A DNA stretch of 64,000 nt from Alicyclobacillus shizuokensis NBRC 103103 (GTDB lineage: Bacteria > Bacillota > Bacilli > Alicyclobacillales > Alicyclobacillaceae). Under the pieces are notes generated by a model. The model saw nothing but the letters and a program-made list of their open reading frames with translations. It made no database searches and was not told the origin of the DNA. Below, one piece after another: positions 1 to 64,000 of this stretch. The position numbers were made by a program, and so were the translations under genes. The DNA lies in contig NZ_BCQV01000007.1 of NCBI RefSeq assembly GCF_001552255.1, positions 1-64,000 of the forward strand. Direction: 5' to 3'. Within the stretch, counting starts at the first letter, position 1. Every line of letters begins with the position of its first letter.

Positions 1-165
1 CCCATGGACCGTGAAGAAATGATTTGTGAAGAATGTGTGCTGTTTCCGCGGAACTATAACCGTGAGGCGATGAAAAAGGGGAAAGCCGGCATTCCCAGCT
101 TGTTGTCGGAGATGATCATGGACAAAAGTGGCTTCGTGGCTCAGTCGTCTCCCATCCGGCTCTAA
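1..165 (+). CDS. Tail assembly chaperone-like small protein (5' end possibly cut)
   Basis: The reading frame is open from the first base and ends in TAA at 163-165. An ATG at 4-6 could be the start, but the frame may extend left of the window, so the entry is treated as partial. The visible protein has a CEEC pair at residues 9-12, then a VLFPRNYN segment, an AG dipeptide, a LLSEMIMDKSGF helix and a short tail. The same layout (hydrophobic-[FY]P-x-[DN]-[FY]-[DN], then AG, then LS[ED]MI[LM]D) occurs in the next gene, so the two look like tandem paralogues. Small genes directly upstream of the tape measure slot usually encode tail assembly chaperones; that role is inferred from position and size. 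The two genes are not joined by frameshifting, because in-frame stops at 171-173 and 183-185 precede the next start. Confidence 0.5.
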   Translation, partial: PMDREEMICEECVLFPRNYNREAMKKGKAGIPSLLSEMIMDKSGFVAQSSPIRL

Positions 166-194
166 GCCCGTAGGCGGGGATGTGAATACGAACG

Positions 195-872
195 ATGGAC
201 GTCGAAGCCCTGAAGCAGAAGTACGAGGAGGTCTACCAGACTCAAATTCTCGATCAAGTGTTCATCATCCGCCCGCTCAGCCGGCAAGAGTACAAGGAGA
301 TTCTCGAGGCCGACCTTCCTCTTGGACAGCATCAGGAAGCCATCTGCAAGGTGGGCGTCATTTACCCCAGCGACTTTGACTTTGAGAATGGATTGGCTGG
401 TTACGCCGAAGCCCTCTCGGACATGATCCTCGACATTTCCACTCTGAAGCCAGACCAAGGCAAACAGCTTCTGGAACAGTACCGAAGTGAGATGGCCAAC
501 TTCGATTATCAGGTCGACTGCATCATTACCGAAGCGTTCCCGCAGTTTACCCTTGAAGAACTGCAGACCTGGACGGTCAAGAAGACCATGTTGTATTTGT
601 CGAGGGCCGAGTGGAAACTCGCCATGCTGCGCGGCGTACCATTGGTTCAGGTGCCGGAGGGCGATGCGCCGCCGCCGAACACTCCTTCACCATCTCCCTC
701 TTCGGAGAATCCTCCCAAACAAGGACCTCTCTCCAAAGAAGAAGTGGAAGCGATGCTCAGCCAAGCGATGGGAAAACCCATCAGCCTCGATCAGGAAACA
801 CGGATCGGTCAGCCGCTACCTGAGTTCAGTTGGTTCCGGGCAGAAGCGGAGCTGAAAGGAGAATTTGACTAG
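195..872 (+). CDS. Tail assembly chaperone-like protein
   Basis: A 225-residue protein immediately upstream of two giant tail genes. ATG 195 is the only start, since an in-frame TGA lies at 183-185. No good ribosome site is visible, so translational coupling to the gene ending at 165 is likely. Residues about 52-85 carry the segment shared with the preceding gene (VIYPSDFDFENG, AG, LSDMILDIS). The middle is helical, a proline/serine-rich linker occupies about 155-175, and a charged tail follows. Position and the PSDFD-type segment fit a tail assembly chaperone that coats the tape measure protein during tube assembly. No catalytic motif is seen. The role is an inference from synteny. Confidence 0.5.
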   Translation: MDVEALKQKYEEVYQTQILDQVFIIRPLSRQEYKEILEADLPLGQHQEAICKVGVIYPSDFDFENGLAGYAEALSDMILDISTLKPDQGKQLLEQYRSEMANFDYQVDCIITEAFPQFTLEELQTWTVKKTMLYLSRAEWKLAMLRGVPLVQVPEGDAPPPNTPSPSPSSENPPKQGPLSKEEVEAMLSQAMGKPISLDQETRIGQPLPEFSWFRAEAELKGEFD

Positions 873-888
873 ACAGGAGGGTGTTGTC

Positions 889-3800
889 GTGGCATACGAG
901 GACTATGAAAACGCGTATTCATCCTATCTGGATATGGACAACCGGACGCATGCGCGCTTTCTGCGTTCCGAGGATGATCGCGACGACACTCCTCTTTATC
1001 AGAAGATTGGAATTGGAGTTCTGGCCGGCGCCGCCCTGTTGGCCGTAGGCCATCGAACGGGCGCTTTGCATCAACTCGGTCGATTCCTTGAAACCGAAGG
1101 AAAGGGCACGCTACAGGCGGCCAAGGAAGCGTGGAGAGAACGAGGATCGGTCCTTCGCCCCGAGACCTATTCGGAGATGGGCCAAGCCTTCTTGGAACGC
1201 CGGCGCGAGATTACGGAGGAACTGCGCGCTCGTAATGAGGATTTCATCCGCAAACGCGAGTACGACATGGTGCGGTATCTCCGACAGCGCCAGGAATTGC
1301 TCGAGAAGCAGTTGCCCTTCCACATCGAAGAACGGATTCGGCAAGGGCAGATCCTGAATCATCTCCGGCAGGCTGGCATCCGTGAAGAAGCCGTTCACCA
1401 AGTCGAGTCCGCCTTCCATGCCGCGCGCGCAGGATTCTTACGTCATGCGGGAGACGAGCAGCTGCGACTTCACTTGGCGCAACATGGGGTCTCCGATCAG
1501 GACGTTCTCAATGAGGTCATCCGCGCGCGGGCCATCCACCGAGATTCGATTCGGAATACAGCGGAAGGCATTGCCTGGATTGATGGCATGCGAAAGCGGT
1601 GGCGCGAACAAACGGCCCATGACATCCAAACCACAACCCGTGACCAATCGAAGAGCGGCCGTCTGATCCGTGGACATAAGAGGGCCACGATCCAGGACAT
1701 TTTGGATCTGCACGAAGCCGGTGTCATTCGGATCGATGCCGATACCCTGACCCAGATCCATGATGTCCTGAAATACAACAAGAAGTTCGGCGAAGCCATT
1801 TTTGACGAGAATTTGTATCTGGTCACGAAGAACGGCCGGACGGTTCTTCAGGACTACAAGGTGTACGATCAGATCGGCCGGCGGACGATGGAATGGTGGG
1901 CGAAGATGCTTCCCGGCGGACTTCTTCACCTTCGGGACATCTTGAATGTGAAAGAAGCGCGGGAGAAAGCCGCTTTTCGTATTTTTGAAGCCGGTACTCG
2001 ACAGCCGGTTCTCAACGCGCATCTTGGCATTGCTCCCCAAGAGACCTTGCGTGAGCCGGTCGTCTTTTCAAATGGACATTTCGGCCGTTTGATGGACGCC
2101 AATGTCATCAACAATGATGCCCCGATTGAAATTCTCAACCCGAACCGGAGGATGTACCTGACTTCCTCACGCTTTGGAACTATCGGTAAGATTACGAGGC
2201 AAGTCAGCGGCATCGCGACCGATCACAAGCGACGGAATAAATTTACCGAGGCCCTGGACCTCTTTAACCAGATGCGGGACACGGAGTATGCCGAATGGTT
2301 CAGCATCGGGACGAAGTTCTTTAACCCCGATTGGGAACGAAACAAAGTCCGCAAGGCGCTGACCGAGCGTCTCGGTTACGACGATTTCTTCGACATGCAC
2401 CGATACTTCTCCCGGTATACCGAAGGATTCTCGCCCCGTGTCTTTAAGAATCTGGTCGAGTACATGCCCGGACACCTGCAGGGATTCATCGAACACGAAG
2501 GCATTAACTTCAACCGGGATGAAGATGTGCTCAAGCTGTTTGAGTACCTGAGTCAGGACAAGGAGGCCACGTTCAGCCTCCGTCAATTTTGGGGCCAATA
2601 TGAGCGAGATAAATATGGTGTCCTCGGTCGCAAGTATCCCGTTGGGGAGGCCAATCCGTTCCTCGGAGGATATGTCAAGATCCAGACGGGCATGGATCAA
2701 ATCCGTCAGAAGGTCAGCCTGGAGTTGATTCGCCAGATCGAAGAGGTTCGCCCCTTTGCATCGAGAACGAACATTCGCGAGATTGCCGAGGAGCTTCAGG
2801 CACAGGGCAAGATTCTCCGGTCTGACCTGGAGCAGATCAGTTGGCTGAAGAACTTTTTCGATCTTGAGCGCCGCGGCCGGGAGATCTATACAGACAAAGA
2901 TGCGGCGCTGGCCGAGATCAATGACCTGTTCCACGGAAGCTCGGAGGACTCACGCCAATTCCGTGCCTCTTTGGAATCGATGGTCAAAAAGACCAATCCC
3001 ATATGGCAAAAGTACGCGAGTACACGAGCGGCCAACCGAGTCGGTGACGAGTACATCGCGGTGAACCAGGCGAACTTTAAGAGTCTGTCGGATGTTATCA
3101 AACAGCTTGGCTTTCGCACAGGACGTCGAAATCTCGAAGACTTTACCACGCTCTCCGTGTTTGGATCCTTCTATCCGGTGTATCGTTTGCAGGAAGCACT
3201 CGGCACGATGGGCCTTGGCTTCTCGGATGCCTCGATGGGAAGCCCGTTGCAGCTTTGGTCCAGCCTGATACTCAAACGCTTCTTGCCAATTGGCCTTGGT
3301 GTCGCGTACTGGCAGTACCTTGATTACAAGGCGGACGACTGGACCGGCATGAGCATCTCCGGCCGTTGGGAGACCTATAAGGCGAACAAAGCCTTGAACG
3401 AGGCCGCAGAGCGCGATGAATCCGGGGAGACGGAACAACGCAAGCGCGAAATGATGCTCCATCCCGGCATTGAGCAGTTTGGCGAGATGCCGGCGATTAC
3501 GCTCCCAGGCCTGGGACGGATTGGGATGGGAAATCTCGCTCAGGTTGTGACCGGCACACTCGGCCTTCCGACACGTCCCCAGGACGCGATGAGTGAGGAG
3601 GAGTTGCTGGAATACTACCAGCAAGGCACAGATCCCGTCCGTAAAGGCCGCTGGTGGCTGTTTGGTTCCAAGAGTGCATACCGCGGCGATCGGATCATCC
3701 AGTTCGCGCCGAATGCCTATCGACGCGCGACCAGTGGCTGGGAGTATTCCGATGTGACCGCGACCGGTGAGGAACGCTGGTCGCATTCGATGATTCCGAC

Positions 3801-6741
3801 CTTGGAGAACCCGCTGGGTATCCTCAAGATGCTGTTTGAGAGCCAGGATGAGCGGTACTGGTGGGAACTGAAACATTACTACGACCGGCCGTATCTTCTG
3901 ACTGGGTCACTGTTCAACCCCAATACCATGTTCTTTGGCGACATCGGCAATGCGACGATTGGCCAGCTGATTAAACCGGTGAAGCAAATGCACCCGGAGT
4001 ATTGGGGGAATCCCATCCTCCTGACTGAGCAAAATGAAGAGATTGGCCAGCGACCGACCGGTCCCATTGTCACCAAGGTGTCGCCCGCAGGCCGCATGGA
4101 AAACGTCGTTCTCGCGACTCCAGAGGAATATGGCTCGGAATACCACGAGGGTTCCTCTCTGGTGCCCCAGGAGGACTACGACGAGATTCATGAGGCCGCC
4201 CCGAGACATGCCGCAGGGCCAGGACGATACGTTCGTATGGATCGTTTGGATGACGAAGGGAATCCAACCGGGGACTACACGCTGATGGATCTTCAGAGCG
4301 GCGATACGATCTTTGTGCCCAGTCGGGTGGCCAAGGAAGGATATACGCCACCAGAACTCTTTGATATGGCGGCGGCTGGACCCGAACCCTCCGAGGAGAC
4401 CAAGCCTCGGGCCATGTTCAGTCAGGAGTTTGCGTATCACAACGAGATCCGCAACCGGCGGCTTCGCAATCTGCAAGATCCACGCAGCATAAACTGGCAA
4501 GCCCAAGAGTTCGCCGCCAACTGGCAAGAGACCCTCGGTGTGTACAACTGGCTCGTCAGCGAAGAACTGTTCAACTATCAGCCGTACGCCATGAAGACGG
4601 TGATCGACAAGGCGGATCGGGCCACCAACATCTCAAACCAGTTCTGGGAAGCCAACCTGGGTGGACTTGGCGGGGAACTCTCCGAGATTGGACGCCGCTT
4701 CATTCGGCGCGACAGTGGTCAACTCCAGCATTATGATCCCGTGCCAAACCAGATGCCAGACTGGCTTCCGGGTGGAGATTATTTCCTCAACTTCCATGTT
4801 GGAGATCCTTACGCTCTCATCCCCTACGGGGAATACCGGTTGCCGGGTGAAGCGTATGAGAAACTGAATCCTTTGCACCCGGACGAGACCGGCCGCTACG
4901 GCGCATTCGATAAGTTCAAGATCCTTGCTGATGTGGCGCCGTGGTCAGATGAGTACAAGTTCTGGCGGGACTATGTCACCCATAACATCACCGACGAAGA
5001 ATTGCGGAAACAAGCGGCGGACATCAAGCGACAAGTCGCCAAACGCAAGCAAAAGTACGAGTTCTACGAGTATCGCTTCAAGGACAAGGATCTGAAACTC
5101 GAGAAGGTCCATGTCACGAAGCTGCTCGATGACTATACATTCTTGACGAAAGAGTACCCGGATACGCCGATTCGTCTGGCCGGCATGCGGTATCAGGCGA
5201 AGGCACCTGGGGTTTTGGCCAGCTACATTCACCCGGGGGATGTCGTGACCATTGGGGTCAATGCCGACGAGCTGCATCGGGTCTCGGATGATACCTATGG
5301 CACGATGCGCGCGGTTGTCTATATCGATAACCTCAAGAACATCAACCTCGACATCCTGCAAAAAGGCCTGATGAAAGAAAACGAGACCGACTTCTCCGCG
5401 CCGGCGGTCCACGCGCGATTCACACCGAAGGAGATTCGGGAAGGCCAGCGATGGGAAACCATTGCCCACTTTGAATCGCCGCTGAACACGAAGTTCCTGC
5501 AGGTTCGCAGTGCCCTTGAAGAATACGAGCGAGACCAAGTGTACGGCAAGGACTATGCGACGTGGCAAGACTTCATGATCCGGGATTACCTCATCCCGGC
5601 CTACCAATCGGAGATTCGTAAGGATCCTGCGGAAGCCGCCATGCGTGGCGCATTCATGGGTGCCTTTATCGGACGCGTCTTTTTTGGTGGTGGGCGCCGA
5701 ACCATCGGTGGGGCTATCATCGGCGCGCTGGTGACTGGTTCAGGGAGCCTGTGGCGAGAACACTGGGAACACGAACATGGCGAGACGTGGATCCCGAAGC
5801 GCCGGCGGATTGAGAATGACATCAACGAATACTTCGACCTGTTGAATTACATCAAGTACAATGCCTTGTACAACAAGGCGAAGGACGAGGCGAGGGAAGA
5901 AGGCTACGATGTCGACGCCATCGTCCGGTACATTCAACAGAAGCAGGAAGACACCAAACGCCTTCGTCAGCAGTTGCAGGCGGAGAAAAAACGGCTGTAT
6001 CTGGAGCAGCCCAAGGACTTCGACGAGAAGAAGAAAGCGATCAATGAGAAACTGGAAGCTATCGACGAGGATAAAGATGAACTGGTACTTCCAGAAATCG
6101 TGGTCGAAGCTCTAGAATACAAGAAGAAACGGGATAGCACCTTGTATGGGGTCGATCCCTATGGAGATCGGCTTCAAGTCATGGCGGCATTCCCGTACAA
6201 GGATCGGTGGTTCTTCAACGCCTTCGTGGAGGCGTCTCCGAAAGAGCGCCAGCGTATTCTTGAACTGGTTCCCGATAACGAGAAGCGCATTTACAAAGCG
6301 ATCTGGGGGATGGATCCCGGAGAAAAGCCGTCTTTGGAGGACTACTTCACAAAGAAGTATTACCTGCCGGGACCGGATTGGGCCGGATGGCGTCCCGAGT
6401 ACGACCTGAACGACATTAAACTCAAGGTCATTCGGAACTACGACAGCCTGGATTTGAGTGATTTCAACTTCTGGCCCGAGGATGTCGAGGCGGCAAAACT
6501 GGCGCCGGATCTGAATCGCGGCAACCAGATTTACCGTTCCCATGTCGACACCACGTTCAAAGGGTATCGGGAGATGTCCCGGCGCATTCAAGAGGTACTG
6601 GAAGGACAAGGTCTGCGAGATGTCCGCGTGACGGCCGCGCCTTCCGGCTCTAACAACTCCCGGATCATCTTTACCTATCAGGAAGACCGCAGCCAAGAGA
6701 TCGCGGACAACCTCAAGCAGAACATCGACCAGTACGTGTAA
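889..6741 (+). CDS. Giant tail-lumen / tape-measure-slot protein with SNase-like domain
   Basis: A 1950-residue protein. GTG 889 is chosen because AGGAGG at 875-880 sits 8 bases upstream; an earlier in-frame TTG at 865 lacks such a site. Residues about 37-57 form a hydrophobic segment (IGIGVLAGAALLAVG). Long helical, charged stretches follow. Residues about 1405-1495 resemble a staphylococcal-nuclease (SNase) fold: IRLAGM, then DDTYGTMRAVVY, then LQKGL in the family's order and spacing. The catalytic arginine of the usual YGR is Thr (T1472) and the acidic DTPE motif is missing, so it is probably inactive. Residues about 1583-1621 are a Gly-zipper hydrophobic region (GAFMGAFIG, GGAIIGALVTG), and about 1665-1735 is a coiled coil. 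The gene lies between chaperones and hub, the normal tape measure position. It could be the tape measure itself or an ejected internal virion protein. Confidence 0.55.
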   Translation: MAYEDYENAYSSYLDMDNRTHARFLRSEDDRDDTPLYQKIGIGVLAGAALLAVGHRTGALHQLGRFLETEGKGTLQAAKEAWRERGSVLRPETYSEMGQAFLERRREITEELRARNEDFIRKREYDMVRYLRQRQELLEKQLPFHIEERIRQGQILNHLRQAGIREEAVHQVESAFHAARAGFLRHAGDEQLRLHLAQHGVSDQDVLNEVIRARAIHRDSIRNTAEGIAWIDGMRKRWREQTAHDIQTTTRDQSKSGRLIRGHKRATIQDILDLHEAGVIRIDADTLTQIHDVLKYNKKFGEAIFDENLYLVTKNGRTVLQDYKVYDQIGRRTMEWWAKMLPGGLLHLRDILNVKEAREKAAFRIFEAGTRQPVLNAHLGIAPQETLREPVVFSNGHFGRLMDANVINNDAPIEILNPNRRMYLTSSRFGTIGKITRQVSGIATDHKRRNKFTEALDLFNQMRDTEYAEWFSIGTKFFNPDWERNKVRKALTERLGYDDFFDMHRYFSRYTEGFSPRVFKNLVEYMPGHLQGFIEHEGINFNRDEDVLKLFEYLSQDKEATFSLRQFWGQYERDKYGVLGRKYPVGEANPFLGGYVKIQTGMDQIRQKVSLELIRQIEEVRPFASRTNIREIAEELQAQGKILRSDLEQISWLKNFFDLERRGREIYTDKDAALAEINDLFHGSSEDSRQFRASLESMVKKTNPIWQKYASTRAANRVGDEYIAVNQANFKSLSDVIKQLGFRTGRRNLEDFTTLSVFGSFYPVYRLQEALGTMGLGFSDASMGSPLQLWSSLILKRFLPIGLGVAYWQYLDYKADDWTGMSISGRWETYKANKALNEAAERDESGETEQRKREMMLHPGIEQFGEMPAITLPGLGRIGMGNLAQVVTGTLGLPTRPQDAMSEEELLEYYQQGTDPVRKGRWWLFGSKSAYRGDRIIQFAPNAYRRATSGWEYSDVTATGEERWSHSMIPTLENPLGILKMLFESQDERYWWELKHYYDRPYLLTGSLFNPNTMFFGDIGNATIGQLIKPVKQMHPEYWGNPILLTEQNEEIGQRPTGPIVTKVSPAGRMENVVLATPEEYGSEYHEGSSLVPQEDYDEIHEAAPRHAAGPGRYVRMDRLDDEGNPTGDYTLMDLQSGDTIFVPSRVAKEGYTPPELFDMAAAGPEPSEETKPRAMFSQEFAYHNEIRNRRLRNLQDPRSINWQAQEFAANWQETLGVYNWLVSEELFNYQPYAMKTVIDKADRATNISNQFWEANLGGLGGELSEIGRRFIRRDSGQLQHYDPVPNQMPDWLPGGDYFLNFHVGDPYALIPYGEYRLPGEAYEKLNPLHPDETGRYGAFDKFKILADVAPWSDEYKFWRDYVTHNITDEELRKQAADIKRQVAKRKQKYEFYEYRFKDKDLKLEKVHVTKLLDDYTFLTKEYPDTPIRLAGMRYQAKAPGVLASYIHPGDVVTIGVNADELHRVSDDTYGTMRAVVYIDNLKNINLDILQKGLMKENETDFSAPAVHARFTPKEIREGQRWETIAHFESPLNTKFLQVRSALEEYERDQVYGKDYATWQDFMIRDYLIPAYQSEIRKDPAEAAMRGAFMGAFIGRVFFGGGRRTIGGAIIGALVTGSGSLWREHWEHEHGETWIPKRRRIENDINEYFDLLNYIKYNALYNKAKDEAREEGYDVDAIVRYIQQKQEDTKRLRQQLQAEKKRLYLEQPKDFDEKKKAINEKLEAIDEDKDELVLPEIVVEALEYKKKRDSTLYGVDPYGDRLQVMAAFPYKDRWFFNAFVEASPKERQRILELVPDNEKRIYKAIWGMDPGEKPSLEDYFTKKYYLPGPDWAGWRPEYDLNDIKLKVIRNYDSLDLSDFNFWPEDVEAAKLAPDLNRGNQIYRSHVDTTFKGYREMSRRIQEVLEGQGLRDVRVTAAPSGSNNSRIIFTYQEDRSQEIADNLKQNIDQYV

Positions 6742-6753
6742 GGAAGTGACGAG

Positions 6754-9700
6754 ATGGCCGATTACTTGAATCTGATCAGTGCCGGCGTACAAATGGTGAC
6801 CCAGACGCAAAGCACAACGCCCATCGGCATTTTCTATCCGGTCCAACGCCGGCCACGAAAAGATACCACGGAGTACGACCAGCGTGTCGCGCATGTACTG
6901 GGTCGGATCAACAGCACGAGACTGAGTTCGAACTTTGGCAAGCCGGGAATCTATGACCACTTTGTCTCGATGGCACAGTCTGCCCGACATCCCGGCCAGC
7001 CGGCCGTCGCCACCTTCAATGAGTTTGTGCGCAGAGCCATGCACGGCGTTCACGGTCGATATGTGGCGTTTGACATTGAGACCCTTGGGGATGCCATGAC
7101 GGGTCATGCGCTCTCAATCACCGAGATTGCCGCACAAGGATTCAATCCCATCCTGGGAACAGACCGGTCCGGCCGGCAGCTGGTGGTCGGGGCCACCCCG
7201 TCGAATGTCCGATTCAGCGCGATCATCCGGCCGACGAATGAGACGGTGCAGTATTTAGAAAACCTGATCACTCGTCTGGAACGGGATCCATACGCATGGC
7301 GATTCATGACAGACGCGGAGAAGAAGTCTTTGTATAACCTGATTCGCTACGATCCCGAAGGACCAGAAGGCGCTCAGCTCGAGGATCCTTGGCGCATTCG
7401 GCACAATCCTCTGGCCGCAATGCTCGAACAAGATCCGCTTCAGAACATGCAGCCGTATACCGCCAACATGCGCCGAGGTCTGGAATACTTGATGGAGAAG
7501 GGCACCAACCCACAAGACGTGATCCGTCAATATGATGACTTCATTCGACGGCACTCCGCCAAACTGTTTCTCTCCCAAAACGGGACCCAGTTCGACCTTC
7601 CGGTTCTTCAGCGTTGGGCCGAGCAAATGGGAGAATCTCTTCGCACACCGGCCAATCACTTGGACCTTCTGACACTGAATCAGACCATCTTCCAAAACCC
7701 GATCACCATGCACCAAGTTTATGGACAAAATACCGCGGTACGTCGATTCGTGGATGGTGCTTGGTCTTTGCAGGAGTTGCGCCGCACGTTCGGATTTGAG
7801 GAAGGTCAGGCCCATAGCGCGTTACATGATGTGGGTGAGCATGGCTTGGGTGGCGTGTTTGCCAAAGCCCTCCCGTGGATCCAACGTCAGATTGAGGACC
7901 GAAAGATTGATCCAACAACGGGATTCAGCCATCGCTCTCCAGTGTTTACGTGGAGTGATGCGAAACTTCAAGTCGGCCAGAAGCTGTTCTCTGTCGGCGG
8001 CGTGATGGCCATGCCGGGAATGGAAGATCACCAAGCTGTCCTCCGGGATGGAGAGTTCGTACCCTATAATCCTGGCTGGAACCGAACGATCATCAATACC
8101 CATACGTTCTATGAAGTGCAGGGAATCCGAAGGCTTAACCAACAGGGAGAACCGCTCAAACTTGCGATTCAATTGTACGACCAAGATAACGACCGTTACG
8201 CCTTCATTATTCGAGAAGGTAAGGATGCAATGGCTCAGATTGGTGAGTTCTTGCAAAGAAGCTTCATCAACTGGGATGGGGCGGATGAGGAAACCAGAAA
8301 CAAAATCCGAAAGCGTCATGGAGAAGAGTACGCACGGCGCGCGTATCGCCGTCTAACCAGTCTGGAGGGGGCCGGTCGCGGCATGACGGCTGGCTTTATC
8401 GGAGCTAGGCGGATGTATCAGAACGCCGCCATGTATGAGAAGCGCCTTCAAGGTAAAGCCGGAAACATGCAGGATAACTTTGACGAGAACGGCAACATCA
8501 TAGACCCCACACGGCGCATTACGCACCAACAGATGCTCGAAGGCATGGACTTCTACAGCAAACCCGGTTCCACTCCAGAGGAGCGCTTCAACCAACAAGA
8601 ATGGGAGAGCTTTTGGTACATGCAACGTCGGCTTCGGTCGGAATTGCCGGTGATGATGCCGGCGCTGGAAGCCATCGAAAAGGCATTTCCTGAACCGACG
8701 AGGAGACGCAATGAGAGCGAATTAGAGTATAAAAACCGTCTCTTCGAAGCGCGCCGGCAGCGCGATATTGCATGGCGGCTGTTTAATCAGTATCTGAATG
8801 AAGTTGTTGGCGACGATGGTCATGTCGAGGAGCTTCCGCTTGAGGAATATGAGAACCGTGGTCTCCATTTCCGAGACCGGGAGACAAAGAAGCCCGTATA
8901 CATCAACTTCACGGATACCACCACGGCGTCAACGAGTATTTATCGCCATATCGCACATGAAAGGGAAGAGGTCCGAAAGCAGAAGCTGACGTCTCTCATT
9001 CACTCGTTGCGCGAGAGCAGCGCCATTGACGATGACACGGCGGAGTATTTCCATCAGGTGAACGCGAATACCAAAGGCATCAGTGAAACGGTCCGGACGA
9101 TTGTGCAGCACCTGATGGCCAGCGCACAAATCATCCGGGATAAAGAAACTGTGTTGTCGCTTCGTGAGCGAAAGGCCATTCAGAAGATCTCGGATGATGT
9201 GTCCAAGGAACTGGTTCAGCGAGCCATCGATCAAACGAAAGGTGCGTGGGGAGTCGCCATTCAACGATCCTTTGGTGATAAAGAACTGCGCCTGAGCCCC
9301 GAGATGTCGCGCTTCTTTGATGAGGAGCTGGATCGGGTCAACCCCATTACGGGCCTGGAACCGAATAACAAGCAAGCGGTCATGGAAGTGCTGAATCGCT
9401 ATCAAGAGATGTTCCCGCATATGCAATTTGCCTTGTCGGTGGCAAAGGACAAGACGGCGGCGGTCATCCACATGTATGACCCGGAGCATAGTGCAAGCGT
9501 GATGGAACATGTCCTGTCCGGCAAAGAACATCCGAACGCGCTTCAGCTGACGGTTCCGCTTGTGACTGAGCGCGGCACGATTGAATACGGAAACCGGAAA
9601 CTTAACTCCCGCGTCACCTGGATGCCTGGACAAGGCAAGCAGGTCATTCGGGAGATGTCCTCGTCCGAGATGATGGCATACCACCTGACCGGCGAGCGGC

Positions 9701-12700
9701 GCATGAACGCAATCCGTGAGGCCATTGAGGCAGGTGACTGGAAGCGAGCCAATGACCTGGTTCGTCAGGGACTCAACAAGGGACTGGATCATTTGGCCAC
9801 GATCAACTTGCAGGACTTTGAGATCAAGGACAACCTGTACAATAACAACCCGGCGGACCTGGTTCGCACCGGTCGCGTCGACATCTCTCCGGCCATGATT
9901 CACGACCTGTACAACCGCGGAATCTTGCGGGAGAAGTACACCGATGAATTTGGTCAGGAACGAAGCGACTTTGTGAACCCCGACGAGGTTTTCTATACGG
10001 ATAAGAGAGGGAACCGCCGACTCAAGCGTCTGGTCAACATCTCGGCGCTGACCATCGACAGACAGGCGGAGCTGGTCATGAATGCGAGGAAGTGGGCGGA
10101 GGAACACGGCCGTCTCATCTACTCCTCGAGCATCAAAGGCGATATGGTGGCAAAAAACCTGTGGTCTTTGATTGACGGCCGGGATCTGGTTACTTACGGT
10201 ACCTTCACCAGCATGGGCCGCGACAACCCGATCCAGTTCCAGAATGTCTCGCGGTTCTTGCCGGAAGTTGTGGAGCGCCTGGGTCAGACGAAGGTGTATC
10301 ACAACTTCAATGAACTGGTAGCCACTCCACTGCAGCACGCGCTGCGGGAGGCACATCAGGATCGTTTCAGCATGAACGTGAAGATGACCTACATGAATGA
10401 GGCGGATCTTCGCAACCGGGTTATGGAACTGGCGGAAACAAAAGAAGGTCGTCGGCTGTTGCAGGAGGAGGGCTGGATTGATGAACAAGGGAACATCGAT
10501 CCAGTGCGCATCGGCCGCGTCTACGAACAGCAAGCCGTCTTCAACCGTGACCTCATCAATGCCCTTGAGGTCGAACGACAGAAGTTCTATGACATGGGAG
10601 ATGATCCTTCGACCTTTGAATGGGATGAGAAGCTGCTTCGCAATGGGGAGCCGATCGAAGGCGCCACGCTAAAGCCAGGCCAACGCATTGGATGGGCGAT
10701 GATCGGCGGAAAGCGTACCGAGATTACCTATGACCGGCCTTATGAAGGGACACTCTGGAGCACCGATGGCCGCATTGGTGTGACCTGGCGAGAGAAGCCC
10801 TTCAAGTTCTTCTTCGAAGGCGAGAAAATGACGCGGGTCGGTGAAGGCGTATCACAGCGCTTGCTTGAACTCATCACGGGCGTCAAAGGCGTCGCCGGTA
10901 TCATGAATACCGATGTCACGAAACACGAGGACTTTGGTGCCATGATGGCGGCACAGGCCAAGAAGCTCGCTGCCTTTACCATGGGTCTGCAGAACGAACG
11001 AGACCGCCAGCGCGCCATTGAGATGATTCATCAAGCGAACATTGGTCTGCGTTGGAATGGTTCCTATTTCGAAGACGTGAGCAAGGAACTTCAGGAGATC
11101 AATGCCAAGGCCTTCCGCGATGTCGCTGAGCAGCTGGATCGGGCGCTGGGTAAGGCCAAAGGCGCTGATCGGAGTCTCTTGGTCAATACGAAGCCACAGA
11201 AATACCAGGCGGTGTGGGGATTGGGTGACTTCCGCATGGCGAACGTCGCCCCAACCGGATTCATCGTCGACAAGGAAGGCAAACACATTTTCTACATGGA
11301 TGAAGATGATGACCTTGTTTCCAGCGGCGAATATAAGGGAACCAGCTACAGCCACCGTGAGATTGGTGTACTCAAAGCTACAGGTCGTGAGAAAACGGCA
11401 AACTATGTACTCGATCTCATGCGGAGACATGGACTCGAAATCGGCCGCAGGCAGGAGACCGTGAATTTTCTCAAGTCGATGGAGGCGTTTGTGGCGCCAG
11501 AAAATGTGGTGGACCCACGCTTTAGTGAAGACTCAGTGGTGCGGCTTGGTGTCCATGACCTTCGTCCTCTCCCGGATGCTTCCGAAGTGACACCGACCCA
11601 AGAACACTATACAGGCACCATCTTTGACCGCCAACATATTGAAAAACTGCTTGGCGACAAGTCGAACGAACATGGATTCTGGTTTGCCCTGCCGGAGTTG
11701 CCAGAGGACATGCGGATTCAGGTTCTGGAATACGCGCGCGGATATGGCGGTGCCAGGGAGAACCTCTCACGGCCCATTGATAAGATCTTCATCCCCTATA
11801 CTGAGCTTCGCGGCCAGGGCAAGAACATTTATCTCTCGGAGGTTCAAAAAAGCATTGCCGACATTTATCGCAAGGCTCAGGCGGTGCGTGAGGCCGCAAG
11901 TAATCAGGAACTCGTCGATGCACGCAACGAGCTGCAATCGGCCGTGGACCGGTACATTAACACACTGGCTTATAATGTGACTTCCTCGAAAGGACAAACC
12001 GGAGAATCGACGTTCAAGGTCCGTCTCCCGTCCTCGATGCGTGGACGTGCCGCGCTGATCTCACCCGAAGAATCACAGATGCTCCAAGGTGAGCATGTTT
12101 TTATCAGTGAGCATGATGCGAGAAAGATGGGCATCTATGACGATTTGGCGGATGGACAAACCCGAGAAGTCATCGTGAACCGCTATCCGACCTTCCACCA
12201 GGATGCTTTGAAACAGGCCATTCTCCACATGCGCAGTGATGTCGCACCGGGAGAGATTCACGTGACGTCCGGTATCGCGGACCTTCTCAAGGCCGACGCC
12301 GACGGTGACGAGCTGAACCTCTTCTATGCGGCGGACAAAGAGATCCAAAACGAGTGGCGCCACATTCGAACGATGGAAGAGAAGATGGCGGCACAGCGGA
12401 CCAAAAAGATCCTCAACGACTTTGCCGAATCCCCGCGTCGCTTTGATTTGGAGAGTTTGGCGGCCGACCAAGGTGGCGTGTTCCGCCAGATTGAACCTGG
12501 CAATGCGGAAACTCAGGCAAAGATGGGGAAGATGTTTGTCGGTCTAGCTGATACGATGAACTTGAAGCTCCGTCAATTTGCCGCAGACTTTGTAGAGGAT
12601 CGGGACCAGCGTGCGGCGGTAGAGAGTTTTGGCCAGGGCTTGGTCCAGCGGATCATCTCCTCCAAACACGGTGGCACAGACATCGGCGCCTTGAAGATGC

Positions 12701-13536
12701 TCGATGCCATGCGACTTGGAAACTGGGATGAGCTAGAGTCCATTGACCAGGACTACTTTGGCGGTGTCCTGACTCAAAAGCACCGCCTTCGTGAAGCTGT
12801 ACCCGTTCTCAAGGACATCACCACGAAGCTCCAATACGGTCTTTATAACCCGACGCTCAACTTCGGTACGGCCGGCGGATGGCGCGTCAACAAGACCGGC
12901 TTGGCACCATTGATGGAGGCCGTACAGGGGCGGCTTACAGATCGTGAGTCCACGGGCAGCAACCCGTTCCTGCAAATGCTTCAGGATTTGATGGGTGTCG
13001 AATCCGAAGACGGCCTGCCGAAATACCGGGTCGAGCCGTTCCAAACCCAAGAGCCACTTCGACGGCCGGAGCGCGCGGGTGGACTGGCGGGTTTCATCAG
13101 TGAGACGCTCGAGGATACCACAGGCGGGATCGTCGATGCCTTTCGTCCGGGAACGATGCAGGCCATTACAGATCGGATCAAGACATTCTTCTCAAAACCG
13201 AGAAACAAGTGGGGATTCATCGGCGGAATGCTCGGACTTGGTGGTATAATGGCTTATAATACCCTTCATGAAACGGAACTTGAACCGCCTCCGGGACCGC
13301 CGACTCCGGCGATTTCTCCGATCGATGAACCCTCTCCTCAAGGCGCCAACATCTCCATCTCTGCCAGCGGAGACAAACAGCCAGAAGAATCCTTTGGTCC
13401 TATGGTTCACGAAGGCATGCGAAATGCGGGGTACAATGGCGGCCCTTCGAATATGACGGTCAACTATACGGACAACACCGCCAATCTGAACCGAAACTGG
13501 TATCGAGACAAGGTTCAGCAATCGATGGCGATGTAG
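6754..13536 (+). CDS. Giant single-chain RNA polymerase-like protein with N-terminal DEDDh exonuclease
   Basis: A 2260-residue protein that starts 12 bases after the previous stop. Residues 103-360 contain a full DEDDh 3'-5' exonuclease set: FDIET (D107, E109), NGTQFD (D281) and HSALHD (H354, D359). Residues 1806-1816 read VIVNRYPTFHQ and 1846-1855 read KADADGDELN. This matches the beta-prime active-site region NRAPTLHR...NADFDGDQM of cellular RNA polymerases (family PF00623), with 38 residues from Arg to the first Asp versus 35 in E. coli. Residues 1301-1384 (GATLKPGQRIG, GEKM, GVKGVAG) resemble the beta-subunit barrel whose two lysines contact NTP; K1358 and K1378 are candidates. GLADT at 1930-1934 recalls the trigger loop. 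Residues 2152-2172 form a membrane segment, followed by a Pro-rich tail. The exonuclease and DxDGD motifs are seen directly. Packaging in the tail and ejection are inferred from position. It may also serve as, or replace, part of the tape measure. Confidence 0.75.
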   Translation: MADYLNLISAGVQMVTQTQSTTPIGIFYPVQRRPRKDTTEYDQRVAHVLGRINSTRLSSNFGKPGIYDHFVSMAQSARHPGQPAVATFNEFVRRAMHGVHGRYVAFDIETLGDAMTGHALSITEIAAQGFNPILGTDRSGRQLVVGATPSNVRFSAIIRPTNETVQYLENLITRLERDPYAWRFMTDAEKKSLYNLIRYDPEGPEGAQLEDPWRIRHNPLAAMLEQDPLQNMQPYTANMRRGLEYLMEKGTNPQDVIRQYDDFIRRHSAKLFLSQNGTQFDLPVLQRWAEQMGESLRTPANHLDLLTLNQTIFQNPITMHQVYGQNTAVRRFVDGAWSLQELRRTFGFEEGQAHSALHDVGEHGLGGVFAKALPWIQRQIEDRKIDPTTGFSHRSPVFTWSDAKLQVGQKLFSVGGVMAMPGMEDHQAVLRDGEFVPYNPGWNRTIINTHTFYEVQGIRRLNQQGEPLKLAIQLYDQDNDRYAFIIREGKDAMAQIGEFLQRSFINWDGADEETRNKIRKRHGEEYARRAYRRLTSLEGAGRGMTAGFIGARRMYQNAAMYEKRLQGKAGNMQDNFDENGNIIDPTRRITHQQMLEGMDFYSKPGSTPEERFNQQEWESFWYMQRRLRSELPVMMPALEAIEKAFPEPTRRRNESELEYKNRLFEARRQRDIAWRLFNQYLNEVVGDDGHVEELPLEEYENRGLHFRDRETKKPVYINFTDTTTASTSIYRHIAHEREEVRKQKLTSLIHSLRESSAIDDDTAEYFHQVNANTKGISETVRTIVQHLMASAQIIRDKETVLSLRERKAIQKISDDVSKELVQRAIDQTKGAWGVAIQRSFGDKELRLSPEMSRFFDEELDRVNPITGLEPNNKQAVMEVLNRYQEMFPHMQFALSVAKDKTAAVIHMYDPEHSASVMEHVLSGKEHPNALQLTVPLVTERGTIEYGNRKLNSRVTWMPGQGKQVIREMSSSEMMAYHLTGERRMNAIREAIEAGDWKRANDLVRQGLNKGLDHLATINLQDFEIKDNLYNNNPADLVRTGRVDISPAMIHDLYNRGILREKYTDEFGQERSDFVNPDEVFYTDKRGNRRLKRLVNISALTIDRQAELVMNARKWAEEHGRLIYSSSIKGDMVAKNLWSLIDGRDLVTYGTFTSMGRDNPIQFQNVSRFLPEVVERLGQTKVYHNFNELVATPLQHALREAHQDRFSMNVKMTYMNEADLRNRVMELAETKEGRRLLQEEGWIDEQGNIDPVRIGRVYEQQAVFNRDLINALEVERQKFYDMGDDPSTFEWDEKLLRNGEPIEGATLKPGQRIGWAMIGGKRTEITYDRPYEGTLWSTDGRIGVTWREKPFKFFFEGEKMTRVGEGVSQRLLELITGVKGVAGIMNTDVTKHEDFGAMMAAQAKKLAAFTMGLQNERDRQRAIEMIHQANIGLRWNGSYFEDVSKELQEINAKAFRDVAEQLDRALGKAKGADRSLLVNTKPQKYQAVWGLGDFRMANVAPTGFIVDKEGKHIFYMDEDDDLVSSGEYKGTSYSHREIGVLKATGREKTANYVLDLMRRHGLEIGRRQETVNFLKSMEAFVAPENVVDPRFSEDSVVRLGVHDLRPLPDASEVTPTQEHYTGTIFDRQHIEKLLGDKSNEHGFWFALPELPEDMRIQVLEYARGYGGARENLSRPIDKIFIPYTELRGQGKNIYLSEVQKSIADIYRKAQAVREAASNQELVDARNELQSAVDRYINTLAYNVTSSKGQTGESTFKVRLPSSMRGRAALISPEESQMLQGEHVFISEHDARKMGIYDDLADGQTREVIVNRYPTFHQDALKQAILHMRSDVAPGEIHVTSGIADLLKADADGDELNLFYAADKEIQNEWRHIRTMEEKMAAQRTKKILNDFAESPRRFDLESLAADQGGVFRQIEPGNAETQAKMGKMFVGLADTMNLKLRQFAADFVEDRDQRAAVESFGQGLVQRIISSKHGGTDIGALKMLDAMRLGNWDELESIDQDYFGGVLTQKHRLREAVPVLKDITTKLQYGLYNPTLNFGTAGGWRVNKTGLAPLMEAVQGRLTDRESTGSNPFLQMLQDLMGVESEDGLPKYRVEPFQTQEPLRRPERAGGLAGFISETLEDTTGGIVDAFRPGTMQAITDRIKTFFSKPRNKWGFIGGMLGLGGIMAYNTLHETELEPPPGPPTPAISPIDEPSPQGANISISASGDKQPEESFGPMVHEGMRNAGYNGGPSNMTVNYTDNTANLNRNWYRDKVQQSMAM

Positions 13537-13547
13537 GGGGAAACTCC

Positions 13548-16500
13548 ATGGCAACAACCGTTCTCGATGACCGGGACGCCCTATATGGGGCGCTCCCTGA
13601 CCATCATTTGCGAATTGGAGATACACAGTTTTACGTACCGCCAACGGCGATTCAGGTGACGCGGCGCGTGCGATCCGACCGGATCAATATTTTGCGTGGC
13701 CGCGGCAGCTTTGCCAAGCAAAGCGGATACTCGGACTTAGTGGTTGAGCTGACGTTGTTCTTTCCAGATACACAGTCGATCAATAACGAACTCCGGCCGC
13801 TTTTGGCTCAGTTTATGAAATGTCCGTTCTTGCCGATTGAGAACACGCATCTAAATAACGTCCACAAGATCGAAGCGGTCACGGTCGAAGGCTTGACGGT
13901 TACAACCACACCTGGTTTCCCGACGACCCTGACCGCGACCATTCAGCTTCTTGCATTCAACCCTTGGTCGTATCTCATCGATCAAACCGGCCGTACCTTT
14001 GATGAGATGATCAACTGGCCGCTGTTTCGTTGGTACTACCAAAGGAACCTAGAGCCTTCGAAATACCGGTACATCCGCTATTTCGAGCCGCTCACCGAGG
14101 ATCTGGACAACAGCTACATCTTCCGTGTAGCCTCCGAGCAGGATCTAAGTGCCATGAAAGCCTGGAGGGTACAGGAGAATAAGCTGTATCAGGATTGGTT
14201 GCAGAAGACCCAAACGACCGATCCGGTGCAGGACATCAAGAATGAATTCGCCTCCGACGAGGATTTCTGGAACAAACTTGACCAACAAGCTCGAAGCGCT
14301 ATTTTCGAGTACGACATTCATATGGAGGAGTGGCCCATCCCCAACCTCCATCTGGTGAGTCTATCTGCGAGCTTCCAGAACATTATCAGCACTGTTCAAT
14401 TGCAGATGCACGAAGCCCCGACGCATCAGTACCTTGGGTCTCAGGACACCGTGTTTGCCGCGGTATTTCAAACCGATGACGAGGAAGCGATTGCGTCGTT
14501 GCAAAACCTCGTGCGCCGTTCCTCATATCTGACCCGGGAGTACCATACGGTACTGTCGAACGGCTTTCTTGAGTTTGATAATCAACTCGCCCGGCTTTTT
14601 GGAGTGCATTACGTCATCATCGATGATATGGTTGTTCGCAGCGTGGAAAACATGCCGGGTGTCTTCGAGGTCACGTTACAGATGACCTCGTACAACCGGA
14701 TGCAGCAGCGGCTGGCGGAAACCCAGATGATTGGCGGTAACGTGAAGTGGGATCTCGGTGGAGCGTTCACGAACTCGTTCCTCAAGATGCTGACACCCCT
14801 TACGTCTTGGTCATGGCTGCAAGATCGTCCGTTCTGGAAGCAAATCACGAGCGATGGATGGAACGAGCTGGACATTCAAAAACAAGCGGTCTACAACGCA
14901 GCCATCCGGGAAGCCTTCAAGATCATCGAGGTGTATCCCGATCTCGAACTCCCGACGTATGCGGAAGTCGAGCAAGCCGGCTTCTCGATTCCGAACACCA
15001 ACGGTGGCTATTTCGTCGACCCGGACTTTTTCATCATGTACGAGGACCCGTTTGAGTTTAACAACATGCTCAAAGACGAAGTGGCGAAGTCCTACACCAC
15101 CGTATTGAGAGATGCCGGCGGTGGTAAAGCGGAGATTACGCCGAGTACAGCCAATCCAGACGAAAAGACCCAAAAGGACATCGACGAGAAAAGTGCCAAG
15201 TATGACAATCCTACATCTGGCATCTCCTCGGGCGATCCCCCGGATACGGCGGACCAGAAGAACCTGTCGACGGCGGACATGGAAACGCTGATCCGAGAAA
15301 AGGCCGCTGCAGAAGGGTTGGACCAGCGGTTCGTCATTGCCTTTGCGAAAATGAACGACGCCAAGCTGCGGCAGTTTTACAATCCTGGAATTGGCGCGAA
15401 CAAAGAGTTGGACAACATCACGGTATCTGACTCCAACATCCCGGTCATGCAGACTGCGGATCTGCATTACTTTAAGGACCCAAGCCTGATTCAAGAAGCT
15501 GCCTATATCGGTGTCATGCGCGTCAGTCCCTTGATGGGGGATGCGCAGGCACTGGGTCGGAGCATTGTCTACAACGTGACCCAAGGCGTAGCGGCCCTCA
15601 AGTATTACCTAAGCCAAGTTGATGATGCCGGGACGATCAATCAGAACGTATATGATGCGCTTGGCCTGGATCCCGACAAGGATATTCAGAAGGCAAAGTA
15701 CGCCGCGGCCATCGCTTTGTATCTGGGCTTCGGCCGAGAGTGGAATGACCTGGTCAGTCAGAATAAACGCTTGCCGTACCTTCTCACGGCCAAGATCAAG
15801 GCCGTCCTCTCGGACATGGATAAAGAGTCCAAGTGGTCCAGCCAGGATCTGAAGAAGAAGTATTCGGCATTGCCCATTGCTGACCAAAAAGCGCCGGCCA
15901 ACACCGAGGAAGATCTGTCCGCACAGTTCCAACCCGATGAGCCTGGAAACGAATCGGATTATGAGAGTGACGATTTCACCTTCCGGGGCATGTTCCAGGA
16001 CATGATTCAGTACGACCGACGCGGCCGACTGATTCGTGCGTTCCCGACTTTCTTTATGGTGTTCATCGATGAGGGTCAGTACGTGGACGGCGTGGTGAAA
16101 CTGGCGGATCACTTCTTTGGGTATTCGGCGGTATCGGACATCACCTATACGAACAACCGGAAACAGGCCTCCAGCACACTCGTCGTGGAAATGTGCAACG
16201 TCTTTGGCAACCTGACGGATGCAACGAAGAGCGTGGACCTGACTCATCCCAACACCCTGAGCCTGTTTGAATCGCTCTTTGTGCCAACGATGGAGGCGGC
16301 ACACATTGAGCAAAGCCGCGACCGGAATTCGAACTACTACAAGTCGATCTTCCTGCGCACGGGGGCCAGAGTGCATTTCCGCATGGGATACGGCTCCAAT
16401 GCCGCAGAGCTGCCGACGATCATGAACGGCACGGTGACACAGCTCGAGAACAACGGGGATACCGTGACGATGATCGTCCAGGATGATGGGGTGGAACTGA

Positions 16501-19500
16501 CCAATAAGCTCAAGGCGAAGCCTGGCGATTCCACGGATGGATTCCTGCAGGCCAAGAAGGAACCGTCTGAGATCATCGACGACCTGCTTCTGGATCGCGG
16601 CAGCGGCATCAGCGGATTCATCGGCAACCTGTGGGAAGACTTCAGCAACAAAGCGTACTATAGCCACTCCCTGGGCATCATGCACTTTGGTATGCATGGT
16701 GTACCGATCTCTGGTCAGGACTTCATCAAAGGGGTTCTGCCCATCGCATGGCTGATTTCAGGTACAGACCGAGACATTTACGAGATCAACATGAACATCT
16801 ACAAGACCAACGGTCTGTTGAATGTCGAGAACGACACCTTCTGGCACAAGCTCGAAGACATGTTTGGTATTGGACAGGGACAGGAAGATAGTATTAACAT
16901 CACACTGTACGACAAGACGGTGTGGGATGTTCTAAGTGTCTGTGCCTACATGGGACCGGACTACATTCTGGCCGTTCATCCATTTGAGTTCCGTAGCACC
17001 ATCTTCATGGGGAAACCGTATTTCCCGCTCAACTATGGGTACGTCGTCGACAATAACAAGATTACGGGAACGCTCATGAAGCCGTTCCGCCAGTACCATT
17101 TGTACGATTCGTGGACGAGCATTATTGACAATAGCATCGTTGCCTCGGAGCAAAATATGTACACCGTGGCGATTGGCACCTTCATGAACGAAGGCAAGCT
17201 CGATACCACGCGCCCCATCTATGTCGACGCGGACATCTGGCCGGAGAAGCAACGCACGGTCAACGTCGACACACAAGTGAACGCCAAGGGAATCTGGTTT
17301 GTTGAAAAGGCCGTTCCCTTCGTGGGAGGTCTGCTTAACAAACCATTCAAGTGGTACTTCGATGAGGGCGTCGCCATCAAAATCGCGGCATCCGCCCTTC
17401 GTGACTATGTGAAGGACATGTACGATGGGTACCTCACAGTGATGGGTGATCCAACAGTAAAGCCGTTCGACCAAATCCTCATCCATGATGAGTACATCGA
17501 CATGGCGGGGCCTGCGGAAGTCAAGGAAGTTACGCAGATCATGTCCCTGGATATGGGCTATGTTACAGCCATCAAGCCGGACTGTGTGGTGGTCAATTCC
17601 GACCGGAAAGTGATCAATGGCGCGTTCTCGATGACGGCCACATTGACACCGCTGTTGGTCACGTTGAAGCTGCGGAGTATGTTCCGAAATGCCGGGTACA
17701 CCGGTGCATTGCCCATCATGAACGCCATTTGGGCCATGACGAAGAACAACATGAAGACGCTCAAGGCCAAATTCGACGCCACGAAACTCGGCACAAAACT
17801 GAACAATTGGTGGAACGGCAGCGATATGCAGACGTATACCCGGAAGTTTGACATGGTTTCAAAAGAAACCATAGAACGGTGGAAGAAGTCCGGGCTTCTG
17901 AAGAAAACGGCCGATACCCTTGGGAGTGTCAATGCACAGCAGATAGAGGAGTTGCTCAACAGAGGCGATTCTGCTTTGCTCGAAAAAGGCTTTTGGGGCT
18001 ATGATAAGGTGAGTTCAGCTGCCAAAACATTGAGACTGGAGAAGGCTACAAGCAAGTTTGTGGCCGGCGGCGCAAAGGCAATTGGAATGGCAGCTCGATT
18101 TGCACAAGCCGGTCTTGTAGGGGCAGAGATGTTCGCCGGTCCCATTGGATGGATCGCCATTTTGGTCGAGACGATGGCCATGTCGCTTCTGACCGCGACC
18201 GTGGGTGAGTTCCTCAAGCGATTCCTCTTCACGCGCCATGCTTGCCTCGTCATGCCCCTTAAGAAAGAAGGCATCGAGTTTACGGCCGGACTCAATGGCC
18301 ATAAGGGATCGGTGGTCGGAGACTCCCCAGACATGTGGCAGTCCCTGTTGACCAATGGCGTCGCGTCCACGATCTTCTCCGTCTTCCTCGGCGTTGACAC
18401 CTCGCAGTATGGCGCGGCTGGAAGCTCCAACAATCCAGTGTCAGTAAAAGCGAGCAGCAATGGGTCGTCAACGGGCTCCAGCAGTTCCGCGATGTCGTTC
18501 TTTGAGCAATACCGCCGGCCGGTTCCGTATGACCCGACGCTAATCCAGTGGTACAACACCGATTTGGAGAACGCCAAGAAAGAGATGTCGGGCGAACTCC
18601 AGCGTCTGGATGACGAGAACAAGAAGCCGGACTACAGCGATGAGATCAGCGCCATGCAAAAGGGATTGCAGGAGATTAGTCAACTGCCTTCTCTGATCAA
18701 GAATGCCATCTCGAATCTGGCGAGTGAGATTGCCCAGCTCATCAGTGGCGGGGATGGCTACAACTACGATGGCACCGACTTTACGAAGATCGACCTCAAT
18801 CAACCAAGTGGCATTAGCGCCGAGGCCATTGATAAGGCATTTGCGGCCAATGGAGGCGGTCATCTCAAAGGGCTTGGAAAATACTTTGTCCAGTTGGAGA
18901 AGCAGATCCCACCGCTTCCGGGACATCAAGCCAAGGAAGGGCGCGTCATGAATGGTTTGTATTTTGCCGCTCACGCCGCCCACGAATCTGGATGGGGAAC
19001 GTCTCAGATCTATCGAGACAAACACAACTTGTTTGGCTACGGTGCATACGACTCCAACCCCTATGGCGACGCCGACTCCTTTGACTCCGATGAACACTGC
19101 ATCATTTTCGTGGCCAACAAGGTGAAGGATGATTATCTGACACCCGGTGGACAGTTCTACAGCAAGGATAAGGGTCCGACCCTGGAAGGCATGAATGAGA
19201 AGTATGCCACGGACAAACACTGGGCCACGGACATCGCCAACATCATGAAAGAGATTGCAAAGCTCGATCCCAACTTCAAATGGCCAGGCACCGCCACTAA
19301 GGTCAAGATCGATGAGACACCGCCCGATCCGAACCATCGAGAGAAATACTATTTGACCCCGGCACAAGCCAAACAGAGATTGGCCTATGTCCCATCCTTC
19401 GGACTCAAACACCTGGGGCAAACATGGGTCGATGGCAGCGCGGCCATCAAGTACGCACACAAGGGTACGCTTGAAATGGCCGATGAACTGGCGAGGCTAT

Positions 19501-19823
19501 ACAAGCAAAAGACGGGAGATAAACTGAATCTGACCTCCACATACCGCGTCGAGTCGGGCAGCTGGCACATGACCGGTTGGGCGATTGACATCGATACCCC
19601 GGACGCCCCGCGGATCGGCGGACAGGTCCGGTTCCCGAAAGGCAGCAAGGAAAAGCAGAACCTCGAGACCTTGATTGACCTAGCGATTCAGGTTGGTTTC
19701 GGCGGAATCATTCACGGGGATGTGGACGTGATCGCAGCCATGAAGAAGAAGTATCCCAACGTTGTGATTCAGCAGCGTGATGACCACTATAACCACTTAC
19801 ATCTGTCCTATCCGAGGGGCTGA
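13548..19823 (+). CDS. Baseplate hub / tail-associated lysin with glucosaminidase and M15 peptidase domains
   Basis: A 2091-residue protein preceded by a GGGGGAA ribosome site. The N-terminal 150 residues and a middle part (about 840-1020: VFIDEGQYVDG, RVHFRMGYGS, VTMIVQDDGVEL) look like tail hub domains. A hydrophobic stretch lies at about 1520-1560 and a Ser-rich linker at about 1625-1645. Residues about 1760-1905 form a glucosaminidase-type muramidase domain (AAHESGWGTS with probable catalytic E1812, then HNLFGYGAY). Residues about 1960-2091 form an M15-type zinc D,D- or L,D-peptidase: SWHMTGWAIDID supplies H2007 and D2014, and HYNHLHLSYP supplies the last histidine. Both domains would cut cell wall during infection, one the glycan and one the peptide. 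The genes that follow are baseplate parts, which supports a hub role. Cleavage specificity cannot be read from sequence. Confidence 0.85.
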   Translation: MATTVLDDRDALYGALPDHHLRIGDTQFYVPPTAIQVTRRVRSDRINILRGRGSFAKQSGYSDLVVELTLFFPDTQSINNELRPLLAQFMKCPFLPIENTHLNNVHKIEAVTVEGLTVTTTPGFPTTLTATIQLLAFNPWSYLIDQTGRTFDEMINWPLFRWYYQRNLEPSKYRYIRYFEPLTEDLDNSYIFRVASEQDLSAMKAWRVQENKLYQDWLQKTQTTDPVQDIKNEFASDEDFWNKLDQQARSAIFEYDIHMEEWPIPNLHLVSLSASFQNIISTVQLQMHEAPTHQYLGSQDTVFAAVFQTDDEEAIASLQNLVRRSSYLTREYHTVLSNGFLEFDNQLARLFGVHYVIIDDMVVRSVENMPGVFEVTLQMTSYNRMQQRLAETQMIGGNVKWDLGGAFTNSFLKMLTPLTSWSWLQDRPFWKQITSDGWNELDIQKQAVYNAAIREAFKIIEVYPDLELPTYAEVEQAGFSIPNTNGGYFVDPDFFIMYEDPFEFNNMLKDEVAKSYTTVLRDAGGGKAEITPSTANPDEKTQKDIDEKSAKYDNPTSGISSGDPPDTADQKNLSTADMETLIREKAAAEGLDQRFVIAFAKMNDAKLRQFYNPGIGANKELDNITVSDSNIPVMQTADLHYFKDPSLIQEAAYIGVMRVSPLMGDAQALGRSIVYNVTQGVAALKYYLSQVDDAGTINQNVYDALGLDPDKDIQKAKYAAAIALYLGFGREWNDLVSQNKRLPYLLTAKIKAVLSDMDKESKWSSQDLKKKYSALPIADQKAPANTEEDLSAQFQPDEPGNESDYESDDFTFRGMFQDMIQYDRRGRLIRAFPTFFMVFIDEGQYVDGVVKLADHFFGYSAVSDITYTNNRKQASSTLVVEMCNVFGNLTDATKSVDLTHPNTLSLFESLFVPTMEAAHIEQSRDRNSNYYKSIFLRTGARVHFRMGYGSNAAELPTIMNGTVTQLENNGDTVTMIVQDDGVELTNKLKAKPGDSTDGFLQAKKEPSEIIDDLLLDRGSGISGFIGNLWEDFSNKAYYSHSLGIMHFGMHGVPISGQDFIKGVLPIAWLISGTDRDIYEINMNIYKTNGLLNVENDTFWHKLEDMFGIGQGQEDSINITLYDKTVWDVLSVCAYMGPDYILAVHPFEFRSTIFMGKPYFPLNYGYVVDNNKITGTLMKPFRQYHLYDSWTSIIDNSIVASEQNMYTVAIGTFMNEGKLDTTRPIYVDADIWPEKQRTVNVDTQVNAKGIWFVEKAVPFVGGLLNKPFKWYFDEGVAIKIAASALRDYVKDMYDGYLTVMGDPTVKPFDQILIHDEYIDMAGPAEVKEVTQIMSLDMGYVTAIKPDCVVVNSDRKVINGAFSMTATLTPLLVTLKLRSMFRNAGYTGALPIMNAIWAMTKNNMKTLKAKFDATKLGTKLNNWWNGSDMQTYTRKFDMVSKETIERWKKSGLLKKTADTLGSVNAQQIEELLNRGDSALLEKGFWGYDKVSSAAKTLRLEKATSKFVAGGAKAIGMAARFAQAGLVGAEMFAGPIGWIAILVETMAMSLLTATVGEFLKRFLFTRHACLVMPLKKEGIEFTAGLNGHKGSVVGDSPDMWQSLLTNGVASTIFSVFLGVDTSQYGAAGSSNNPVSVKASSNGSSTGSSSSAMSFFEQYRRPVPYDPTLIQWYNTDLENAKKEMSGELQRLDDENKKPDYSDEISAMQKGLQEISQLPSLIKNAISNLASEIAQLISGGDGYNYDGTDFTKIDLNQPSGISAEAIDKAFAANGGGHLKGLGKYFVQLEKQIPPLPGHQAKEGRVMNGLYFAAHAAHESGWGTSQIYRDKHNLFGYGAYDSNPYGDADSFDSDEHCIIFVANKVKDDYLTPGGQFYSKDKGPTLEGMNEKYATDKHWATDIANIMKEIAKLDPNFKWPGTATKVKIDETPPDPNHREKYYLTPAQAKQRLAYVPSFGLKHLGQTWVDGSAAIKYAHKGTLEMADELARLYKQKTGDKLNLTSTYRVESGSWHMTGWAIDIDTPDAPRIGGQVRFPKGSKEKQNLETLIDLAIQVGFGGIIHGDVDVIAAMKKKYPNVVIQQRDDHYNHLHLSYPRG

Positions 19824-19828
19824 TCGGA

Positions 19829-20251
19829 ATGCCTGAGACGAGTCATTTTCGCAAGCAGCTAGCCCATGAAGGTCGGGAGGCGGCGGGTGATACCCACACC
19901 TCCGGCCTGATTGGGTATGTCGTGAACTTTCATCCGGCGGCAGATATCTGCAACTGCAGCCGGCATAAAGGCGCCAAGATTGAAAAGGATGTTTGGCACA
20001 CCGCAGACATCGACGTCTTCATGGGGCGCAAGTATCAGCGATATGTTGACGTGCCTTGCTTTGTATACTCACAGGGCATTTTAGACCACGGTCTGAAACC
20101 CAATGATCGGGTATGGGTAGAGTTCATTGGCGGCGATAAGTCGCATGCCGTTATCACGGCCTACTATCGAGACCCAAGTGGGTTGGAAGTCCTTGTGAAT
20201 GACTTTCAGATTGGTGTCGCCAACTTCGTCTCCAAACTTTTTAACTGGTAG
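19829..20251 (+). CDS. OB-fold baseplate spike-like protein
   Basis: A 140-residue protein starting 5 bases after the hub stop, preceded by GATCGGA. Residues about 25-120 carry the pattern of the OB-fold domain of gp5/VgrG-type spike proteins: GLIGYVVNF near the start, then VYSQGILDHGLKPNDRVWVEF, a short loop, and HAVITAYYRDP. In that family the OB domain attaches the central spike to the hub. No needle-like beta-helix repeat is present in this short protein, so the spike tip may be supplied by another protein. Two nearby cysteines (about 41 and 43, CNC) are unusual. The assignment rests on motif pattern plus its place directly after the hub gene. Confidence 0.7.
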   Translation: MPETSHFRKQLAHEGREAAGDTHTSGLIGYVVNFHPAADICNCSRHKGAKIEKDVWHTADIDVFMGRKYQRYVDVPCFVYSQGILDHGLKPNDRVWVEFIGGDKSHAVITAYYRDPSGLEVLVNDFQIGVANFVSKLFNW

Positions 20252-20260
20252 GTGAAGTGC

Positions 20261-20629
20261 ATGTCATGGACGGACACTTTGAATGATATTCAATTCCAGC
20301 CAGACGTTGACATCGACGATATGGTCAACCAGTTTCATGCCACCAACGGGACGGACAATCAAGATGTCGGCTTCGTGCATCGTATGACAGGCGCCGGCAT
20401 TTTGGCCCGCTCCAGTGGTACGCTCGAAGGTTTCGCTGATTATGGACTTGGCTTTCGGATCGACCCAGACACGCAAAGCATTACGTTTGTCGCTCCCACA
20501 ATTCAGTTCCTCTGCTATCAAACAAAGACGTACGACCCCAACTTCAAGCAGCCGCTCAACCCCATCAACAAGGAATTTGCAGACGTGTTGCAGATCTTAG
20601 GAGGGACTCCCGATGGCACTTCGGTATGA
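20261..20629 (+). CDS. Small baseplate protein of unknown fold
   Basis: A 122-residue protein. ATG 20261 is preferred because AGGTGAAG lies just upstream; a GTG at 20252 is in frame but has no ribosome site. The N-terminal half is acidic (DTLNDIQFQPDVDIDDMV). The second half has short hydrophobic strands with FRIDPDTQSITF and FLCYQTKTYDPN. It overlaps the gp25-like gene by 17 bases and sits between the OB-fold protein and that gene, so a structural baseplate role is likely. In related gene orders a small protein of about this size occurs here. I do not recognise the family from sequence. Confidence 0.55.
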   Translation: MSWTDTLNDIQFQPDVDIDDMVNQFHATNGTDNQDVGFVHRMTGAGILARSSGTLEGFADYGLGFRIDPDTQSITFVAPTIQFLCYQTKTYDPNFKQPLNPINKEFADVLQILGGTPDGTSV

Positions 20630-21014
20630 CGATTATGACTTACGCTTCTACGGAAATGGAATTGAAGGCGATCTACAGGTGGACCCTGTAACCGGCGATT
20701 TAGCCTTGACTGAGCAGTGGGAATGTCCCCGGCAGGATATGACCAACCGGATTCGCACACAGACGGGGGACTGGAGTACGCACCCGGATATTGGCGGGGA
20801 TCTGGAGCTTCTTGAGGGGGAACCCAATACCCGGGCCACCGCGGATCAAGGAGCGGCTCAGATTTTGCGAACACTCACGTTTGATGGACGGTTTTCTCCT
20901 GCGGATTTGACCATCCGGCCAGTGCCGACCAGCATCGACCAGATCGATTACTACGTGTTTCTTGACGCCGGCGCCGATCAGCCACTGGTTGTCAAACAGA
21001 CTTCTCAGTTGTAG
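20613..21014 (+). CDS. gp25-like baseplate wedge / sheath initiator
   Basis: A 133-residue protein with a strong upstream AGGAGGG. It matches the gpW/gp25 (T4 gp25) lysozyme-like fold family in length and motifs: an N-terminal DLRF...GDLQVDPVTGDL, then WECPRQDMTNRIRTQTGDW, then the family signature THPDIGGDLELLEGEPNT. This protein links the inner baseplate to the first sheath ring in contractile tails and is inactive as an enzyme. The next gene is J-like, which is the standard order in myoviruses and phage-derived injection systems. Its presence is the best evidence in the window for a contractile tail. Confidence 0.85.
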   Translation: MALRYDDYDLRFYGNGIEGDLQVDPVTGDLALTEQWECPRQDMTNRIRTQTGDWSTHPDIGGDLELLEGEPNTRATADQGAAQILRTLTFDGRFSPADLTIRPVPTSIDQIDYYVFLDAGADQPLVVKQTSQL

Positions 21015-21022
21015 GGGAAGGG

Positions 21023-21886
21023 GTGAGTGATGTGGCCACCCTGATCAAACGAACCGCCGATCAGATTCTCCAGGATGCCTTGACCTACATCCCGGCGAAC
21101 ACACCGATTACCAATCTCACGCCGGGAGCCATTGCCCGCGCGCTGGTCGAGGCCATGAAAGACGAGTATCCACGGCTATACGACTATGCAGAAACGATCC
21201 TGAACATGGGATTTCTAAGTACCGCCGAAGGTCAGTATCTGGATCTCATCGGTGGACTCTTTAGCTACCCTCGTCGAACCACGACCGTCATCGATCAGAC
21301 CACAGGCGAGATGAATGATGTCCTCATTGATGATGACACATATCGATACGAGATTTCACAACGGGTGCTGGCCGCGGCAAACGCCAACTTAACCGCATTG
21401 CGTCTGGCCATTCTACCGGTTCCAGGTGTGGATGATGTGGTGGAGAAGGAGTATGCGCAGGGCACTGGCAGCTTTAGCTTTTACGTCATCACCTCCAACG
21501 GATTTACACCGGAGAGTGTGCAAAGCCAAGTCCAAGCGGCCGTCGAGGATGTGAAAGCGTTCGGTGTTCGGGACAATATTCTGCTTCCCACAGAGATTCC
21601 CCTCGACATCAGCCTGCAGCTTACCCTTGCAGACTCCGTTTCCGACCAGGATGCACAACTGATTCAATTGAACGTGAAAACGGCCATCTACAATTACATC
21701 GGCAACCTCAGTATGGGGCAGGGATTGATCTATAACGAGTTGGTCAAAGCCATCATGGATGCGGATAGCCGGATTCAGGAATTCACGATCACCCAGTTCT
21801 ATCTCAATAATGAGCCGGCGTTGCTGACCAACCAGAATGTCAATGATGACGAGCGAATCGTGGTCTCCAGTGTCAACGTAAGCTGA
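21023..21886 (+). CDS. Baseplate J-like wedge protein
   Basis: A 287-residue protein that begins at GTG 21023 after an AGGGGAAGG ribosome site. It has the gpJ/gp6/XkdT architecture: an N-terminal helix with TNLTPGAIARALVEAM, then a YLDLIGGLF segment, a central beta domain (VPGVDDVVEKEY...GSFSFYV), and a C-terminal ferredoxin-like half ending with GQGLIYNELVKAIMDADSRI. In myoviruses this protein forms the iris of the inner baseplate wedge and binds gp25. Length is typical of the Gram-positive phage members. No oddities are seen. Confidence 0.85.
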   Translation: MSDVATLIKRTADQILQDALTYIPANTPITNLTPGAIARALVEAMKDEYPRLYDYAETILNMGFLSTAEGQYLDLIGGLFSYPRRTTTVIDQTTGEMNDVLIDDDTYRYEISQRVLAAANANLTALRLAILPVPGVDDVVEKEYAQGTGSFSFYVITSNGFTPESVQSQVQAAVEDVKAFGVRDNILLPTEIPLDISLQLTLADSVSDQDAQLIQLNVKTAIYNYIGNLSMGQGLIYNELVKAIMDADSRIQEFTITQFYLNNEPALLTNQNVNDDERIVVSSVNVS

Positions 21887-21912
21887 AACACCCGATAAGG
21901 AGGTAAATAGGG

Positions 21913-22572
21913 ATGCCGCTGACCAAGATTCTGAAATCCGATCTCAGTGTGGACCTCCAGCAACTGATTGAAGACCTGAGAAATGCCCGAGGGACATTTC
22001 CCTCGCTGTCCGACCGGCTTGATGGCCCTTCGGTGTTGCTGAAAAACCTGGACTCGAGCATTCAAGATGTGATCAAAGACCTACAGATGGCCAAAGACAC
22101 AACCGGCCAAGAAATGTCGATCCGCATGACAAACATGGAGAATAAGGAAGTCATCGTGGACTTAGAGAACGCCAAAACCGCGAGTGGCAAGGACATGTCC
22201 ACCCGTGTTTCCGATCTGGAATCCGAAGTATCCAGTCTGTCCTCAGCCTCTGGCACAGTGGGTCTAAAGACCGTTGGCGAACCCCAGCTTACGGATGCCC
22301 TGCTGGCCGAAATCCACGCGGTGTCAGAGCGCGGAAACTACACAGAACAGTACACTTACGATGATTATGGCAACGTAACATCTGTTACGGTAACTGGGGA
22401 CTTCGCCTATACCGTTACCTACACGTATTCAGATCCCGTCAACGGCATACTTCAACAATCTGTCAAGACACTCATTGAAGACGGCAAGACGGTGACGGTG
22501 ACTAAAACCTACACTTACGATTCCACCAACACCAATATCACCGCAGTATCGACCACAACCACGATTTCGTAA
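21913..22572 (+). CDS. Coiled-coil baseplate/fibre connector protein
   Basis: A 219-residue protein with AAGGAGG upstream. Residues 1-110 are a heptad-rich coiled coil containing a short repeated unit (LQMAKDTTGQEMSIRM and LENAKTASGKDMSTRV, in tandem). The C-terminal 80 residues are Thr/Tyr/Val-rich beta sequence with YTYDDYGNVTSVTV and further YTY segments, reminiscent of YD-repeat strands. It is the first gene of a fibre cassette after the baseplate core, so it may be a trimeric connector between baseplate and receptor-binding proteins. I do not recognise a family. Confidence 0.6.
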   Translation: MPLTKILKSDLSVDLQQLIEDLRNARGTFPSLSDRLDGPSVLLKNLDSSIQDVIKDLQMAKDTTGQEMSIRMTNMENKEVIVDLENAKTASGKDMSTRVSDLESEVSSLSSASGTVGLKTVGEPQLTDALLAEIHAVSERGNYTEQYTYDDYGNVTSVTVTGDFAYTVTYTYSDPVNGILQQSVKTLIEDGKTVTVTKTYTYDSTNTNITAVSTTTTIS

Positions 22573-22587
22573 GGGCGGTGAAAGACA

Positions 22588-23280
22588 ATGGATGCCATCG
22601 TGATGAGCAAGGCCAAATCAGCCTTGAATAAGATTAAGAATCTTGATCTCAACGTTGTCGCGCCGCTGGCGGAAGGCCGGTTTGCGACCGTTGCCGATCG
22701 ATTGGCATGGTTGGAAGATCAAGCGGCGAAATTAAAGGCCAGTAACTCCATTCCTATTGACTTGAGCCAAGGTATCTTTGATGGGACCGAGTTTGTAGGA
22801 GGACAACTGCGGCTGAAATGTCTTGGAGAGAATCAATATGTCACTTCCGGCACGTGGGAATCTCCTATTATTGACCTGACGAGCGATTGGATCGATACGA
22901 CACGCGTCAACATCACGAACATTGTACCCTCAGGAGCGTCATGCGTTCTTGAAGTGGCTTCCTCAACGGATGGCGTTACATTCTCAAACTATTCGACATA
23001 TGACCCAGCAAACATTCCGCAGACCAGATACCTGAAATTCAGGGTGACTTTAACCGCACCAGTGACAAGTTCAACATCAACGACCCTTGAATTCAACAAT
23101 TCAGATCCTCAAAACACATTCACATTGGACAGTAATACAGTAGCGGACGGGGCTCTTCACCTCAAGACCAGTTACACATTCACGATGACGGATGAAGGTG
23201 CGGTAGGGGCCGGCCATATGTTTAGCCAAGTCTTGGACAAGACAGCCTTTAGTTCTATTGAGAAAGTGAGTGTGAACTAA
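22588..23280 (+). CDS. Mosaic fibre protein, cassette member 1
   Basis: A 230-residue protein preceded by GGCGGTGAAAG. The N-terminus (MDAIVMSKAKSAL) matches the starts of the genes at 26595 and 29252, suggesting a shared baseplate-docking helix. Residues about 50-150 form a beta domain (SGTWESPIIDL, VASSTDGVTFSNY, RYLKFRV) found again in the 26595 protein. The C-terminal 50 residues (HLKTSYTFTM, AFSSIEKVSVN) also match the end of that protein. This points to an oligomeric fibre or receptor-binding protein. Its stop is only one base before the next start. Confidence 0.6.
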   Translation: MDAIVMSKAKSALNKIKNLDLNVVAPLAEGRFATVADRLAWLEDQAAKLKASNSIPIDLSQGIFDGTEFVGGQLRLKCLGENQYVTSGTWESPIIDLTSDWIDTTRVNITNIVPSGASCVLEVASSTDGVTFSNYSTYDPANIPQTRYLKFRVTLTAPVTSSTSTTLEFNNSDPQNTFTLDSNTVADGALHLKTSYTFTMTDEGAVGAGHMFSQVLDKTAFSSIEKVSVN

Positions 23281-23281
23281 T

Positions 23282-24001
23282 ATGGCAGCACCTGCAACAA
23301 GCGGGAAATTGGTAACGACTCTGCAAGGAATGAATATAGGAGATTATATTGTCTGCGGATTGACATTTGTAGGAAGCAATTCAGCACCAAAACTCGGAAT
23401 GCTTGGCAGTTGCAATTATAGCGAGATGTCTTACTCTGGTATGGCAAATCCGTCCAATGGCGCTAAATCAACTCAGTGGTCCTTTTACTTTGTAAAGGTT
23501 GATAAAGGTTTACTCATTGCGGATCGTGTAATCGTGAACTCCATCTCGTGGGACACTTTGAATTCTGGCAAGGTCATTCAAGGAACTCCTGCATCTAATG
23601 TGTTTTCTGACAGCACATATGCGCAGCAAGGTATATCCAACCCCATCATACGTTCCCTTACAGGTGGAGTAGCTTATGCAGATGCGAATGGGAATTACAC
23701 TACGAGTGGAACAAATGCTTCACCGGGATGGCCAACGAACAATGAATATGATCGCTACCTCATGAACTCCACCCTAGGGGGAAAGATTATTGCCGGAGAT
23801 GACAATGTGTGGCACCACGGGAATGGCTCTTTTTATATGCAGACATGGTGTCAAGACACTCCGGCACTTGCCATAGCTGTCTCGACCAATAGGGTGGTAA
23901 GGTCCAACAATCCATCACAGTCATGGAATTTTAACTACAGGGCGTCAAGTACCGCAATCACAACTACCGGTTTCCGCCCAGTCTTCCAGTACCAAGAATA
24001 A
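23282..24001 (+). CDS. Receptor-binding-type domain protein
   Basis: A 239-residue protein made of one beta-rich domain. It contains GDYIVCGLTF, FYFVKVDKGLLIADRVI, SWDTLN, then IIRSLTGG, NEYDRYLMNSTLGGKI, DDNVWHH and a final TTGFRPVFQY. The same domain, interrupted by an inserted discoidin-like unit, occurs in the next gene. The ribosome site is weak. Base composition is AT-richer than the baseplate genes, as is common for receptor-binding genes gained by exchange. Function as a host-surface binder is inferred from the cassette context; no family is recognised. Confidence 0.55.
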   Translation: MAAPATSGKLVTTLQGMNIGDYIVCGLTFVGSNSAPKLGMLGSCNYSEMSYSGMANPSNGAKSTQWSFYFVKVDKGLLIADRVIVNSISWDTLNSGKVIQGTPASNVFSDSTYAQQGISNPIIRSLTGGVAYADANGNYTTSGTNASPGWPTNNEYDRYLMNSTLGGKIIAGDDNVWHHGNGSFYMQTWCQDTPALAIAVSTNRVVRSNNPSQSWNFNYRASSTAITTTGFRPVFQYQE

Positions 24002-24017
24002 AGAGAGGTGAGAGCAT

Positions 24018-26537
24018 ATGGCTACAGTAGGACAACAGCTTCTTTATCCGGAGTATGGTTGGAAACGGTATGATGATACAAATAAAGCTCTTACCTATAC
24101 AGGAACATGGAGTTCGGTATCTGGGCCTGGGTTGGCTAATTTCAATCAAACAAGAAGGGAATCGACAGCTACTGGAGCTTTAGTGTCCTTTACGTTTTTC
24201 GGAACAAAACTAAGAATTATCTCAGTAGTAAACAGTAATGGCCCCACAAGTGTTCAGGTCGCAATCGATGACGCTCAGAATACGTTTAGTTGCAACGGAG
24301 CCACCACAGTAGCTCAGGCGCTCGTGTTCGAACAAACTGGACTTTCACAAGGAAATCATTCTGTGACAATTACTCTTACACAAGCAAGTAACTTTGTGTT
24401 TGACGCCATCGACACCGATGGGTACTTGGTTGACTCCAACGGTAACCGTGTACCAGGTGCATGGTGTACATCCATTCAAGACATGATTGTGGGAGACAGG
24501 ATTGTTGCAGAATATACGGCTCCCACATCTGATCAGGTCGGGACATTCAAGAATCTTGGTACATCTACAGCTTCTTTGATTCCCGCTGCCTCTTCTGCCA
24601 CGCCAAATGGTGCATTCTACTTCATCATGGTGGATAGAGATTATCTCGGACGAAAGCTCCTTGTGGCGGACCGAAATATTCAAAGCGGCATTTCATGGGA
24701 TACATTAAATACAGCAGGCATCGCCAGCGGGAGTGGATTACCCTATTCATTTCTCAGAGATCTAGTTCCGGTAATGACATCTGATACAAGTCCAGGCATC
24801 TGCTCCATATCCGGATTTTCTGATGCATGGAAAATATTTGATGGGTATGAATCATCGAACGTTTATTTTAGTGCTTCTCAGAACATCATTATAGATTTCC
24901 TATCCCCAATCAGTGTTCAGGGCATGAGCTATTTTGCAGACGGATCCTATGTAGTGAAAAGCTTTACCCTAAGTGGATCCAACGATGGCTCTACATGGAC
25001 AACTATCCAATCTGTATCTGCACCACAAGTACAGCGCAACACAGTATTATTTGATGTGGTAACTTACCGCTACTATCAAATTAGCAATGTACAAATCTAC
25101 AGCAGTGGTGTTGCAGACCGCGCATTTAAATCAATTCAATTGATTGGACCATCATCAAAAGAACACACTCTTCGGCTCCTCACGGGTGGTACATCTTCTC
25201 AAGACACCAATAATGAATGGGATAAGTACATTGTTAACTCCACATTGAATGGCGCCATTACAGCGGGAGATAACAATGTATGGAATTGGAGTGGTTTATA
25301 CAGTTGGGCATCTACTGTGGGTTCCTCTGCAGGTACATGGAGGGTAACAAGAGGATACAGTGCAGCAAACACTTGGGATCAAGCAGGATCAAGTTCAGTC
25401 AATTCTATTTACGGTTTCCGTCCAATGCTTGTCGTAGATCCACCTGCACCCCAAAAGAAGTTCTTAATACAAGATGGGATGGATATTGAGGCATATGTAT
25501 CTAGTACATGGACGACAATTGGATCTGCTCCTGCCACTCAGGACATGTTTGATCAAAATGGCATGACAGACTTGTCTGTCCTCACGCCCGACGCTATTCA
25601 ACAGCTCACATCTTCTCAGCCTAAGCTCTTGTTCTGGACAGATGATACACAGACTCCAAGTCATACCGCGACGATCACCGCTGTTCCTGCACCGCGACTT
25701 GTATTTCCAACGGGTGACATTGATCTTCCGCCACAAGGATTTCAGTCGATTCAGCTTAATGCCTCTGTTTCTGGTTCTGGTGTACTGGGAGTGCTGGCGA
25801 GTGTGGATGGCGGGGAAACGTGGCATTCATACAATGGCGGCGCGTGGGCTGTCGTAGATACAACAGACTTGGCTACTGTGAAATCCTTGGTAATGACGCC
25901 GGACACCTTTAATGGACTGACACTGGATCAATGGCAAAAGCTCATTGGTTCATCCACAAAGATCCGCTTTGCCTATTATATTGAACAGGCAACTTCCATA
26001 GACCAAGCAGCGGCGGATTTCCTTACGATTACCGCCAATCCTGTGTCGATGGTCACGCCTACGATAAATTCGCTCTCCGTACAAGCTGACCAGATTTCGC
26101 TGGAGAACCGGCTGAAGAGCCTCGAGCAAATCAACGCCATCAACCTCTCCAAGCTCAATTTCAAGAGCAATGCTTTGATCAAGTCTGCTCAATACAGTAT
26201 GTATGACATGATTGTCGATACATTTGAGGATGTGGGGACGGTTGACACTGCCGCCACCACAGCCACCTATGATACAGTGAATAAAGCATATATCGGTCCG
26301 GGTGATGTTGTAATGCCCATCCAGACACTTCCGGATCCGAGAAGCAAGCTCATGATCAACGCAGACGCGGATCCAGAGGCGGCGTTTAGTTACAGTCTGG
26401 ATGGCGGCGCGACGTGGAATGCAGCCACCTTGGGGACAATCATGGACATCTCCTGCGCCTCTGGCAACCAACTAAAGATCAGAGCCACGTTGACGGGGAG
26501 CTCACAGCTTCGGGCATTGTCTTACGCTTGGGTTTAA
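24018..26537 (+). CDS. Multi-domain receptor-binding fibre with carbohydrate-binding-like and discoidin-like domains
   Basis: An 839-residue protein with an AGAGAGGTGAG ribosome site. Residues about 10-140 resemble a carbohydrate-binding beta-sandwich (GWKRYDDTNKALTYTGTW). Residues about 150-240 and 385-480 together match the single domain of the preceding protein. Between the two halves, residues about 245-380 form an F5/8 type C (discoidin) pattern: FDGYESSNVYF, then VKSFTLSGSNDGSTWTTI, then RYYQISNV. The second half (from LIQDGMDIEAYVS) is paralogous to the C-terminal half of the 27602 protein. A coiled-coil and a SYSLDGGATWNAA unit end the chain. It is probably a trimeric host-binding fibre. 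The first half is strongly AT-rich. Confidence 0.65.
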   Translation: MATVGQQLLYPEYGWKRYDDTNKALTYTGTWSSVSGPGLANFNQTRRESTATGALVSFTFFGTKLRIISVVNSNGPTSVQVAIDDAQNTFSCNGATTVAQALVFEQTGLSQGNHSVTITLTQASNFVFDAIDTDGYLVDSNGNRVPGAWCTSIQDMIVGDRIVAEYTAPTSDQVGTFKNLGTSTASLIPAASSATPNGAFYFIMVDRDYLGRKLLVADRNIQSGISWDTLNTAGIASGSGLPYSFLRDLVPVMTSDTSPGICSISGFSDAWKIFDGYESSNVYFSASQNIIIDFLSPISVQGMSYFADGSYVVKSFTLSGSNDGSTWTTIQSVSAPQVQRNTVLFDVVTYRYYQISNVQIYSSGVADRAFKSIQLIGPSSKEHTLRLLTGGTSSQDTNNEWDKYIVNSTLNGAITAGDNNVWNWSGLYSWASTVGSSAGTWRVTRGYSAANTWDQAGSSSVNSIYGFRPMLVVDPPAPQKKFLIQDGMDIEAYVSSTWTTIGSAPATQDMFDQNGMTDLSVLTPDAIQQLTSSQPKLLFWTDDTQTPSHTATITAVPAPRLVFPTGDIDLPPQGFQSIQLNASVSGSGVLGVLASVDGGETWHSYNGGAWAVVDTTDLATVKSLVMTPDTFNGLTLDQWQKLIGSSTKIRFAYYIEQATSIDQAAADFLTITANPVSMVTPTINSLSVQADQISLENRLKSLEQINAINLSKLNFKSNALIKSAQYSMYDMIVDTFEDVGTVDTAATTATYDTVNKAYIGPGDVVMPIQTLPDPRSKLMINADADPEAAFSYSLDGGATWNAATLGTIMDISCASGNQLKIRATLTGSSQLRALSYAWV

Positions 26538-26594
26538 GAACGTGGGGTCGCTCCGCCCCCCTCCCGCCTCATAGATGTGAAAGAGGTGATTGGA

Positions 26595-27602
26595 TTGGAT
26601 ATCCTGGCTCTTCAACAAGCCATGAAGGCCAAAAAAGCCATGAGTGCCCTGTCCAACCGTATGGGGGCAACCCCACAGGGCGCATATACCGACGTTGCCA
26701 CCCGATTGAGTGCGTTAGAATCTGAAGAGATTCCTACAGTATCTCACCATGTCTCCGATGTAGAGGCGGCGACGGCCATCAATCTGAATAAAACCAACCT
26801 TTTCATTCAGAGCATCATCGATAAAAACCGGTACGAGCATACGGATATGGTGGTGGAGGATTTTCAAGACGACTCTGGAATTGACCCTTTACAGTCGTCT
26901 GGCTATGTTTTAGATACAATCCTCGGCGCTGTTGAAGTGGTATCTGGCCAGCCGTCTGCGATTGTGGTCACGACGGCGGAAGACTCCGATATTGTCCCCT
27001 CTGAGTTTCAGATTTCCATAGCTACGAAGGTCAACGATACCGATGACGTTTCCGTTGATCTGACAAAAGGTACGTTTACCAACACAGAGATTGTGAGTGA
27101 TCAGTTGCAACTGAAACGAACGAGTGCCGATGAGGATTCTCCAGTCACTTATGCGGCATCAGGTTCATGGGAATCGGATGTCATTGACTTAGGAGATAAC
27201 TTTAAGTCTCTTGATACAATCAACGTGACGAATACTTTACCAACTGGTACATCCATTTCGATTGAGACATCTACCTCTACAGATGGAATCAACTTCTCTC
27301 CATATACACCCCTGAATTCAGATGGAACCATTGCTTCACCTTCAGGGAGATACATCAAAATCAAAGTGGATATGTCAGGGGGGTATCAATTTGTCAGCAA
27401 CCTCAAGAATGATTTTGTGGCTTCAGAAGCAAGTCAGTTTCAGAGTGACCCACAGGTTGCTTTTGATGGCAGTCTTCATGAAGTGACTTCGTATTCCACT
27501 CCGATGACAGTTGACTCTTCATGGACAGATGCAGGAACACTCTTCAGATCGACGATTGATACATCATCTCTGAAATCCATTGAAAGACTAGAGGTGAAAT
27601 GA
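26595..27602 (+). CDS. Mosaic fibre protein, cassette member 2 (TTG start)
   Basis: A 335-residue protein. The TTG at 26595 is chosen as the start for two reasons. AGAGGTGA lies about 6 bases upstream, and the resulting N-terminus MDILALQQA aligns with MDAIVMSKA and MDVISLGIA of two sister genes; an in-frame GTG at 26577 would precede the ribosome site. Residues about 1-85 are helical. RYEHTDMVVEDFQDDSGID matches a unit in the 29252 protein. Residues 170-335 match the beta domain and C-terminus of the 22588 protein (GSWESDVIDL, SSLKSIERLEVK). It is a likely structural fibre component. Confidence 0.6.
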   Translation: MDILALQQAMKAKKAMSALSNRMGATPQGAYTDVATRLSALESEEIPTVSHHVSDVEAATAINLNKTNLFIQSIIDKNRYEHTDMVVEDFQDDSGIDPLQSSGYVLDTILGAVEVVSGQPSAIVVTTAEDSDIVPSEFQISIATKVNDTDDVSVDLTKGTFTNTEIVSDQLQLKRTSADEDSPVTYAASGSWESDVIDLGDNFKSLDTINVTNTLPTGTSISIETSTSTDGINFSPYTPLNSDGTIASPSGRYIKIKVDMSGGYQFVSNLKNDFVASEASQFQSDPQVAFDGSLHEVTSYSTPMTVDSSWTDAGTLFRSTIDTSSLKSIERLEVK

Positions 27603-29236
27603 TGGCTCAGTACACAATCAATTCGCCAGGCAGTTCCAACATGACATTGCCGTCTACCCTCTCAGCAGGCGACATTCTTGTGTTCAACTGGAGTCCAAAC
27701 CCACTAGCATGGAGTCCTCCTGAATATGGAACATACAAAATAACGGCTTATGGAGCAAAGGGTGGCGGAACGAACGGTGGGGCTGGGGGGATTGTACAAG
27801 GAACCCTTACTCTGCTCCCTACAGATGTCGTACAGCTTTCTATATATGCTGCTGCAACTGGGGCATCTGGTGGCACAGGTGGTGGCCCTGGTGGGAATGG
27901 AGGGTACTCATCGGCTGGTGAAAATGGATACCGTGGCGGCAAGGCTACATTATGTAACTTAAACGGAGCATTGATTCTTGCGGCAGCAGGAGGCGGTGGA
28001 CAAGGAGGAAAGGGAGGAGACACACATTATGGTACCACTACGTTGTATGGGACAAGCGGTGGTGCAGGATCTCCTGGTGGATCTGGGCAAGACGGAAATC
28101 CAGGAACTGGAACTGGAGGCGGAGCTGGTGGTACCGTTTCCTCTCCTGGAGGACAAGGCGGAAAAGGTGGTAAAGTAATTTATAGTAACAAAACATATAG
28201 TGGTCAAACAGGATCAGATGGAGCACCTGGAGACACACCGTACGATGGATCTGGCGGTGGTGGCGGAGGTGGTGCTACCTGGGCTTCGAGCGGTCAAGGT
28301 GGTTTTGGCGGAGGTGGTGGGCGAGGAGGAGACAACTATCTCGATTCCTCTCTCACAGATTCATCCGTGTTGGCCACATTTAACACTGGAGACGGCCGAG
28401 TCGAGATTGCAGTTGTTTCAGTCGCACAGAACAAATATCTAATTCAAGATGGAAACGATATTAAAGCGTTTGTATCTGGCGCATGGACAACGGTAGGGCA
28501 AGAGCCTATTACCAAGGCCATGTTTGACTCTTATGGTATGACCGATCTGTCTGTCCTAACGGATGCCGCTCTTCGTCAGCTCAATTCCACTTCACCACAG
28601 CTCCTGTGTTGGACAGATGAAACCGGATCTCCATCCAGAACACAAATCATTACGGGGATTCCTCCGGCCAAACTCATTCTGCCTATAGGAGACATTGAAG
28701 TACCAGATGGGATTGATTCTGTCAATCTTGATGTCACCACGTCAGGATTTGGCAAGGTAATTATTGTGGTGAGCGTAGATGGGGGATTAACATGGCAATC
28801 GCATGCATTAGGTGGATGGACCCCCGTAGATATCTCCTATCTTGAAAACGTCGGTGCGAATGGGATGTTGCCGGATCAAGTCAATGCTTTGACGGCCGAT
28901 GAATGGGCGGCGTTGGGCGTCACGGACAAAATTCGTTTTGCCTATTATCTCGATCAGTTATACAGCACCGACACCGCACAAGTGAATTCACTGACTATCA
29001 ACGAGCGGCAATACACCCTGACTCCAACCGTCTCCAGCCTGGATGTCATCTACAAATTGCTCAATGCTTCAAACCCGACGTTTTATGTATCGCGAGATGA
29101 TGGGGTGACGTGGAAAGAAGTCGAGCCGGATACGTTGGTTGACCTCACGGATCTTCCAAGCGGGAATCAGATTCGCATCAAAGCCGTCTTACAAAGTGGG
29201 CAAGAGATCTATGGCTATTCATATTCTTGGGTATAA
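27602..29236 (+). CDS. Glycine-rich adhesin fibre protein
   Basis: A 544-residue protein. ATG 27602 overlaps the preceding TGA by one base; an ATG at 27599 lies too close to the GAGGTGA site. Residues about 40-270 are an extreme Gly-rich region (repeats such as GGGPGGNGG, GGGGQGGKGG, GGGGGGGATW). It is of the type that forms stacked polyglycine sheets in phage adhesin tips and glycine-rich fibre domains. Residues about 280-450 (LIQDGNDIKAFVS onward) are paralogous to the second half of the 24018 protein. The end carries a SRDDGVTWKEV module shared with the 29252 protein. A role as an exchangeable receptor-binding tip is inferred. Confidence 0.6.
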   Translation: MAQYTINSPGSSNMTLPSTLSAGDILVFNWSPNPLAWSPPEYGTYKITAYGAKGGGTNGGAGGIVQGTLTLLPTDVVQLSIYAAATGASGGTGGGPGGNGGYSSAGENGYRGGKATLCNLNGALILAAAGGGGQGGKGGDTHYGTTTLYGTSGGAGSPGGSGQDGNPGTGTGGGAGGTVSSPGGQGGKGGKVIYSNKTYSGQTGSDGAPGDTPYDGSGGGGGGGATWASSGQGGFGGGGGRGGDNYLDSSLTDSSVLATFNTGDGRVEIAVVSVAQNKYLIQDGNDIKAFVSGAWTTVGQEPITKAMFDSYGMTDLSVLTDAALRQLNSTSPQLLCWTDETGSPSRTQIITGIPPAKLILPIGDIEVPDGIDSVNLDVTTSGFGKVIIVVSVDGGLTWQSHALGGWTPVDISYLENVGANGMLPDQVNALTADEWAALGVTDKIRFAYYLDQLYSTDTAQVNSLTINERQYTLTPTVSSLDVIYKLLNASNPTFYVSRDDGVTWKEVEPDTLVDLTDLPSGNQIRIKAVLQSGQEIYGYSYSWV

Positions 29237-29251
29237 GGAGGGCGTGAAAAC

Positions 29252-30307
29252 ATGGATGTCATCAGCCTTGGTATAGCATCGTCTGCATACAGCGCGGAAG
29301 AAAAGATGCGCAATCAGACATTGGGACCGGATGTGACGGGATCGTTCCCGAACACTAAGTCCCGTATTGATGCAATTGATAAGTCCTATGCCGGCGTCGT
29401 CGAAACCGCCAATCAACTTATCATCAATGACGCGATCAACATCATGAAGGCGAACGCCAAGCTGAATGCCGTGGCCAAGTCGATGAGGTACAAGCATCAG
29501 AACATGATTTTCGACGACCTTCTTGACGCTAATGGGATTGATGCAAGCAAGAGTTCGGGATATACCGTCGATACCACGAATGGACTGGTCAAATCTTCTG
29601 GATCTGAACCGGCGACCATTGTAACAATTCAAGAACTTGCGGATGCGGTTCCGCAAGAAGCTGTGTTAGTTGTCGAAGAATCTGTACCGGCATATACTGC
29701 AATTGTTCCAGTGATGACAAGCAACACATCTCCTGCGGGATATGTCGCTTCAACAAACACATCGACTCCAGCATATTATGCGTTTGACGGAGCTGCTCCC
29801 GAATGGGGAACAGGAGATAGTAATACGACGGGGTGGGTTCAGATCGACTTACCGTCGGCTGCGAAACTCGATAAACTCACTTTGTCGATCAATAACGCTC
29901 CTTGGTCCACTCAATGCGCTCCAAAAACATTCGATATTCTTGGATTTAATCCAGATACACATGCATGGGAAACTATCCAGTCATTTACCGCTGGAGCCTG
30001 GTCTGATAACATGATACAGGAATTTACTGTGAATTCTACAAGAACATACACCTCCTATAAACTTAATATAAACACTGTCAACGGAGGACAAAACTTGTGG
30101 GTCGAAAATGTCGGTCTTTATCAACTGAACACAGGTATCATGGGAACGTACTATATTTCTCGTGACGACGGTGTTACATGGGAACAGATTATCCCTGAGC
30201 AACTCTTCTACTTCACAGCCAAGTCTCCACAAGACAAGAAGATTCGCCTGAAGGCTATGTTGCCTCCCGATGTCTCGTTACTCAATTATGGACTCACCTG
30301 GACCTAA
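29252..30307 (+). CDS. Mosaic fibre protein with discoidin-like domain, cassette member 3
   Basis: A 351-residue protein with AAGGAGG upstream. The N-terminal helix MDVISLGIASSAYS matches the cassette docking helix. A coiled-coil stretch and the MRYKHQNMIFDDLLDANGID unit follow. Residues about 145-290 have an F5/8 type C pattern (APEWGTGDSNTTGWVQIDL, KTFDILGFNPDTHAWETI, YTSYKLNI). The C-terminus has the YYISRDDGVTWEQI module seen in the 27602 protein. The arrangement equals cassette member 2 with a different central binding domain, so the module looks exchangeable. Confidence 0.6.
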   Translation: MDVISLGIASSAYSAEEKMRNQTLGPDVTGSFPNTKSRIDAIDKSYAGVVETANQLIINDAINIMKANAKLNAVAKSMRYKHQNMIFDDLLDANGIDASKSSGYTVDTTNGLVKSSGSEPATIVTIQELADAVPQEAVLVVEESVPAYTAIVPVMTSNTSPAGYVASTNTSTPAYYAFDGAAPEWGTGDSNTTGWVQIDLPSAAKLDKLTLSINNAPWSTQCAPKTFDILGFNPDTHAWETIQSFTAGAWSDNMIQEFTVNSTRTYTSYKLNINTVNGGQNLWVENVGLYQLNTGIMGTYYISRDDGVTWEQIIPEQLFYFTAKSPQDKKIRLKAMLPPDVSLLNYGLTWT

Positions 30308-30329
30308 ACTCTCATGAGGAGTGATTCCA

Positions 30330-30773
30330 ATGGCACGCGAAGTCTTTAGCCTTGTTTCCGACGAAGTCCGTCAAGAGACCGTTCTTCGTTATCAAATCTT
30401 GAACGGCCAGATTACACCAGAAGTCTATGCGACGTTGGATCCTGACACACAAGCCAAGATCAACAAGATCCTCTTTGACATTGCCTCCGAGAAATCAGAC
30501 CCCAATATCGGCGCATCCTGTCTCGAGTTTGTTCTTTTCACCTTCATGCGTCTCATGCTCAAGCGCCTGAATGGAGAAGCCTTCACGGATGAAGACATGG
30601 GGATCCAAGAAGGACTCAATCAGATCCTTGCCATGCATGAAATCACCAATGGCACCCCAAGGTCTGAGTGGCTGTTTGACTATCTTCTGTATACACAGGC
30701 GAAAGCCCAAGATTTTCTGCAAAACCGAAAGGAGCATATTGAACGCAAGAAAGCTGTAATCGGAGACGTGTAA
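30330..30773 (+). CDS. Helical protein of unknown function at end of fibre cassette
   Basis: A 147-residue protein. ATG 30330 follows GAGGAGTG at a good distance; a GTG at 30321 is too near that site. The sequence is almost all alpha-helical (SLVSDEVRQETVLRYQIL, LDPDTQAKINKILFDIA, a C-terminal KAQDFLQNRKEHIERKKAV). It has no signal peptide, no membrane segment and no catalytic motif. It could be an assembly chaperone for the fibres encoded upstream, which often sit at the end of such cassettes; this is inference only. Its stop codon overlaps one copy of the TGTAATG motif. Confidence 0.5.
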   Translation: MAREVFSLVSDEVRQETVLRYQILNGQITPEVYATLDPDTQAKINKILFDIASEKSDPNIGASCLEFVLFTFMRLMLKRLNGEAFTDEDMGIQEGLNQILAMHEITNGTPRSEWLFDYLLYTQAKAQDFLQNRKEHIERKKAVIGDV

Positions 30774-30783
30774 TGTCCGTCAT
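30769..30783 (+). promoter_or_regulatory. TGTAATG-N5-CAT motif, copy D (weakest)
   Basis: TGTAATG, five bases, then CAT, overlapping the stop codon at 30771-30773. The arrangement is identical to the copies at 31601 and 47018, but the second half does not form a palindrome. It precedes the FN3 gene. Because part of it is coding, chance is harder to exclude for this copy. Confidence 0.3.
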
Positions 30784-30842
30784 CAATGCAAATTGGTCAG
30801 TTCATGAATGAGGAGTAGAATGGGTTCATTGGAAAATGGTCG

Positions 30843-30866
30843 TAACCGCTCTTCATAGAGGGGTTA
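30843..30866 (+). other. Hairpin upstream of FN3 gene
   Basis: TAACCGCTC, a 6-base loop, then GAGGGGTTA can pair with one internal mismatch. It ends 14 bases before the ribosome site of the gene at 30894. There is no T-run, so it is unlikely to be a terminator. It could shield or space the leader of the FN3 gene. The rest of the 30774-30893 gap shows nothing else I can support apart from the TGTAATG copy at its left edge. Confidence 0.35.
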
Positions 30867-30893
30867 TAGCATATCCACAAAGGAGTGATAGGG

Positions 30894-31526
30894 ATGCCGC
30901 TTGAGTCGCAACAGTCGAATCAAGTCACCGTGATGGTGAGTGACGCACTGGCTCCTGCCAAGGTTCAAAACCTGCGGTACACGGTATCGCAAGGAAAAGT
31001 GTCCTTGGCTTGGGATCCGGTAACGACCAACTCGGATAGTTCGCCACTCACTGACCTGGCTGCGTACCGCGTCTACCGCAAGGACGACGAGGGTTCCTCG
31101 CCGGTACTGGTGGGTACGGTGGCTTCCACAATCGACAATCAAGTCACCAACTTCGACGACACGACGATGCTCGATGGCGCGAGCTATCTGTACATCGTCA
31201 CGGCGGTCGACAACGAAGCGACCCCGAACGAGTCGGTGGCCTCGGACGAATTGCCGGTCAAGACCATCCCATCGGTGCCTCAGAACCTGCAGGCGACCTC
31301 GGGCGACGGTCATACACACCTCACCTGGGACTCGGTCCTCGATGGCGGCAATGCCAAGAAGAACGAGAACCTGGCGGGGTACAATGTATACCGTTCGGAC
31401 GATGGGGGCGCGACCTTCAACAAGATTGGGTCGGTCGACAAGAACACCCTCAGCTACCAGGACAACACGGTGGCCATTGGCCAGCAGTACATCTACGCGG
31501 TCACGGCGTTCGACAACAGTCCGTGA
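30894..31526 (+). CDS. Two-domain fibronectin type III protein
   Basis: A 210-residue protein with AGGAG 8 bases before ATG 30894. It holds two FN3 domains, about 17-118 and 121-210. Each has the NL...W...V......YRVYR/YNVYR core and a Y(L/I)Y-V-TA-DN end strand. Such domains decorate virions and help weak adhesion to the cell surface. The second domain stops abruptly at FDNSP. Inserting one base near 31516 would give the more natural ending FDNQSVMSA with a stop at 31535-31537, so a recent frameshift or sequence error is possible. It stands as its own transcription unit between a long leader and a terminator. Confidence 0.7.
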   Translation: MPLESQQSNQVTVMVSDALAPAKVQNLRYTVSQGKVSLAWDPVTTNSDSSPLTDLAAYRVYRKDDEGSSPVLVGTVASTIDNQVTNFDDTTMLDGASYLYIVTAVDNEATPNESVASDELPVKTIPSVPQNLQATSGDGHTHLTWDSVLDGGNAKKNENLAGYNVYRSDDGGATFNKIGSVDKNTLSYQDNTVAIGQQYIYAVTAFDNSP

Positions 31527-31544
31527 TGTCAGCGTAACTTTTGG

Positions 31545-31575
31545 GCATCCGGCGTTTGCCGGGTGCTCTTTTCTT
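31545..31575 (+). terminator. Intrinsic terminator after FN3 gene
   Basis: GCATCCGGC, loop GTTT, GCCGGGTGC, then TCTTTTCTT. It is a 9-base stem with one G-T pair followed by a T-rich tract, and lies 18 bases after the stop codon. Confidence 0.85.
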
Positions 31576-31600
31576 ATCCTGAGAATGACGATATAATCAG

Positions 31601-31615
31601 TGTAATGCGTTACAT
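31601..31615 (+). promoter_or_regulatory. TGTAATG-N5-CAT motif, copy A
   Basis: TGTAATGCGTTACAT; its first 14 bases form an inverted repeat (TGTAA...TTACA). A TATAAT hexamer at 31592-31597 lies just before it, but no matching -35 box is visible at normal spacing. It lies between the terminator and the gene starting near 31634, where a promoter for the giant adhesin operon is needed. Confidence 0.5.
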
Positions 31616-31633
31616 GTAGGGAGTGTGAGGGCC

Positions 31634-33082
31634 TTGAGCTACTCATACATATCTCCAAATGGGGACATCCTCATTGTCTCCGATGCCGAAATTAACTGCA
31701 CTCGGCTCGTGAATTCGGATGTTCAATCGGATCCTGTGGCCGTCGATGAACCATTCTACCAAGACTACCGGCCAACCCATCTTCAGTTTCAAATCCAATC
31801 ACCCGTCCAGGAACAAACCCTCCAGATCACCATCCCGTACTTGAATAAGCTATCCACCTTGGAAGCACGGCATGCGGTCATCTGTCTGCATGATGACGAC
31901 AACAAAGTCTGGCGGGTCTTGGAGACCACCGTCAATGAAGATGGCAAAACACTCATGGCAACGGCCAATCAGGTCGGAATGATCGCGGTTTTCTTGAACA
32001 AGTATTGGTATTCGGCGCGTGCACAGATCATGGCGGATACTTTTCCAAGCTGGACATATATTCGGCAGTCCTCCAAAAGTATCGGCCAGCTTTTCTTGAA
32101 CTTCTTTGGCCTCAAGCTCGAGGAAGTCGAAGAGCAGCTCAATTTGATTGAAAGCCAGAAATATATTGGCACGCTCCAAGTCGAGATGCTCGATTGGATT
32201 TATATTTATGAGTTGCCCAGTGTTCAGCCGACCGATGACCTGACACTGTACAACGACGGCCGGCCCATTCCGATTCTGGATACCATCGAGCAGTTCTTCT
32301 ACAACGACCTCGATGATGGCGGGATCATCGATTACGACAATCGACGATTTTACTCCCGATTCAAATACGACAAGTTCAGTGGACTCATCAATAACGTGAA
32401 TCAGCGTGTTTCCTTTGAGTCCACACCCATTCCACAGCTGCTTTGGAACGCGTTTGACGAATTTGGTCTCCTCGTAGGACTCGCGCGCCTGCCTATGGAG
32501 ACCAATGCTCAATTCAAGGAACGCATCCTCGATGTCTTCCGTTATCCGGCTAACTCCGGTGACGAAGGACTCACCAATGGGATTGCCCGCGAACTGGGCC
32601 TTGTCCAACGCGTCACATGGGCCAATGATTCGAAGCATCTGTACCTCAAAGGCCGCAGCATTGACCCAAGAAGTCTCCGCGTAGATGGGCAGACGTTGCA
32701 ACCCAATGAGTACAAGCAAGATGAGTTCGGCAACATCATCGTCTTGGCTAGAGGAAATGGCGGATCTCACGTGGTCTCGTTCATCGCCGGAATTGAGAAG
32801 TATGAGCTACATGATCAAACGAATGAACAACTCTACCAGCTCATGTTTACCCCAGATGGACAGGCAACCCCATTGCTTCGGAATTGGGTGGCATACATTG
32901 AGAAAGTGGCGCCGATCATGTGGGGACGGTTCACCTGGGATGAAGGCTCCTGGGACACGATTGACAAGGCGTTTACGGGCCTTGGTTATCTGCCAAACAT
33001 GTGGGACTCCGACATTGAAGTCTGGAAGAACTACACCTTTGATCCAAAGCGGTGGGAGAGTGAAAGTATATGGCGTTCGTGA
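31634..33082 (+). CDS. Baseplate-attached structural protein
   Basis: About 482 residues. TTG 31634 is preferred, with AGGGAG about 11 bases upstream; an in-frame GTG at 31625 would sit only 2 bases after that site, so the start is uncertain. Residues about 1-110 are a beta domain. About 120-180 is a helical segment (SIGQLFLNFFGLKLEEVEEQL). About 290-330 has ETNAQFKERILDVFRYPANSG then GLTNGIARELGL, a unit typical of large-phage baseplate wedge or tail proteins that link the baseplate to fibres. The C-terminus has LGYLPNMWDSDIEVW. It is the first gene of the adhesin operon and overlaps the 2824-residue gene by 13 bases. Confidence 0.6.
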   Translation: MSYSYISPNGDILIVSDAEINCTRLVNSDVQSDPVAVDEPFYQDYRPTHLQFQIQSPVQEQTLQITIPYLNKLSTLEARHAVICLHDDDNKVWRVLETTVNEDGKTLMATANQVGMIAVFLNKYWYSARAQIMADTFPSWTYIRQSSKSIGQLFLNFFGLKLEEVEEQLNLIESQKYIGTLQVEMLDWIYIYELPSVQPTDDLTLYNDGRPIPILDTIEQFFYNDLDDGGIIDYDNRRFYSRFKYDKFSGLINNVNQRVSFESTPIPQLLWNAFDEFGLLVGLARLPMETNAQFKERILDVFRYPANSGDEGLTNGIARELGLVQRVTWANDSKHLYLKGRSIDPRSLRVDGQTLQPNEYKQDEFGNIIVLARGNGGSHVVSFIAGIEKYELHDQTNEQLYQLMFTPDGQATPLLRNWVAYIEKVAPIMWGRFTWDEGSWDTIDKAFTGLGYLPNMWDSDIEVWKNYTFDPKRWESESIWRS

Positions 33083-36000
33083 CGTTTGACTATAAACTTC
33101 AGGCCTTGATCCAACCCATCCTGACTCGCTACTTCAACTATCAGATTTGGGCCAACTGCACCATCGATAACAATGGATCCACCCAGACGGTCACCGAACT
33201 GGTCTACACCGGTCGAGGTTGTGTCACCTCTCTCAATGACAGCCTGAACTCGGCCAATACCCTCGATGAACACACCGTCGAATATCTGGCGACCACGGGT
33301 GTGAACCAGTTACGAGACCAGTATGCCGGCATGACCGTCACGGTGGATTCGTATACCATCGTCTCGACGGATCCGCGGGTCTCTGTGATCTGTCCTCCAG
33401 ATGGAAGCGCACAGCCACTCGCTTGGTGCAGCGACCTGGTTCAAGACGAGGTGGAGGTCGAAACCACTTGGATTCAAGGGCCGACAATTGATACATCTCT
33501 GTACAACTCTCCAGACCAGATGATGCCGCTCTTGGAGACGAACATTAAGGTCCATCTGGCCCGTTTTGCCACGGCCCCACTTCCAGACAACTACAACATC
33601 ATCTCTCTGCTGGCCACTTCGGATAACGAAGCCGTCGTCATGGAGCTTCAAGATGACAACCTCTTTGTGTTTGCCCAAGATGCTGGAGACTTTCCGCCAG
33701 AATTGGTCGTGGACGAAGACACGGTGACGCTGGTACAGGGCATGACCGGGACTCTCAATATCCAGATGCTTGTCGGCGGTGAGAGCGTCGACCGCATGGA
33801 TGAACTGCAGGTTTACATCAATGATCCGTCCATTGTGTCCCTCGTCAGCGTGGATGACAACGGCGTCGTCTTGCAGGGCACCAATGTCGGTACCACGACG
33901 GTTTCTCTGTCCTTCCTCACCTCGAATGTCATTGTCACCGTTCAAGTGGTGGCACCCCAAGGACAATTGGACTTCAGTAAATCTGTTCAAACCTCGTATG
34001 TCGGGGACCCAACGGAGATTCATTTCCATGCCACTTACGAAAATGGCAGTCGGTTTGACATCGCCTCATCGATCCTGGCACTGGTGGATGGAGACGCAGA
34101 GATCCAAAAGATCGACGAATCCACGTATGCGGTGACGCCGCATGCCTCTGGGATCCTTACGATGTCGATTTCCGTGACCGGGGCAACGGGCGACCCGATC
34201 AACGCCACAATCAAAATGCCTGTAAAGGACAAGCAATTGAACCGATTCTTCATCACGCCACGAGAGCTCCAGGTGGTCAAGGGCCAGCCGTTTACGGTCA
34301 CGGCCAACTATGATGTGCCGGATCCGGAGATGACCGTGGATGAATCGTTGATTACCTGGACCGCTTCGGATGAATCCGGCCCGATTGGACTGGAGGTTCA
34401 GAGTGGGCGGAGCATCACCCTCACCCCTCAGAACACAGGTGAGTTGACGATTCAAGCCCGCTTGTACAATGGCGCGGACTCCGTTGTGGCGACCGTGTAT
34501 GGAGAAACCGAGCCTTTTATTACGGTCAGTGCGGAATCGGTTCTCCTAAAGCCGAATGACACCGTGACTCTGTTTGCTCAAGTCGTCAATGGTCAAAATC
34601 AGCCGATTGATTGGTCGGTGGAAGACAATGGGCTCATCAAAGTCCTGAACCAGAGCGACAACTCGATTGAGATTCAAGGGCTTATCGATGGCACCGCTGT
34701 GATTCATGCTCGTGCGCTCGGGATGCAGAAGGATATCACCATTAGTGTCAGCTCGGTGGAATTTCAGGCCAGCGATGACCCGGATCCCATTCAGATGGAT
34801 CCCGGTGATCAAAACACCTACTACTTCCCGACTGAAGATGCTCCTGAACAGTGGGGAGACCCAGGCACGCCCTCTTCCTATGTGGATGGTGGCGGCATTC
34901 TCACAGAGATCTACGGGAACGGAAGCGGAACAGAGGACCCGACCTATGCCTTTTACTCTGGCATCGGAGACAATGACGATCTGTTCGTCAAAAAACCACA
35001 GTTTGAAAACACGGTCCAGAAGTTCAACTATGCGGCTCGGATGCGCGGAAAGAAAAAGCATAGCGTGATGATCTATCCAGAGATCGACTTCCAGTATTCT
35101 ATTCAGTACAAAGGTGACTTCTTTACGGATTACAACGAGTCGCCATTCAAGTTCGAAGTAGACGCCTATCCGCAGCGGGACTTTCACTTTACCATCAATG
35201 AAACCCGCAAGCTGCAGTCCTTGCGCGACTACTCGGTGAAGATGACGATTGGCGGAACCGTCCCGAAAAAGACGCTGCAGTATGCGGTCGAGTGGACCGG
35301 TGCCTATGAAATTTCCAACACGATCGACATCCGTGCCTTGTTCGACAAGAATTCAGGGGAAGGCCATTTTGTGGGGGCTGGAAAAGATACCTGGGAACTT
35401 CTCTCCAATGGTCATGTCGTCGACCACAGTAACCAGAGCCGTTTCAGTGGGTCCATTGCCAGAAACACCCAATATTTCAATCCAACATGGGCCTATAATG
35501 ACTTTGAGGTTCACTTTACGCCTGTGATCGACTTAGTCACTGACTATCACGCTCCCCTCTGGGGCAATGACGACGATATTATCGGTGTGATTTTTAAGGC
35601 GCAGAACGACTGGAAGAACTTCTACTGCTTCATGTGGGAACGGGATGAACGGGTGCAGTATTCTTGGCGCGCCGGCAACAACCTGGATGGTCTTCCCCTT
35701 GGTTTCACAGACTCCGAGTGGGAAGCCCATTGCGTCACCGAGAAATATCAGGATCCGTGGAGTAACTATGTCCACAATCTCGGATGGGGAGACCGGCATT
35801 ATCGAGTGTACCGATGCAAAAATGGAAAGTTTTATCGGGTCAATACGCCTGACCTCTCCAATGGAGATGGATGGGTCTATGAAAAAAGCAATGGCATTCG
35901 GATTCACGCGGATGGCAATCACATTCAAATTTACATCCTGCCATCCGGAGCAAGCAACTGGAGGAAAGTCTTTGAGTTTGATACGGAATATGAAACCGGG

Positions 36001-39000
36001 AGCTTTGGTCTCTTTAACATCTCCCAGGCAGTCGAATTTACGTCTTGTACGATTACTCGTTGGCAGCCGATTTCCGGACGTGTACCGGATTCTCCGAACT
36101 GGGATAGCTGGGACGGCATTGGTACGAAGACACTTGCCTCTTCCGGCAGCGACTATGTCGATGCGGATGTGAAGAAAGCCGCGGGAGGAAAACCGTATGA
36201 AATCTTATCGGTGAAAGGTGTCGTCAAGGATTCTTCGGCCGGTAAGATCGACGCGAGTCTCAATGGTGCAGTGACCATTACCACGACCAACCCGCCGGAT
36301 GCCGGGAAGTCGGTTGACACGGAGTTCATTAAACAGGGCACGGTGACGATTACGCCCGATAACACGAGTGAATCAACCGCCGTTGTCGTATTCAGCGATC
36401 CATCCACCTTGTTTACCGATGAGATCAAGCAGTTTAAGGAAAACAACCCGACGTTGGTCAATGTCACGCCGACCTACACCTTGGAGGAGCCAACGTCATC
36501 CGATGAGGAGTTTAGTTTCGACGGGAAGACCCTCAAGATGTGGAAGAGTGACCCGCCCACCGAGACGTCGAGCAAGGACTTCACCTGCTCGGTCTATGCA
36601 TATGAGGGGTGGAAGACGGCGGCAACGCTGACCAGCTTTGAGGGCGGCCCGTGGGCCACCTACACGGTGACGATGAATGAGGCCGATTTTAACCCGGATT
36701 ATGACCAGGTCCGTTGGCATATCGCGGGTGACATCAAGAACCCGGCCAAGGACAATGACTATCTGGAGATCAAGACCACCGAATGGTATCACGGCATCTG
36801 GCCGGCCGACGTGAAAAACGAGGGAACGGTAAACAGTGAACAGCGGCTGTATATCGACATTCCGCCAATGCCTGAACACTATGTCGAGCCGCATACAGGA
36901 GAAGTCATGTACCACGGATACGACAAGGTGGACTTTCTCTTAACCAAGGATCCGGTCGGCAAAGACGCCGTGTGGATGTACTTTAAATCCAACCCGAATA
37001 TCACAACGAGAAATGCAGCGTCACTGTGTCCGATCAACCCGATCAATGGGTATCCGGTCATCAAGACGAATCTCATTAACGATCAAGTCGTGGTGGTCTG
37101 TGATCCCGACCCGAGGTACATCCCCTGGATCAGTGGTAAGTATATTGGCTATGGAAAGGTCAATGGGAAACGGCCCTTTTTCTCGGATAACACCGGGAAG
37201 GCCGATATGATCAATGTCCCGACGGATGTCGTATACCTGCCGCCAAATCTGGTGAATATCCAAGGGCCGTTTGTCGAAGTCGACGATCCGAGGGTGCAGG
37301 TATCGGTGAATCCAGACAAGACCGTGAACTTCAGCTCAGACTACATGGACGCCTACGTCTGGTACACCGACTGGTATACGGATTGGGTGAATGATCCGAA
37401 TAACTACTTTGCGACACTCGATCAGCCCACAGAAATCACCGATCCGGTGTACATTGACCCAACGCTCGCGCCGGACTACGACGAAAATGTCATCATCGAC
37501 CATGTAGAAGTGACGAGCAACAACCCCTTCGTGGCGACATGGGTGAATCCGGCGCCAACCGATACGCATGGCTTGCTCGGCACGTATTACAAGATGCCGA
37601 ATCGCATCGACCCAACTCGCGAAAAGTTCCAGGTCACTGGCGACTATCGCTTGCGCCAACAGGTCTTCACCGTCAATGAGCCGGTCGATGAATACCGAGA
37701 ACCCGGAACTCCGGTGTCCGAGGCCTTTTTGCCGGGTATTGCGCCCATTGTCGGTACCGTGCCTGACCGACAAGTCGTGGATGTCACCACCATCTTTGTG
37801 CCGGCCGGCCAACCCGTCTTGAAAATCTTAGGGGCATTCTTTGGGCCATCCGGTGACCACTATCCGGATCTCCAGGTGACAGCCCCGAATGGAGAACAGT
37901 TTGGAATCGCTGCGAACAATGGCACATGGAGTCAGACGGCCATCTCGATCACTCAGTTCGCCAATGGCACTTCGATCAAATCCTGCAGTCAGTACAGCTT
38001 TGCGGGAGAGAACGATCTGTATGACCTGATGACGTTCACCAATCCGATGACGGGTGTGTGGAAGATACAGGTCTACAACGGTGGCATTGAGTCGTCGGAA
38101 TACACGGTGACAACCAACATCGGTACTCTTCTTCAAAACGCATTCACGCTTCAGCACGTTCCCGATGCGTGGAATGTGAAGGTGAAAGTCAATGGCACAC
38201 CCATTCCCGGATTTACCGTCGATGGCAGCACGGTGACGATTACCGATCCACTGAACAAGGACGACGTGGTGGAGATTGACTACACCACAGGTGGCCTTCA
38301 GGTGGACGCCCTGCCCATGCAGTCGGAATTTGAATTCCAGGACTCGCCACCGTTCACGATCGTCAGCGTTCAACGCAATGGCGTGGACATCCCAGAAGAC
38401 CCAACCAATGGCTATACGGTGCAGGATGATAAGTTCTATCTGCATGGCAGCGCGCTGACACCCGGAGACGTCGTGGTCCAATACGCGATGGGTTCCGTGA
38501 ACAATGTCTTCACCTTGGCCAATCCCGTGGGAGAAGGCGTCGAGGTTTATCTCAATGGGGTCAAGCTCGATCCGTCTCAATACACGGTCTCAGGAACCAC
38601 GCTCGTCATCCAAAAGAGTCTCTTGCATCTGAATGACTGGGTTCATATTCAGTCGTATCAGTTGCTTCCGGGCTTTGATACCTCAAAGAACAATTACTTG
38701 GGCGAGTTCCAGTTCTCGCGGATTGACCCGGCGATCAACTTTGATTGGGGATACAGCTCTCCGTTTGCCGAAGAGACGTCCCCGGTACAGGCCAGTGAAT
38801 TCACGATCGAAGAAGTCATCCCGGATACCGCGGACTTCGATTTCATCCTGGATGCGACCGTCGTGTATCCGACGAATAGTCCCATCAGCATCGATAACTT
38901 TACAGGGACTTGGGTGGAGTTCGATACGGATCCCACCAGTAAAGGTAATTGGCATGGACCGCCGGAGGACGGTTATACGGACGTTACCAACTTGGAAAAT

Positions 39001-41544
39001 CAGAATGGTCAATCTGGATGGTACAATCCCGATCATGTGAACCTGACGGATTATGCGTTCTCCTTCAAGGTGCAGACCCGTGCGGGTGATGATGACGTGA
39101 TTGGCGCCTTGTTCCGCTTCGACCCCGATACGTTGAATTTCTACTCGTTTGAGTGGGATGCGGAAGCGCCAGAAACGCATTGGATCTTGCCCACAAAAGG
39201 GATGTATGTCTTCCGCAACATTTGCCTGAACCCGCAAGACTACGGGAAAGATAAATTGGTCTACGAGCGAGAGCAATTGGGGTACTTTAATCAAGCATGG
39301 GAACCTGGTCAGCACATTGTGCATGAGGTCCTCATCCAGGTATTTGGATCCACGATCATTGTCACGGTGGATGGAGAAGAAAAGATCCACGTCACCGATC
39401 CGGATTCGACAAAAGTGTTGACCAAAGGCGCATGGGGACCGCTGACGCAGTCGCAGCCCGAATCGCACTTTTGGGATTTCTTGTTCACCACCTATCAGCA
39501 GGTAGTCTTCAGCCATCACATTCAAAACTCAGTTCCCGTCCCCGTGTCAGATACCAACCGGACTGCAACATTACAGGTGATCGATCATACGGTTCGGGAA
39601 GAGTTCCAAGAAGACATCAATGAGCTTCTGGACAACAACGTGGGAGTGGATGAAGCCGATCTGATTGTCAGCTATCAGATTGTAGACGACCACAGCGATG
39701 TCGCCAGCGTGTATTTCGATGATCCGGCCCAGCCGACGACAAATATGCCGACTTCGACTTCAGACCAAAACGCATCCGTCTACGCCAAGATTCTCACCAA
39801 ACCGCAGACGGCGCCAGAGGTGCCAGACTATGGCGAAACGCGTCATACCACCCTGGACTACCCGCCGCCGGACGTGCCATCGGATGTGTATGTACCGAAT
39901 CAGCCAGAACCCTACATTCCGGACATGGTCCCGCCGCCGACCACCGATATGTCGGACGGCTTTGCGGTGAGCTGGCGCGGGCGGATCTATGCCCCCGTCA
40001 GTGGCGTGTACACATTCTATGCGACCGTCGATGATGGATTCCGTCTCTGGATCGATAACCGTCTCATCATCGACGCTTGGAAGGACAATCCCGGTGGCGT
40101 GACCTACACCGGCTCCATCGAACTGGAAGGTGGGAAGTGGTACACATTCTCCGCGAACTATTTCGAGGATACGGATCGGGCGATGGTTCGGCTGGAGTGG
40201 GAGTATCCAGGATCCCCAAGGCAAGTGATTGGTCCGGATTACTTCGTGCCGTATCTGGGCTACACCGTGATGGCACAGGTGCGTGAAGCCACGCCGCTGC
40301 CCTGGAGCCCGATGATTCATAACGGGTATTACTACTTCCAGGACAAAGAGTTTTACCTGTATGCCAACAAGGTGCATATCGTAACCACACCCGTGGACAA
40401 CACGGTCTTGTTACAGCCAAGACCCCAACAAGGTTCGCCCCTCATCGTTCGAGACAACGAGGGCAACATTCTCCGCAAGGTCACATTCTTTGATGACGAC
40501 TGGAATCTGACCCTTGAATATACGGACGAGATGACAGGGAATGGCGGCGCGCGGTACTTCCTGGCTTATCGAGACATCGATCCCAACACGCTCAAGGTGT
40601 ATGTGAACGGGGAACTTCTTGGGCCATCCCAATATGTTTTTGATCCCAAGAAATCTGTAGTGGAGTTCATGAAAAACCTCGGCTTCTCTGATATAATCGT
40701 CCTGAAGTACAAGCTGTTGTACAGCTACATGGTCGATTACAACTACGATGTCGAGAACGACGTCGCCAAGCTCACCCTGCATGATGCCTATGATCCAGCG
40801 CTCATGCGGGATATGGAGATCATTTATGAAGGCGCGACCGACACGCCGTTCTACCGGGCTTCCGATGAAGTGTCTTTCAACCCGATCCTGAATCACAATC
40901 ATCGAGGGTTCTTGTACATCACGAACAAGCTCGATGAGACGGCCAAGAGCATTGAACTGACGGTCTCTCCCGACAAACTTCCGGCCAGCGGAACCGGGAA
41001 GTGTCTCGTCACCGTCAAAGTTCTCGACAAGTACAACAACCCCATTCAGAGAAAAGACGTTCAGATCTTCCGAGATGGCGAGCTGGTCTTTAGCGGCAAG
41101 ACGAACCGCGCCGGTGAGGTCTATCTGTATGAACAGCCCGCGCCGACTCCCATTGGGGTATCCCAGTACCAGGCGGTATGTGATGGCCTCTACAATGTCG
41201 CTCTGCTGAATTTCTATCAGCCCAATGTGGCCAAACGGTACTTTGTCGAACTGAAAGCCTCGAAAGCCGCGATCCAAGCGGGTGTGGACGATACCGTCAC
41301 GATTACGGCCACGGTTCGGGATGAAAACTGGATGTCAGTTCCTGGCGTGAAACTGACGGTGACGTATAAAGACACCCTCGGCCGGACCCGCACCGTCATG
41401 CCGATCACCGATGCGTTTGGTCAAACGACCATCACCATTTCGGGTGAGGATCTCGCGCCTGGAGCGTTCCCCGTATACGCCATTTATGACATGGGTGTGG
41501 AAGAAGCCAGCAACTTCATTTTCATCAAGGTGATCGGGGGCTGA
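33070..41544 (+). CDS. Giant multi-domain adhesin (Big, lectin-like, P-like, PA14 domains)
   Basis: A 2824-residue structural protein. Visible units in order are: bacterial Ig (BIG2-like) near 216-295 and 482-560; a lectin-like domain near 744-999 with NDDDIIGVIF and FYCFMW; a P-domain-like beta-sandwich near 1554-1680; and hairpin units of tail-fibre type near 1694-1864 (VYLNGVKLDPSQYTVSGTTL). A second lectin-like domain lies near 1944-2143 (GDDDVIGALF, FYSFEW), and a PA14 domain near 2290-2395 (SGVYTFYATVDDGFRLWIDN). Two invasin-like Ig domains span about 2624-2824. There is no signal peptide or anchor, so it is a virion rather than host-surface protein. These domains bind glycans or extend fibres. 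The function is probably host or biofilm attachment. The stop overlaps a terminator stem. Confidence 0.75.
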   Translation: MAFVTFDYKLQALIQPILTRYFNYQIWANCTIDNNGSTQTVTELVYTGRGCVTSLNDSLNSANTLDEHTVEYLATTGVNQLRDQYAGMTVTVDSYTIVSTDPRVSVICPPDGSAQPLAWCSDLVQDEVEVETTWIQGPTIDTSLYNSPDQMMPLLETNIKVHLARFATAPLPDNYNIISLLATSDNEAVVMELQDDNLFVFAQDAGDFPPELVVDEDTVTLVQGMTGTLNIQMLVGGESVDRMDELQVYINDPSIVSLVSVDDNGVVLQGTNVGTTTVSLSFLTSNVIVTVQVVAPQGQLDFSKSVQTSYVGDPTEIHFHATYENGSRFDIASSILALVDGDAEIQKIDESTYAVTPHASGILTMSISVTGATGDPINATIKMPVKDKQLNRFFITPRELQVVKGQPFTVTANYDVPDPEMTVDESLITWTASDESGPIGLEVQSGRSITLTPQNTGELTIQARLYNGADSVVATVYGETEPFITVSAESVLLKPNDTVTLFAQVVNGQNQPIDWSVEDNGLIKVLNQSDNSIEIQGLIDGTAVIHARALGMQKDITISVSSVEFQASDDPDPIQMDPGDQNTYYFPTEDAPEQWGDPGTPSSYVDGGGILTEIYGNGSGTEDPTYAFYSGIGDNDDLFVKKPQFENTVQKFNYAARMRGKKKHSVMIYPEIDFQYSIQYKGDFFTDYNESPFKFEVDAYPQRDFHFTINETRKLQSLRDYSVKMTIGGTVPKKTLQYAVEWTGAYEISNTIDIRALFDKNSGEGHFVGAGKDTWELLSNGHVVDHSNQSRFSGSIARNTQYFNPTWAYNDFEVHFTPVIDLVTDYHAPLWGNDDDIIGVIFKAQNDWKNFYCFMWERDERVQYSWRAGNNLDGLPLGFTDSEWEAHCVTEKYQDPWSNYVHNLGWGDRHYRVYRCKNGKFYRVNTPDLSNGDGWVYEKSNGIRIHADGNHIQIYILPSGASNWRKVFEFDTEYETGSFGLFNISQAVEFTSCTITRWQPISGRVPDSPNWDSWDGIGTKTLASSGSDYVDADVKKAAGGKPYEILSVKGVVKDSSAGKIDASLNGAVTITTTNPPDAGKSVDTEFIKQGTVTITPDNTSESTAVVVFSDPSTLFTDEIKQFKENNPTLVNVTPTYTLEEPTSSDEEFSFDGKTLKMWKSDPPTETSSKDFTCSVYAYEGWKTAATLTSFEGGPWATYTVTMNEADFNPDYDQVRWHIAGDIKNPAKDNDYLEIKTTEWYHGIWPADVKNEGTVNSEQRLYIDIPPMPEHYVEPHTGEVMYHGYDKVDFLLTKDPVGKDAVWMYFKSNPNITTRNAASLCPINPINGYPVIKTNLINDQVVVVCDPDPRYIPWISGKYIGYGKVNGKRPFFSDNTGKADMINVPTDVVYLPPNLVNIQGPFVEVDDPRVQVSVNPDKTVNFSSDYMDAYVWYTDWYTDWVNDPNNYFATLDQPTEITDPVYIDPTLAPDYDENVIIDHVEVTSNNPFVATWVNPAPTDTHGLLGTYYKMPNRIDPTREKFQVTGDYRLRQQVFTVNEPVDEYREPGTPVSEAFLPGIAPIVGTVPDRQVVDVTTIFVPAGQPVLKILGAFFGPSGDHYPDLQVTAPNGEQFGIAANNGTWSQTAISITQFANGTSIKSCSQYSFAGENDLYDLMTFTNPMTGVWKIQVYNGGIESSEYTVTTNIGTLLQNAFTLQHVPDAWNVKVKVNGTPIPGFTVDGSTVTITDPLNKDDVVEIDYTTGGLQVDALPMQSEFEFQDSPPFTIVSVQRNGVDIPEDPTNGYTVQDDKFYLHGSALTPGDVVVQYAMGSVNNVFTLANPVGEGVEVYLNGVKLDPSQYTVSGTTLVIQKSLLHLNDWVHIQSYQLLPGFDTSKNNYLGEFQFSRIDPAINFDWGYSSPFAEETSPVQASEFTIEEVIPDTADFDFILDATVVYPTNSPISIDNFTGTWVEFDTDPTSKGNWHGPPEDGYTDVTNLENQNGQSGWYNPDHVNLTDYAFSFKVQTRAGDDDVIGALFRFDPDTLNFYSFEWDAEAPETHWILPTKGMYVFRNICLNPQDYGKDKLVYEREQLGYFNQAWEPGQHIVHEVLIQVFGSTIIVTVDGEEKIHVTDPDSTKVLTKGAWGPLTQSQPESHFWDFLFTTYQQVVFSHHIQNSVPVPVSDTNRTATLQVIDHTVREEFQEDINELLDNNVGVDEADLIVSYQIVDDHSDVASVYFDDPAQPTTNMPTSTSDQNASVYAKILTKPQTAPEVPDYGETRHTTLDYPPPDVPSDVYVPNQPEPYIPDMVPPPTTDMSDGFAVSWRGRIYAPVSGVYTFYATVDDGFRLWIDNRLIIDAWKDNPGGVTYTGSIELEGGKWYTFSANYFEDTDRAMVRLEWEYPGSPRQVIGPDYFVPYLGYTVMAQVREATPLPWSPMIHNGYYYFQDKEFYLYANKVHIVTTPVDNTVLLQPRPQQGSPLIVRDNEGNILRKVTFFDDDWNLTLEYTDEMTGNGGARYFLAYRDIDPNTLKVYVNGELLGPSQYVFDPKKSVVEFMKNLGFSDIIVLKYKLLYSYMVDYNYDVENDVAKLTLHDAYDPALMRDMEIIYEGATDTPFYRASDEVSFNPILNHNHRGFLYITNKLDETAKSIELTVSPDKLPASGTGKCLVTVKVLDKYNNPIQRKDVQIFRDGELVFSGKTNRAGEVYLYEQPAPTPIGVSQYQAVCDGLYNVALLNFYQPNVAKRYFVELKASKAAIQAGVDDTVTITATVRDENWMSVPGVKLTVTYKDTLGRTRTVMPITDAFGQTTITISGEDLAPGAFPVYAIYDMGVEEASNFIFIKVIGG

Positions 41545-41557
41545 GGCCCCCGTTTTT
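41535..41557 (+). terminator. Strong hairpin terminator overlapping stop of giant adhesin gene
   Basis: CGGGGGC, loop TGAG, GCCCCCG, then TTTTT. The stop codon TGA is the loop start. This is a textbook intrinsic terminator, yet the next gene begins only 23 bases later without a visible promoter, so it may act as a partial attenuator. Confidence 0.85.
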
Positions 41558-41579
41558 GATCGATAGGAGGATGACCCAC

Positions 41580-41894
41580 ATGCCGCGGCCTTATGTCGTG
41601 GGTTGGTACTACGCATTTAAGACCCTGTATGACTGGAAGAAGAAACATGGATGGCGGGTTACACGGCGCCGAATGAAGCTGTGGAAACAGATGCTCCGGA
41701 AGAAATACTTCTGGAGGACTCCAAAAGAGCGGGCCGAAGAGATGCGAAAGTTTCTGGATGGGATTCGTGAAATGGGAAGGACCGTTCATGAAGAACTCCA
41801 TGTCGCCCGAGGGATCTCGGTGCCCTCTTGTGGATGGTGTAACCCGCGCGCCGGGGAAGAGGACGATGAGGAAGACTTGGAGGTGAGCTCATGA
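41580..41894 (+). CDS. Small basic protein of unknown function
   Basis: A 104-residue protein with TAGGAGG nine bases before ATG 41580. It is very basic and aromatic at the N-terminus (PRPYVVGWYYAFKTLYDWKKKHGWRV), with many Arg/Lys/Trp. It has a CGWC pair near the end (residues about 82-85) and an acidic tail. Its TGA overlaps the next ATG (ATGA). It is placed between two giant adhesin genes and directly after a terminator, so its level may be tuned separately. It could be an assembly factor; no family is recognised. Confidence 0.5.
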   Translation: MPRPYVVGWYYAFKTLYDWKKKHGWRVTRRRMKLWKQMLRKKYFWRTPKERAEEMRKFLDGIREMGRTVHEELHVARGISVPSCGWCNPRAGEEDDEEDLEVSS

Positions 41895-44800
41895 TCTCAT
41901 ACTCTTGCCGAGTCAGTTGTGTCATCTCCGTGCCCAAGCAAGAACTGCTGGCACACGCCTTCAATTTGGAGTTAGATGATCAATCCATCGCGGAGACGCG
42001 AGATAGCGAAGACGTCGCTGACCTGCTCTTTGAAGGAAAGACGCTGCAGGATTTGTTTGAGCCGATGATTCAGGATTATGCGCAGCAATACGGATTGCAA
42101 CGCTCGGACATTGTGGTCACCAAGTATCTGGCCGTATCCGGCAATAAAGACGTTATGGTGGCCTTCAAAGGCGCCAGCGGCACCGATCTATTCGAGACCC
42201 AAGATGACTCCAAGGTTGTCATCGCATATTACCGGCCCAGCGCGAATCTCGGCTATGGGCTGGAGTTACATGAGTACCTCAGCCAACTTCCCAACAACAA
42301 ATATGCCTTGCGGGTCGGTAATCAAGTCCCAAACGGCGATGTGAACCTGGCCTATGTCTACACGCCGGATCTGGATTCGGACGCGAATGTGGCCTTGATT
42401 GATACGTCCTCGGTCTCCGACAACGTGATTCCGTTGGATCAGATGGAATCCATCGTCGTCCCTGATTCGACCGGGAAGCTGCAGTATGCATCGATTGTGT
42501 CCGAGAATGAACCGGTTGTTGTGCGGCCGCCATATGACATGTTTCCCTCCAAAGACTTTGTCCTGACTCGCCGGTTTGCGAACCATACCAAGTCCGTGGA
42601 CAATGCGTTGTTCTACAAATTCGAACTCAAATACCACTACGACAGCAAAACCGGCACACCTGGGCAGGTGACTCGATATACGGGTAGCGAGATTCAGATC
42701 ACCGATGAGAACGGGAATCCTCTCGGTGACGGGTTCAACTACCTGATTTACGCGCGCTGCATGGAAGGGAACCCGCATATTTACTGGGTCAAAATCTACA
42801 CGGCGTTCAACACGAATGAAGAGCAGACCTTCAAGGTTCTGTACAACCACGTGGATCAGGTCCTGCCCGATGACCAACTGACCACGACCCGCCAATCCGT
42901 GTTGTATTCCAACCAGCAGGGGAAGGCAATTCAAGGTGGCAAGCTGCGGATCATCAATGGCATGAGCGCCTATGAAGAAACGACAATGGATACGGTGAAA
43001 TCGGCCGATGAGACCCAAGAGGTCTATGCCATTGACGATCAGCCCCAGTACGATGGCTATCGGATCTATGTTCCGCAAAAATCGGAGTCCGATCCGCGCG
43101 GGCCCCAGATCTTCAGCTACAAACTGTCGGCTACTTATACCACGGCGGAGGGGACGGAGGAAACCTTCACCCTTGGCTGGATCACCGACTGGGTCCTCAA
43201 CCCAGAGGCTTTGCTGGAACATGAGAAGCCCGTGTTTGATGGGCAGTGGAAGAACATCGGGATCCAGGATGGTTCCAGTTTCTTGTCTGCCCAAAGTCTC
43301 ATTGGGATGGTTCTTCCGCATGGCATCGATCGATTGCCGTCCAATGCGGTTTATAAGATCGAAGACGCCGCGGGAAATCTTTTGTATACCACCGAGACGG
43401 CGCCGGATAACCCGAATGTTCAAACGGACGTGGACTCCTCCGGAGACAATCCGCCGCGCGCGTCCTATACGGGAACCCCCAAGTCCCCGTGGACCGAAGG
43501 CGATGATCCGAATACACGTCTGAAAAGTAATCCCATTCCGCATCAATGCACGGTATTTGCAGAGCATCAGCGACAAGAACTGGACTTTACCTGGCAAGCC
43601 AGTGGGACGGGCCTTCTCACCAAAACCAGCTTGTTTGAATCGCAATGGCAGGCGGTCGCACGACTCGAGGTCGTCAATGAGACCACGGAGAAAATGATCA
43701 AGGTCTTTGATGACTGGGATTATCTTGGCCCCAACTCCGGTATGAAGCGGTCTGACTGGAAATACGATGCCTCGAAAGATCAGTTGTACTGCACGTCCGA
43801 TGCCGTGGATATCGGGGCGTTTTACGAGAATACCAGTGACGCCAAAAAGCTATCGAACTACGTATGGTCCGCTACGGTGACGGTCAACGACCCTGGGGAT
43901 GATGATGTCATCGGCCTGATCTTCCGACTCAAGGACGCGAACCATTACTATATGTTCGCGTGGGAAAAGCAGACCATGAACACCTCGTCCTATAAGTATC
44001 CCGATGGGTCAACCAACCCCGTGGGGCGCATTTTGGTTTCCAGTAAGGGCGTTTCCCAGCTTATCTATGACTCGAAAGGCGCGAGCCACTCTCCGTATCT
44101 GACGACTAAGAGCTGGAGCGACTACATGAATGGATACGCCGGTGAGTCCTTTGGCTCGAAAAAAAAGCGCATTTTCAAGGCAAAGCCGGCGAGCGGGTCA
44201 AAATACAGCGCAGATAAAACCGGGAACAGCTATGTGGATGTGACCATTTACGACAGTACCTACAAAGGAACGGGGTGGGAGAAGAACACGAAATACCAGA
44301 TCGAAGTTCACTGCATCGGCGATTTTTTCAAGGTCTACATTAACGGTTCGTTGGTCCTGACCGCCCGGGACGCCGATTACGATGCGGGTACCTATGGGGT
44401 CATGGACATCTCCCAAAAAAGTGTGTACTGGTCGAGCCTAAAACTCACCCTGATTGATACGGACGTGGTGGTGTCCGAAGCCTTCCCGGTATCCTTGCCA
44501 TCGAATGCCCAGTACAAGCTCTCGACGCAACCCGTGTCTGCGATTATGGCCCCATATATCCAAACCTTTATGAAGCAGAACTATGGGTCGGAGACCTATC
44601 CGTACGATATTCTGGGCTATTCCGTGAACCCCGGACAGGATCTCATTTGCACCATTAAGAGCGATGGCTACGTGTATGGATATACCAACAGCCCCAAAGC
44701 GGCTGGTTCTGTCACGGTACCCTGGAGCACATCTGACAATGGACTTGACGTCGAGGGAACCGGTAAGGCGTTCTTCCAGCCGGACGGGACGTTCCGGTAC

Positions 44801-47008
44801 GTGCTGGAACCCGCTGTCTTGCCCGTGGACTTTGTGCCGAAGAATGTCGTGAACTTCCAGTGGACCCGGATCTGGATTACAGGTGGAGACAACGTGGCGT
44901 TATCCATTGGCCCCGATAACGAAGTGATTGCAAACGCGAGCCCACCACCGATTGAACCCATCGGCCGGCCGTACACCCTGACGGATCAGATTCTCAAGAA
45001 CGATGGCATCAAGACGTTGGCCAATGTCTTTGGTGACGGTGGAATCTACGAGCAGCTTGCGATCCCAAAAGATATTCCACAGAATGAGATTCTTCTGCGG
45101 ATCGAGCGAGGGGATGCAAACGGAAACAATAAAGAGTTCCGTGTCAACTACCGCTTCATGAGTACCCTCGATAGTACACGACGCTTTTGCATCGACCAAG
45201 CCAGCCACGGCGTCAACCGAATGAATGTTGGGTATGTGCTCTCCCAACTGGGCGACAATCCCCAAGTGGATCTCGTGGCCTGGACGACGTTTGAGGATCT
45301 CGAGGCGGTTCCGATCCTCGCCATTCAGCTCACGGACAACAAGAAGATTGAAACGGAAAAGCCAAGGGTCGAAAAGGCGTCGATGGAGATTTCGAACTGG
45401 TATCTGCGGATCAAAAACGGCCGAGTCAAACGAAGGATTCTGCTTCCGTACTATGAGGCCGAAGAGCGTGTGCCTCAGATCTACGTCTCGTATCCGCAAC
45501 TGATGGCCTATGCGCCAAAGGATCCGTCCGATACCGTCGAAGTGATTCTGGACTACACGATCCCGGAATACACAAATCAGGACTTCTACGACCGGCCCGT
45601 GATGTTTGTCGAGAATGAGCGGCCGCTCATCATCGATGAGACGACGATTCAAACCCGCTATGCACCGATTGTCCTGAGTTCCGAGACCGGGATCAGCTAT
45701 CTTGAGGTCGAAGCGCTCCACATGAACTACGGACGCATCCTACGGATTTCCGACGTCGACGCAGAGAAGGGAATCATCTATCTGTATGACCGGATCCGGG
45801 ATAATGATGATGTCGTCGTGCGCTATGCCTATCGGGAGGAATGGTACACCTACCGCGGATTTGAGCGTCAGAATCCGTCCACGGGCGACACGGTATTGTT
45901 CCACCTGGATCTGAATCCAAGCCCAGGACACCGCATTACCTTGGCGCAGGACGGATTTCACGAGTGGATTCCAGGAGACGTCCCGTTGCGGGAAGTCTAC
46001 ACAGAGCAAGAGCGCGAGAGCAATCAGATGCTGGTGCGGCAGATTCATGTGTACCTGCGGCCGACGGCCATCTGGCTCCCGGGCGCCAGCTCACCGATTG
46101 AAGGTACAACGAGGACGCAAGCGGTCTTCCATACCACTGAGGCCAACTGGTTCGATCCAAACGACTATCTGTATGACCCGACCATGCTGCGTTTGGCGAA
46201 AGTATCCGTACAGGCCAACTCGCGGATCGACAAGGACATGATCGTTCTCGATACGCGTTCCCGTGGCGGTGGACTCGACGAGGCTCTCTCCAACGACATC
46301 ATCGCTGCCGTCAACAAAGAGTCACTGTATCACTGGGACATCGGATTCTTTGATGGGGAGGCGTATCAGGAAAATGGCGTCATGATTATCCGGTTGCCGC
46401 GTTCGATTCTCAAGACCGAATCGAACCCAAACGGGTTTACCGAGTCTCAAGTACAGGCGGTCGTTGCAAAACACAAGGCTTTCGGTGTGCTTCCGATTAT
46501 CGAGTTCTACAGTGACGCCGAAAACGATCTGAACGTGATTGGAAATCCTGAATTCTCCTATGGGGAACATGTAGACCAGTACAACAAAGACCTAAGTTAT
46601 GGCGTTTACCAGATTGAGCAATCCAGTGATGACGTGACATCTAACTGGGTGTTACGGATTATTGACGACGCTCGTTACGGAGTTTCCATTCCAGGGTACC
46701 GCCTTACCTATAGCACATACGACATCATCGTCCGCGCGCGCTTGGACAATGGTGCCCAACCTCGAAAGGCCGGCGTGCTGCAGATCACAAAGACGGATGG
46801 GTCCACCGAAACGGTGCTGATGCCAACCGTCAACAGCACGTCGTGGGACTCGTATGTCACAGTCATTCCGATCGATCAAGCCATCGATCGAGTGGACCTG
46901 ATCCTCGGTGGAGGTCAGGATGTCACCGAAGACCTCTTGATTGACTCCATTCGCGTCGAACCCGTGTACAACGTAGACGAGACCCAAATGGAGGTTCATG
47001 ATGTGTAG
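41891..47008 (+). CDS. Giant structural protein with lectin-like domain
   Basis: A 1705-residue protein with an ATGA overlap with the small gene before it. The N-terminal about 500 residues are beta-rich and unrecognised. Residues about 600-860 form a lectin-like domain of the type seen twice in the 33070 protein: GDDDVIGLIF, then YYMFAWEKQ, then a C-terminal strand set with FFKVYINGSLVL and GTYGVMDIS. It resembles the concanavalin-like C-terminal domain of thrombospondins. Residues about 1000-1500 hold further beta units. The last 170 residues look like a carbohydrate-binding jelly roll (GNPEFSYG at its start, a WVLRIIDD strand, a final LIDSIRVEPVY). A virion adhesin role is inferred. Confidence 0.65.
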   Translation: MISYSCRVSCVISVPKQELLAHAFNLELDDQSIAETRDSEDVADLLFEGKTLQDLFEPMIQDYAQQYGLQRSDIVVTKYLAVSGNKDVMVAFKGASGTDLFETQDDSKVVIAYYRPSANLGYGLELHEYLSQLPNNKYALRVGNQVPNGDVNLAYVYTPDLDSDANVALIDTSSVSDNVIPLDQMESIVVPDSTGKLQYASIVSENEPVVVRPPYDMFPSKDFVLTRRFANHTKSVDNALFYKFELKYHYDSKTGTPGQVTRYTGSEIQITDENGNPLGDGFNYLIYARCMEGNPHIYWVKIYTAFNTNEEQTFKVLYNHVDQVLPDDQLTTTRQSVLYSNQQGKAIQGGKLRIINGMSAYEETTMDTVKSADETQEVYAIDDQPQYDGYRIYVPQKSESDPRGPQIFSYKLSATYTTAEGTEETFTLGWITDWVLNPEALLEHEKPVFDGQWKNIGIQDGSSFLSAQSLIGMVLPHGIDRLPSNAVYKIEDAAGNLLYTTETAPDNPNVQTDVDSSGDNPPRASYTGTPKSPWTEGDDPNTRLKSNPIPHQCTVFAEHQRQELDFTWQASGTGLLTKTSLFESQWQAVARLEVVNETTEKMIKVFDDWDYLGPNSGMKRSDWKYDASKDQLYCTSDAVDIGAFYENTSDAKKLSNYVWSATVTVNDPGDDDVIGLIFRLKDANHYYMFAWEKQTMNTSSYKYPDGSTNPVGRILVSSKGVSQLIYDSKGASHSPYLTTKSWSDYMNGYAGESFGSKKKRIFKAKPASGSKYSADKTGNSYVDVTIYDSTYKGTGWEKNTKYQIEVHCIGDFFKVYINGSLVLTARDADYDAGTYGVMDISQKSVYWSSLKLTLIDTDVVVSEAFPVSLPSNAQYKLSTQPVSAIMAPYIQTFMKQNYGSETYPYDILGYSVNPGQDLICTIKSDGYVYGYTNSPKAAGSVTVPWSTSDNGLDVEGTGKAFFQPDGTFRYVLEPAVLPVDFVPKNVVNFQWTRIWITGGDNVALSIGPDNEVIANASPPPIEPIGRPYTLTDQILKNDGIKTLANVFGDGGIYEQLAIPKDIPQNEILLRIERGDANGNNKEFRVNYRFMSTLDSTRRFCIDQASHGVNRMNVGYVLSQLGDNPQVDLVAWTTFEDLEAVPILAIQLTDNKKIETEKPRVEKASMEISNWYLRIKNGRVKRRILLPYYEAEERVPQIYVSYPQLMAYAPKDPSDTVEVILDYTIPEYTNQDFYDRPVMFVENERPLIIDETTIQTRYAPIVLSSETGISYLEVEALHMNYGRILRISDVDAEKGIIYLYDRIRDNDDVVVRYAYREEWYTYRGFERQNPSTGDTVLFHLDLNPSPGHRITLAQDGFHEWIPGDVPLREVYTEQERESNQMLVRQIHVYLRPTAIWLPGASSPIEGTTRTQAVFHTTEANWFDPNDYLYDPTMLRLAKVSVQANSRIDKDMIVLDTRSRGGGLDEALSNDIIAAVNKESLYHWDIGFFDGEAYQENGVMIIRLPRSILKTESNPNGFTESQVQAVVAKHKAFGVLPIIEFYSDAENDLNVIGNPEFSYGEHVDQYNKDLSYGVYQIEQSSDDVTSNWVLRIIDDARYGVSIPGYRLTYSTYDIIVRARLDNGAQPRKAGVLQITKTDGSTETVLMPTVNSTSWDSYVTVIPIDQAIDRVDLILGGGQDVTEDLLIDSIRVEPVYNVDETQMEVHDV

Positions 47009-47017
47009 TTATTTATG

Positions 47018-47032
47018 TGTAATGCTTTTCAT
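47018..47032 (+). promoter_or_regulatory. TGTAATG-N5-CAT motif, copy B
   Basis: TGTAATGCTTTTCAT, ten bases after the stop of the 1705-residue gene and ten bases before the terminator stem. TAGAAT follows at 47035-47040. Because the terminator comes next, a simple promoter reading is awkward for this copy. A binding site for a regulator or an RNA-level signal fits as well. Confidence 0.4.
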
Positions 47033-47041
47033 GATAGAATA

Positions 47042-47076
47042 GGCTCATGTCGAGACTGGCATGAGCCATTTTGTTT
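47042..47076 (+). terminator. Intrinsic terminator after 1705-residue gene
   Basis: GGCTCATG, a 10-base loop, CATGAGCC, then ATTTTGTTT: a perfect 8-base stem with a T-rich tail. The remaining 55 bases to the next gene hold a ribosome site (AAGGAGGTG) but no promoter I can defend. Confidence 0.8.
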
Positions 47077-47131
47077 CCATCGAGAACTCGGAATCTATAG
47101 ACCCCTGAATTCGTATAAGGAGGTGTAACCG

Positions 47132-48190
47132 ATGCCCGTCACGAGTTCCTCGCAACTGATTCCGTTTGTGAACAGCCTGGAATCTCGAATCAACACGATG
47201 CAAGATGCCTTTAATAGTTGGCAGCAGAATAAGTCCGCCATTCTGTCCGCATTACCTCAAATCGATGCCAATCGCGTCAGCTCGCTCAGCGCGCTGGTGA
47301 AAGCTGAGGATGCCTTGGCGGAAATCAACACGGCGACATTTAATGTGGCCGCGGCAAAGGGCCAGAAGCTCAAAAAGGTCATCGATGACCTAAAGCAACA
47401 GTGTATTGAGGCCGCCCAGAATGCCACCGGCAAGATCGATCCGAGGTTTGCCGATGAGATCGACAATGCGATCTCGGAAGTCGACAGTGTGGTGGCCGAT
47501 GGCCTCAAACTTGATTATCGACTTCGAAAGATTCAAGAACTCGGCCAGACCGCGCTGGATACCTCGAACTCGGTCTTTGCCAAGGAACTCATCGTCCCGC
47601 AGGTTTGGGATATCGGAACGCCCGTCACAGATACCACATTGAATGTACAGGGGGATCCCGGTGTCGAGTTTATCAGCGGCGATGTGACCGTTCTTGATGA
47701 AGACGGCAATGCGATGTTGGATGAATCCGGGCAGCTCATCACTGGCACCATTGACGAGTCCGGCACCATTATGCTTTCCGCGGCTCCAGGTGACACTTGC
47801 AAATTGTACTATCCCGTTCGACTTCATTTTAGCGACATTCCAGATGACTTTTTGTACTTGTTCATGCAGATGGTCGTCGCCAAGAACAGCCCACTCATGC
47901 AGCAGATTCTTCAGTTTGAAAAGACGCTGGACAGTATTGCGGCAGACATTCAGGCGATGAAGGGGCAAGATTGGACGATTGATCACTCCATCATGGACAA
48001 CTATCGAGACATCGTGAAGGAGAGCATTACCCCGAAAGGCCTCACCATCACAGTTCAAGATGGGATTGTCCATACAACCTTCTCGTACAATGACCATCCG
48101 CTCCTCGATCATTTCGTGTTACAACGCTGGAATGAAGACGCAAAAACCTGGGAGCCGTATGACGGCGCGGACGGTATTGTCAGCAAGTAA
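47132..48190 (+). CDS. Helical structural protein of appendage operon
   Basis: A 352-residue protein with AAGGAGGTG before ATG 47132. Residues 1-150 are long amphipathic helices (coiled coil). Residues about 150-215 form a small beta domain with VTVLDEDGNAMLDESGQLITGT and a YYPVRLHF strand. About 225-290 is helical again (LYLFMQMVVAKNSPLMQQILQFEKTL). The end is beta (ITVQDGIVHTTFSY, VLQRWNEDAKTWEPYD). It is the first member of a run of five genes that begin with coiled coils. It is likely a baseplate or appendage connector; no family is recognised. Confidence 0.55.
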   Translation: MPVTSSSQLIPFVNSLESRINTMQDAFNSWQQNKSAILSALPQIDANRVSSLSALVKAEDALAEINTATFNVAAAKGQKLKKVIDDLKQQCIEAAQNATGKIDPRFADEIDNAISEVDSVVADGLKLDYRLRKIQELGQTALDTSNSVFAKELIVPQVWDIGTPVTDTTLNVQGDPGVEFISGDVTVLDEDGNAMLDESGQLITGTIDESGTIMLSAAPGDTCKLYYPVRLHFSDIPDDFLYLFMQMVVAKNSPLMQQILQFEKTLDSIAADIQAMKGQDWTIDHSIMDNYRDIVKESITPKGLTITVQDGIVHTTFSYNDHPLLDHFVLQRWNEDAKTWEPYDGADGIVSK

Positions 48191-48209
48191 GACAGCCTCG
48201 TGCTGTCTT
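48189..48209 (+). other. Intergenic hairpin without T-run
   Basis: AAGACAGC, loop CTCGT, GCTGTCTT: a perfect 8-base stem that starts within the stop codon of the preceding gene. It ends eight bases before the AGGAGGG of the next gene. There is no U-tract, so it probably is not a terminator; RNA stability or coupling control is possible. Confidence 0.45.
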
Positions 48210-48229
48210 GGTACATAGGAGGGACGAAT

Positions 48230-50680
48230 ATGGCCAGTTACCTCGATCAATTCATGCTGACGATGCCCGCCACTCAGCGCCAAAAGCTGCTGGAACTGCT
48301 GCAACTCAAACAGCAATTGGGTTACATCAAGTCGGAGTACGAACTGCAACTGGAACTGGATAATCTTCTCAAGCAGCTGGACGCGCGCGACGGAAAGCCG
48401 ACGTTTCAAGCCAGAACCCAGTCTGGCATTACAAATTCGACAGCGTACAACCAGAACTTTGAGGAGATCGCCTTTGACCTCAATGTTCTCTTTGGGGCAT
48501 CGGATACCATTGACCGTCTCTTACGAGACAACCAGCTCCTCTCGCGAGCTGCCCTATCGGACATCCGCAAACAAATCTTTGCGATGCAATCGAAACTCGA
48601 GCAGCTCAAACTCACGATGAAAAACACCGATGGATTCGTCCAAGGTGTCCATGAACAATTCAACGTGCCGCAGTACACGGAGACCGACGAACAAACCCTG
48701 AGCCTCCTTCGACAAGACCGATTTGGCCAACCCGTGCCGGCGATCTATAACGCTCAGGTGGTCGGCGGCGCCCTGCAGCTGGCGTCTTCCGAGAGCTTTG
48801 ATGCCCTGCGAACAGCGTATGGCAGCAACATCGCGACGATTAAAGTCCGCAACCGCGTCGGCCCTGTGGCCACGGATAACAGTCATCCCGTGGAATACGC
48901 CATTGACGGCAGTACCGAAAGCTATTGGGCGGAAGCGGTATTGGTCGATGCGCCCATCCAACAGGACATCAGCAATCTATGGAGCCATGACTATCACGAC
49001 TATCCGAAGGACGGGGCACTCTGCGAACTGGAGATTGATCTTGGCGGCATTACGACCGTCTCGGAGATCACCTTTGATCCGTATTGCGCCTATCCGCTTG
49101 AGGTCGTTGCGATACACGGATATGAGTCGACGGATTATGATGGCCAGATGTACGAGCTCATTTCACCGACGCACCCGAATCCGTACCAGCGAAGCCAAAG
49201 CTCAACGACAGAGATGACCTTCCAGTTCCCATCCGTGGACATCTCCAAGATTCGGATTCTCCTTCGTCAGGAGAACTATGTGAAGGTCAACTACATCGTG
49301 AGCCAGGATCAGGTCAATGACATGCAACTCTGGAACCAGATTGCCCAGTCGGATGCGTCAACCACGATTCCGGACAAGGCAGCGCCGGGGCAGACGGTCG
49401 CAGAGTTTGATCAGGTCAACCAGATTACCGGTTGGAACACCTATCTGAATGCCCTCGAACAGTGGGCGTCTCAACAAGGAGACAAAGCCTCGAACCTGAT
49501 TCAGTCTGCGCGGACCGCGATGAATGTCATTCGAACGGGGAACTATCAGAACCCAATGGCCCTGACACTCCGCGCAGTGGATCCCAATGCGACCCTGCCT
49601 TCGGATCCCGAGCTCCAGAAGTCCTGGGTCCCCGTCTCAAAACTTGAGTATCTGTACGGCGCCTATGACATCAGTATCAACGGCCGGCAGTACGAAAGCA
49701 TGTCGGTCTACGTGTCAAAGCCGTTGCCGTTGCCTGGCAACATCAAGAACATCAGCATCGATACCCAGGAAAAGCATTACGACATTCCGATGGATCAAGG
49801 AGACCAGGCCCGAATTACGGACATTGAATACTACATTACGTACAAGAAGAATCCAGACGTGGAAGCCTGGAAACCGATTCTTCCGATCAGCAAAGAGTAC
49901 GTAGTCGGGGAGTTGTTACTCGGCCGAAGCAGTGATGTCGACTATCCAGAGCTTTCCGGAACCATGTGGTTTACTCTTCGGTTCCCGGCCATCTCGGCGG
50001 ACACCGTGGCTGTGCGTCGGAATGGCTCACCCATGGACAGCATGACCTACGTCTTGTCGGATGACGGCAAGGCGCTGGGAATCTACCCACAATATTATTC
50101 GGCCTCAAGTATCTATACCGTCGATTACAAACCCGCCGATTCGGCCTACGTCGTGAGCCTGGACGCGTCTTCAGGCGTTGAACCAGTCCAATTCATCAAC
50201 GACAACGGCGATACCGGGGAGTTCTTTGAGACGGTGGACGGAGACAACACGGTGACGCTCAAGCATGAGCCATTCATCTACCGCAGTGATCTCTTTACCT
50301 ACGACCAAGACGCGGCCTTATACACCCAGGATGATTCCAAGCTGAGTCCAGCGAACCCGTATTACTCGGTGCGCGTGATGGTCAACGGGGTGGAGTACGA
50401 GAACATCACCGACTACACCACCGGCACCTTTGACCGAGAAAAGCTGCAGACGGCCAATGGCGGCAAGTGTTTTGCGCAGATCGGAAACAAGATTTACTTC
50501 CCGACGGGCCAGCAACTCACCAACATCGTGGTGGACTACTTCTACTTGACCACAGACATCCGGCTCAAAGCGATTCTTCGACGCAATGCGGCCGGCTACG
50601 AAAGCGTCACGCCGGCACTGTATGAGTACAGTGTCCGCTGCCAGACCTATGACCAGGCCGTGAAGGACTTGTTGACGTAA
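48230..50680 (+). CDS. Discoidin-like appendage protein, paralogue 1
   Basis: An 816-residue protein. ATG 48230 follows AGGAGGG; earlier in-frame codons lack a ribosome site. Residues 1-165 are a coiled coil (LLELLQLKQQL onward). Residues about 195-355 show an F5/8 type C pattern: AIDGSTESYWAEAV, then LCELEIDLGGITTVSEITFDPY, ending IRILLRQENYV. The middle has beta units with YITYKKNPDVEAWKPI. The last 280 residues are further beta domains (VRRNGSPMDSMTYVLSDDGK, VNGVEYENITDYTTGTF) of tail-fibre hairpin type. Three later genes (50695, 55660, 59481) share the coiled-coil plus discoidin layout, so this is a paralogous set, probably forming hetero-oligomeric side fibres. Confidence 0.6.
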   Translation: MASYLDQFMLTMPATQRQKLLELLQLKQQLGYIKSEYELQLELDNLLKQLDARDGKPTFQARTQSGITNSTAYNQNFEEIAFDLNVLFGASDTIDRLLRDNQLLSRAALSDIRKQIFAMQSKLEQLKLTMKNTDGFVQGVHEQFNVPQYTETDEQTLSLLRQDRFGQPVPAIYNAQVVGGALQLASSESFDALRTAYGSNIATIKVRNRVGPVATDNSHPVEYAIDGSTESYWAEAVLVDAPIQQDISNLWSHDYHDYPKDGALCELEIDLGGITTVSEITFDPYCAYPLEVVAIHGYESTDYDGQMYELISPTHPNPYQRSQSSTTEMTFQFPSVDISKIRILLRQENYVKVNYIVSQDQVNDMQLWNQIAQSDASTTIPDKAAPGQTVAEFDQVNQITGWNTYLNALEQWASQQGDKASNLIQSARTAMNVIRTGNYQNPMALTLRAVDPNATLPSDPELQKSWVPVSKLEYLYGAYDISINGRQYESMSVYVSKPLPLPGNIKNISIDTQEKHYDIPMDQGDQARITDIEYYITYKKNPDVEAWKPILPISKEYVVGELLLGRSSDVDYPELSGTMWFTLRFPAISADTVAVRRNGSPMDSMTYVLSDDGKALGIYPQYYSASSIYTVDYKPADSAYVVSLDASSGVEPVQFINDNGDTGEFFETVDGDNTVTLKHEPFIYRSDLFTYDQDAALYTQDDSKLSPANPYYSVRVMVNGVEYENITDYTTGTFDREKLQTANGGKCFAQIGNKIYFPTGQQLTNIVVDYFYLTTDIRLKAILRRNAAGYESVTPALYEYSVRCQTYDQAVKDLLT

Positions 50681-50694
50681 CGGGAGGTTTCATC

Positions 50695-53600
50695 ATGCCA
50701 CTGACGCAGCCGCTCCAAAACGATTCGCAGATGCTTTATCTGCAAGCCAAGTACCAGTTCGAGAAAGCCCAACAGGCCTTTCAGGACGGCACGATCAAAA
50801 CGGAAAAAGGACTGATTCAGGCTGTCTTCAAGGCCTTTCAGGATTTTTTCTTGAGTCTTGGAAAACCGATGTTGACTCCAAGGTACGCGGTTGATGGCGG
50901 ACCGCCCATCTCCGATGACTATAACCAAATGATGCAGGAGATCCTTCAAGACCTCACCCTTTTGTATCAAGAGGTCGATATCCTCGGCCGCGGCCTGTAT
51001 ACCGACTTTAACTACAACCAAGTACAGGCCGGACAGCTCAAGGCCAAGTTCGATGAGGTCAGCGACAAACTGAAGGATCTCGAACTCCTCAGTGGCACAT
51101 CGGCGGACGATGCAACCATTGTTCAGTTCCGGGAGAACTTCACGAACTCCAACGACATCGACTTCGACCGCATTATGACGGAGCCTGCGACCATTGAGAA
51201 TGGCACCGTCACGCTCAAGGCGGTCAATACGGAGAATCTGAGTCCCAATGCGACCGTCACGATCGTCGTGGGCGACGAAACCTACACCAACTTTATTATC
51301 GGCTCGGATTCCAATGGGTTTCCCGGCAACAACGCAGAAGTCACGGTTCAACCCGGAAGCTCCCTCACGGGGACCGACAATCAATACACGTTCCTGGGTG
51401 AGAAGGACAATCACGGAAACTACGGGGCCGTGCTCGATGGAAACTCGAACACCTGGTTTGAGTACGAACTGAATAACCTGCGCGACCAAGAAGCCATTCG
51501 GGTAGCCAAAAACCTAGGCTGGGATTACCAAGTGAGCGGCAACCAAACCATTCGCTGGGCCAGAGATCCCGACAATGGCGCGCTGCGGCTCCATTTGCAG
51601 ATCGTTCTCGATGAAGTGACACAGATCAACCACATCAACATCAACATGTACACACCGCCGAACTACGGCGCACAGCCGGCTATTGTGAAAAACATCCTGG
51701 TGTCCGATGGCGTCAGCGCCCCACAGTCGGTGCTGAGTCCCGACAAAAAGGATACGGACTACAGCTTTTACTTTGCGCCGATCAAAGCCAAAACGATCTC
51801 CATTCTCTTTGAGCAGCCGACAAAGTATTACACCGACCTGGGCCACATTTATTACCGGAAGAAAGATTCCAACCAGGACACGGTTCAATATGCCATTACC
51901 CAGGGCGGCCAGCCACCACAAGACATGATCCAGCGGGTGGATGGTCCGCTCATCTCCATCGAAGATCTCGGCGTCACGGTGACGGATACAGGAGCGTCTG
52001 TGTCGACGTACTATCCCATGAAAGGGCCGGAGTCCAATGGATATTCCATCGGGGACATCCTGACGGACCTGACAAGGCGCGTACAGGAAGAAGACATCGA
52101 CATTGGCGTGGAGCGATTCGAAGGATACCGCTACTGCATTGGCATTCGAGACATTGAGATTTACTCGTTCCAATACGAGCAGCAAGGCGAGATTGTCTCC
52201 AAACCATATTACTTTGAACAGCCGTTGCAAAAGGTGGCTCTCTCTGTGGACGAGGTGTTGCCCGATGCCTTTGGTGAGGATGCGGATTCGTATCTGCAAT
52301 ATTTCATCAGCATCGACGACGGCGCTACTTGGTATCCGATCACCCCTCTGGAACGGTCCATCACGGGTGTGACCGGGGGAGAGGAAGGACCGCCACCGAA
52401 AATCTATACGATTGAACAGGTCGATTCACCGGATCAAAGCATCACAAAACCTGGCTACATTGAGACCCAGTATCCGGTCTATAGTCTTCGTGTACGGTGT
52501 CTATTGTCTCGTCCGGGAGATGCAGCGTCGAGCAACTCGGTTCAGCAATTTGGCGATGGCTCGGATGACCTGACCTTTGCCACGCCGATTCTCAAAGGCT
52601 ATACCGTGAAGGGATATATCCAGGGACAGGTCAGCGACTCTGCGGCCTCTCACTTGATTGCCCAAGCTCCCGATCAAGTCGATCCATACCCAAGCGACGA
52701 TGACACGCCGTTTTTCCCGAGCGGCTCTGACAACAACAATGGTGGTAGTGACACAGGCGGTGGCGCAGGGGGAACGGGAGGCACAGGCGGTGTTGGAGGG
52801 ATCGGTGGCACGGGAGACACTGGCGATACCGGTGGCCCTGGAACCGGTGGGTCGGGAGGCAGCGGAAGCACCGGTGATTCTGGAGGAAGCGGTGGAAGCG
52901 GCGGCGACACCGGAGGAAACACGGGCAACAACGGAGATTCAGGCTCCGGTGGATCCGATGGATCAGGTGGATCGGGTGGATCCGGAAGTTCCGGGAGCGG
53001 AGAAGATACCGAGAATCCGACCCTGCGAGTGGTCATCGACAACAAAAACGAGCAGCAGTGCATCGAGGATCCACTAACGGTATCAGGAACAGTGGAAACG
53101 TCAAAGCCGCTGGACAAGATCGTCCTGATCATCAATGGATCCGTGGAGCAAACCAACGACAACCCAGATAGCGGGACGGAGGTGCCCTTCCAGTTTCAAT
53201 TTCCTTTGGATGACTTCTCGGCTGGCGATTCTATTGCGGTTGAAGTCAAAGCCTTTGATAACGTCGGGAATACTGCCGAAGATGACTACGTACTTACGCT
53301 GGAAGATTGCAGTCAGGATGGAGGCCAACAAGTCCGAGACTGCTTGCTCTACAGCGCGCTCGTCATTCATTACTTCAACCCCGTCACGGGGTCCATCGAA
53401 GTCGCCAATGTTCCGATGTCGTGGCTGCCGTATGAGATCGACAATGGCGCCGGCGTGAAAGCCACATTTGCCTTTAATCAGTCTCTCAACGGCATTGTGG
53501 CCATGATTACGGATGGATACGACACCACCGGCTATGCATTCCCCTTGTGGGCAGTCGGCGTCGAATACCTGGATGAATACAACGACCAAAAGACGTCTTG

Positions 53601-55647
53601 GGCCCAGACCATCCTCAATCAAACCGAAGGTGTGAAAAATGCGGAACTGATGCTGGGTGATCCCTCAACGAAAGACCCAAGCGGATGGATTGCCCAAATC
53701 ATGGACGGTAATCTGTACACGAATGCCCCGTGTATTGGGAGCATCAATGACTATGTCGTGTTTGGGTTCGACGAGGATCTTCAGAATCGGCATTGTACGG
53801 TGGATGGAGATTGGGATCCGGAGGCGCATAAGAAGGACATCAGCGATACGGATCCGCCGGTTGATCCATACGACCCGAACAAAAACCCGGTCAGAAACTG
53901 CTTGTCCGTCGAAAAGGTGTGCTTCCAGTATTACAGTGACGTCACCAATGAATTAGAAATGGTCATTGTCCCGATGTCCTTAATGGTGAACTACACCTAC
54001 ACCCTTGAAACGAAAGCGGGGAACGTTGACCTACTGATTGGATGGTCGGAGTATTTCAAGGGCATTTCCCTCTATGTGAAGGATGCGACCGGAGATACCA
54101 ATGTCCAACTGACCGGTGTCGGCGTCATGTTCCGGGACTACTATGACAACATTAAGACCGCATGGGCCAACGGGACCTCGTATTGGACCCGCGGGGTCAA
54201 GCATACCGAGTACATGATCGGTGGACCCAAAGAGCTTGGGGACTTAACCTGGGTGGCCGAAGTGGAGAGCGGTGATTTTTCGAACGCACCTTGCATTGGG
54301 GCGCCCCATGACTTCGTGGTCATGCATTTCTACGACGTGTTTACGGGGAATGTTTGTCCGATCGATCCGTCCCAGAACACAGACTCCACCATTGGCATCG
54401 ATCCCAACAACCCACCCGATGTGCCAACGGTCAAATTGGATGCTCTGCTTCCTGACTGGTGTCAGTCCACGGACCTTCCGATCACCGGCACCATTACCGA
54501 CTGGCAAGGGGTCACAAGTTATGTCGTATCGGTCAATGGTGTGAAACAAACGCCGATCAGTGGTCAGGGCCAAGCCTCGGTACCGATCAATCTCACGATT
54601 CCAACCGGTGACTATGAACCTGGCGAGACTCTCACGATTACGGTAACAGCCACCAATATCAACGGAAAAACGGGGAGCGCGAGTGTCAGCACGGTGATTA
54701 AGGACTGCTCACCGCCGCCTCAGATTGCCTTTGACCCGATCTCTGATCCGGTCTGCTATCGGACATTGGGTGACAGCCACCAGTTGACGATCGCTGGAAC
54801 GATTACCGACGATACCGCCGTCTCGCGTTGGCAGGTCGTCTATGGAGATGCCGTCATCGCAGATACAACATTGACGCCGATGCCCAAGTCGACGAGGTTC
54901 TCGGTACCGGTGACGATTACCTTCCCAGAGCCTACGATCACGACGACGGCTGGCAAAGCCGACATTGTCTTCTTAATCGACTACACCGGCAGCATGAGTG
55001 GACCGATTCAGAGCATCCGAAGCAACCTGCAGGCGTTCTGCAACTCGTTGACGAGCAACAAGATCGACTTCCGACTAGCCGTTGTATTCTATGGGGACAT
55101 CACAGGCATTGGCGGCAATATGCCATATATTCGCCATGATTGGACCTCGGACGTGACCCAGTTCCTGAACAACCTAGCCGTCACTGTCTCTGGAGGAGGA
55201 GATACGCCGGAATCCACGCTGGATGCGATCATGGACGCCAGCCAGGGTGGTATGTCCTTCTTACCCAGCGTACGAAGTGATGCTGTGCCGTTCTTTATTG
55301 TCGTGACGGACGCGCCGACACACGCCAAAGGGTACGATTCCCTGAGCATTTATGACCCTGACCAGGTAGCCAATACACTCAAGGATCAAGGGGTTGTGGC
55401 CTCGTTTGTCACCCAACTTACCGACCCCATCAAGACCCAATATAACCCGATTGTCTCTGAAACCGGAGGCCAGTTCTTCGACATCAGCTCGGGCACTTTT
55501 GGTGTTCAGATGCAGGCACTCACGAATCAGATCACCAAGCAATCCCTCTACTATCCAGACAGCACGGCGACCATTACCGTGAACGCTTGGGATGAGAAGA
55601 ACACGATGGCGACAAGTTCCATCACCGTAAACCTCAAGACCTGCTAG
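50695..55647 (+). CDS. Giant appendage protein with discoidin-like, Gly-rich, duplicated Cys and VWA domains
   Basis: A 1650-residue protein with GGGAGG upstream. In order it contains a coiled coil (1-150), a discoidin-like region (about 236-386), beta units, a Gly/Ser/Thr-rich linker (about 681-772) and an Ig-like domain (776-872). Two tandem copies of a Cys-containing domain follow (877-1045 and 1066-1226), each with R[DN]CL near the start, VPMS, GVK, and NAPCIG near the end. Another Ig-like domain lies at about 1246-1336. A C-terminal von Willebrand A domain (about 1421-1622) has a full MIDAS: D1429-Y-T-G-S, the GGGDTPE threonine and the VVTDAP aspartate. The MIDAS implies a metal ion that could bind a protein or glycan ligand. 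It is a likely adhesive virion fibre. Confidence 0.7.
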   Translation: MPLTQPLQNDSQMLYLQAKYQFEKAQQAFQDGTIKTEKGLIQAVFKAFQDFFLSLGKPMLTPRYAVDGGPPISDDYNQMMQEILQDLTLLYQEVDILGRGLYTDFNYNQVQAGQLKAKFDEVSDKLKDLELLSGTSADDATIVQFRENFTNSNDIDFDRIMTEPATIENGTVTLKAVNTENLSPNATVTIVVGDETYTNFIIGSDSNGFPGNNAEVTVQPGSSLTGTDNQYTFLGEKDNHGNYGAVLDGNSNTWFEYELNNLRDQEAIRVAKNLGWDYQVSGNQTIRWARDPDNGALRLHLQIVLDEVTQINHININMYTPPNYGAQPAIVKNILVSDGVSAPQSVLSPDKKDTDYSFYFAPIKAKTISILFEQPTKYYTDLGHIYYRKKDSNQDTVQYAITQGGQPPQDMIQRVDGPLISIEDLGVTVTDTGASVSTYYPMKGPESNGYSIGDILTDLTRRVQEEDIDIGVERFEGYRYCIGIRDIEIYSFQYEQQGEIVSKPYYFEQPLQKVALSVDEVLPDAFGEDADSYLQYFISIDDGATWYPITPLERSITGVTGGEEGPPPKIYTIEQVDSPDQSITKPGYIETQYPVYSLRVRCLLSRPGDAASSNSVQQFGDGSDDLTFATPILKGYTVKGYIQGQVSDSAASHLIAQAPDQVDPYPSDDDTPFFPSGSDNNNGGSDTGGGAGGTGGTGGVGGIGGTGDTGDTGGPGTGGSGGSGSTGDSGGSGGSGGDTGGNTGNNGDSGSGGSDGSGGSGGSGSSGSGEDTENPTLRVVIDNKNEQQCIEDPLTVSGTVETSKPLDKIVLIINGSVEQTNDNPDSGTEVPFQFQFPLDDFSAGDSIAVEVKAFDNVGNTAEDDYVLTLEDCSQDGGQQVRDCLLYSALVIHYFNPVTGSIEVANVPMSWLPYEIDNGAGVKATFAFNQSLNGIVAMITDGYDTTGYAFPLWAVGVEYLDEYNDQKTSWAQTILNQTEGVKNAELMLGDPSTKDPSGWIAQIMDGNLYTNAPCIGSINDYVVFGFDEDLQNRHCTVDGDWDPEAHKKDISDTDPPVDPYDPNKNPVRNCLSVEKVCFQYYSDVTNELEMVIVPMSLMVNYTYTLETKAGNVDLLIGWSEYFKGISLYVKDATGDTNVQLTGVGVMFRDYYDNIKTAWANGTSYWTRGVKHTEYMIGGPKELGDLTWVAEVESGDFSNAPCIGAPHDFVVMHFYDVFTGNVCPIDPSQNTDSTIGIDPNNPPDVPTVKLDALLPDWCQSTDLPITGTITDWQGVTSYVVSVNGVKQTPISGQGQASVPINLTIPTGDYEPGETLTITVTATNINGKTGSASVSTVIKDCSPPPQIAFDPISDPVCYRTLGDSHQLTIAGTITDDTAVSRWQVVYGDAVIADTTLTPMPKSTRFSVPVTITFPEPTITTTAGKADIVFLIDYTGSMSGPIQSIRSNLQAFCNSLTSNKIDFRLAVVFYGDITGIGGNMPYIRHDWTSDVTQFLNNLAVTVSGGGDTPESTLDAIMDASQGGMSFLPSVRSDAVPFFIVVTDAPTHAKGYDSLSIYDPDQVANTLKDQGVVASFVTQLTDPIKTQYNPIVSETGGQFFDISSGTFGVQMQALTNQITKQSLYYPDSTATITVNAWDEKNTMATSSITVNLKTC
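52738..53010 (+). repeat. Gly/Ser/Thr-rich low-complexity coding repeat
   Basis: About 90 codons of irregular GG-S/T/D units (for example GGTGGTGGVGG, GGSGGSGG) inside the 1650-residue gene. They form a flexible linker between its discoidin-like half and its Ig/VWA half. The DNA repeats (ggtggatc-type) are imperfect and could expand or contract by slippage. Confidence 0.75.
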
Positions 55648-55659
55648 GGGTGGACGTGC

Positions 55660-57735
55660 ATGAACATCAAACAAATTCAAATACGCCGGGCCGTGGAGCA
55701 GATCGTCCGGTACTACCTGAAATACGGCCGGTATCCCACGTTCCAGACGATTACGTACCAACTGAGCCAATGGCTCCGGGACCATACCCCTGGGGCCCCG
55801 AGTTTCTCGCCGTACAAGGTGTTACGCAAGAGCCGGTCCGATGCCAATTTGTTCAATGAAAACATCGCTCAGATTGCCCAAGACCTCAGTGATGCCTACG
55901 CGGCGACGATTGACCAAACCACCAGCCTCATGACCAGCTTCAATTACATGGAGGCCGAGCGAAGAAAGCTCTGGCATGCGCTGGCTGAGCTGCAAAACGA
56001 GATTGAACAACTCATGCTGGTGGCTACAAACTCAAGTGGGTATGTCGACAGCCAAATCATCAGCTTCGAGGACATGTCTGATGTCGATAAGACCCGAAGC
56101 ACAGTCTTCATCGATCTCAATACCGGCCAAGTCACCTTGCCGCCGAATGACCGCAGCTCCGAGAAGATCAATATCCAAGGATCCAATACGACCTTCAATG
56201 TACTGACCCAAGCAGCCAAGACAGCGGCACTGGATACCATCAACAACGCCTTTGATGACAACGCCAATACGGCCTGGTGGCAGGTCGTCAAGATGCTGTC
56301 CCCAGGCGTCGTCAATGCCGAACTCATCGTCATGTTTGACCAACAGTACGTGATCAATCAGATCGACTACGTGAACCATGCCAACAGCCCCGTGACGATG
56401 CATGTGTCCTACACGGAAGATGGAACGAGCTTTAGTCCCATCCCGGGGGACAACCAGCAAGTTGTGTCGGATGCGGCGACATGGAAGTTCTCGGACGTGC
56501 CCGCCAAGGGAATCCGTTTTACGTACACGAAACAGACGCATGATGACAACTCGGCCGGCGTGTATCAATACTACTTCGGCGCCAAGAACATCTCGGTCTA
56601 CCGCAAGAGCTATCTGACAAGCGGTGTGCTGATCAGCAATCCCGTCCAGATGGAAGAGCTGCATGTATCGGGTGTCTCCATCAAGACCACAGATACCATT
56701 CCCTACAGCACCTCGATTGATTACGCGGTCGCCTTGTACGATCCGGATCAAAGTGTCGATGACGCCGTTTGGTACCCGATTAGTTCTCTCGATGACACGA
56801 ACCCGAAGTACCCAAAGGTCGTTCAGTTCAATGCCTCGACCACGAAGACCGTGGAGTTCCCAAAAGCAGAACCAACCACCGAAGTGATCAACGGGATGCC
56901 TGTGTTTCGACTGATTCGGGAGGACGGAGAGCCGGTACTGCCGGATGAAGATACGTTTGACAACATCAAAAACCCCAAGCTATTCCGTGGCATCAACCAG
57001 TGGAAACGTGAGCAGACCTATGTCCCGTTTACGGGCAACGTGCCTCTCAATAGCGCATGGGATGACATCTACACCAATCGGCCGAGTCTTGTGACCACCG
57101 ACTATTGGCCCATTGGAAATACCTTGAGTCTGCAACGGGTCAATGGCGGCGACAAAAACAACTTCTATCGGTTCACGACCTGTATCTATTCAGAGACGGA
57201 CCGGACAGTCCCCATGAGTCTTTCCGTGATTCAAACCGATGCGACCACTGGGATGAAAAAGCGCCTTGGCACGTTTGCCGTGTACGTCAATAATCAGCGG
57301 ATGGTCGCTTCGAACGACCAGGTGACCTTGCCACTTCAGGCTGGATGGAACCAGATTCAGATCCTGTATCACTGGGGCGACATGGCGAATCGCACCGACA
57401 TGGATCCCGCGAATCTTCCAACCACAACCTACCTGGGGATGTTCAATTTTTCAGCGGAGCCGAAAGTCCGGGCGGAGCTGGACAGCCTGACATTTGTCGA
57501 TGTGCATACGCTCTATCACAACATTTCGCCCAACGATCATGGCTACTGCGCCATCTACGATAACCAGATCGTCCTGAATTACCAGCCCAAGGACTGCATC
57601 TTTCAGCTGGTCTATGACGTGTCGTCGAACGACAACCCAACGAATCAAATCCTCGTCAAGGCGACTCTGTCTCGAGAAGCCGATACCGATGGTTTGACGC
57701 CGATAATTTCCAAGATTGAAGTCCGTGCCATGTGA
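55660..57735 (+). CDS. Discoidin-like appendage protein, paralogue 3
   Basis: A 691-residue protein starting 12 bases after the previous stop. The N-terminus (about 1-60) has aromatic/basic helices (IRRAVEQIVRYYLKYGRYPTF), then a coiled coil to about 130. Residues about 180-310 form a discoidin-like domain: NAFDDNANTAWWQ, then MHVSYTEDGTSFSPIPG, ending GIRFTYTKQ, with a YYFGAKNISVYR strand. A beta module follows (SIDYAVALYDPDQ, AVWYPI), matching the same region of paralogue 1. The rest is beta sandwich with a GWNQIQILYHWGD strand. No catalytic motif is present. It is a probable virion side-fibre subunit. Confidence 0.6.
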   Translation: MNIKQIQIRRAVEQIVRYYLKYGRYPTFQTITYQLSQWLRDHTPGAPSFSPYKVLRKSRSDANLFNENIAQIAQDLSDAYAATIDQTTSLMTSFNYMEAERRKLWHALAELQNEIEQLMLVATNSSGYVDSQIISFEDMSDVDKTRSTVFIDLNTGQVTLPPNDRSSEKINIQGSNTTFNVLTQAAKTAALDTINNAFDDNANTAWWQVVKMLSPGVVNAELIVMFDQQYVINQIDYVNHANSPVTMHVSYTEDGTSFSPIPGDNQQVVSDAATWKFSDVPAKGIRFTYTKQTHDDNSAGVYQYYFGAKNISVYRKSYLTSGVLISNPVQMEELHVSGVSIKTTDTIPYSTSIDYAVALYDPDQSVDDAVWYPISSLDDTNPKYPKVVQFNASTTKTVEFPKAEPTTEVINGMPVFRLIREDGEPVLPDEDTFDNIKNPKLFRGINQWKREQTYVPFTGNVPLNSAWDDIYTNRPSLVTTDYWPIGNTLSLQRVNGGDKNNFYRFTTCIYSETDRTVPMSLSVIQTDATTGMKKRLGTFAVYVNNQRMVASNDQVTLPLQAGWNQIQILYHWGDMANRTDMDPANLPTTTYLGMFNFSAEPKVRAELDSLTFVDVHTLYHNISPNDHGYCAIYDNQIVLNYQPKDCIFQLVYDVSSNDNPTNQILVKATLSREADTDGLTPIISKIEVRAM

Positions 57736-57745
57736 GGTGATACCC

Positions 57746-59500
57746 TTGGCGTCCATCCAAAACTTCGAGTTTTACCTCGACGCTCCTGGCGACAGCTTTC
57801 CCGTCGTGGTGAGCTTCGACGATGTGCAGGGCGGCCGCGGCTTTAGTTTGTCTGATGGGGAGATTTTTGCCCTGCAGTGGGACGATACCAACCGATTGTT
57901 ACGCATCATCAACTTTACCAACATGGGCAATTCCGGGGCCAAAATGGGTTCGATCCTCGGCATTTGTGCGGTCTATGACGATAATGTGCGTTGCTGGGTC
58001 GATCGTATCACCGATCAATCTCCGAATGCTGTCAATCTGAATCTGGCCGTAGGAAACTGGGTCTTTGGCAAAACTTATGATCAAGCCGTCAGTGTACCGG
58101 GGTACCAAAAGCCGTACATTGGGTATGTGAATGATTCTGTCCAGGTCCACATCGAATCGTATTCGCCGCCGCCGGAGCCCATGAGCGTGACCCTGGATCA
58201 AGACTATGTCACGAAATACTTGGGCGACACCCTGACGGTGAATGCGACCATTGTTTCCAGCGCGCCGGTCACGGATTACGAGTGGAACATCAACAACCAG
58301 ATCGATGTCTTGTCCAAGGATCAAAATCAGGCCACGTTGAAATTCAACGTGCTGGGAACGTTTCAGATTGAGTACACAGCTACCAACCAGATCGGTCAAA
58401 CGGCGAGTGCTTCTTGTACGGTGGTCGTCGTTAATCCGCCGGCCAAAGTTCTTGATCTCTCGCTCTTCACAAAAACCAAAGATGGCACCGAAGTCCCGAT
58501 CGCGCCATCAATCACCTTGAACCAGTACGATATCGATCCAGCGAACATCCCGCTTTTGTTTCGAAACACCGGCGAGTCCACATGGGTGGGGGAAAACTTC
58601 AGCGTCGATGTGGGATCGATGGTGTTTCAGGATTCCTCCACACTCTGCGTCGATTCGCTGCCTAGAACCCCCAACAGTGACTATCAGCTGACTGGGGTCA
58701 TCACTCCGTTTGATCCGTCACGCGCCTATACGATTACGCTCAAGGCCACGGTGTTGGACGACCAGGGGAAGTCAGACACGAAGTTCTTTCAGATTCATTG
58801 GACGGCCCAGAGTGGTCCAGACATCAAGCTCAGTCTGGTTGGCCGGCCCAATGTGAACCTCAAGCTGCCGAACCGCATGAAGCGAAATGCCAGGTACCGG
58901 GGACCGAGGGAATCTGAGAAATACCTGTCTGACCATCAAGAAGAGATCTTTGAAATCCGCCAGAACTGGAGAGACATCGCCAGTCTGACGCAGCTTCAAG
59001 AGCAAACGATTCATTCATGGTTTGCGGGACAACATGAAGGAACATCAACCATCGTTACGTCTTCGGCAACAAAGACCTTGCAGACGACGCCAGATAAAGC
59101 ACGATATGCGCTGTTGCCCAAAGACAGCGAAGGAACGATTGATTATGCCGTGGTATCATTAAATGGAACATCCATTCCATTAGCTACGCCCTTGCAATCC
59201 AACTTCTCCGCTGGTGCGAGCATCACCGTCGGCGATCCCGTTTCCACAGAAGTTCCGATCACGATCACCCCGCAAAATGTTCTTGCCGACGATGGATTTA
59301 TCATCGACGGAGACGCCATCGTACTCGGGCGTCATGTCTTACAAGAAGGAACTCTGTCCGTCACGTATACCGCTACAGGTCCCATACAAGCGGACAGTGT
59401 CTACGGCTTGGATGAACTCAAACTTCAGCTCCGAGAGTTGGACGAACGGCTTGGCGAACTGGAAAGGAGATATGCCTCCTATGAGAATGCCTACAAGTAA
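57746..59500 (+). CDS. Ig/PKD-like appendage protein (TTG start)
   Basis: A 584-residue protein. TTG 57746 is chosen because AGGTGA at 57735-57740 lies about 6 bases upstream, while the TTG at 57716 lies inside the previous gene without a site. Residues about 1-140 are a beta domain. About 150-235 is a PKD/Ig-like domain (YLGDTLTVNATI, YEWNINNQ, YTATNQIGQTASASCTVVV). A second Ig-like region spans about 255-370. The linker has a basic, charged helix (RMKRNARYRGPRESEKY). The final 160 residues include a beta unit and an ELKLQLRELDERLGELERR coiled coil. It lies within the discoidin paralogue run and is likely part of the same appendage. Confidence 0.6.
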   Translation: MASIQNFEFYLDAPGDSFPVVVSFDDVQGGRGFSLSDGEIFALQWDDTNRLLRIINFTNMGNSGAKMGSILGICAVYDDNVRCWVDRITDQSPNAVNLNLAVGNWVFGKTYDQAVSVPGYQKPYIGYVNDSVQVHIESYSPPPEPMSVTLDQDYVTKYLGDTLTVNATIVSSAPVTDYEWNINNQIDVLSKDQNQATLKFNVLGTFQIEYTATNQIGQTASASCTVVVVNPPAKVLDLSLFTKTKDGTEVPIAPSITLNQYDIDPANIPLLFRNTGESTWVGENFSVDVGSMVFQDSSTLCVDSLPRTPNSDYQLTGVITPFDPSRAYTITLKATVLDDQGKSDTKFFQIHWTAQSGPDIKLSLVGRPNVNLKLPNRMKRNARYRGPRESEKYLSDHQEEIFEIRQNWRDIASLTQLQEQTIHSWFAGQHEGTSTIVTSSATKTLQTTPDKARYALLPKDSEGTIDYAVVSLNGTSIPLATPLQSNFSAGASITVGDPVSTEVPITITPQNVLADDGFIIDGDAIVLGRHVLQEGTLSVTYTATGPIQADSVYGLDELKLQLRELDERLGELERRYASYENAYK

Positions 59501-60725
59501 GCCAGGCGGGGCCCGATTCCGCGGTCCCACCTCGTCTCATGAATATAACCAGAACGAAGACGATAAGTATCTGGAACTGGTTGAGTTATACCAGCAAAGC
59601 AACAAGAATCTCCAGGATCTTCAGGAAGCACACCGCATTGTGGTGGCAGAAAATGCGGCACTGCAGGCGTACATCCAGATGTTAACCGATCGGATTGGCA
59701 CGCTGGAACAAAAGATCACGGATATGCAGGGTGCGCTTCCGTATCCGCCAACATTCTTTCAAACCTCCTTTGTGCAACAGATGGCGACCCACTATCCGAA
59801 CATCTCGCAGGATAACTCCGATAGCACCCTGAGAGCCGACATGGACACAGAATATCGATACGCTACACTGCCGATGATCGCACAGATCCCGAAGACGTAC
59901 GTCAAGAACGACCTCACGGGAGAGATCATTGTTCCCGATGAACTGCAAGTCAGTCTCGGCCGCTCCAATAGTGGCGGCACAGTGGTGGATACGAATGTCT
60001 ATGAAGCGTTCAACGGCAGCGACGATACCTTCTGGGAGCGGGTTGTCACCTATGATTTCTCGAGTTGTCCTGACCAGGAAGATGTCATCATGGAAATTAC
60101 GCTGCCCTCACACCTAGTCAACAATCTCAATATCAACACCATCGTCATCAATCCGCATCCGGAGCGTGGCGTTCAGGTCGCCAATGTCGAGTATCTTTAC
60201 GAGGACGCTTGGCAGCAGATTCCCGGCTTCCAGCAAAACGACCTCGCCACGATTAGCACCGCACTCTATTCTCCACGCAAGAAGTGGTACTTTCCACAGG
60301 TTCCGGTGCAAAAGATCCGGATCACCCTGGTACAAAAGACCCCGATTGACTTGGGTGGGAAAAAGGCATTCATCCTTGGCGCCCAGGAGATCGGTGTGTA
60401 TTTGACCTTATTCGAGCAGGGAGGTGGAATGGTCCTCACCCCGTTTGAGATGACGGGTCTGTACAACATCGAGTCGGTCGAGCATGTATTTCTCAACCGC
60501 GGCGCGTTCAGCTTTGACCAGAAACTCGACAATCAGCTTGAGGGCAACATCTTTGACTATGAAATCCTCAAAGAGGAGATCGATGGCACTCTGACACCAC
60601 TGAGTGGCCGAGAGTGGTCTGGCCAATTTGCACAGCGCCTTTGGGTCCGAACGATGCTGTATCCGGATCCGTATAACGGCGTCAATCCCTGTCTGACGGC
60701 CGTACGCCTCAATTATTCTCGATAG
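59481..60725 (+). CDS. Discoidin-like appendage protein, paralogue 4
   Basis: About 414 residues. The start is uncertain: ATG 59481 lies about 11 bases after AAAGGAG, ATG 59472 is only 2 bases after it, and ATG 59487 is also in frame. The gene overlaps the previous one by about 20 bases. Residues about 20-90 are a coiled coil. Residues about 165-310 match the discoidin-like layout of its paralogues: YEAFNGSDDTFWERVV, then INTIVINPHPERGVQVANVEY, then QKIRITLVQ. The end is the beta module FEQGGGMVLTPF, FSFDQKLDNQ, LWVRTMLYPDPYNG. This is the shortest of four paralogues and the last structural gene before the lysis-type genes. Confidence 0.6.
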   Translation: MRMPTSKPGGARFRGPTSSHEYNQNEDDKYLELVELYQQSNKNLQDLQEAHRIVVAENAALQAYIQMLTDRIGTLEQKITDMQGALPYPPTFFQTSFVQQMATHYPNISQDNSDSTLRADMDTEYRYATLPMIAQIPKTYVKNDLTGEIIVPDELQVSLGRSNSGGTVVDTNVYEAFNGSDDTFWERVVTYDFSSCPDQEDVIMEITLPSHLVNNLNINTIVINPHPERGVQVANVEYLYEDAWQQIPGFQQNDLATISTALYSPRKKWYFPQVPVQKIRITLVQKTPIDLGGKKAFILGAQEIGVYLTLFEQGGGMVLTPFEMTGLYNIESVEHVFLNRGAFSFDQKLDNQLEGNIFDYEILKEEIDGTLTPLSGREWSGQFAQRLWVRTMLYPDPYNGVNPCLTAVRLNYSR

Positions 60726-60740
60726 AAGGGTGGGTGAACG

Positions 60741-61136
60741 ATGGATGAAGCAATCTTCACGCAGAAAGACCTAGAAGAGCTGCGTACCGAGCATAAGCAA
60801 ATGTCCCAGACGATCAGCGACATCATCGCGCGGCTCACCATTGTGGAAACCAATCATGCCTCGATGGCCGATGATGTGAAGGAACAAAAAGGCCTCATTT
60901 CGGAGATTCGCAAACAGCTTGACTCCCTCACGAACTCCTCCACGGAGACCAAGGTTCAGATCAATATGATCTTCAGCACCCTACACGAGATCAAACAATC
61001 GGTAGCCGCACTGCAACGGGACGGTCAAGACACCCGAGACAAACATCACTCTGCATGGACCGAGTTCCTCAAGCAAGTCATCTACTTTTTCATCATGGGT
61101 GGGATCACCCTGATGGCCTCGCACATGGCTCATTAA
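60741..61136 (+). CDS. XhlA-like coiled-coil membrane protein
   Basis: A 131-residue protein with AGGGTGGGTG upstream. Residues 1-105 are a long coiled coil (QMSQTISDIIARLTIVETNHASM). A single membrane segment occupies about 110-128 (VIYFFIMGGITLMASHM). This layout matches the haemolysin XhlA family found beside holins in Bacillus prophages, where it helps release endolysin. No holin with two or more membrane spans and no free-standing endolysin gene is visible beside it. The position at the end of the structural genes supports a lysis role. A membrane-anchored virion protein is the alternative. Confidence 0.6.
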   Translation: MDEAIFTQKDLEELRTEHKQMSQTISDIIARLTIVETNHASMADDVKEQKGLISEIRKQLDSLTNSSTETKVQINMIFSTLHEIKQSVAALQRDGQDTRDKHHSAWTEFLKQVIYFFIMGGITLMASHMAH

Positions 61137-61154
61137 CCAAGGAAGGTGAGAATC

Positions 61155-61655
61155 ATGCCACGTTTTCTACAAGCTCTCATTGCCACGCCGGCATTTGTGC
61201 AGCTGGTCCTCGCATCGATCAAACTCGTCGAGTCTCCGAAGAATGGCCAAGCCAAGAAGAAAGCCGTTCTGGACATCGTGAGTGCCGTGTATGATGAACT
61301 CGCGGCCAACTTCCGAATCCGGTTCGGAAAGACCTTCGTGCTTCGGGTTGCCGACTTGGTCATTGAAATCGGCGTTCGCTTCTACAATCTCATTGGCGAG
61401 TTCAAGCACAACCACGACAACAAGGATGAAGCGACGAGCGATGATTCGGCATCACAAGCTCCAAAAGCTGAAGCTCCAAAAGACGCTAAAGCTCCAGCGG
61501 AACCGACCACCGCACCCGCGGCTCCTGCGACATCGCCTGAACCAGCAGCTCCGGCAGAACCGGCTGACCAACCCGCGAATCCGGCGGAAGGCAATGCCGA
61601 GCCCAGTGAAAATCAGTCGGTTGCAGCCAATCCCACTCAGCCCGTTTCTCAATAA
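61155..61655 (+). CDS. Small protein with Ala/Pro-rich tail
   Basis: A 166-residue protein. ATG 61155 has AAGGTGAG upstream; an earlier in-frame codon lies within that site. The first 95 residues are helical and amphipathic (ALIATPAFVQLVLASIKLVE, DLVIEIGVRFYNLIGEFKH). The remaining 70 are an Ala/Pro/Glu-rich low-complexity tail with short repeats (PKAEAPKDAKAPAEP, PAAPATSPEPAAPAEP). It forms a pair with the XhlA-like gene and ends the operon at a terminator. The tail could span or bind the cell wall. The function is unknown; a lysis accessory or anti-holin role is only a guess. Confidence 0.5.
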   Translation: MPRFLQALIATPAFVQLVLASIKLVESPKNGQAKKKAVLDIVSAVYDELAANFRIRFGKTFVLRVADLVIEIGVRFYNLIGEFKHNHDNKDEATSDDSASQAPKAEAPKDAKAPAEPTTAPAAPATSPEPAAPAEPADQPANPAEGNAEPSENQSVAANPTQPVSQ

Positions 61656-61666
61656 GGCTTCATCAG

Positions 61667-61715
61667 AATCCCGAGATGATTCGTGTGTTTCCTGTGAATC
61701 TCTCGGGATTTTTCA
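61667..61715 (+). terminator. Long-stem terminator ending the structural operon
   Basis: AATCCCGAGA pairs perfectly with TCTCGGGATT and is followed by TTT. An inner GATTC/GAATC pairing extends the stem. It lies 11 bases after the stop at 61655 and separates late structural genes from the replication module. Confidence 0.8.
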
Positions 61716-61759
61716 TGTTTTCTGTTGAAGATGCAGATCAGACGTGTTAAAATCATATG

Positions 61760-61774
61760 TGTAATGCACTACAA
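61760..61774 (+). promoter_or_regulatory. TGTAATG-N5-CAA motif, copy C
   Basis: TGTAATGCACTACAA; the first 14 bases are a palindrome with one mismatched pair (6 of 7 pairs). It lies between the terminator and the promoter of the annealing-protein gene. The surrounding DNA is AT-rich (TTAAAAT before it, ATATATT after it). Confidence 0.5.
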
Positions 61775-61781
61775 TATATTT

Positions 61782-61793
61782 GTTGCGCGCAAC
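61782..61793 (+). promoter_or_regulatory. Perfect palindrome overlapping -35 region (operator candidate)
   Basis: GTTGCGCGCAAC is a perfect 12-base palindrome covering the -35 position of the promoter below. Such placement is typical of repressor sites. The binding protein is unknown. Confidence 0.45.
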
Positions 61794-61811
61794 CCAGTGG
61801 GAGTCTATAAT
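61783..61811 (+). promoter_or_regulatory. Sigma-70-type promoter for the replication module
   Basis: A perfect -10 TATAAT at 61806-61811 follows a poor -35 (TTGCGC at 61783-61788) at the ideal 17-base spacing. The start codon lies 29 bases downstream with AAGGAGG between. The weak -35 within a palindrome suggests regulated use. Confidence 0.6.
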
Positions 61812-61839
61812 GGGTCTGCATTGAAGGAGGCATCATGAC

Positions 61840-62886
61840 ATGCGGCCTGTCATTGAAAAGTACCTGCCGGATCTCGAGCAGGTCAACAAGATCAAAGAGA
61901 AGCTGAAGGTCTGCAAAGATGAATGGCTAGAGACCAAGCCCGGCCCCAAGGGTAGCTACAGCCAATACATGGGCGTGAACACCGTCCGACAGATTCTTGA
62001 TTATGCCGTGGATGGCATCACGTATTGGGATTTTGGCGTGGACGCACAGTGGCGAGAGGAAATCTACAAGTACAACAAGCAAGGTAACTCATGGGAATTC
62101 GACGGCTATGTCTATCATGTCCGTGGGTATCTGTTTATCCCTGGGCTCGGTCATCGCGAACAGTATGGCTGCAAGATCGCGGTTGGGGGTAGGGACAATC
62201 AAGACTCTGCCTACAAGGCTGCCGCATCAAACCTGTTGGTGAAATGCGCGTCACTGTTTGGCGTGGGCGAGTCCATTTACTCCAAGATCAAGGTCGAACT
62301 CGACGACGAGCATCAATATGAGCAGATGCAACAGTCGGGTCAATATCAATTCGCACCGGATGGATACGGCCAACAATGGCAACAAGCCCAGCAACCCCAG
62401 CAGTGGCAGGGACAGACAAATTGGCAACCCCAACAAGGCTGGAATGCGCAAGCCCAGCAGTGGCAACAGCCCCAGTCGTCCGACCTGGCGCCGCAAGAGC
62501 AGTGGCAGATGCAACAACAGTTTGGCTCGGCCGCGGGATACCAAGCACAGCCTAATCCGCAACAGGCCCAGCCGCAGGCCCAAGCACAACCACAAGCACA
62601 GGCTCAGCAACAGCAATATCAGGCGCAACCGATGACGTCCTATGGAGCGCCGGCCAACGCGCAACAGGAGCAAACGCAGTCAGCCTCCAGTGCGATTCCG
62701 CAACAGTGGGACCCGAACGAGATTCAGCGAATCCACATGCACAAAGCGCGGTTAGGCATCCAAAACGATGAGCAGCTGTATCCGTACATTCGTGACTTTA
62801 TGCGGGACGAAAACGCGACGTTGGCCAACATCAATCCCGATAACCTAAAAGCCTTCAATGACTACTTGGATCAAATCGCGGTGTGA
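61840..62886 (+). CDS. Rad52-like single-strand annealing protein with Gln-rich linker
   Basis: A 348-residue protein with AAGGAGG nine bases before ATG 61840. Residues about 45-147 fit the phage Rad52/22 (Sak-type) annealing domain: VNTVRQILDYAVDGITYWDF, a beta sheet with YHVRGYLFI and EQYGCKIAVGG, then SAYKAAASNLLVKCASLFGVG. That family anneals complementary strands and supports recombination-dependent replication. Residues about 165-285 are Gln/Ala/Pro-rich and disordered. The C-terminal about 55 residues (DPNEIQRIHMHKARLGI onward) are a conserved-looking helical tail. The gene begins a unit with a primase, which supports a replication role. The family call is from pattern, not alignment. 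Confidence 0.65.
   Translation: MRPVIEKYLPDLEQVNKIKEKLKVCKDEWLETKPGPKGSYSQYMGVNTVRQILDYAVDGITYWDFGVDAQWREEIYKYNKQGNSWEFDGYVYHVRGYLFIPGLGHREQYGCKIAVGGRDNQDSAYKAAASNLLVKCASLFGVGESIYSKIKVELDDEHQYEQMQQSGQYQFAPDGYGQQWQQAQQPQQWQGQTNWQPQQGWNAQAQQWQQPQSSDLAPQEQWQMQQQFGSAAGYQAQPNPQQAQPQAQAQPQAQAQQQQYQAQPMTSYGAPANAQQEQTQSASSAIPQQWDPNEIQRIHMHKARLGIQNDEQLYPYIRDFMRDENATLANINPDNLKAFNDYLDQIAV
62320..62680 (+). repeat. Gln-rich low-complexity coding stretch
   Basis: CAA/CAG-rich DNA encoding repeats such as QQWQQAQQPQQWQ and QAQPQAQAQPQAQAQ in the linker of the annealing protein. It is prone to slippage, and length differences between relatives would be expected here. Confidence 0.7.
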
Positions 62887-62893
62887 CGAGACG

Positions 62894-63568
62894 ATGAATC
62901 GAGAAGAGCTTGCCCAGTATTTCGTCTATGAACTTGTTCAGCCCAGTGGCAATGCAGAACGGCGGGTATCCACCGCGATACTCGCCCTCGAACGTCTTGA
63001 AGAACTGGGATGGACGCTGGAAGAGATCAAGCAAGAACTCGACACCTTTGCCAAGTCGTACCCGCAGATCATTCGGAATGTGTATCATCTCGAAGAGATC
63101 TTTGGCCAGAAAGAACCTCCGGGAAACCTCATGGAGCCGGATGTGTTCTATTATCACAACGAATTACGCGAAGTGCCGCCACCAACTCGGATCGTCAAAG
63201 ATCCCGTGACCGGACAGTTCATCCGAACAGATTCCGAGTTCTATCTAGAGATGAAGCGCCGATTCACCATGAATGATCTTTTAGCGTACTGGTATCGATC
63301 CAATGGCACAGTAGACCCCAAAGAACACACGCGGCGGCAAGACGAAGCGCGCTTTCGGTATCTGCTTGGGATCTACAACCTGGATGAGATCTTGTTTGCC
63401 ATTGATTGCGCCAAGTCCCTTCGAGAAGAACGGCAACAGTCACCGCTTCGGAATGTCTTTGAGCTGGAGCGGTACATCGAGGATGCGAGGCAAATGTTGT
63501 TGGAGAAGATCAACGTCCACAAGCTGGCCGGCATCAATCAGATCATCCCAAAGAAGGTTCAAGCATGA
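62894..63568 (+). CDS. Unknown helical protein linked to primase
   Basis: A 224-residue protein. ATG 62894 begins 7 bases after the previous stop; an in-frame ATG at 62858 lies inside the annealing gene. The ribosome site is weak (GACGAG), so coupling is likely. It is mostly helical (RRVSTAILALERLEELGWTL, EEIKQELDTFAKSYPQI), with FTMNDLLAYWYRSNG in the centre and DEILFAIDCAKSLREERQQ later. Its TGA overlaps the primase ATG (ATGA), so the two products are probably made in step. It may be a primase or helicase accessory protein; nothing in the sequence proves this. Confidence 0.5.
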   Translation: MNREELAQYFVYELVQPSGNAERRVSTAILALERLEELGWTLEEIKQELDTFAKSYPQIIRNVYHLEEIFGQKEPPGNLMEPDVFYYHNELREVPPPTRIVKDPVTGQFIRTDSEFYLEMKRRFTMNDLLAYWYRSNGTVDPKEHTRRQDEARFRYLLGIYNLDEILFAIDCAKSLREERQQSPLRNVFELERYIEDARQMLLEKINVHKLAGINQIIPKKVQA

Positions 63569-64000
63569 ACACGTTCCCAGACGTATGGGTTGAATGTGGG
63601 GCGGACCTAGACAATCCCAAGTTTCCGTTCACGCGAAAACATTATTATCCAGCCGGCCAGACGGATGAATTTCGCCAGCAATACGGAAACTGCGGCGTCT
63701 ATGAGACCGTGATGAAGTACGTTTCACCGGTATGGGTTCAAGACTCCAAGGGCCGGATGATCATCAATACGCGCGAGTCCCTGAAGTACGGTGACTTCTA
63801 TATGGACTTTGACACCAAACTCGAAAGCGATGAGGATTTCGAGAAGGTACGCGCGGATGTCAAAAGTGCGCTCCGGTATCTGAAGGTCATCCTGTCCATT
63901 GATCCCAGCCAGGTGTCTTTGTACTTCTCCGGCCATAAGGGGATTCATCTGACGGTGGACGCGCGCGTTTTGGGGATTCAGCCCCACTTGGCGCTCAACC
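63565..64000 (+). CDS. Archaeo-eukaryotic-type primase, catalytic domain N-terminus (cut by window end)
   Basis: The reading frame from ATG 63565 stays open to the window edge (145 codons visible). It shows two signature motifs of the AEP (PriS-like) primase superfamily. YMDFD at residues 79-83 supplies the metal-binding D81 and D83, and FSGHKGIHL at 121-129 supplies the SGxKGxH motif with H128. Spacing of about 40 residues between them is normal. These enzymes make primers at replication forks. Motif III and any helicase or zinc domain would lie past the window. The ATGA overlap with the previous gene and the nearby annealing protein mark the start of a replication module. Confidence 0.8.
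   Translation, partial: MNTFPDVWVECGADLDNPKFPFTRKHYYPAGQTDEFRQQYGNCGVYETVMKYVSPVWVQDSKGRMIINTRESLKYGDFYMDFDTKLESDEDFEKVRADVKSALRYLKVILSIDPSQVSLYFSGHKGIHLTVDARVLGIQPHLALN

Follow-up and report, generated by a model that had tools for sequence, protein, structure and literature searches.

A giant tail-operon protein of an Alicyclobacillus phage is predicted to join an exonuclease to a single-chain RNA polymerase and is probably delivered with the virion

Why would a phage place the active-site signature of a cellular RNA polymerase in a giant protein encoded among its tail genes? The question is raised by the window analysed here, a 64,000-nucleotide stretch that forms one end of a 197,999-base contig (C7) of Alicyclobacillus shizuokensis (Table 1). 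An earlier note had located VIVNRYPTFHQ at residues 1806-1816 and KADADGDELN at residues 1846-1855 of a 2260-residue protein, with 38 residues separating Arg1810 from Asp1848. Both motifs lie exactly there (window 12169-12318) at that spacing, and the corresponding distance in the host's own rpoC, counted on an alignment, is 35. Across all six frames of the window the combined pattern R.P[TSA]-N25-55-D.D[GQ]D has this one occurrence, and shuffling the protein's residues 20,000 times produced it in 30 cases. An unprompted hmmscan placed PF00623 (RNA_pol_Rpb1_2) on residues 1792-1871 with an E value of 7.6e-4 and a score of 20.2 bits, under the Pfam cut-off of 25.3 bits. Run against the whole 3.6-Mb assembly, the same model scored the tail gene at 24.5 bits (E 5.8e-5), or 25.3 bits when in-frame neighbours were added, and its only other matches at E values up to 10 were two pieces of rpoC. 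The beta-type model PF00562 matched rpoB only in the assembly, and not the tail gene. The host genes were identified as rpoC and rpoB by their NADFDGD and RHGNKG motifs.

Table 1. Positions of the tail-polymerase gene, its predicted domains and motifs, its neighbours and the second polymerase gene (window coordinates unless a contig is named)
Feature	Coordinates	Strand	Basis or remark
ORF, putative tail chaperone	195-872		label from the earlier note
Upstream neighbour, 1958 aa, tape-measure position	865..6741	+	conserved upstream neighbour
Whole tail-polymerase gene	6754..13536	+	2260 aa; predicted DEDDh exonuclease and single-chain two-barrel RNA polymerase
Predicted DEDDh 3'-5' exonuclease, residues 98-391	7045..7926	+	D107, E109, D281, H354, D359
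Predicted beta-subunit-like half, residues 981-1559	9694..11430	+	
Candidate basic catalytic segment K1351..K1358-x-T1360	10804..10833	+	alignment conservation
Predicted beta'-like barrel region, residues about 1761-1880	12034..12393	+	Foldseek against beta'-type chains, PF00623, secondary structure
RYPTFH, residues 1810-1815	12181..12198	+	counterpart of NRAPTLH; R-Y-P in 37/37 homologues
DADGD, residues 1848-1852	12295..12309	+	predicted magnesium-binding triad; D, D, G, D each in 37/37
Q1965..I1968..K1971-H-G motif	12646..12672	+	Q, I, K in 37/37 homologues
Glycine-rich hydrophobic segment, residues 2153-2171	13210..13266	+	borderline membrane helix
Conserved C-terminal motif D2240-N2241..WYRD	13471..13509	+	D2240, N2241 in 37/37 homologues
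Downstream neighbour, 2091 aa, glucosaminidase/lysin, hub-type	13548..19823	+	PHROG 20474 endolysin, E reported as 0; PF01832 E 1.2e-13
Two baseplate genes, 133 aa and 287 aa, wedge-type	20613..21886	+	PHROG 975 E 2.8e-9, PHROG 261 E 2.2e-5; PHROG 6 E 1.6e-23
Second single-chain RNA polymerase, outside the window	contig C7:154520-157795 (L020:11520-14795)	-	1091 aa; PF05183 E 1.2e-12

Residues 1250-2100, used as a query, define a window family of 17 proteins including the query (2189-2693 aa). The search scored the 7991 candidates sharing most words, and because the protein searches scored only such candidates, family sizes are lower bounds. R1810, Y1811, P1812, F1814, H1815, D1848, D1850, G1851 and D1852 are invariant in the 17-protein alignment. 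A 2434-aa relative, gp034 of Bacillus phage vB_BauM_KLEB27-3, carries NRYPTINQ and KADYDGDF under the record label ‘structural protein’; used as a query in turn, it yielded an aligned sister family of at least 20 proteins, two of which, among the matches listed, bear a precomputed PF00623 label. Profile comparison links the two families both over the core (E 7.8e-38, 964 columns) and over the N-terminal part (E 2.2e-44). The aspartates D1848, D1850 and D1852, which the earlier note had assigned to catalytic magnesium, are kept throughout: R-Y-P and D-x-D-G-D occur in all 37 homologues of both families with no exception, and each homologue has a single D.DGD, always at the active-site position. 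The aspartates, R-Y-P and the exonuclease residues described below persist in rows down to 20-26% identity to the alignment's first row. Alignment A4 omits P0021, a sequence 100% identical to P0019, and the rpoC profile was built without L073 and L074; homologue P0022 is without its N-terminal end, the partial MAG locus L077 was not used, and L001, L002 and L004 are the window itself.

The fold is in keeping with the motifs. A predicted model of residues 981-2132 matches RNA polymerase chains in Foldseek, including the beta'-type chain 8t02_J (E 1.1e-6, probability 1.00), and from these matches a double-psi barrel topology, with a beta'-type fold around the aspartate triad, is predicted. Because each Foldseek row covers part of the 1152-residue core model, TM-scores taken over its full length are low (0.12-0.18). 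The predicted secondary structure at the motif runs from a strand (1834-1838) through a helix (1839-1845) and a loop containing DADGD (1846-1852) to a second strand (1853-1857), and strand-helix-loop-strand around the triad is the order in beta'. The beta-like half is likewise predicted from the fold match. In two-barrel RNA polymerases the second, beta-type barrel is reported to supply two basic residues (PMC7824862), for which the K1351/K1358 segment is a candidate; of the 37 homologues, 17 have K and 20 have R at position 1358, and all have T1360. Among viral fold matches the best was to an uncultured siphovirus protein labelled ‘minor tail protein’ (E 1.0e-19). QDE-1, phi14:2 gp66 and P23-45 chains are missing from the 50 Foldseek matches listed, an absence that excludes nothing. 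On its own the window-family profile had no significant match to Firmicute rpoC (E 0.088) or rpoB (E 0.084), and residues 561-980, taken as a control, did as well as the test region against rpoC (E 0.071); the combined 37-row profile reached E 2.8e-4 against rpoC and 0.11 against rpoB. A PDB sequence search with the alignment of the window protein and its full-length homologues found no match over the polymerase part. The fold and the conserved residues together predict that the protein synthesizes RNA. The polymerase core proposed in the earlier note is supported: of the two findings that would have spoken against it, a predicted fold lacking double-psi barrels and homologues with unconserved aspartates, neither arose, the barrels being predicted from the fold match. 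A predicted exonuclease, a predicted beta-like half and a second polymerase gene come in addition.

The N-terminal part appears to be a second enzyme. On a predicted exonuclease fold (pTM of the N-terminal model 0.52) lie the D-x-E, D and H-x4-D residues of a DEDDh exonuclease, and the PDB search with the full-length alignment gave 16 matches over this part, all of them DNA polymerase or exonuclease chains (best E 0.019). Exonuclease and polymerase in one chain are typical of DNA polymerases. Unlike RNase T, PolIII epsilon, ExoI and TREX, the DEDDh exonuclease here would be fused to a two-barrel RNA polymerase; it also differs in type from the proofreader of archaeal PolD, a two-barrel DNA polymerase with a separate phosphoesterase. 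Cellular RNA polymerases correct their transcripts in the same active site that makes them, so editing by a dedicated domain would be a novel arrangement.

The place of the gene is conserved as well. The earlier note had set it between tail chaperones and a baseplate hub; its downstream neighbour is a 2091-aa lysin/hub-type protein, and the upstream flank is corrected to the 1958-aa protein in tape-measure position, which matches two KLEB27-3 ‘structural protein’ genes and a ‘virion structural protein’ of Acinetobacter phage ME3. In eight of nine loci a homologue lies between counterparts of this protein and of the lysin/hub, and baseplate genes then follow wherever the locus is long enough (L006 ends inside the lysin gene). 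Since L010 and L011 give the same matches, these eight loci are seven distinct ones. In KLEB27-3 the upstream homologue is divided over two genes, and the KLEB27-3 and ME3 records both contain tail sheath genes. The most hydrophobic 19-mer falls within the C-terminal 220 residues in 35 of the 37 homologues, and the conserved motif at the very C-terminus is possibly a docking tail.

The ninth locus, that of ME3, has no sequence match to the 2260-aa protein. Between the same two neighbours, annotated ‘virion structural protein’ and ‘baseplate hub’, it has the unannotated ME3_36 (L023:33172-37983; 1603 aa), with the motifs REPAQG and D-H-D-Q-D; all 16 relatives aligned keep R-x-P and D-x-D-Q-D without variation. 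One ME3 structure model, which its size suggests is ME3_36, matches the tail-protein model (Foldseek E 1.1e-10), and ME3_36 is likely to represent a third tail polymerase family. In Moorella phage MTATph1 (L094:8513-15869), two frames read by eye, one exonuclease-like (1309 aa) and one bearing the C-terminal tail motif (313 aa), flank an insertion in which a transposase is annotated, IS21-like on visual reading. The six frames of the 30 kb read there contain no D.D[GQ]D, and PF05183 has no match in the record, so at least one relative lacks the polymerase module in this stretch. No paper naming KLEB27-3 or MTATph1 was found in the open-licence literature.

What kind of replicon carries the gene? 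Contig C7 has portal, terminase, ribonucleotide reductase and UvrD-type helicase genes, together with a DnaG-type primase, a sliding clamp, RecA, a DnaB-like helicase and a phage-encoded DNA polymerase III alpha (C7:81187-81948, in a 1172-aa open frame). An actin-like segregation protein of ALP/ParM type (L021:3605-4963, same contig) suggests that the phage persists as a plasmid. Relatives occur on 200-240 kb plasmids of Bacillus, Paenibacillus and Cytobacillus and on contigs from Paenibacillus sp. TCA20 and Oceanobacillus profundus (loci L007 and L005 cover these stretches), and these are likely to be phage-plasmids; by title, the open-licence papers found on phage-plasmids offered nothing relevant. 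A transposase gene also lies within the phage contig (L020:8595-9521; C7:151595-152521).

The second polymerase, with motifs GGADNDGD and IDRPKHG, is a candidate non-virion polymerase. ID..KHG is present in all four second polymerases read, and the Q1965..I1968..K1971-H-G motif of the tail protein resembles it. A distant kinship of the tail protein with the PF05183 (YonO/RdRP) family is possible; PF05183 itself does not match the tail protein, and the window-family, sister-family and combined profiles gave no significant match to the second polymerase (E 0.79, 0.29 and 0.23), for which the PDB likewise held no sequence match. Nine plasmid records have a tail polymerase, and precisely these nine also have the second polymerase, although they do not count as nine independent events: five, from Bacillus, are closely related, and two match at only 20-25% identity. 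Among eight phage or viral records the second polymerase was present in four, all of the window family, and was not found in KLEB27-3, G089, ME3 or MTATph1; PF05183 itself matched three of seven such records. Gapped-word and mismatch counts over 47 upstream stretches of the right arm did no better than shuffles as a search for a promoter motif, and a promoter and terminator scan of L020 on contig C7 stayed at chance level; because the right-arm gene calls are crude, this result is no evidence of absence.

Taken with the conserved catalytic residues of both domains and the second polymerase of the same phage, the constant tail-operon position makes it probable that the 2260-aa protein is a single-chain two-barrel RNA polymerase with a DEDDh exonuclease, assembled into the tail, delivered with the DNA and transcribing the first phage genes. 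Carriage in the virion is inferred from gene position, the presence of the second polymerase and the bare KLEB27-3 record label. Made late, the protein would sit in the tail beside the tape-measure-position protein and the hub, and on entering the cell would have its C-terminal hydrophobic segment placed in the membrane or close to it. Pre-early transcription of the entering DNA would then fall to this protein, the gene for the second polymerase being among those read, and the second polymerase would take over. The exonuclease would act on the 3' ends of the polymerase's own RNA, editing or trimming it, or may instead trim DNA ends or host nucleic acid.

The strongest alternative, which we nevertheless regard as unlikely, is an active phage RNA polymerase that is encoded in the tail operon, made late, left unpackaged and used for late transcription in the cell. 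Late transcription in its prophage has been attributed to YonO (PMC5467207), some records have the tail polymerase without a second one, and the case for packaging here comes from gene position, the second polymerase and a record label. Against this stand the fixed place between the tape-measure-position and hub genes in eight of nine loci, conservation of both the hydrophobic segment and the C-terminal tail, the KLEB27-3 relative's annotation as a ‘structural protein’ and, in the window family, a second polymerase that already fills the non-virion role. That the protein is a structural tail component with a dead polymerase fold would suit its large size, its tail position and the motif-less relative in MTATph1, but is very unlikely: a dead scaffold is not expected to retain both active sites, and the aspartates, R-Y-P and exonuclease residues survive to the lowest identities sampled. 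Least probable of all is a two-barrel DNA polymerase or primase with a proofreading exonuclease in the manner of archaeal PolD, a reading favoured by the fusion of the two activities and made less likely by the gene's place among tail genes and by the phage's own DNA polymerase III alpha, clamp, DnaG-type primase and DnaB-like helicase. PolD does have the same two barrels (PMC10770324), but RNA polymerase chains, not PolD, occupy the Foldseek matches listed, where absence from the list excludes nothing.

How does the proposed virion-delivered polymerase compare with known systems? The N4 vRNAP has a T7-like fold, and phi14:2 gp66 (6VR4) stands closer to the tail protein by fold class. In both crAss-like phi14:2 gp66 and N4-type vRNAPs, as here, the polymerase is fused to a large protein (PMC10770324; N4: PMC12633501). 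The nearest experimental precedent for a polymerase borne by a tail protein is Thermus phage P23-45, whose gp96 is, as is predicted here, a single-chain two-barrel polymerase with D-x-D-G-D in a giant tail protein, and which has a second, non-virion polymerase, gp64 (PMC10770324). The P23-45 polymerase is described as transcribing pre-early genes, the gene for gp64 among them, and the authors of that work suggest transcription during DNA entry (PMC10770324); by this parallel, a virion relay would be the best reading of the Alicyclobacillus genes. The designs differ, in that gp96 is the 5002-aa tape measure itself, with an N-terminal polymerase and no clamp (PMC10770324), whereas here the predicted polymerase occupies the C-terminal half of a separate protein adjoining the 1958-aa tape-measure-position gene, behind a predicted N-terminal exonuclease.

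Phages phiKZ and AR9 pair a virion with a non-virion polymerase (PMC13282480), as is proposed here, and their non-virion chains are among the Foldseek matches of the tail-protein model; their polymerases consist of several polypeptides, whereas the tail protein is one chain. It shares the aspartate triad, and by prediction two barrels in one chain, with YonO, the QDE-1-type/RdRP enzymes and 0305phi8-36 gp99. The phage's second polymerase is of the YonO/RdRP type by PF05183, which leaves the tail protein unmatched; the tail protein adds the predicted exonuclease and the tail location. In 0305phi8-36, gp99 is reported to lie in the right arm, and gp146, numbered next to the hub gene, was called a ‘tape measure’ mainly by correlation with tail length (PMC2147016). 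Like ME3_36, gp146 could possibly hide a polymerase.

A virion polymerase fused to a giant protein is already known. Judged by the titles and abstract openings of the open-licence papers listed, the union of a DEDDh exonuclease with a two-barrel RNA polymerase in one chain is undescribed, and no account of an exonuclease-fused virion polymerase, of the separate tail protein or of the three tail-polymerase families was found there. The word ‘exonuclease’ is absent from the main text of the P23-45 gp96 paper, and the family may be in the 23-family alignment of its supplement (PMC10770324). Related designs in phages and plasmids of Bacillus and its kin, with a distant version in Acinetobacter phage ME3, suggest that tail-delivered transcription is general. 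We put forward more tentatively, as somewhat short of likely, that a self-editing virion transcriptase, injected and then relieved by the second polymerase, is widespread and unrecognised in large Firmicute phages and phage-plasmids, with a distant counterpart of ME3 type. Cultured Bacillus strains with related plasmids, and phage KLEB27-3, make the proposal testable.

The window also holds three further giant open reading frames: 33070-41544 (2824 aa), with a match to a virion structural protein family close to the C-terminus; 41891-47008 (1705 aa), which matches a family without known function; and 50695-55647 (1650 aa).
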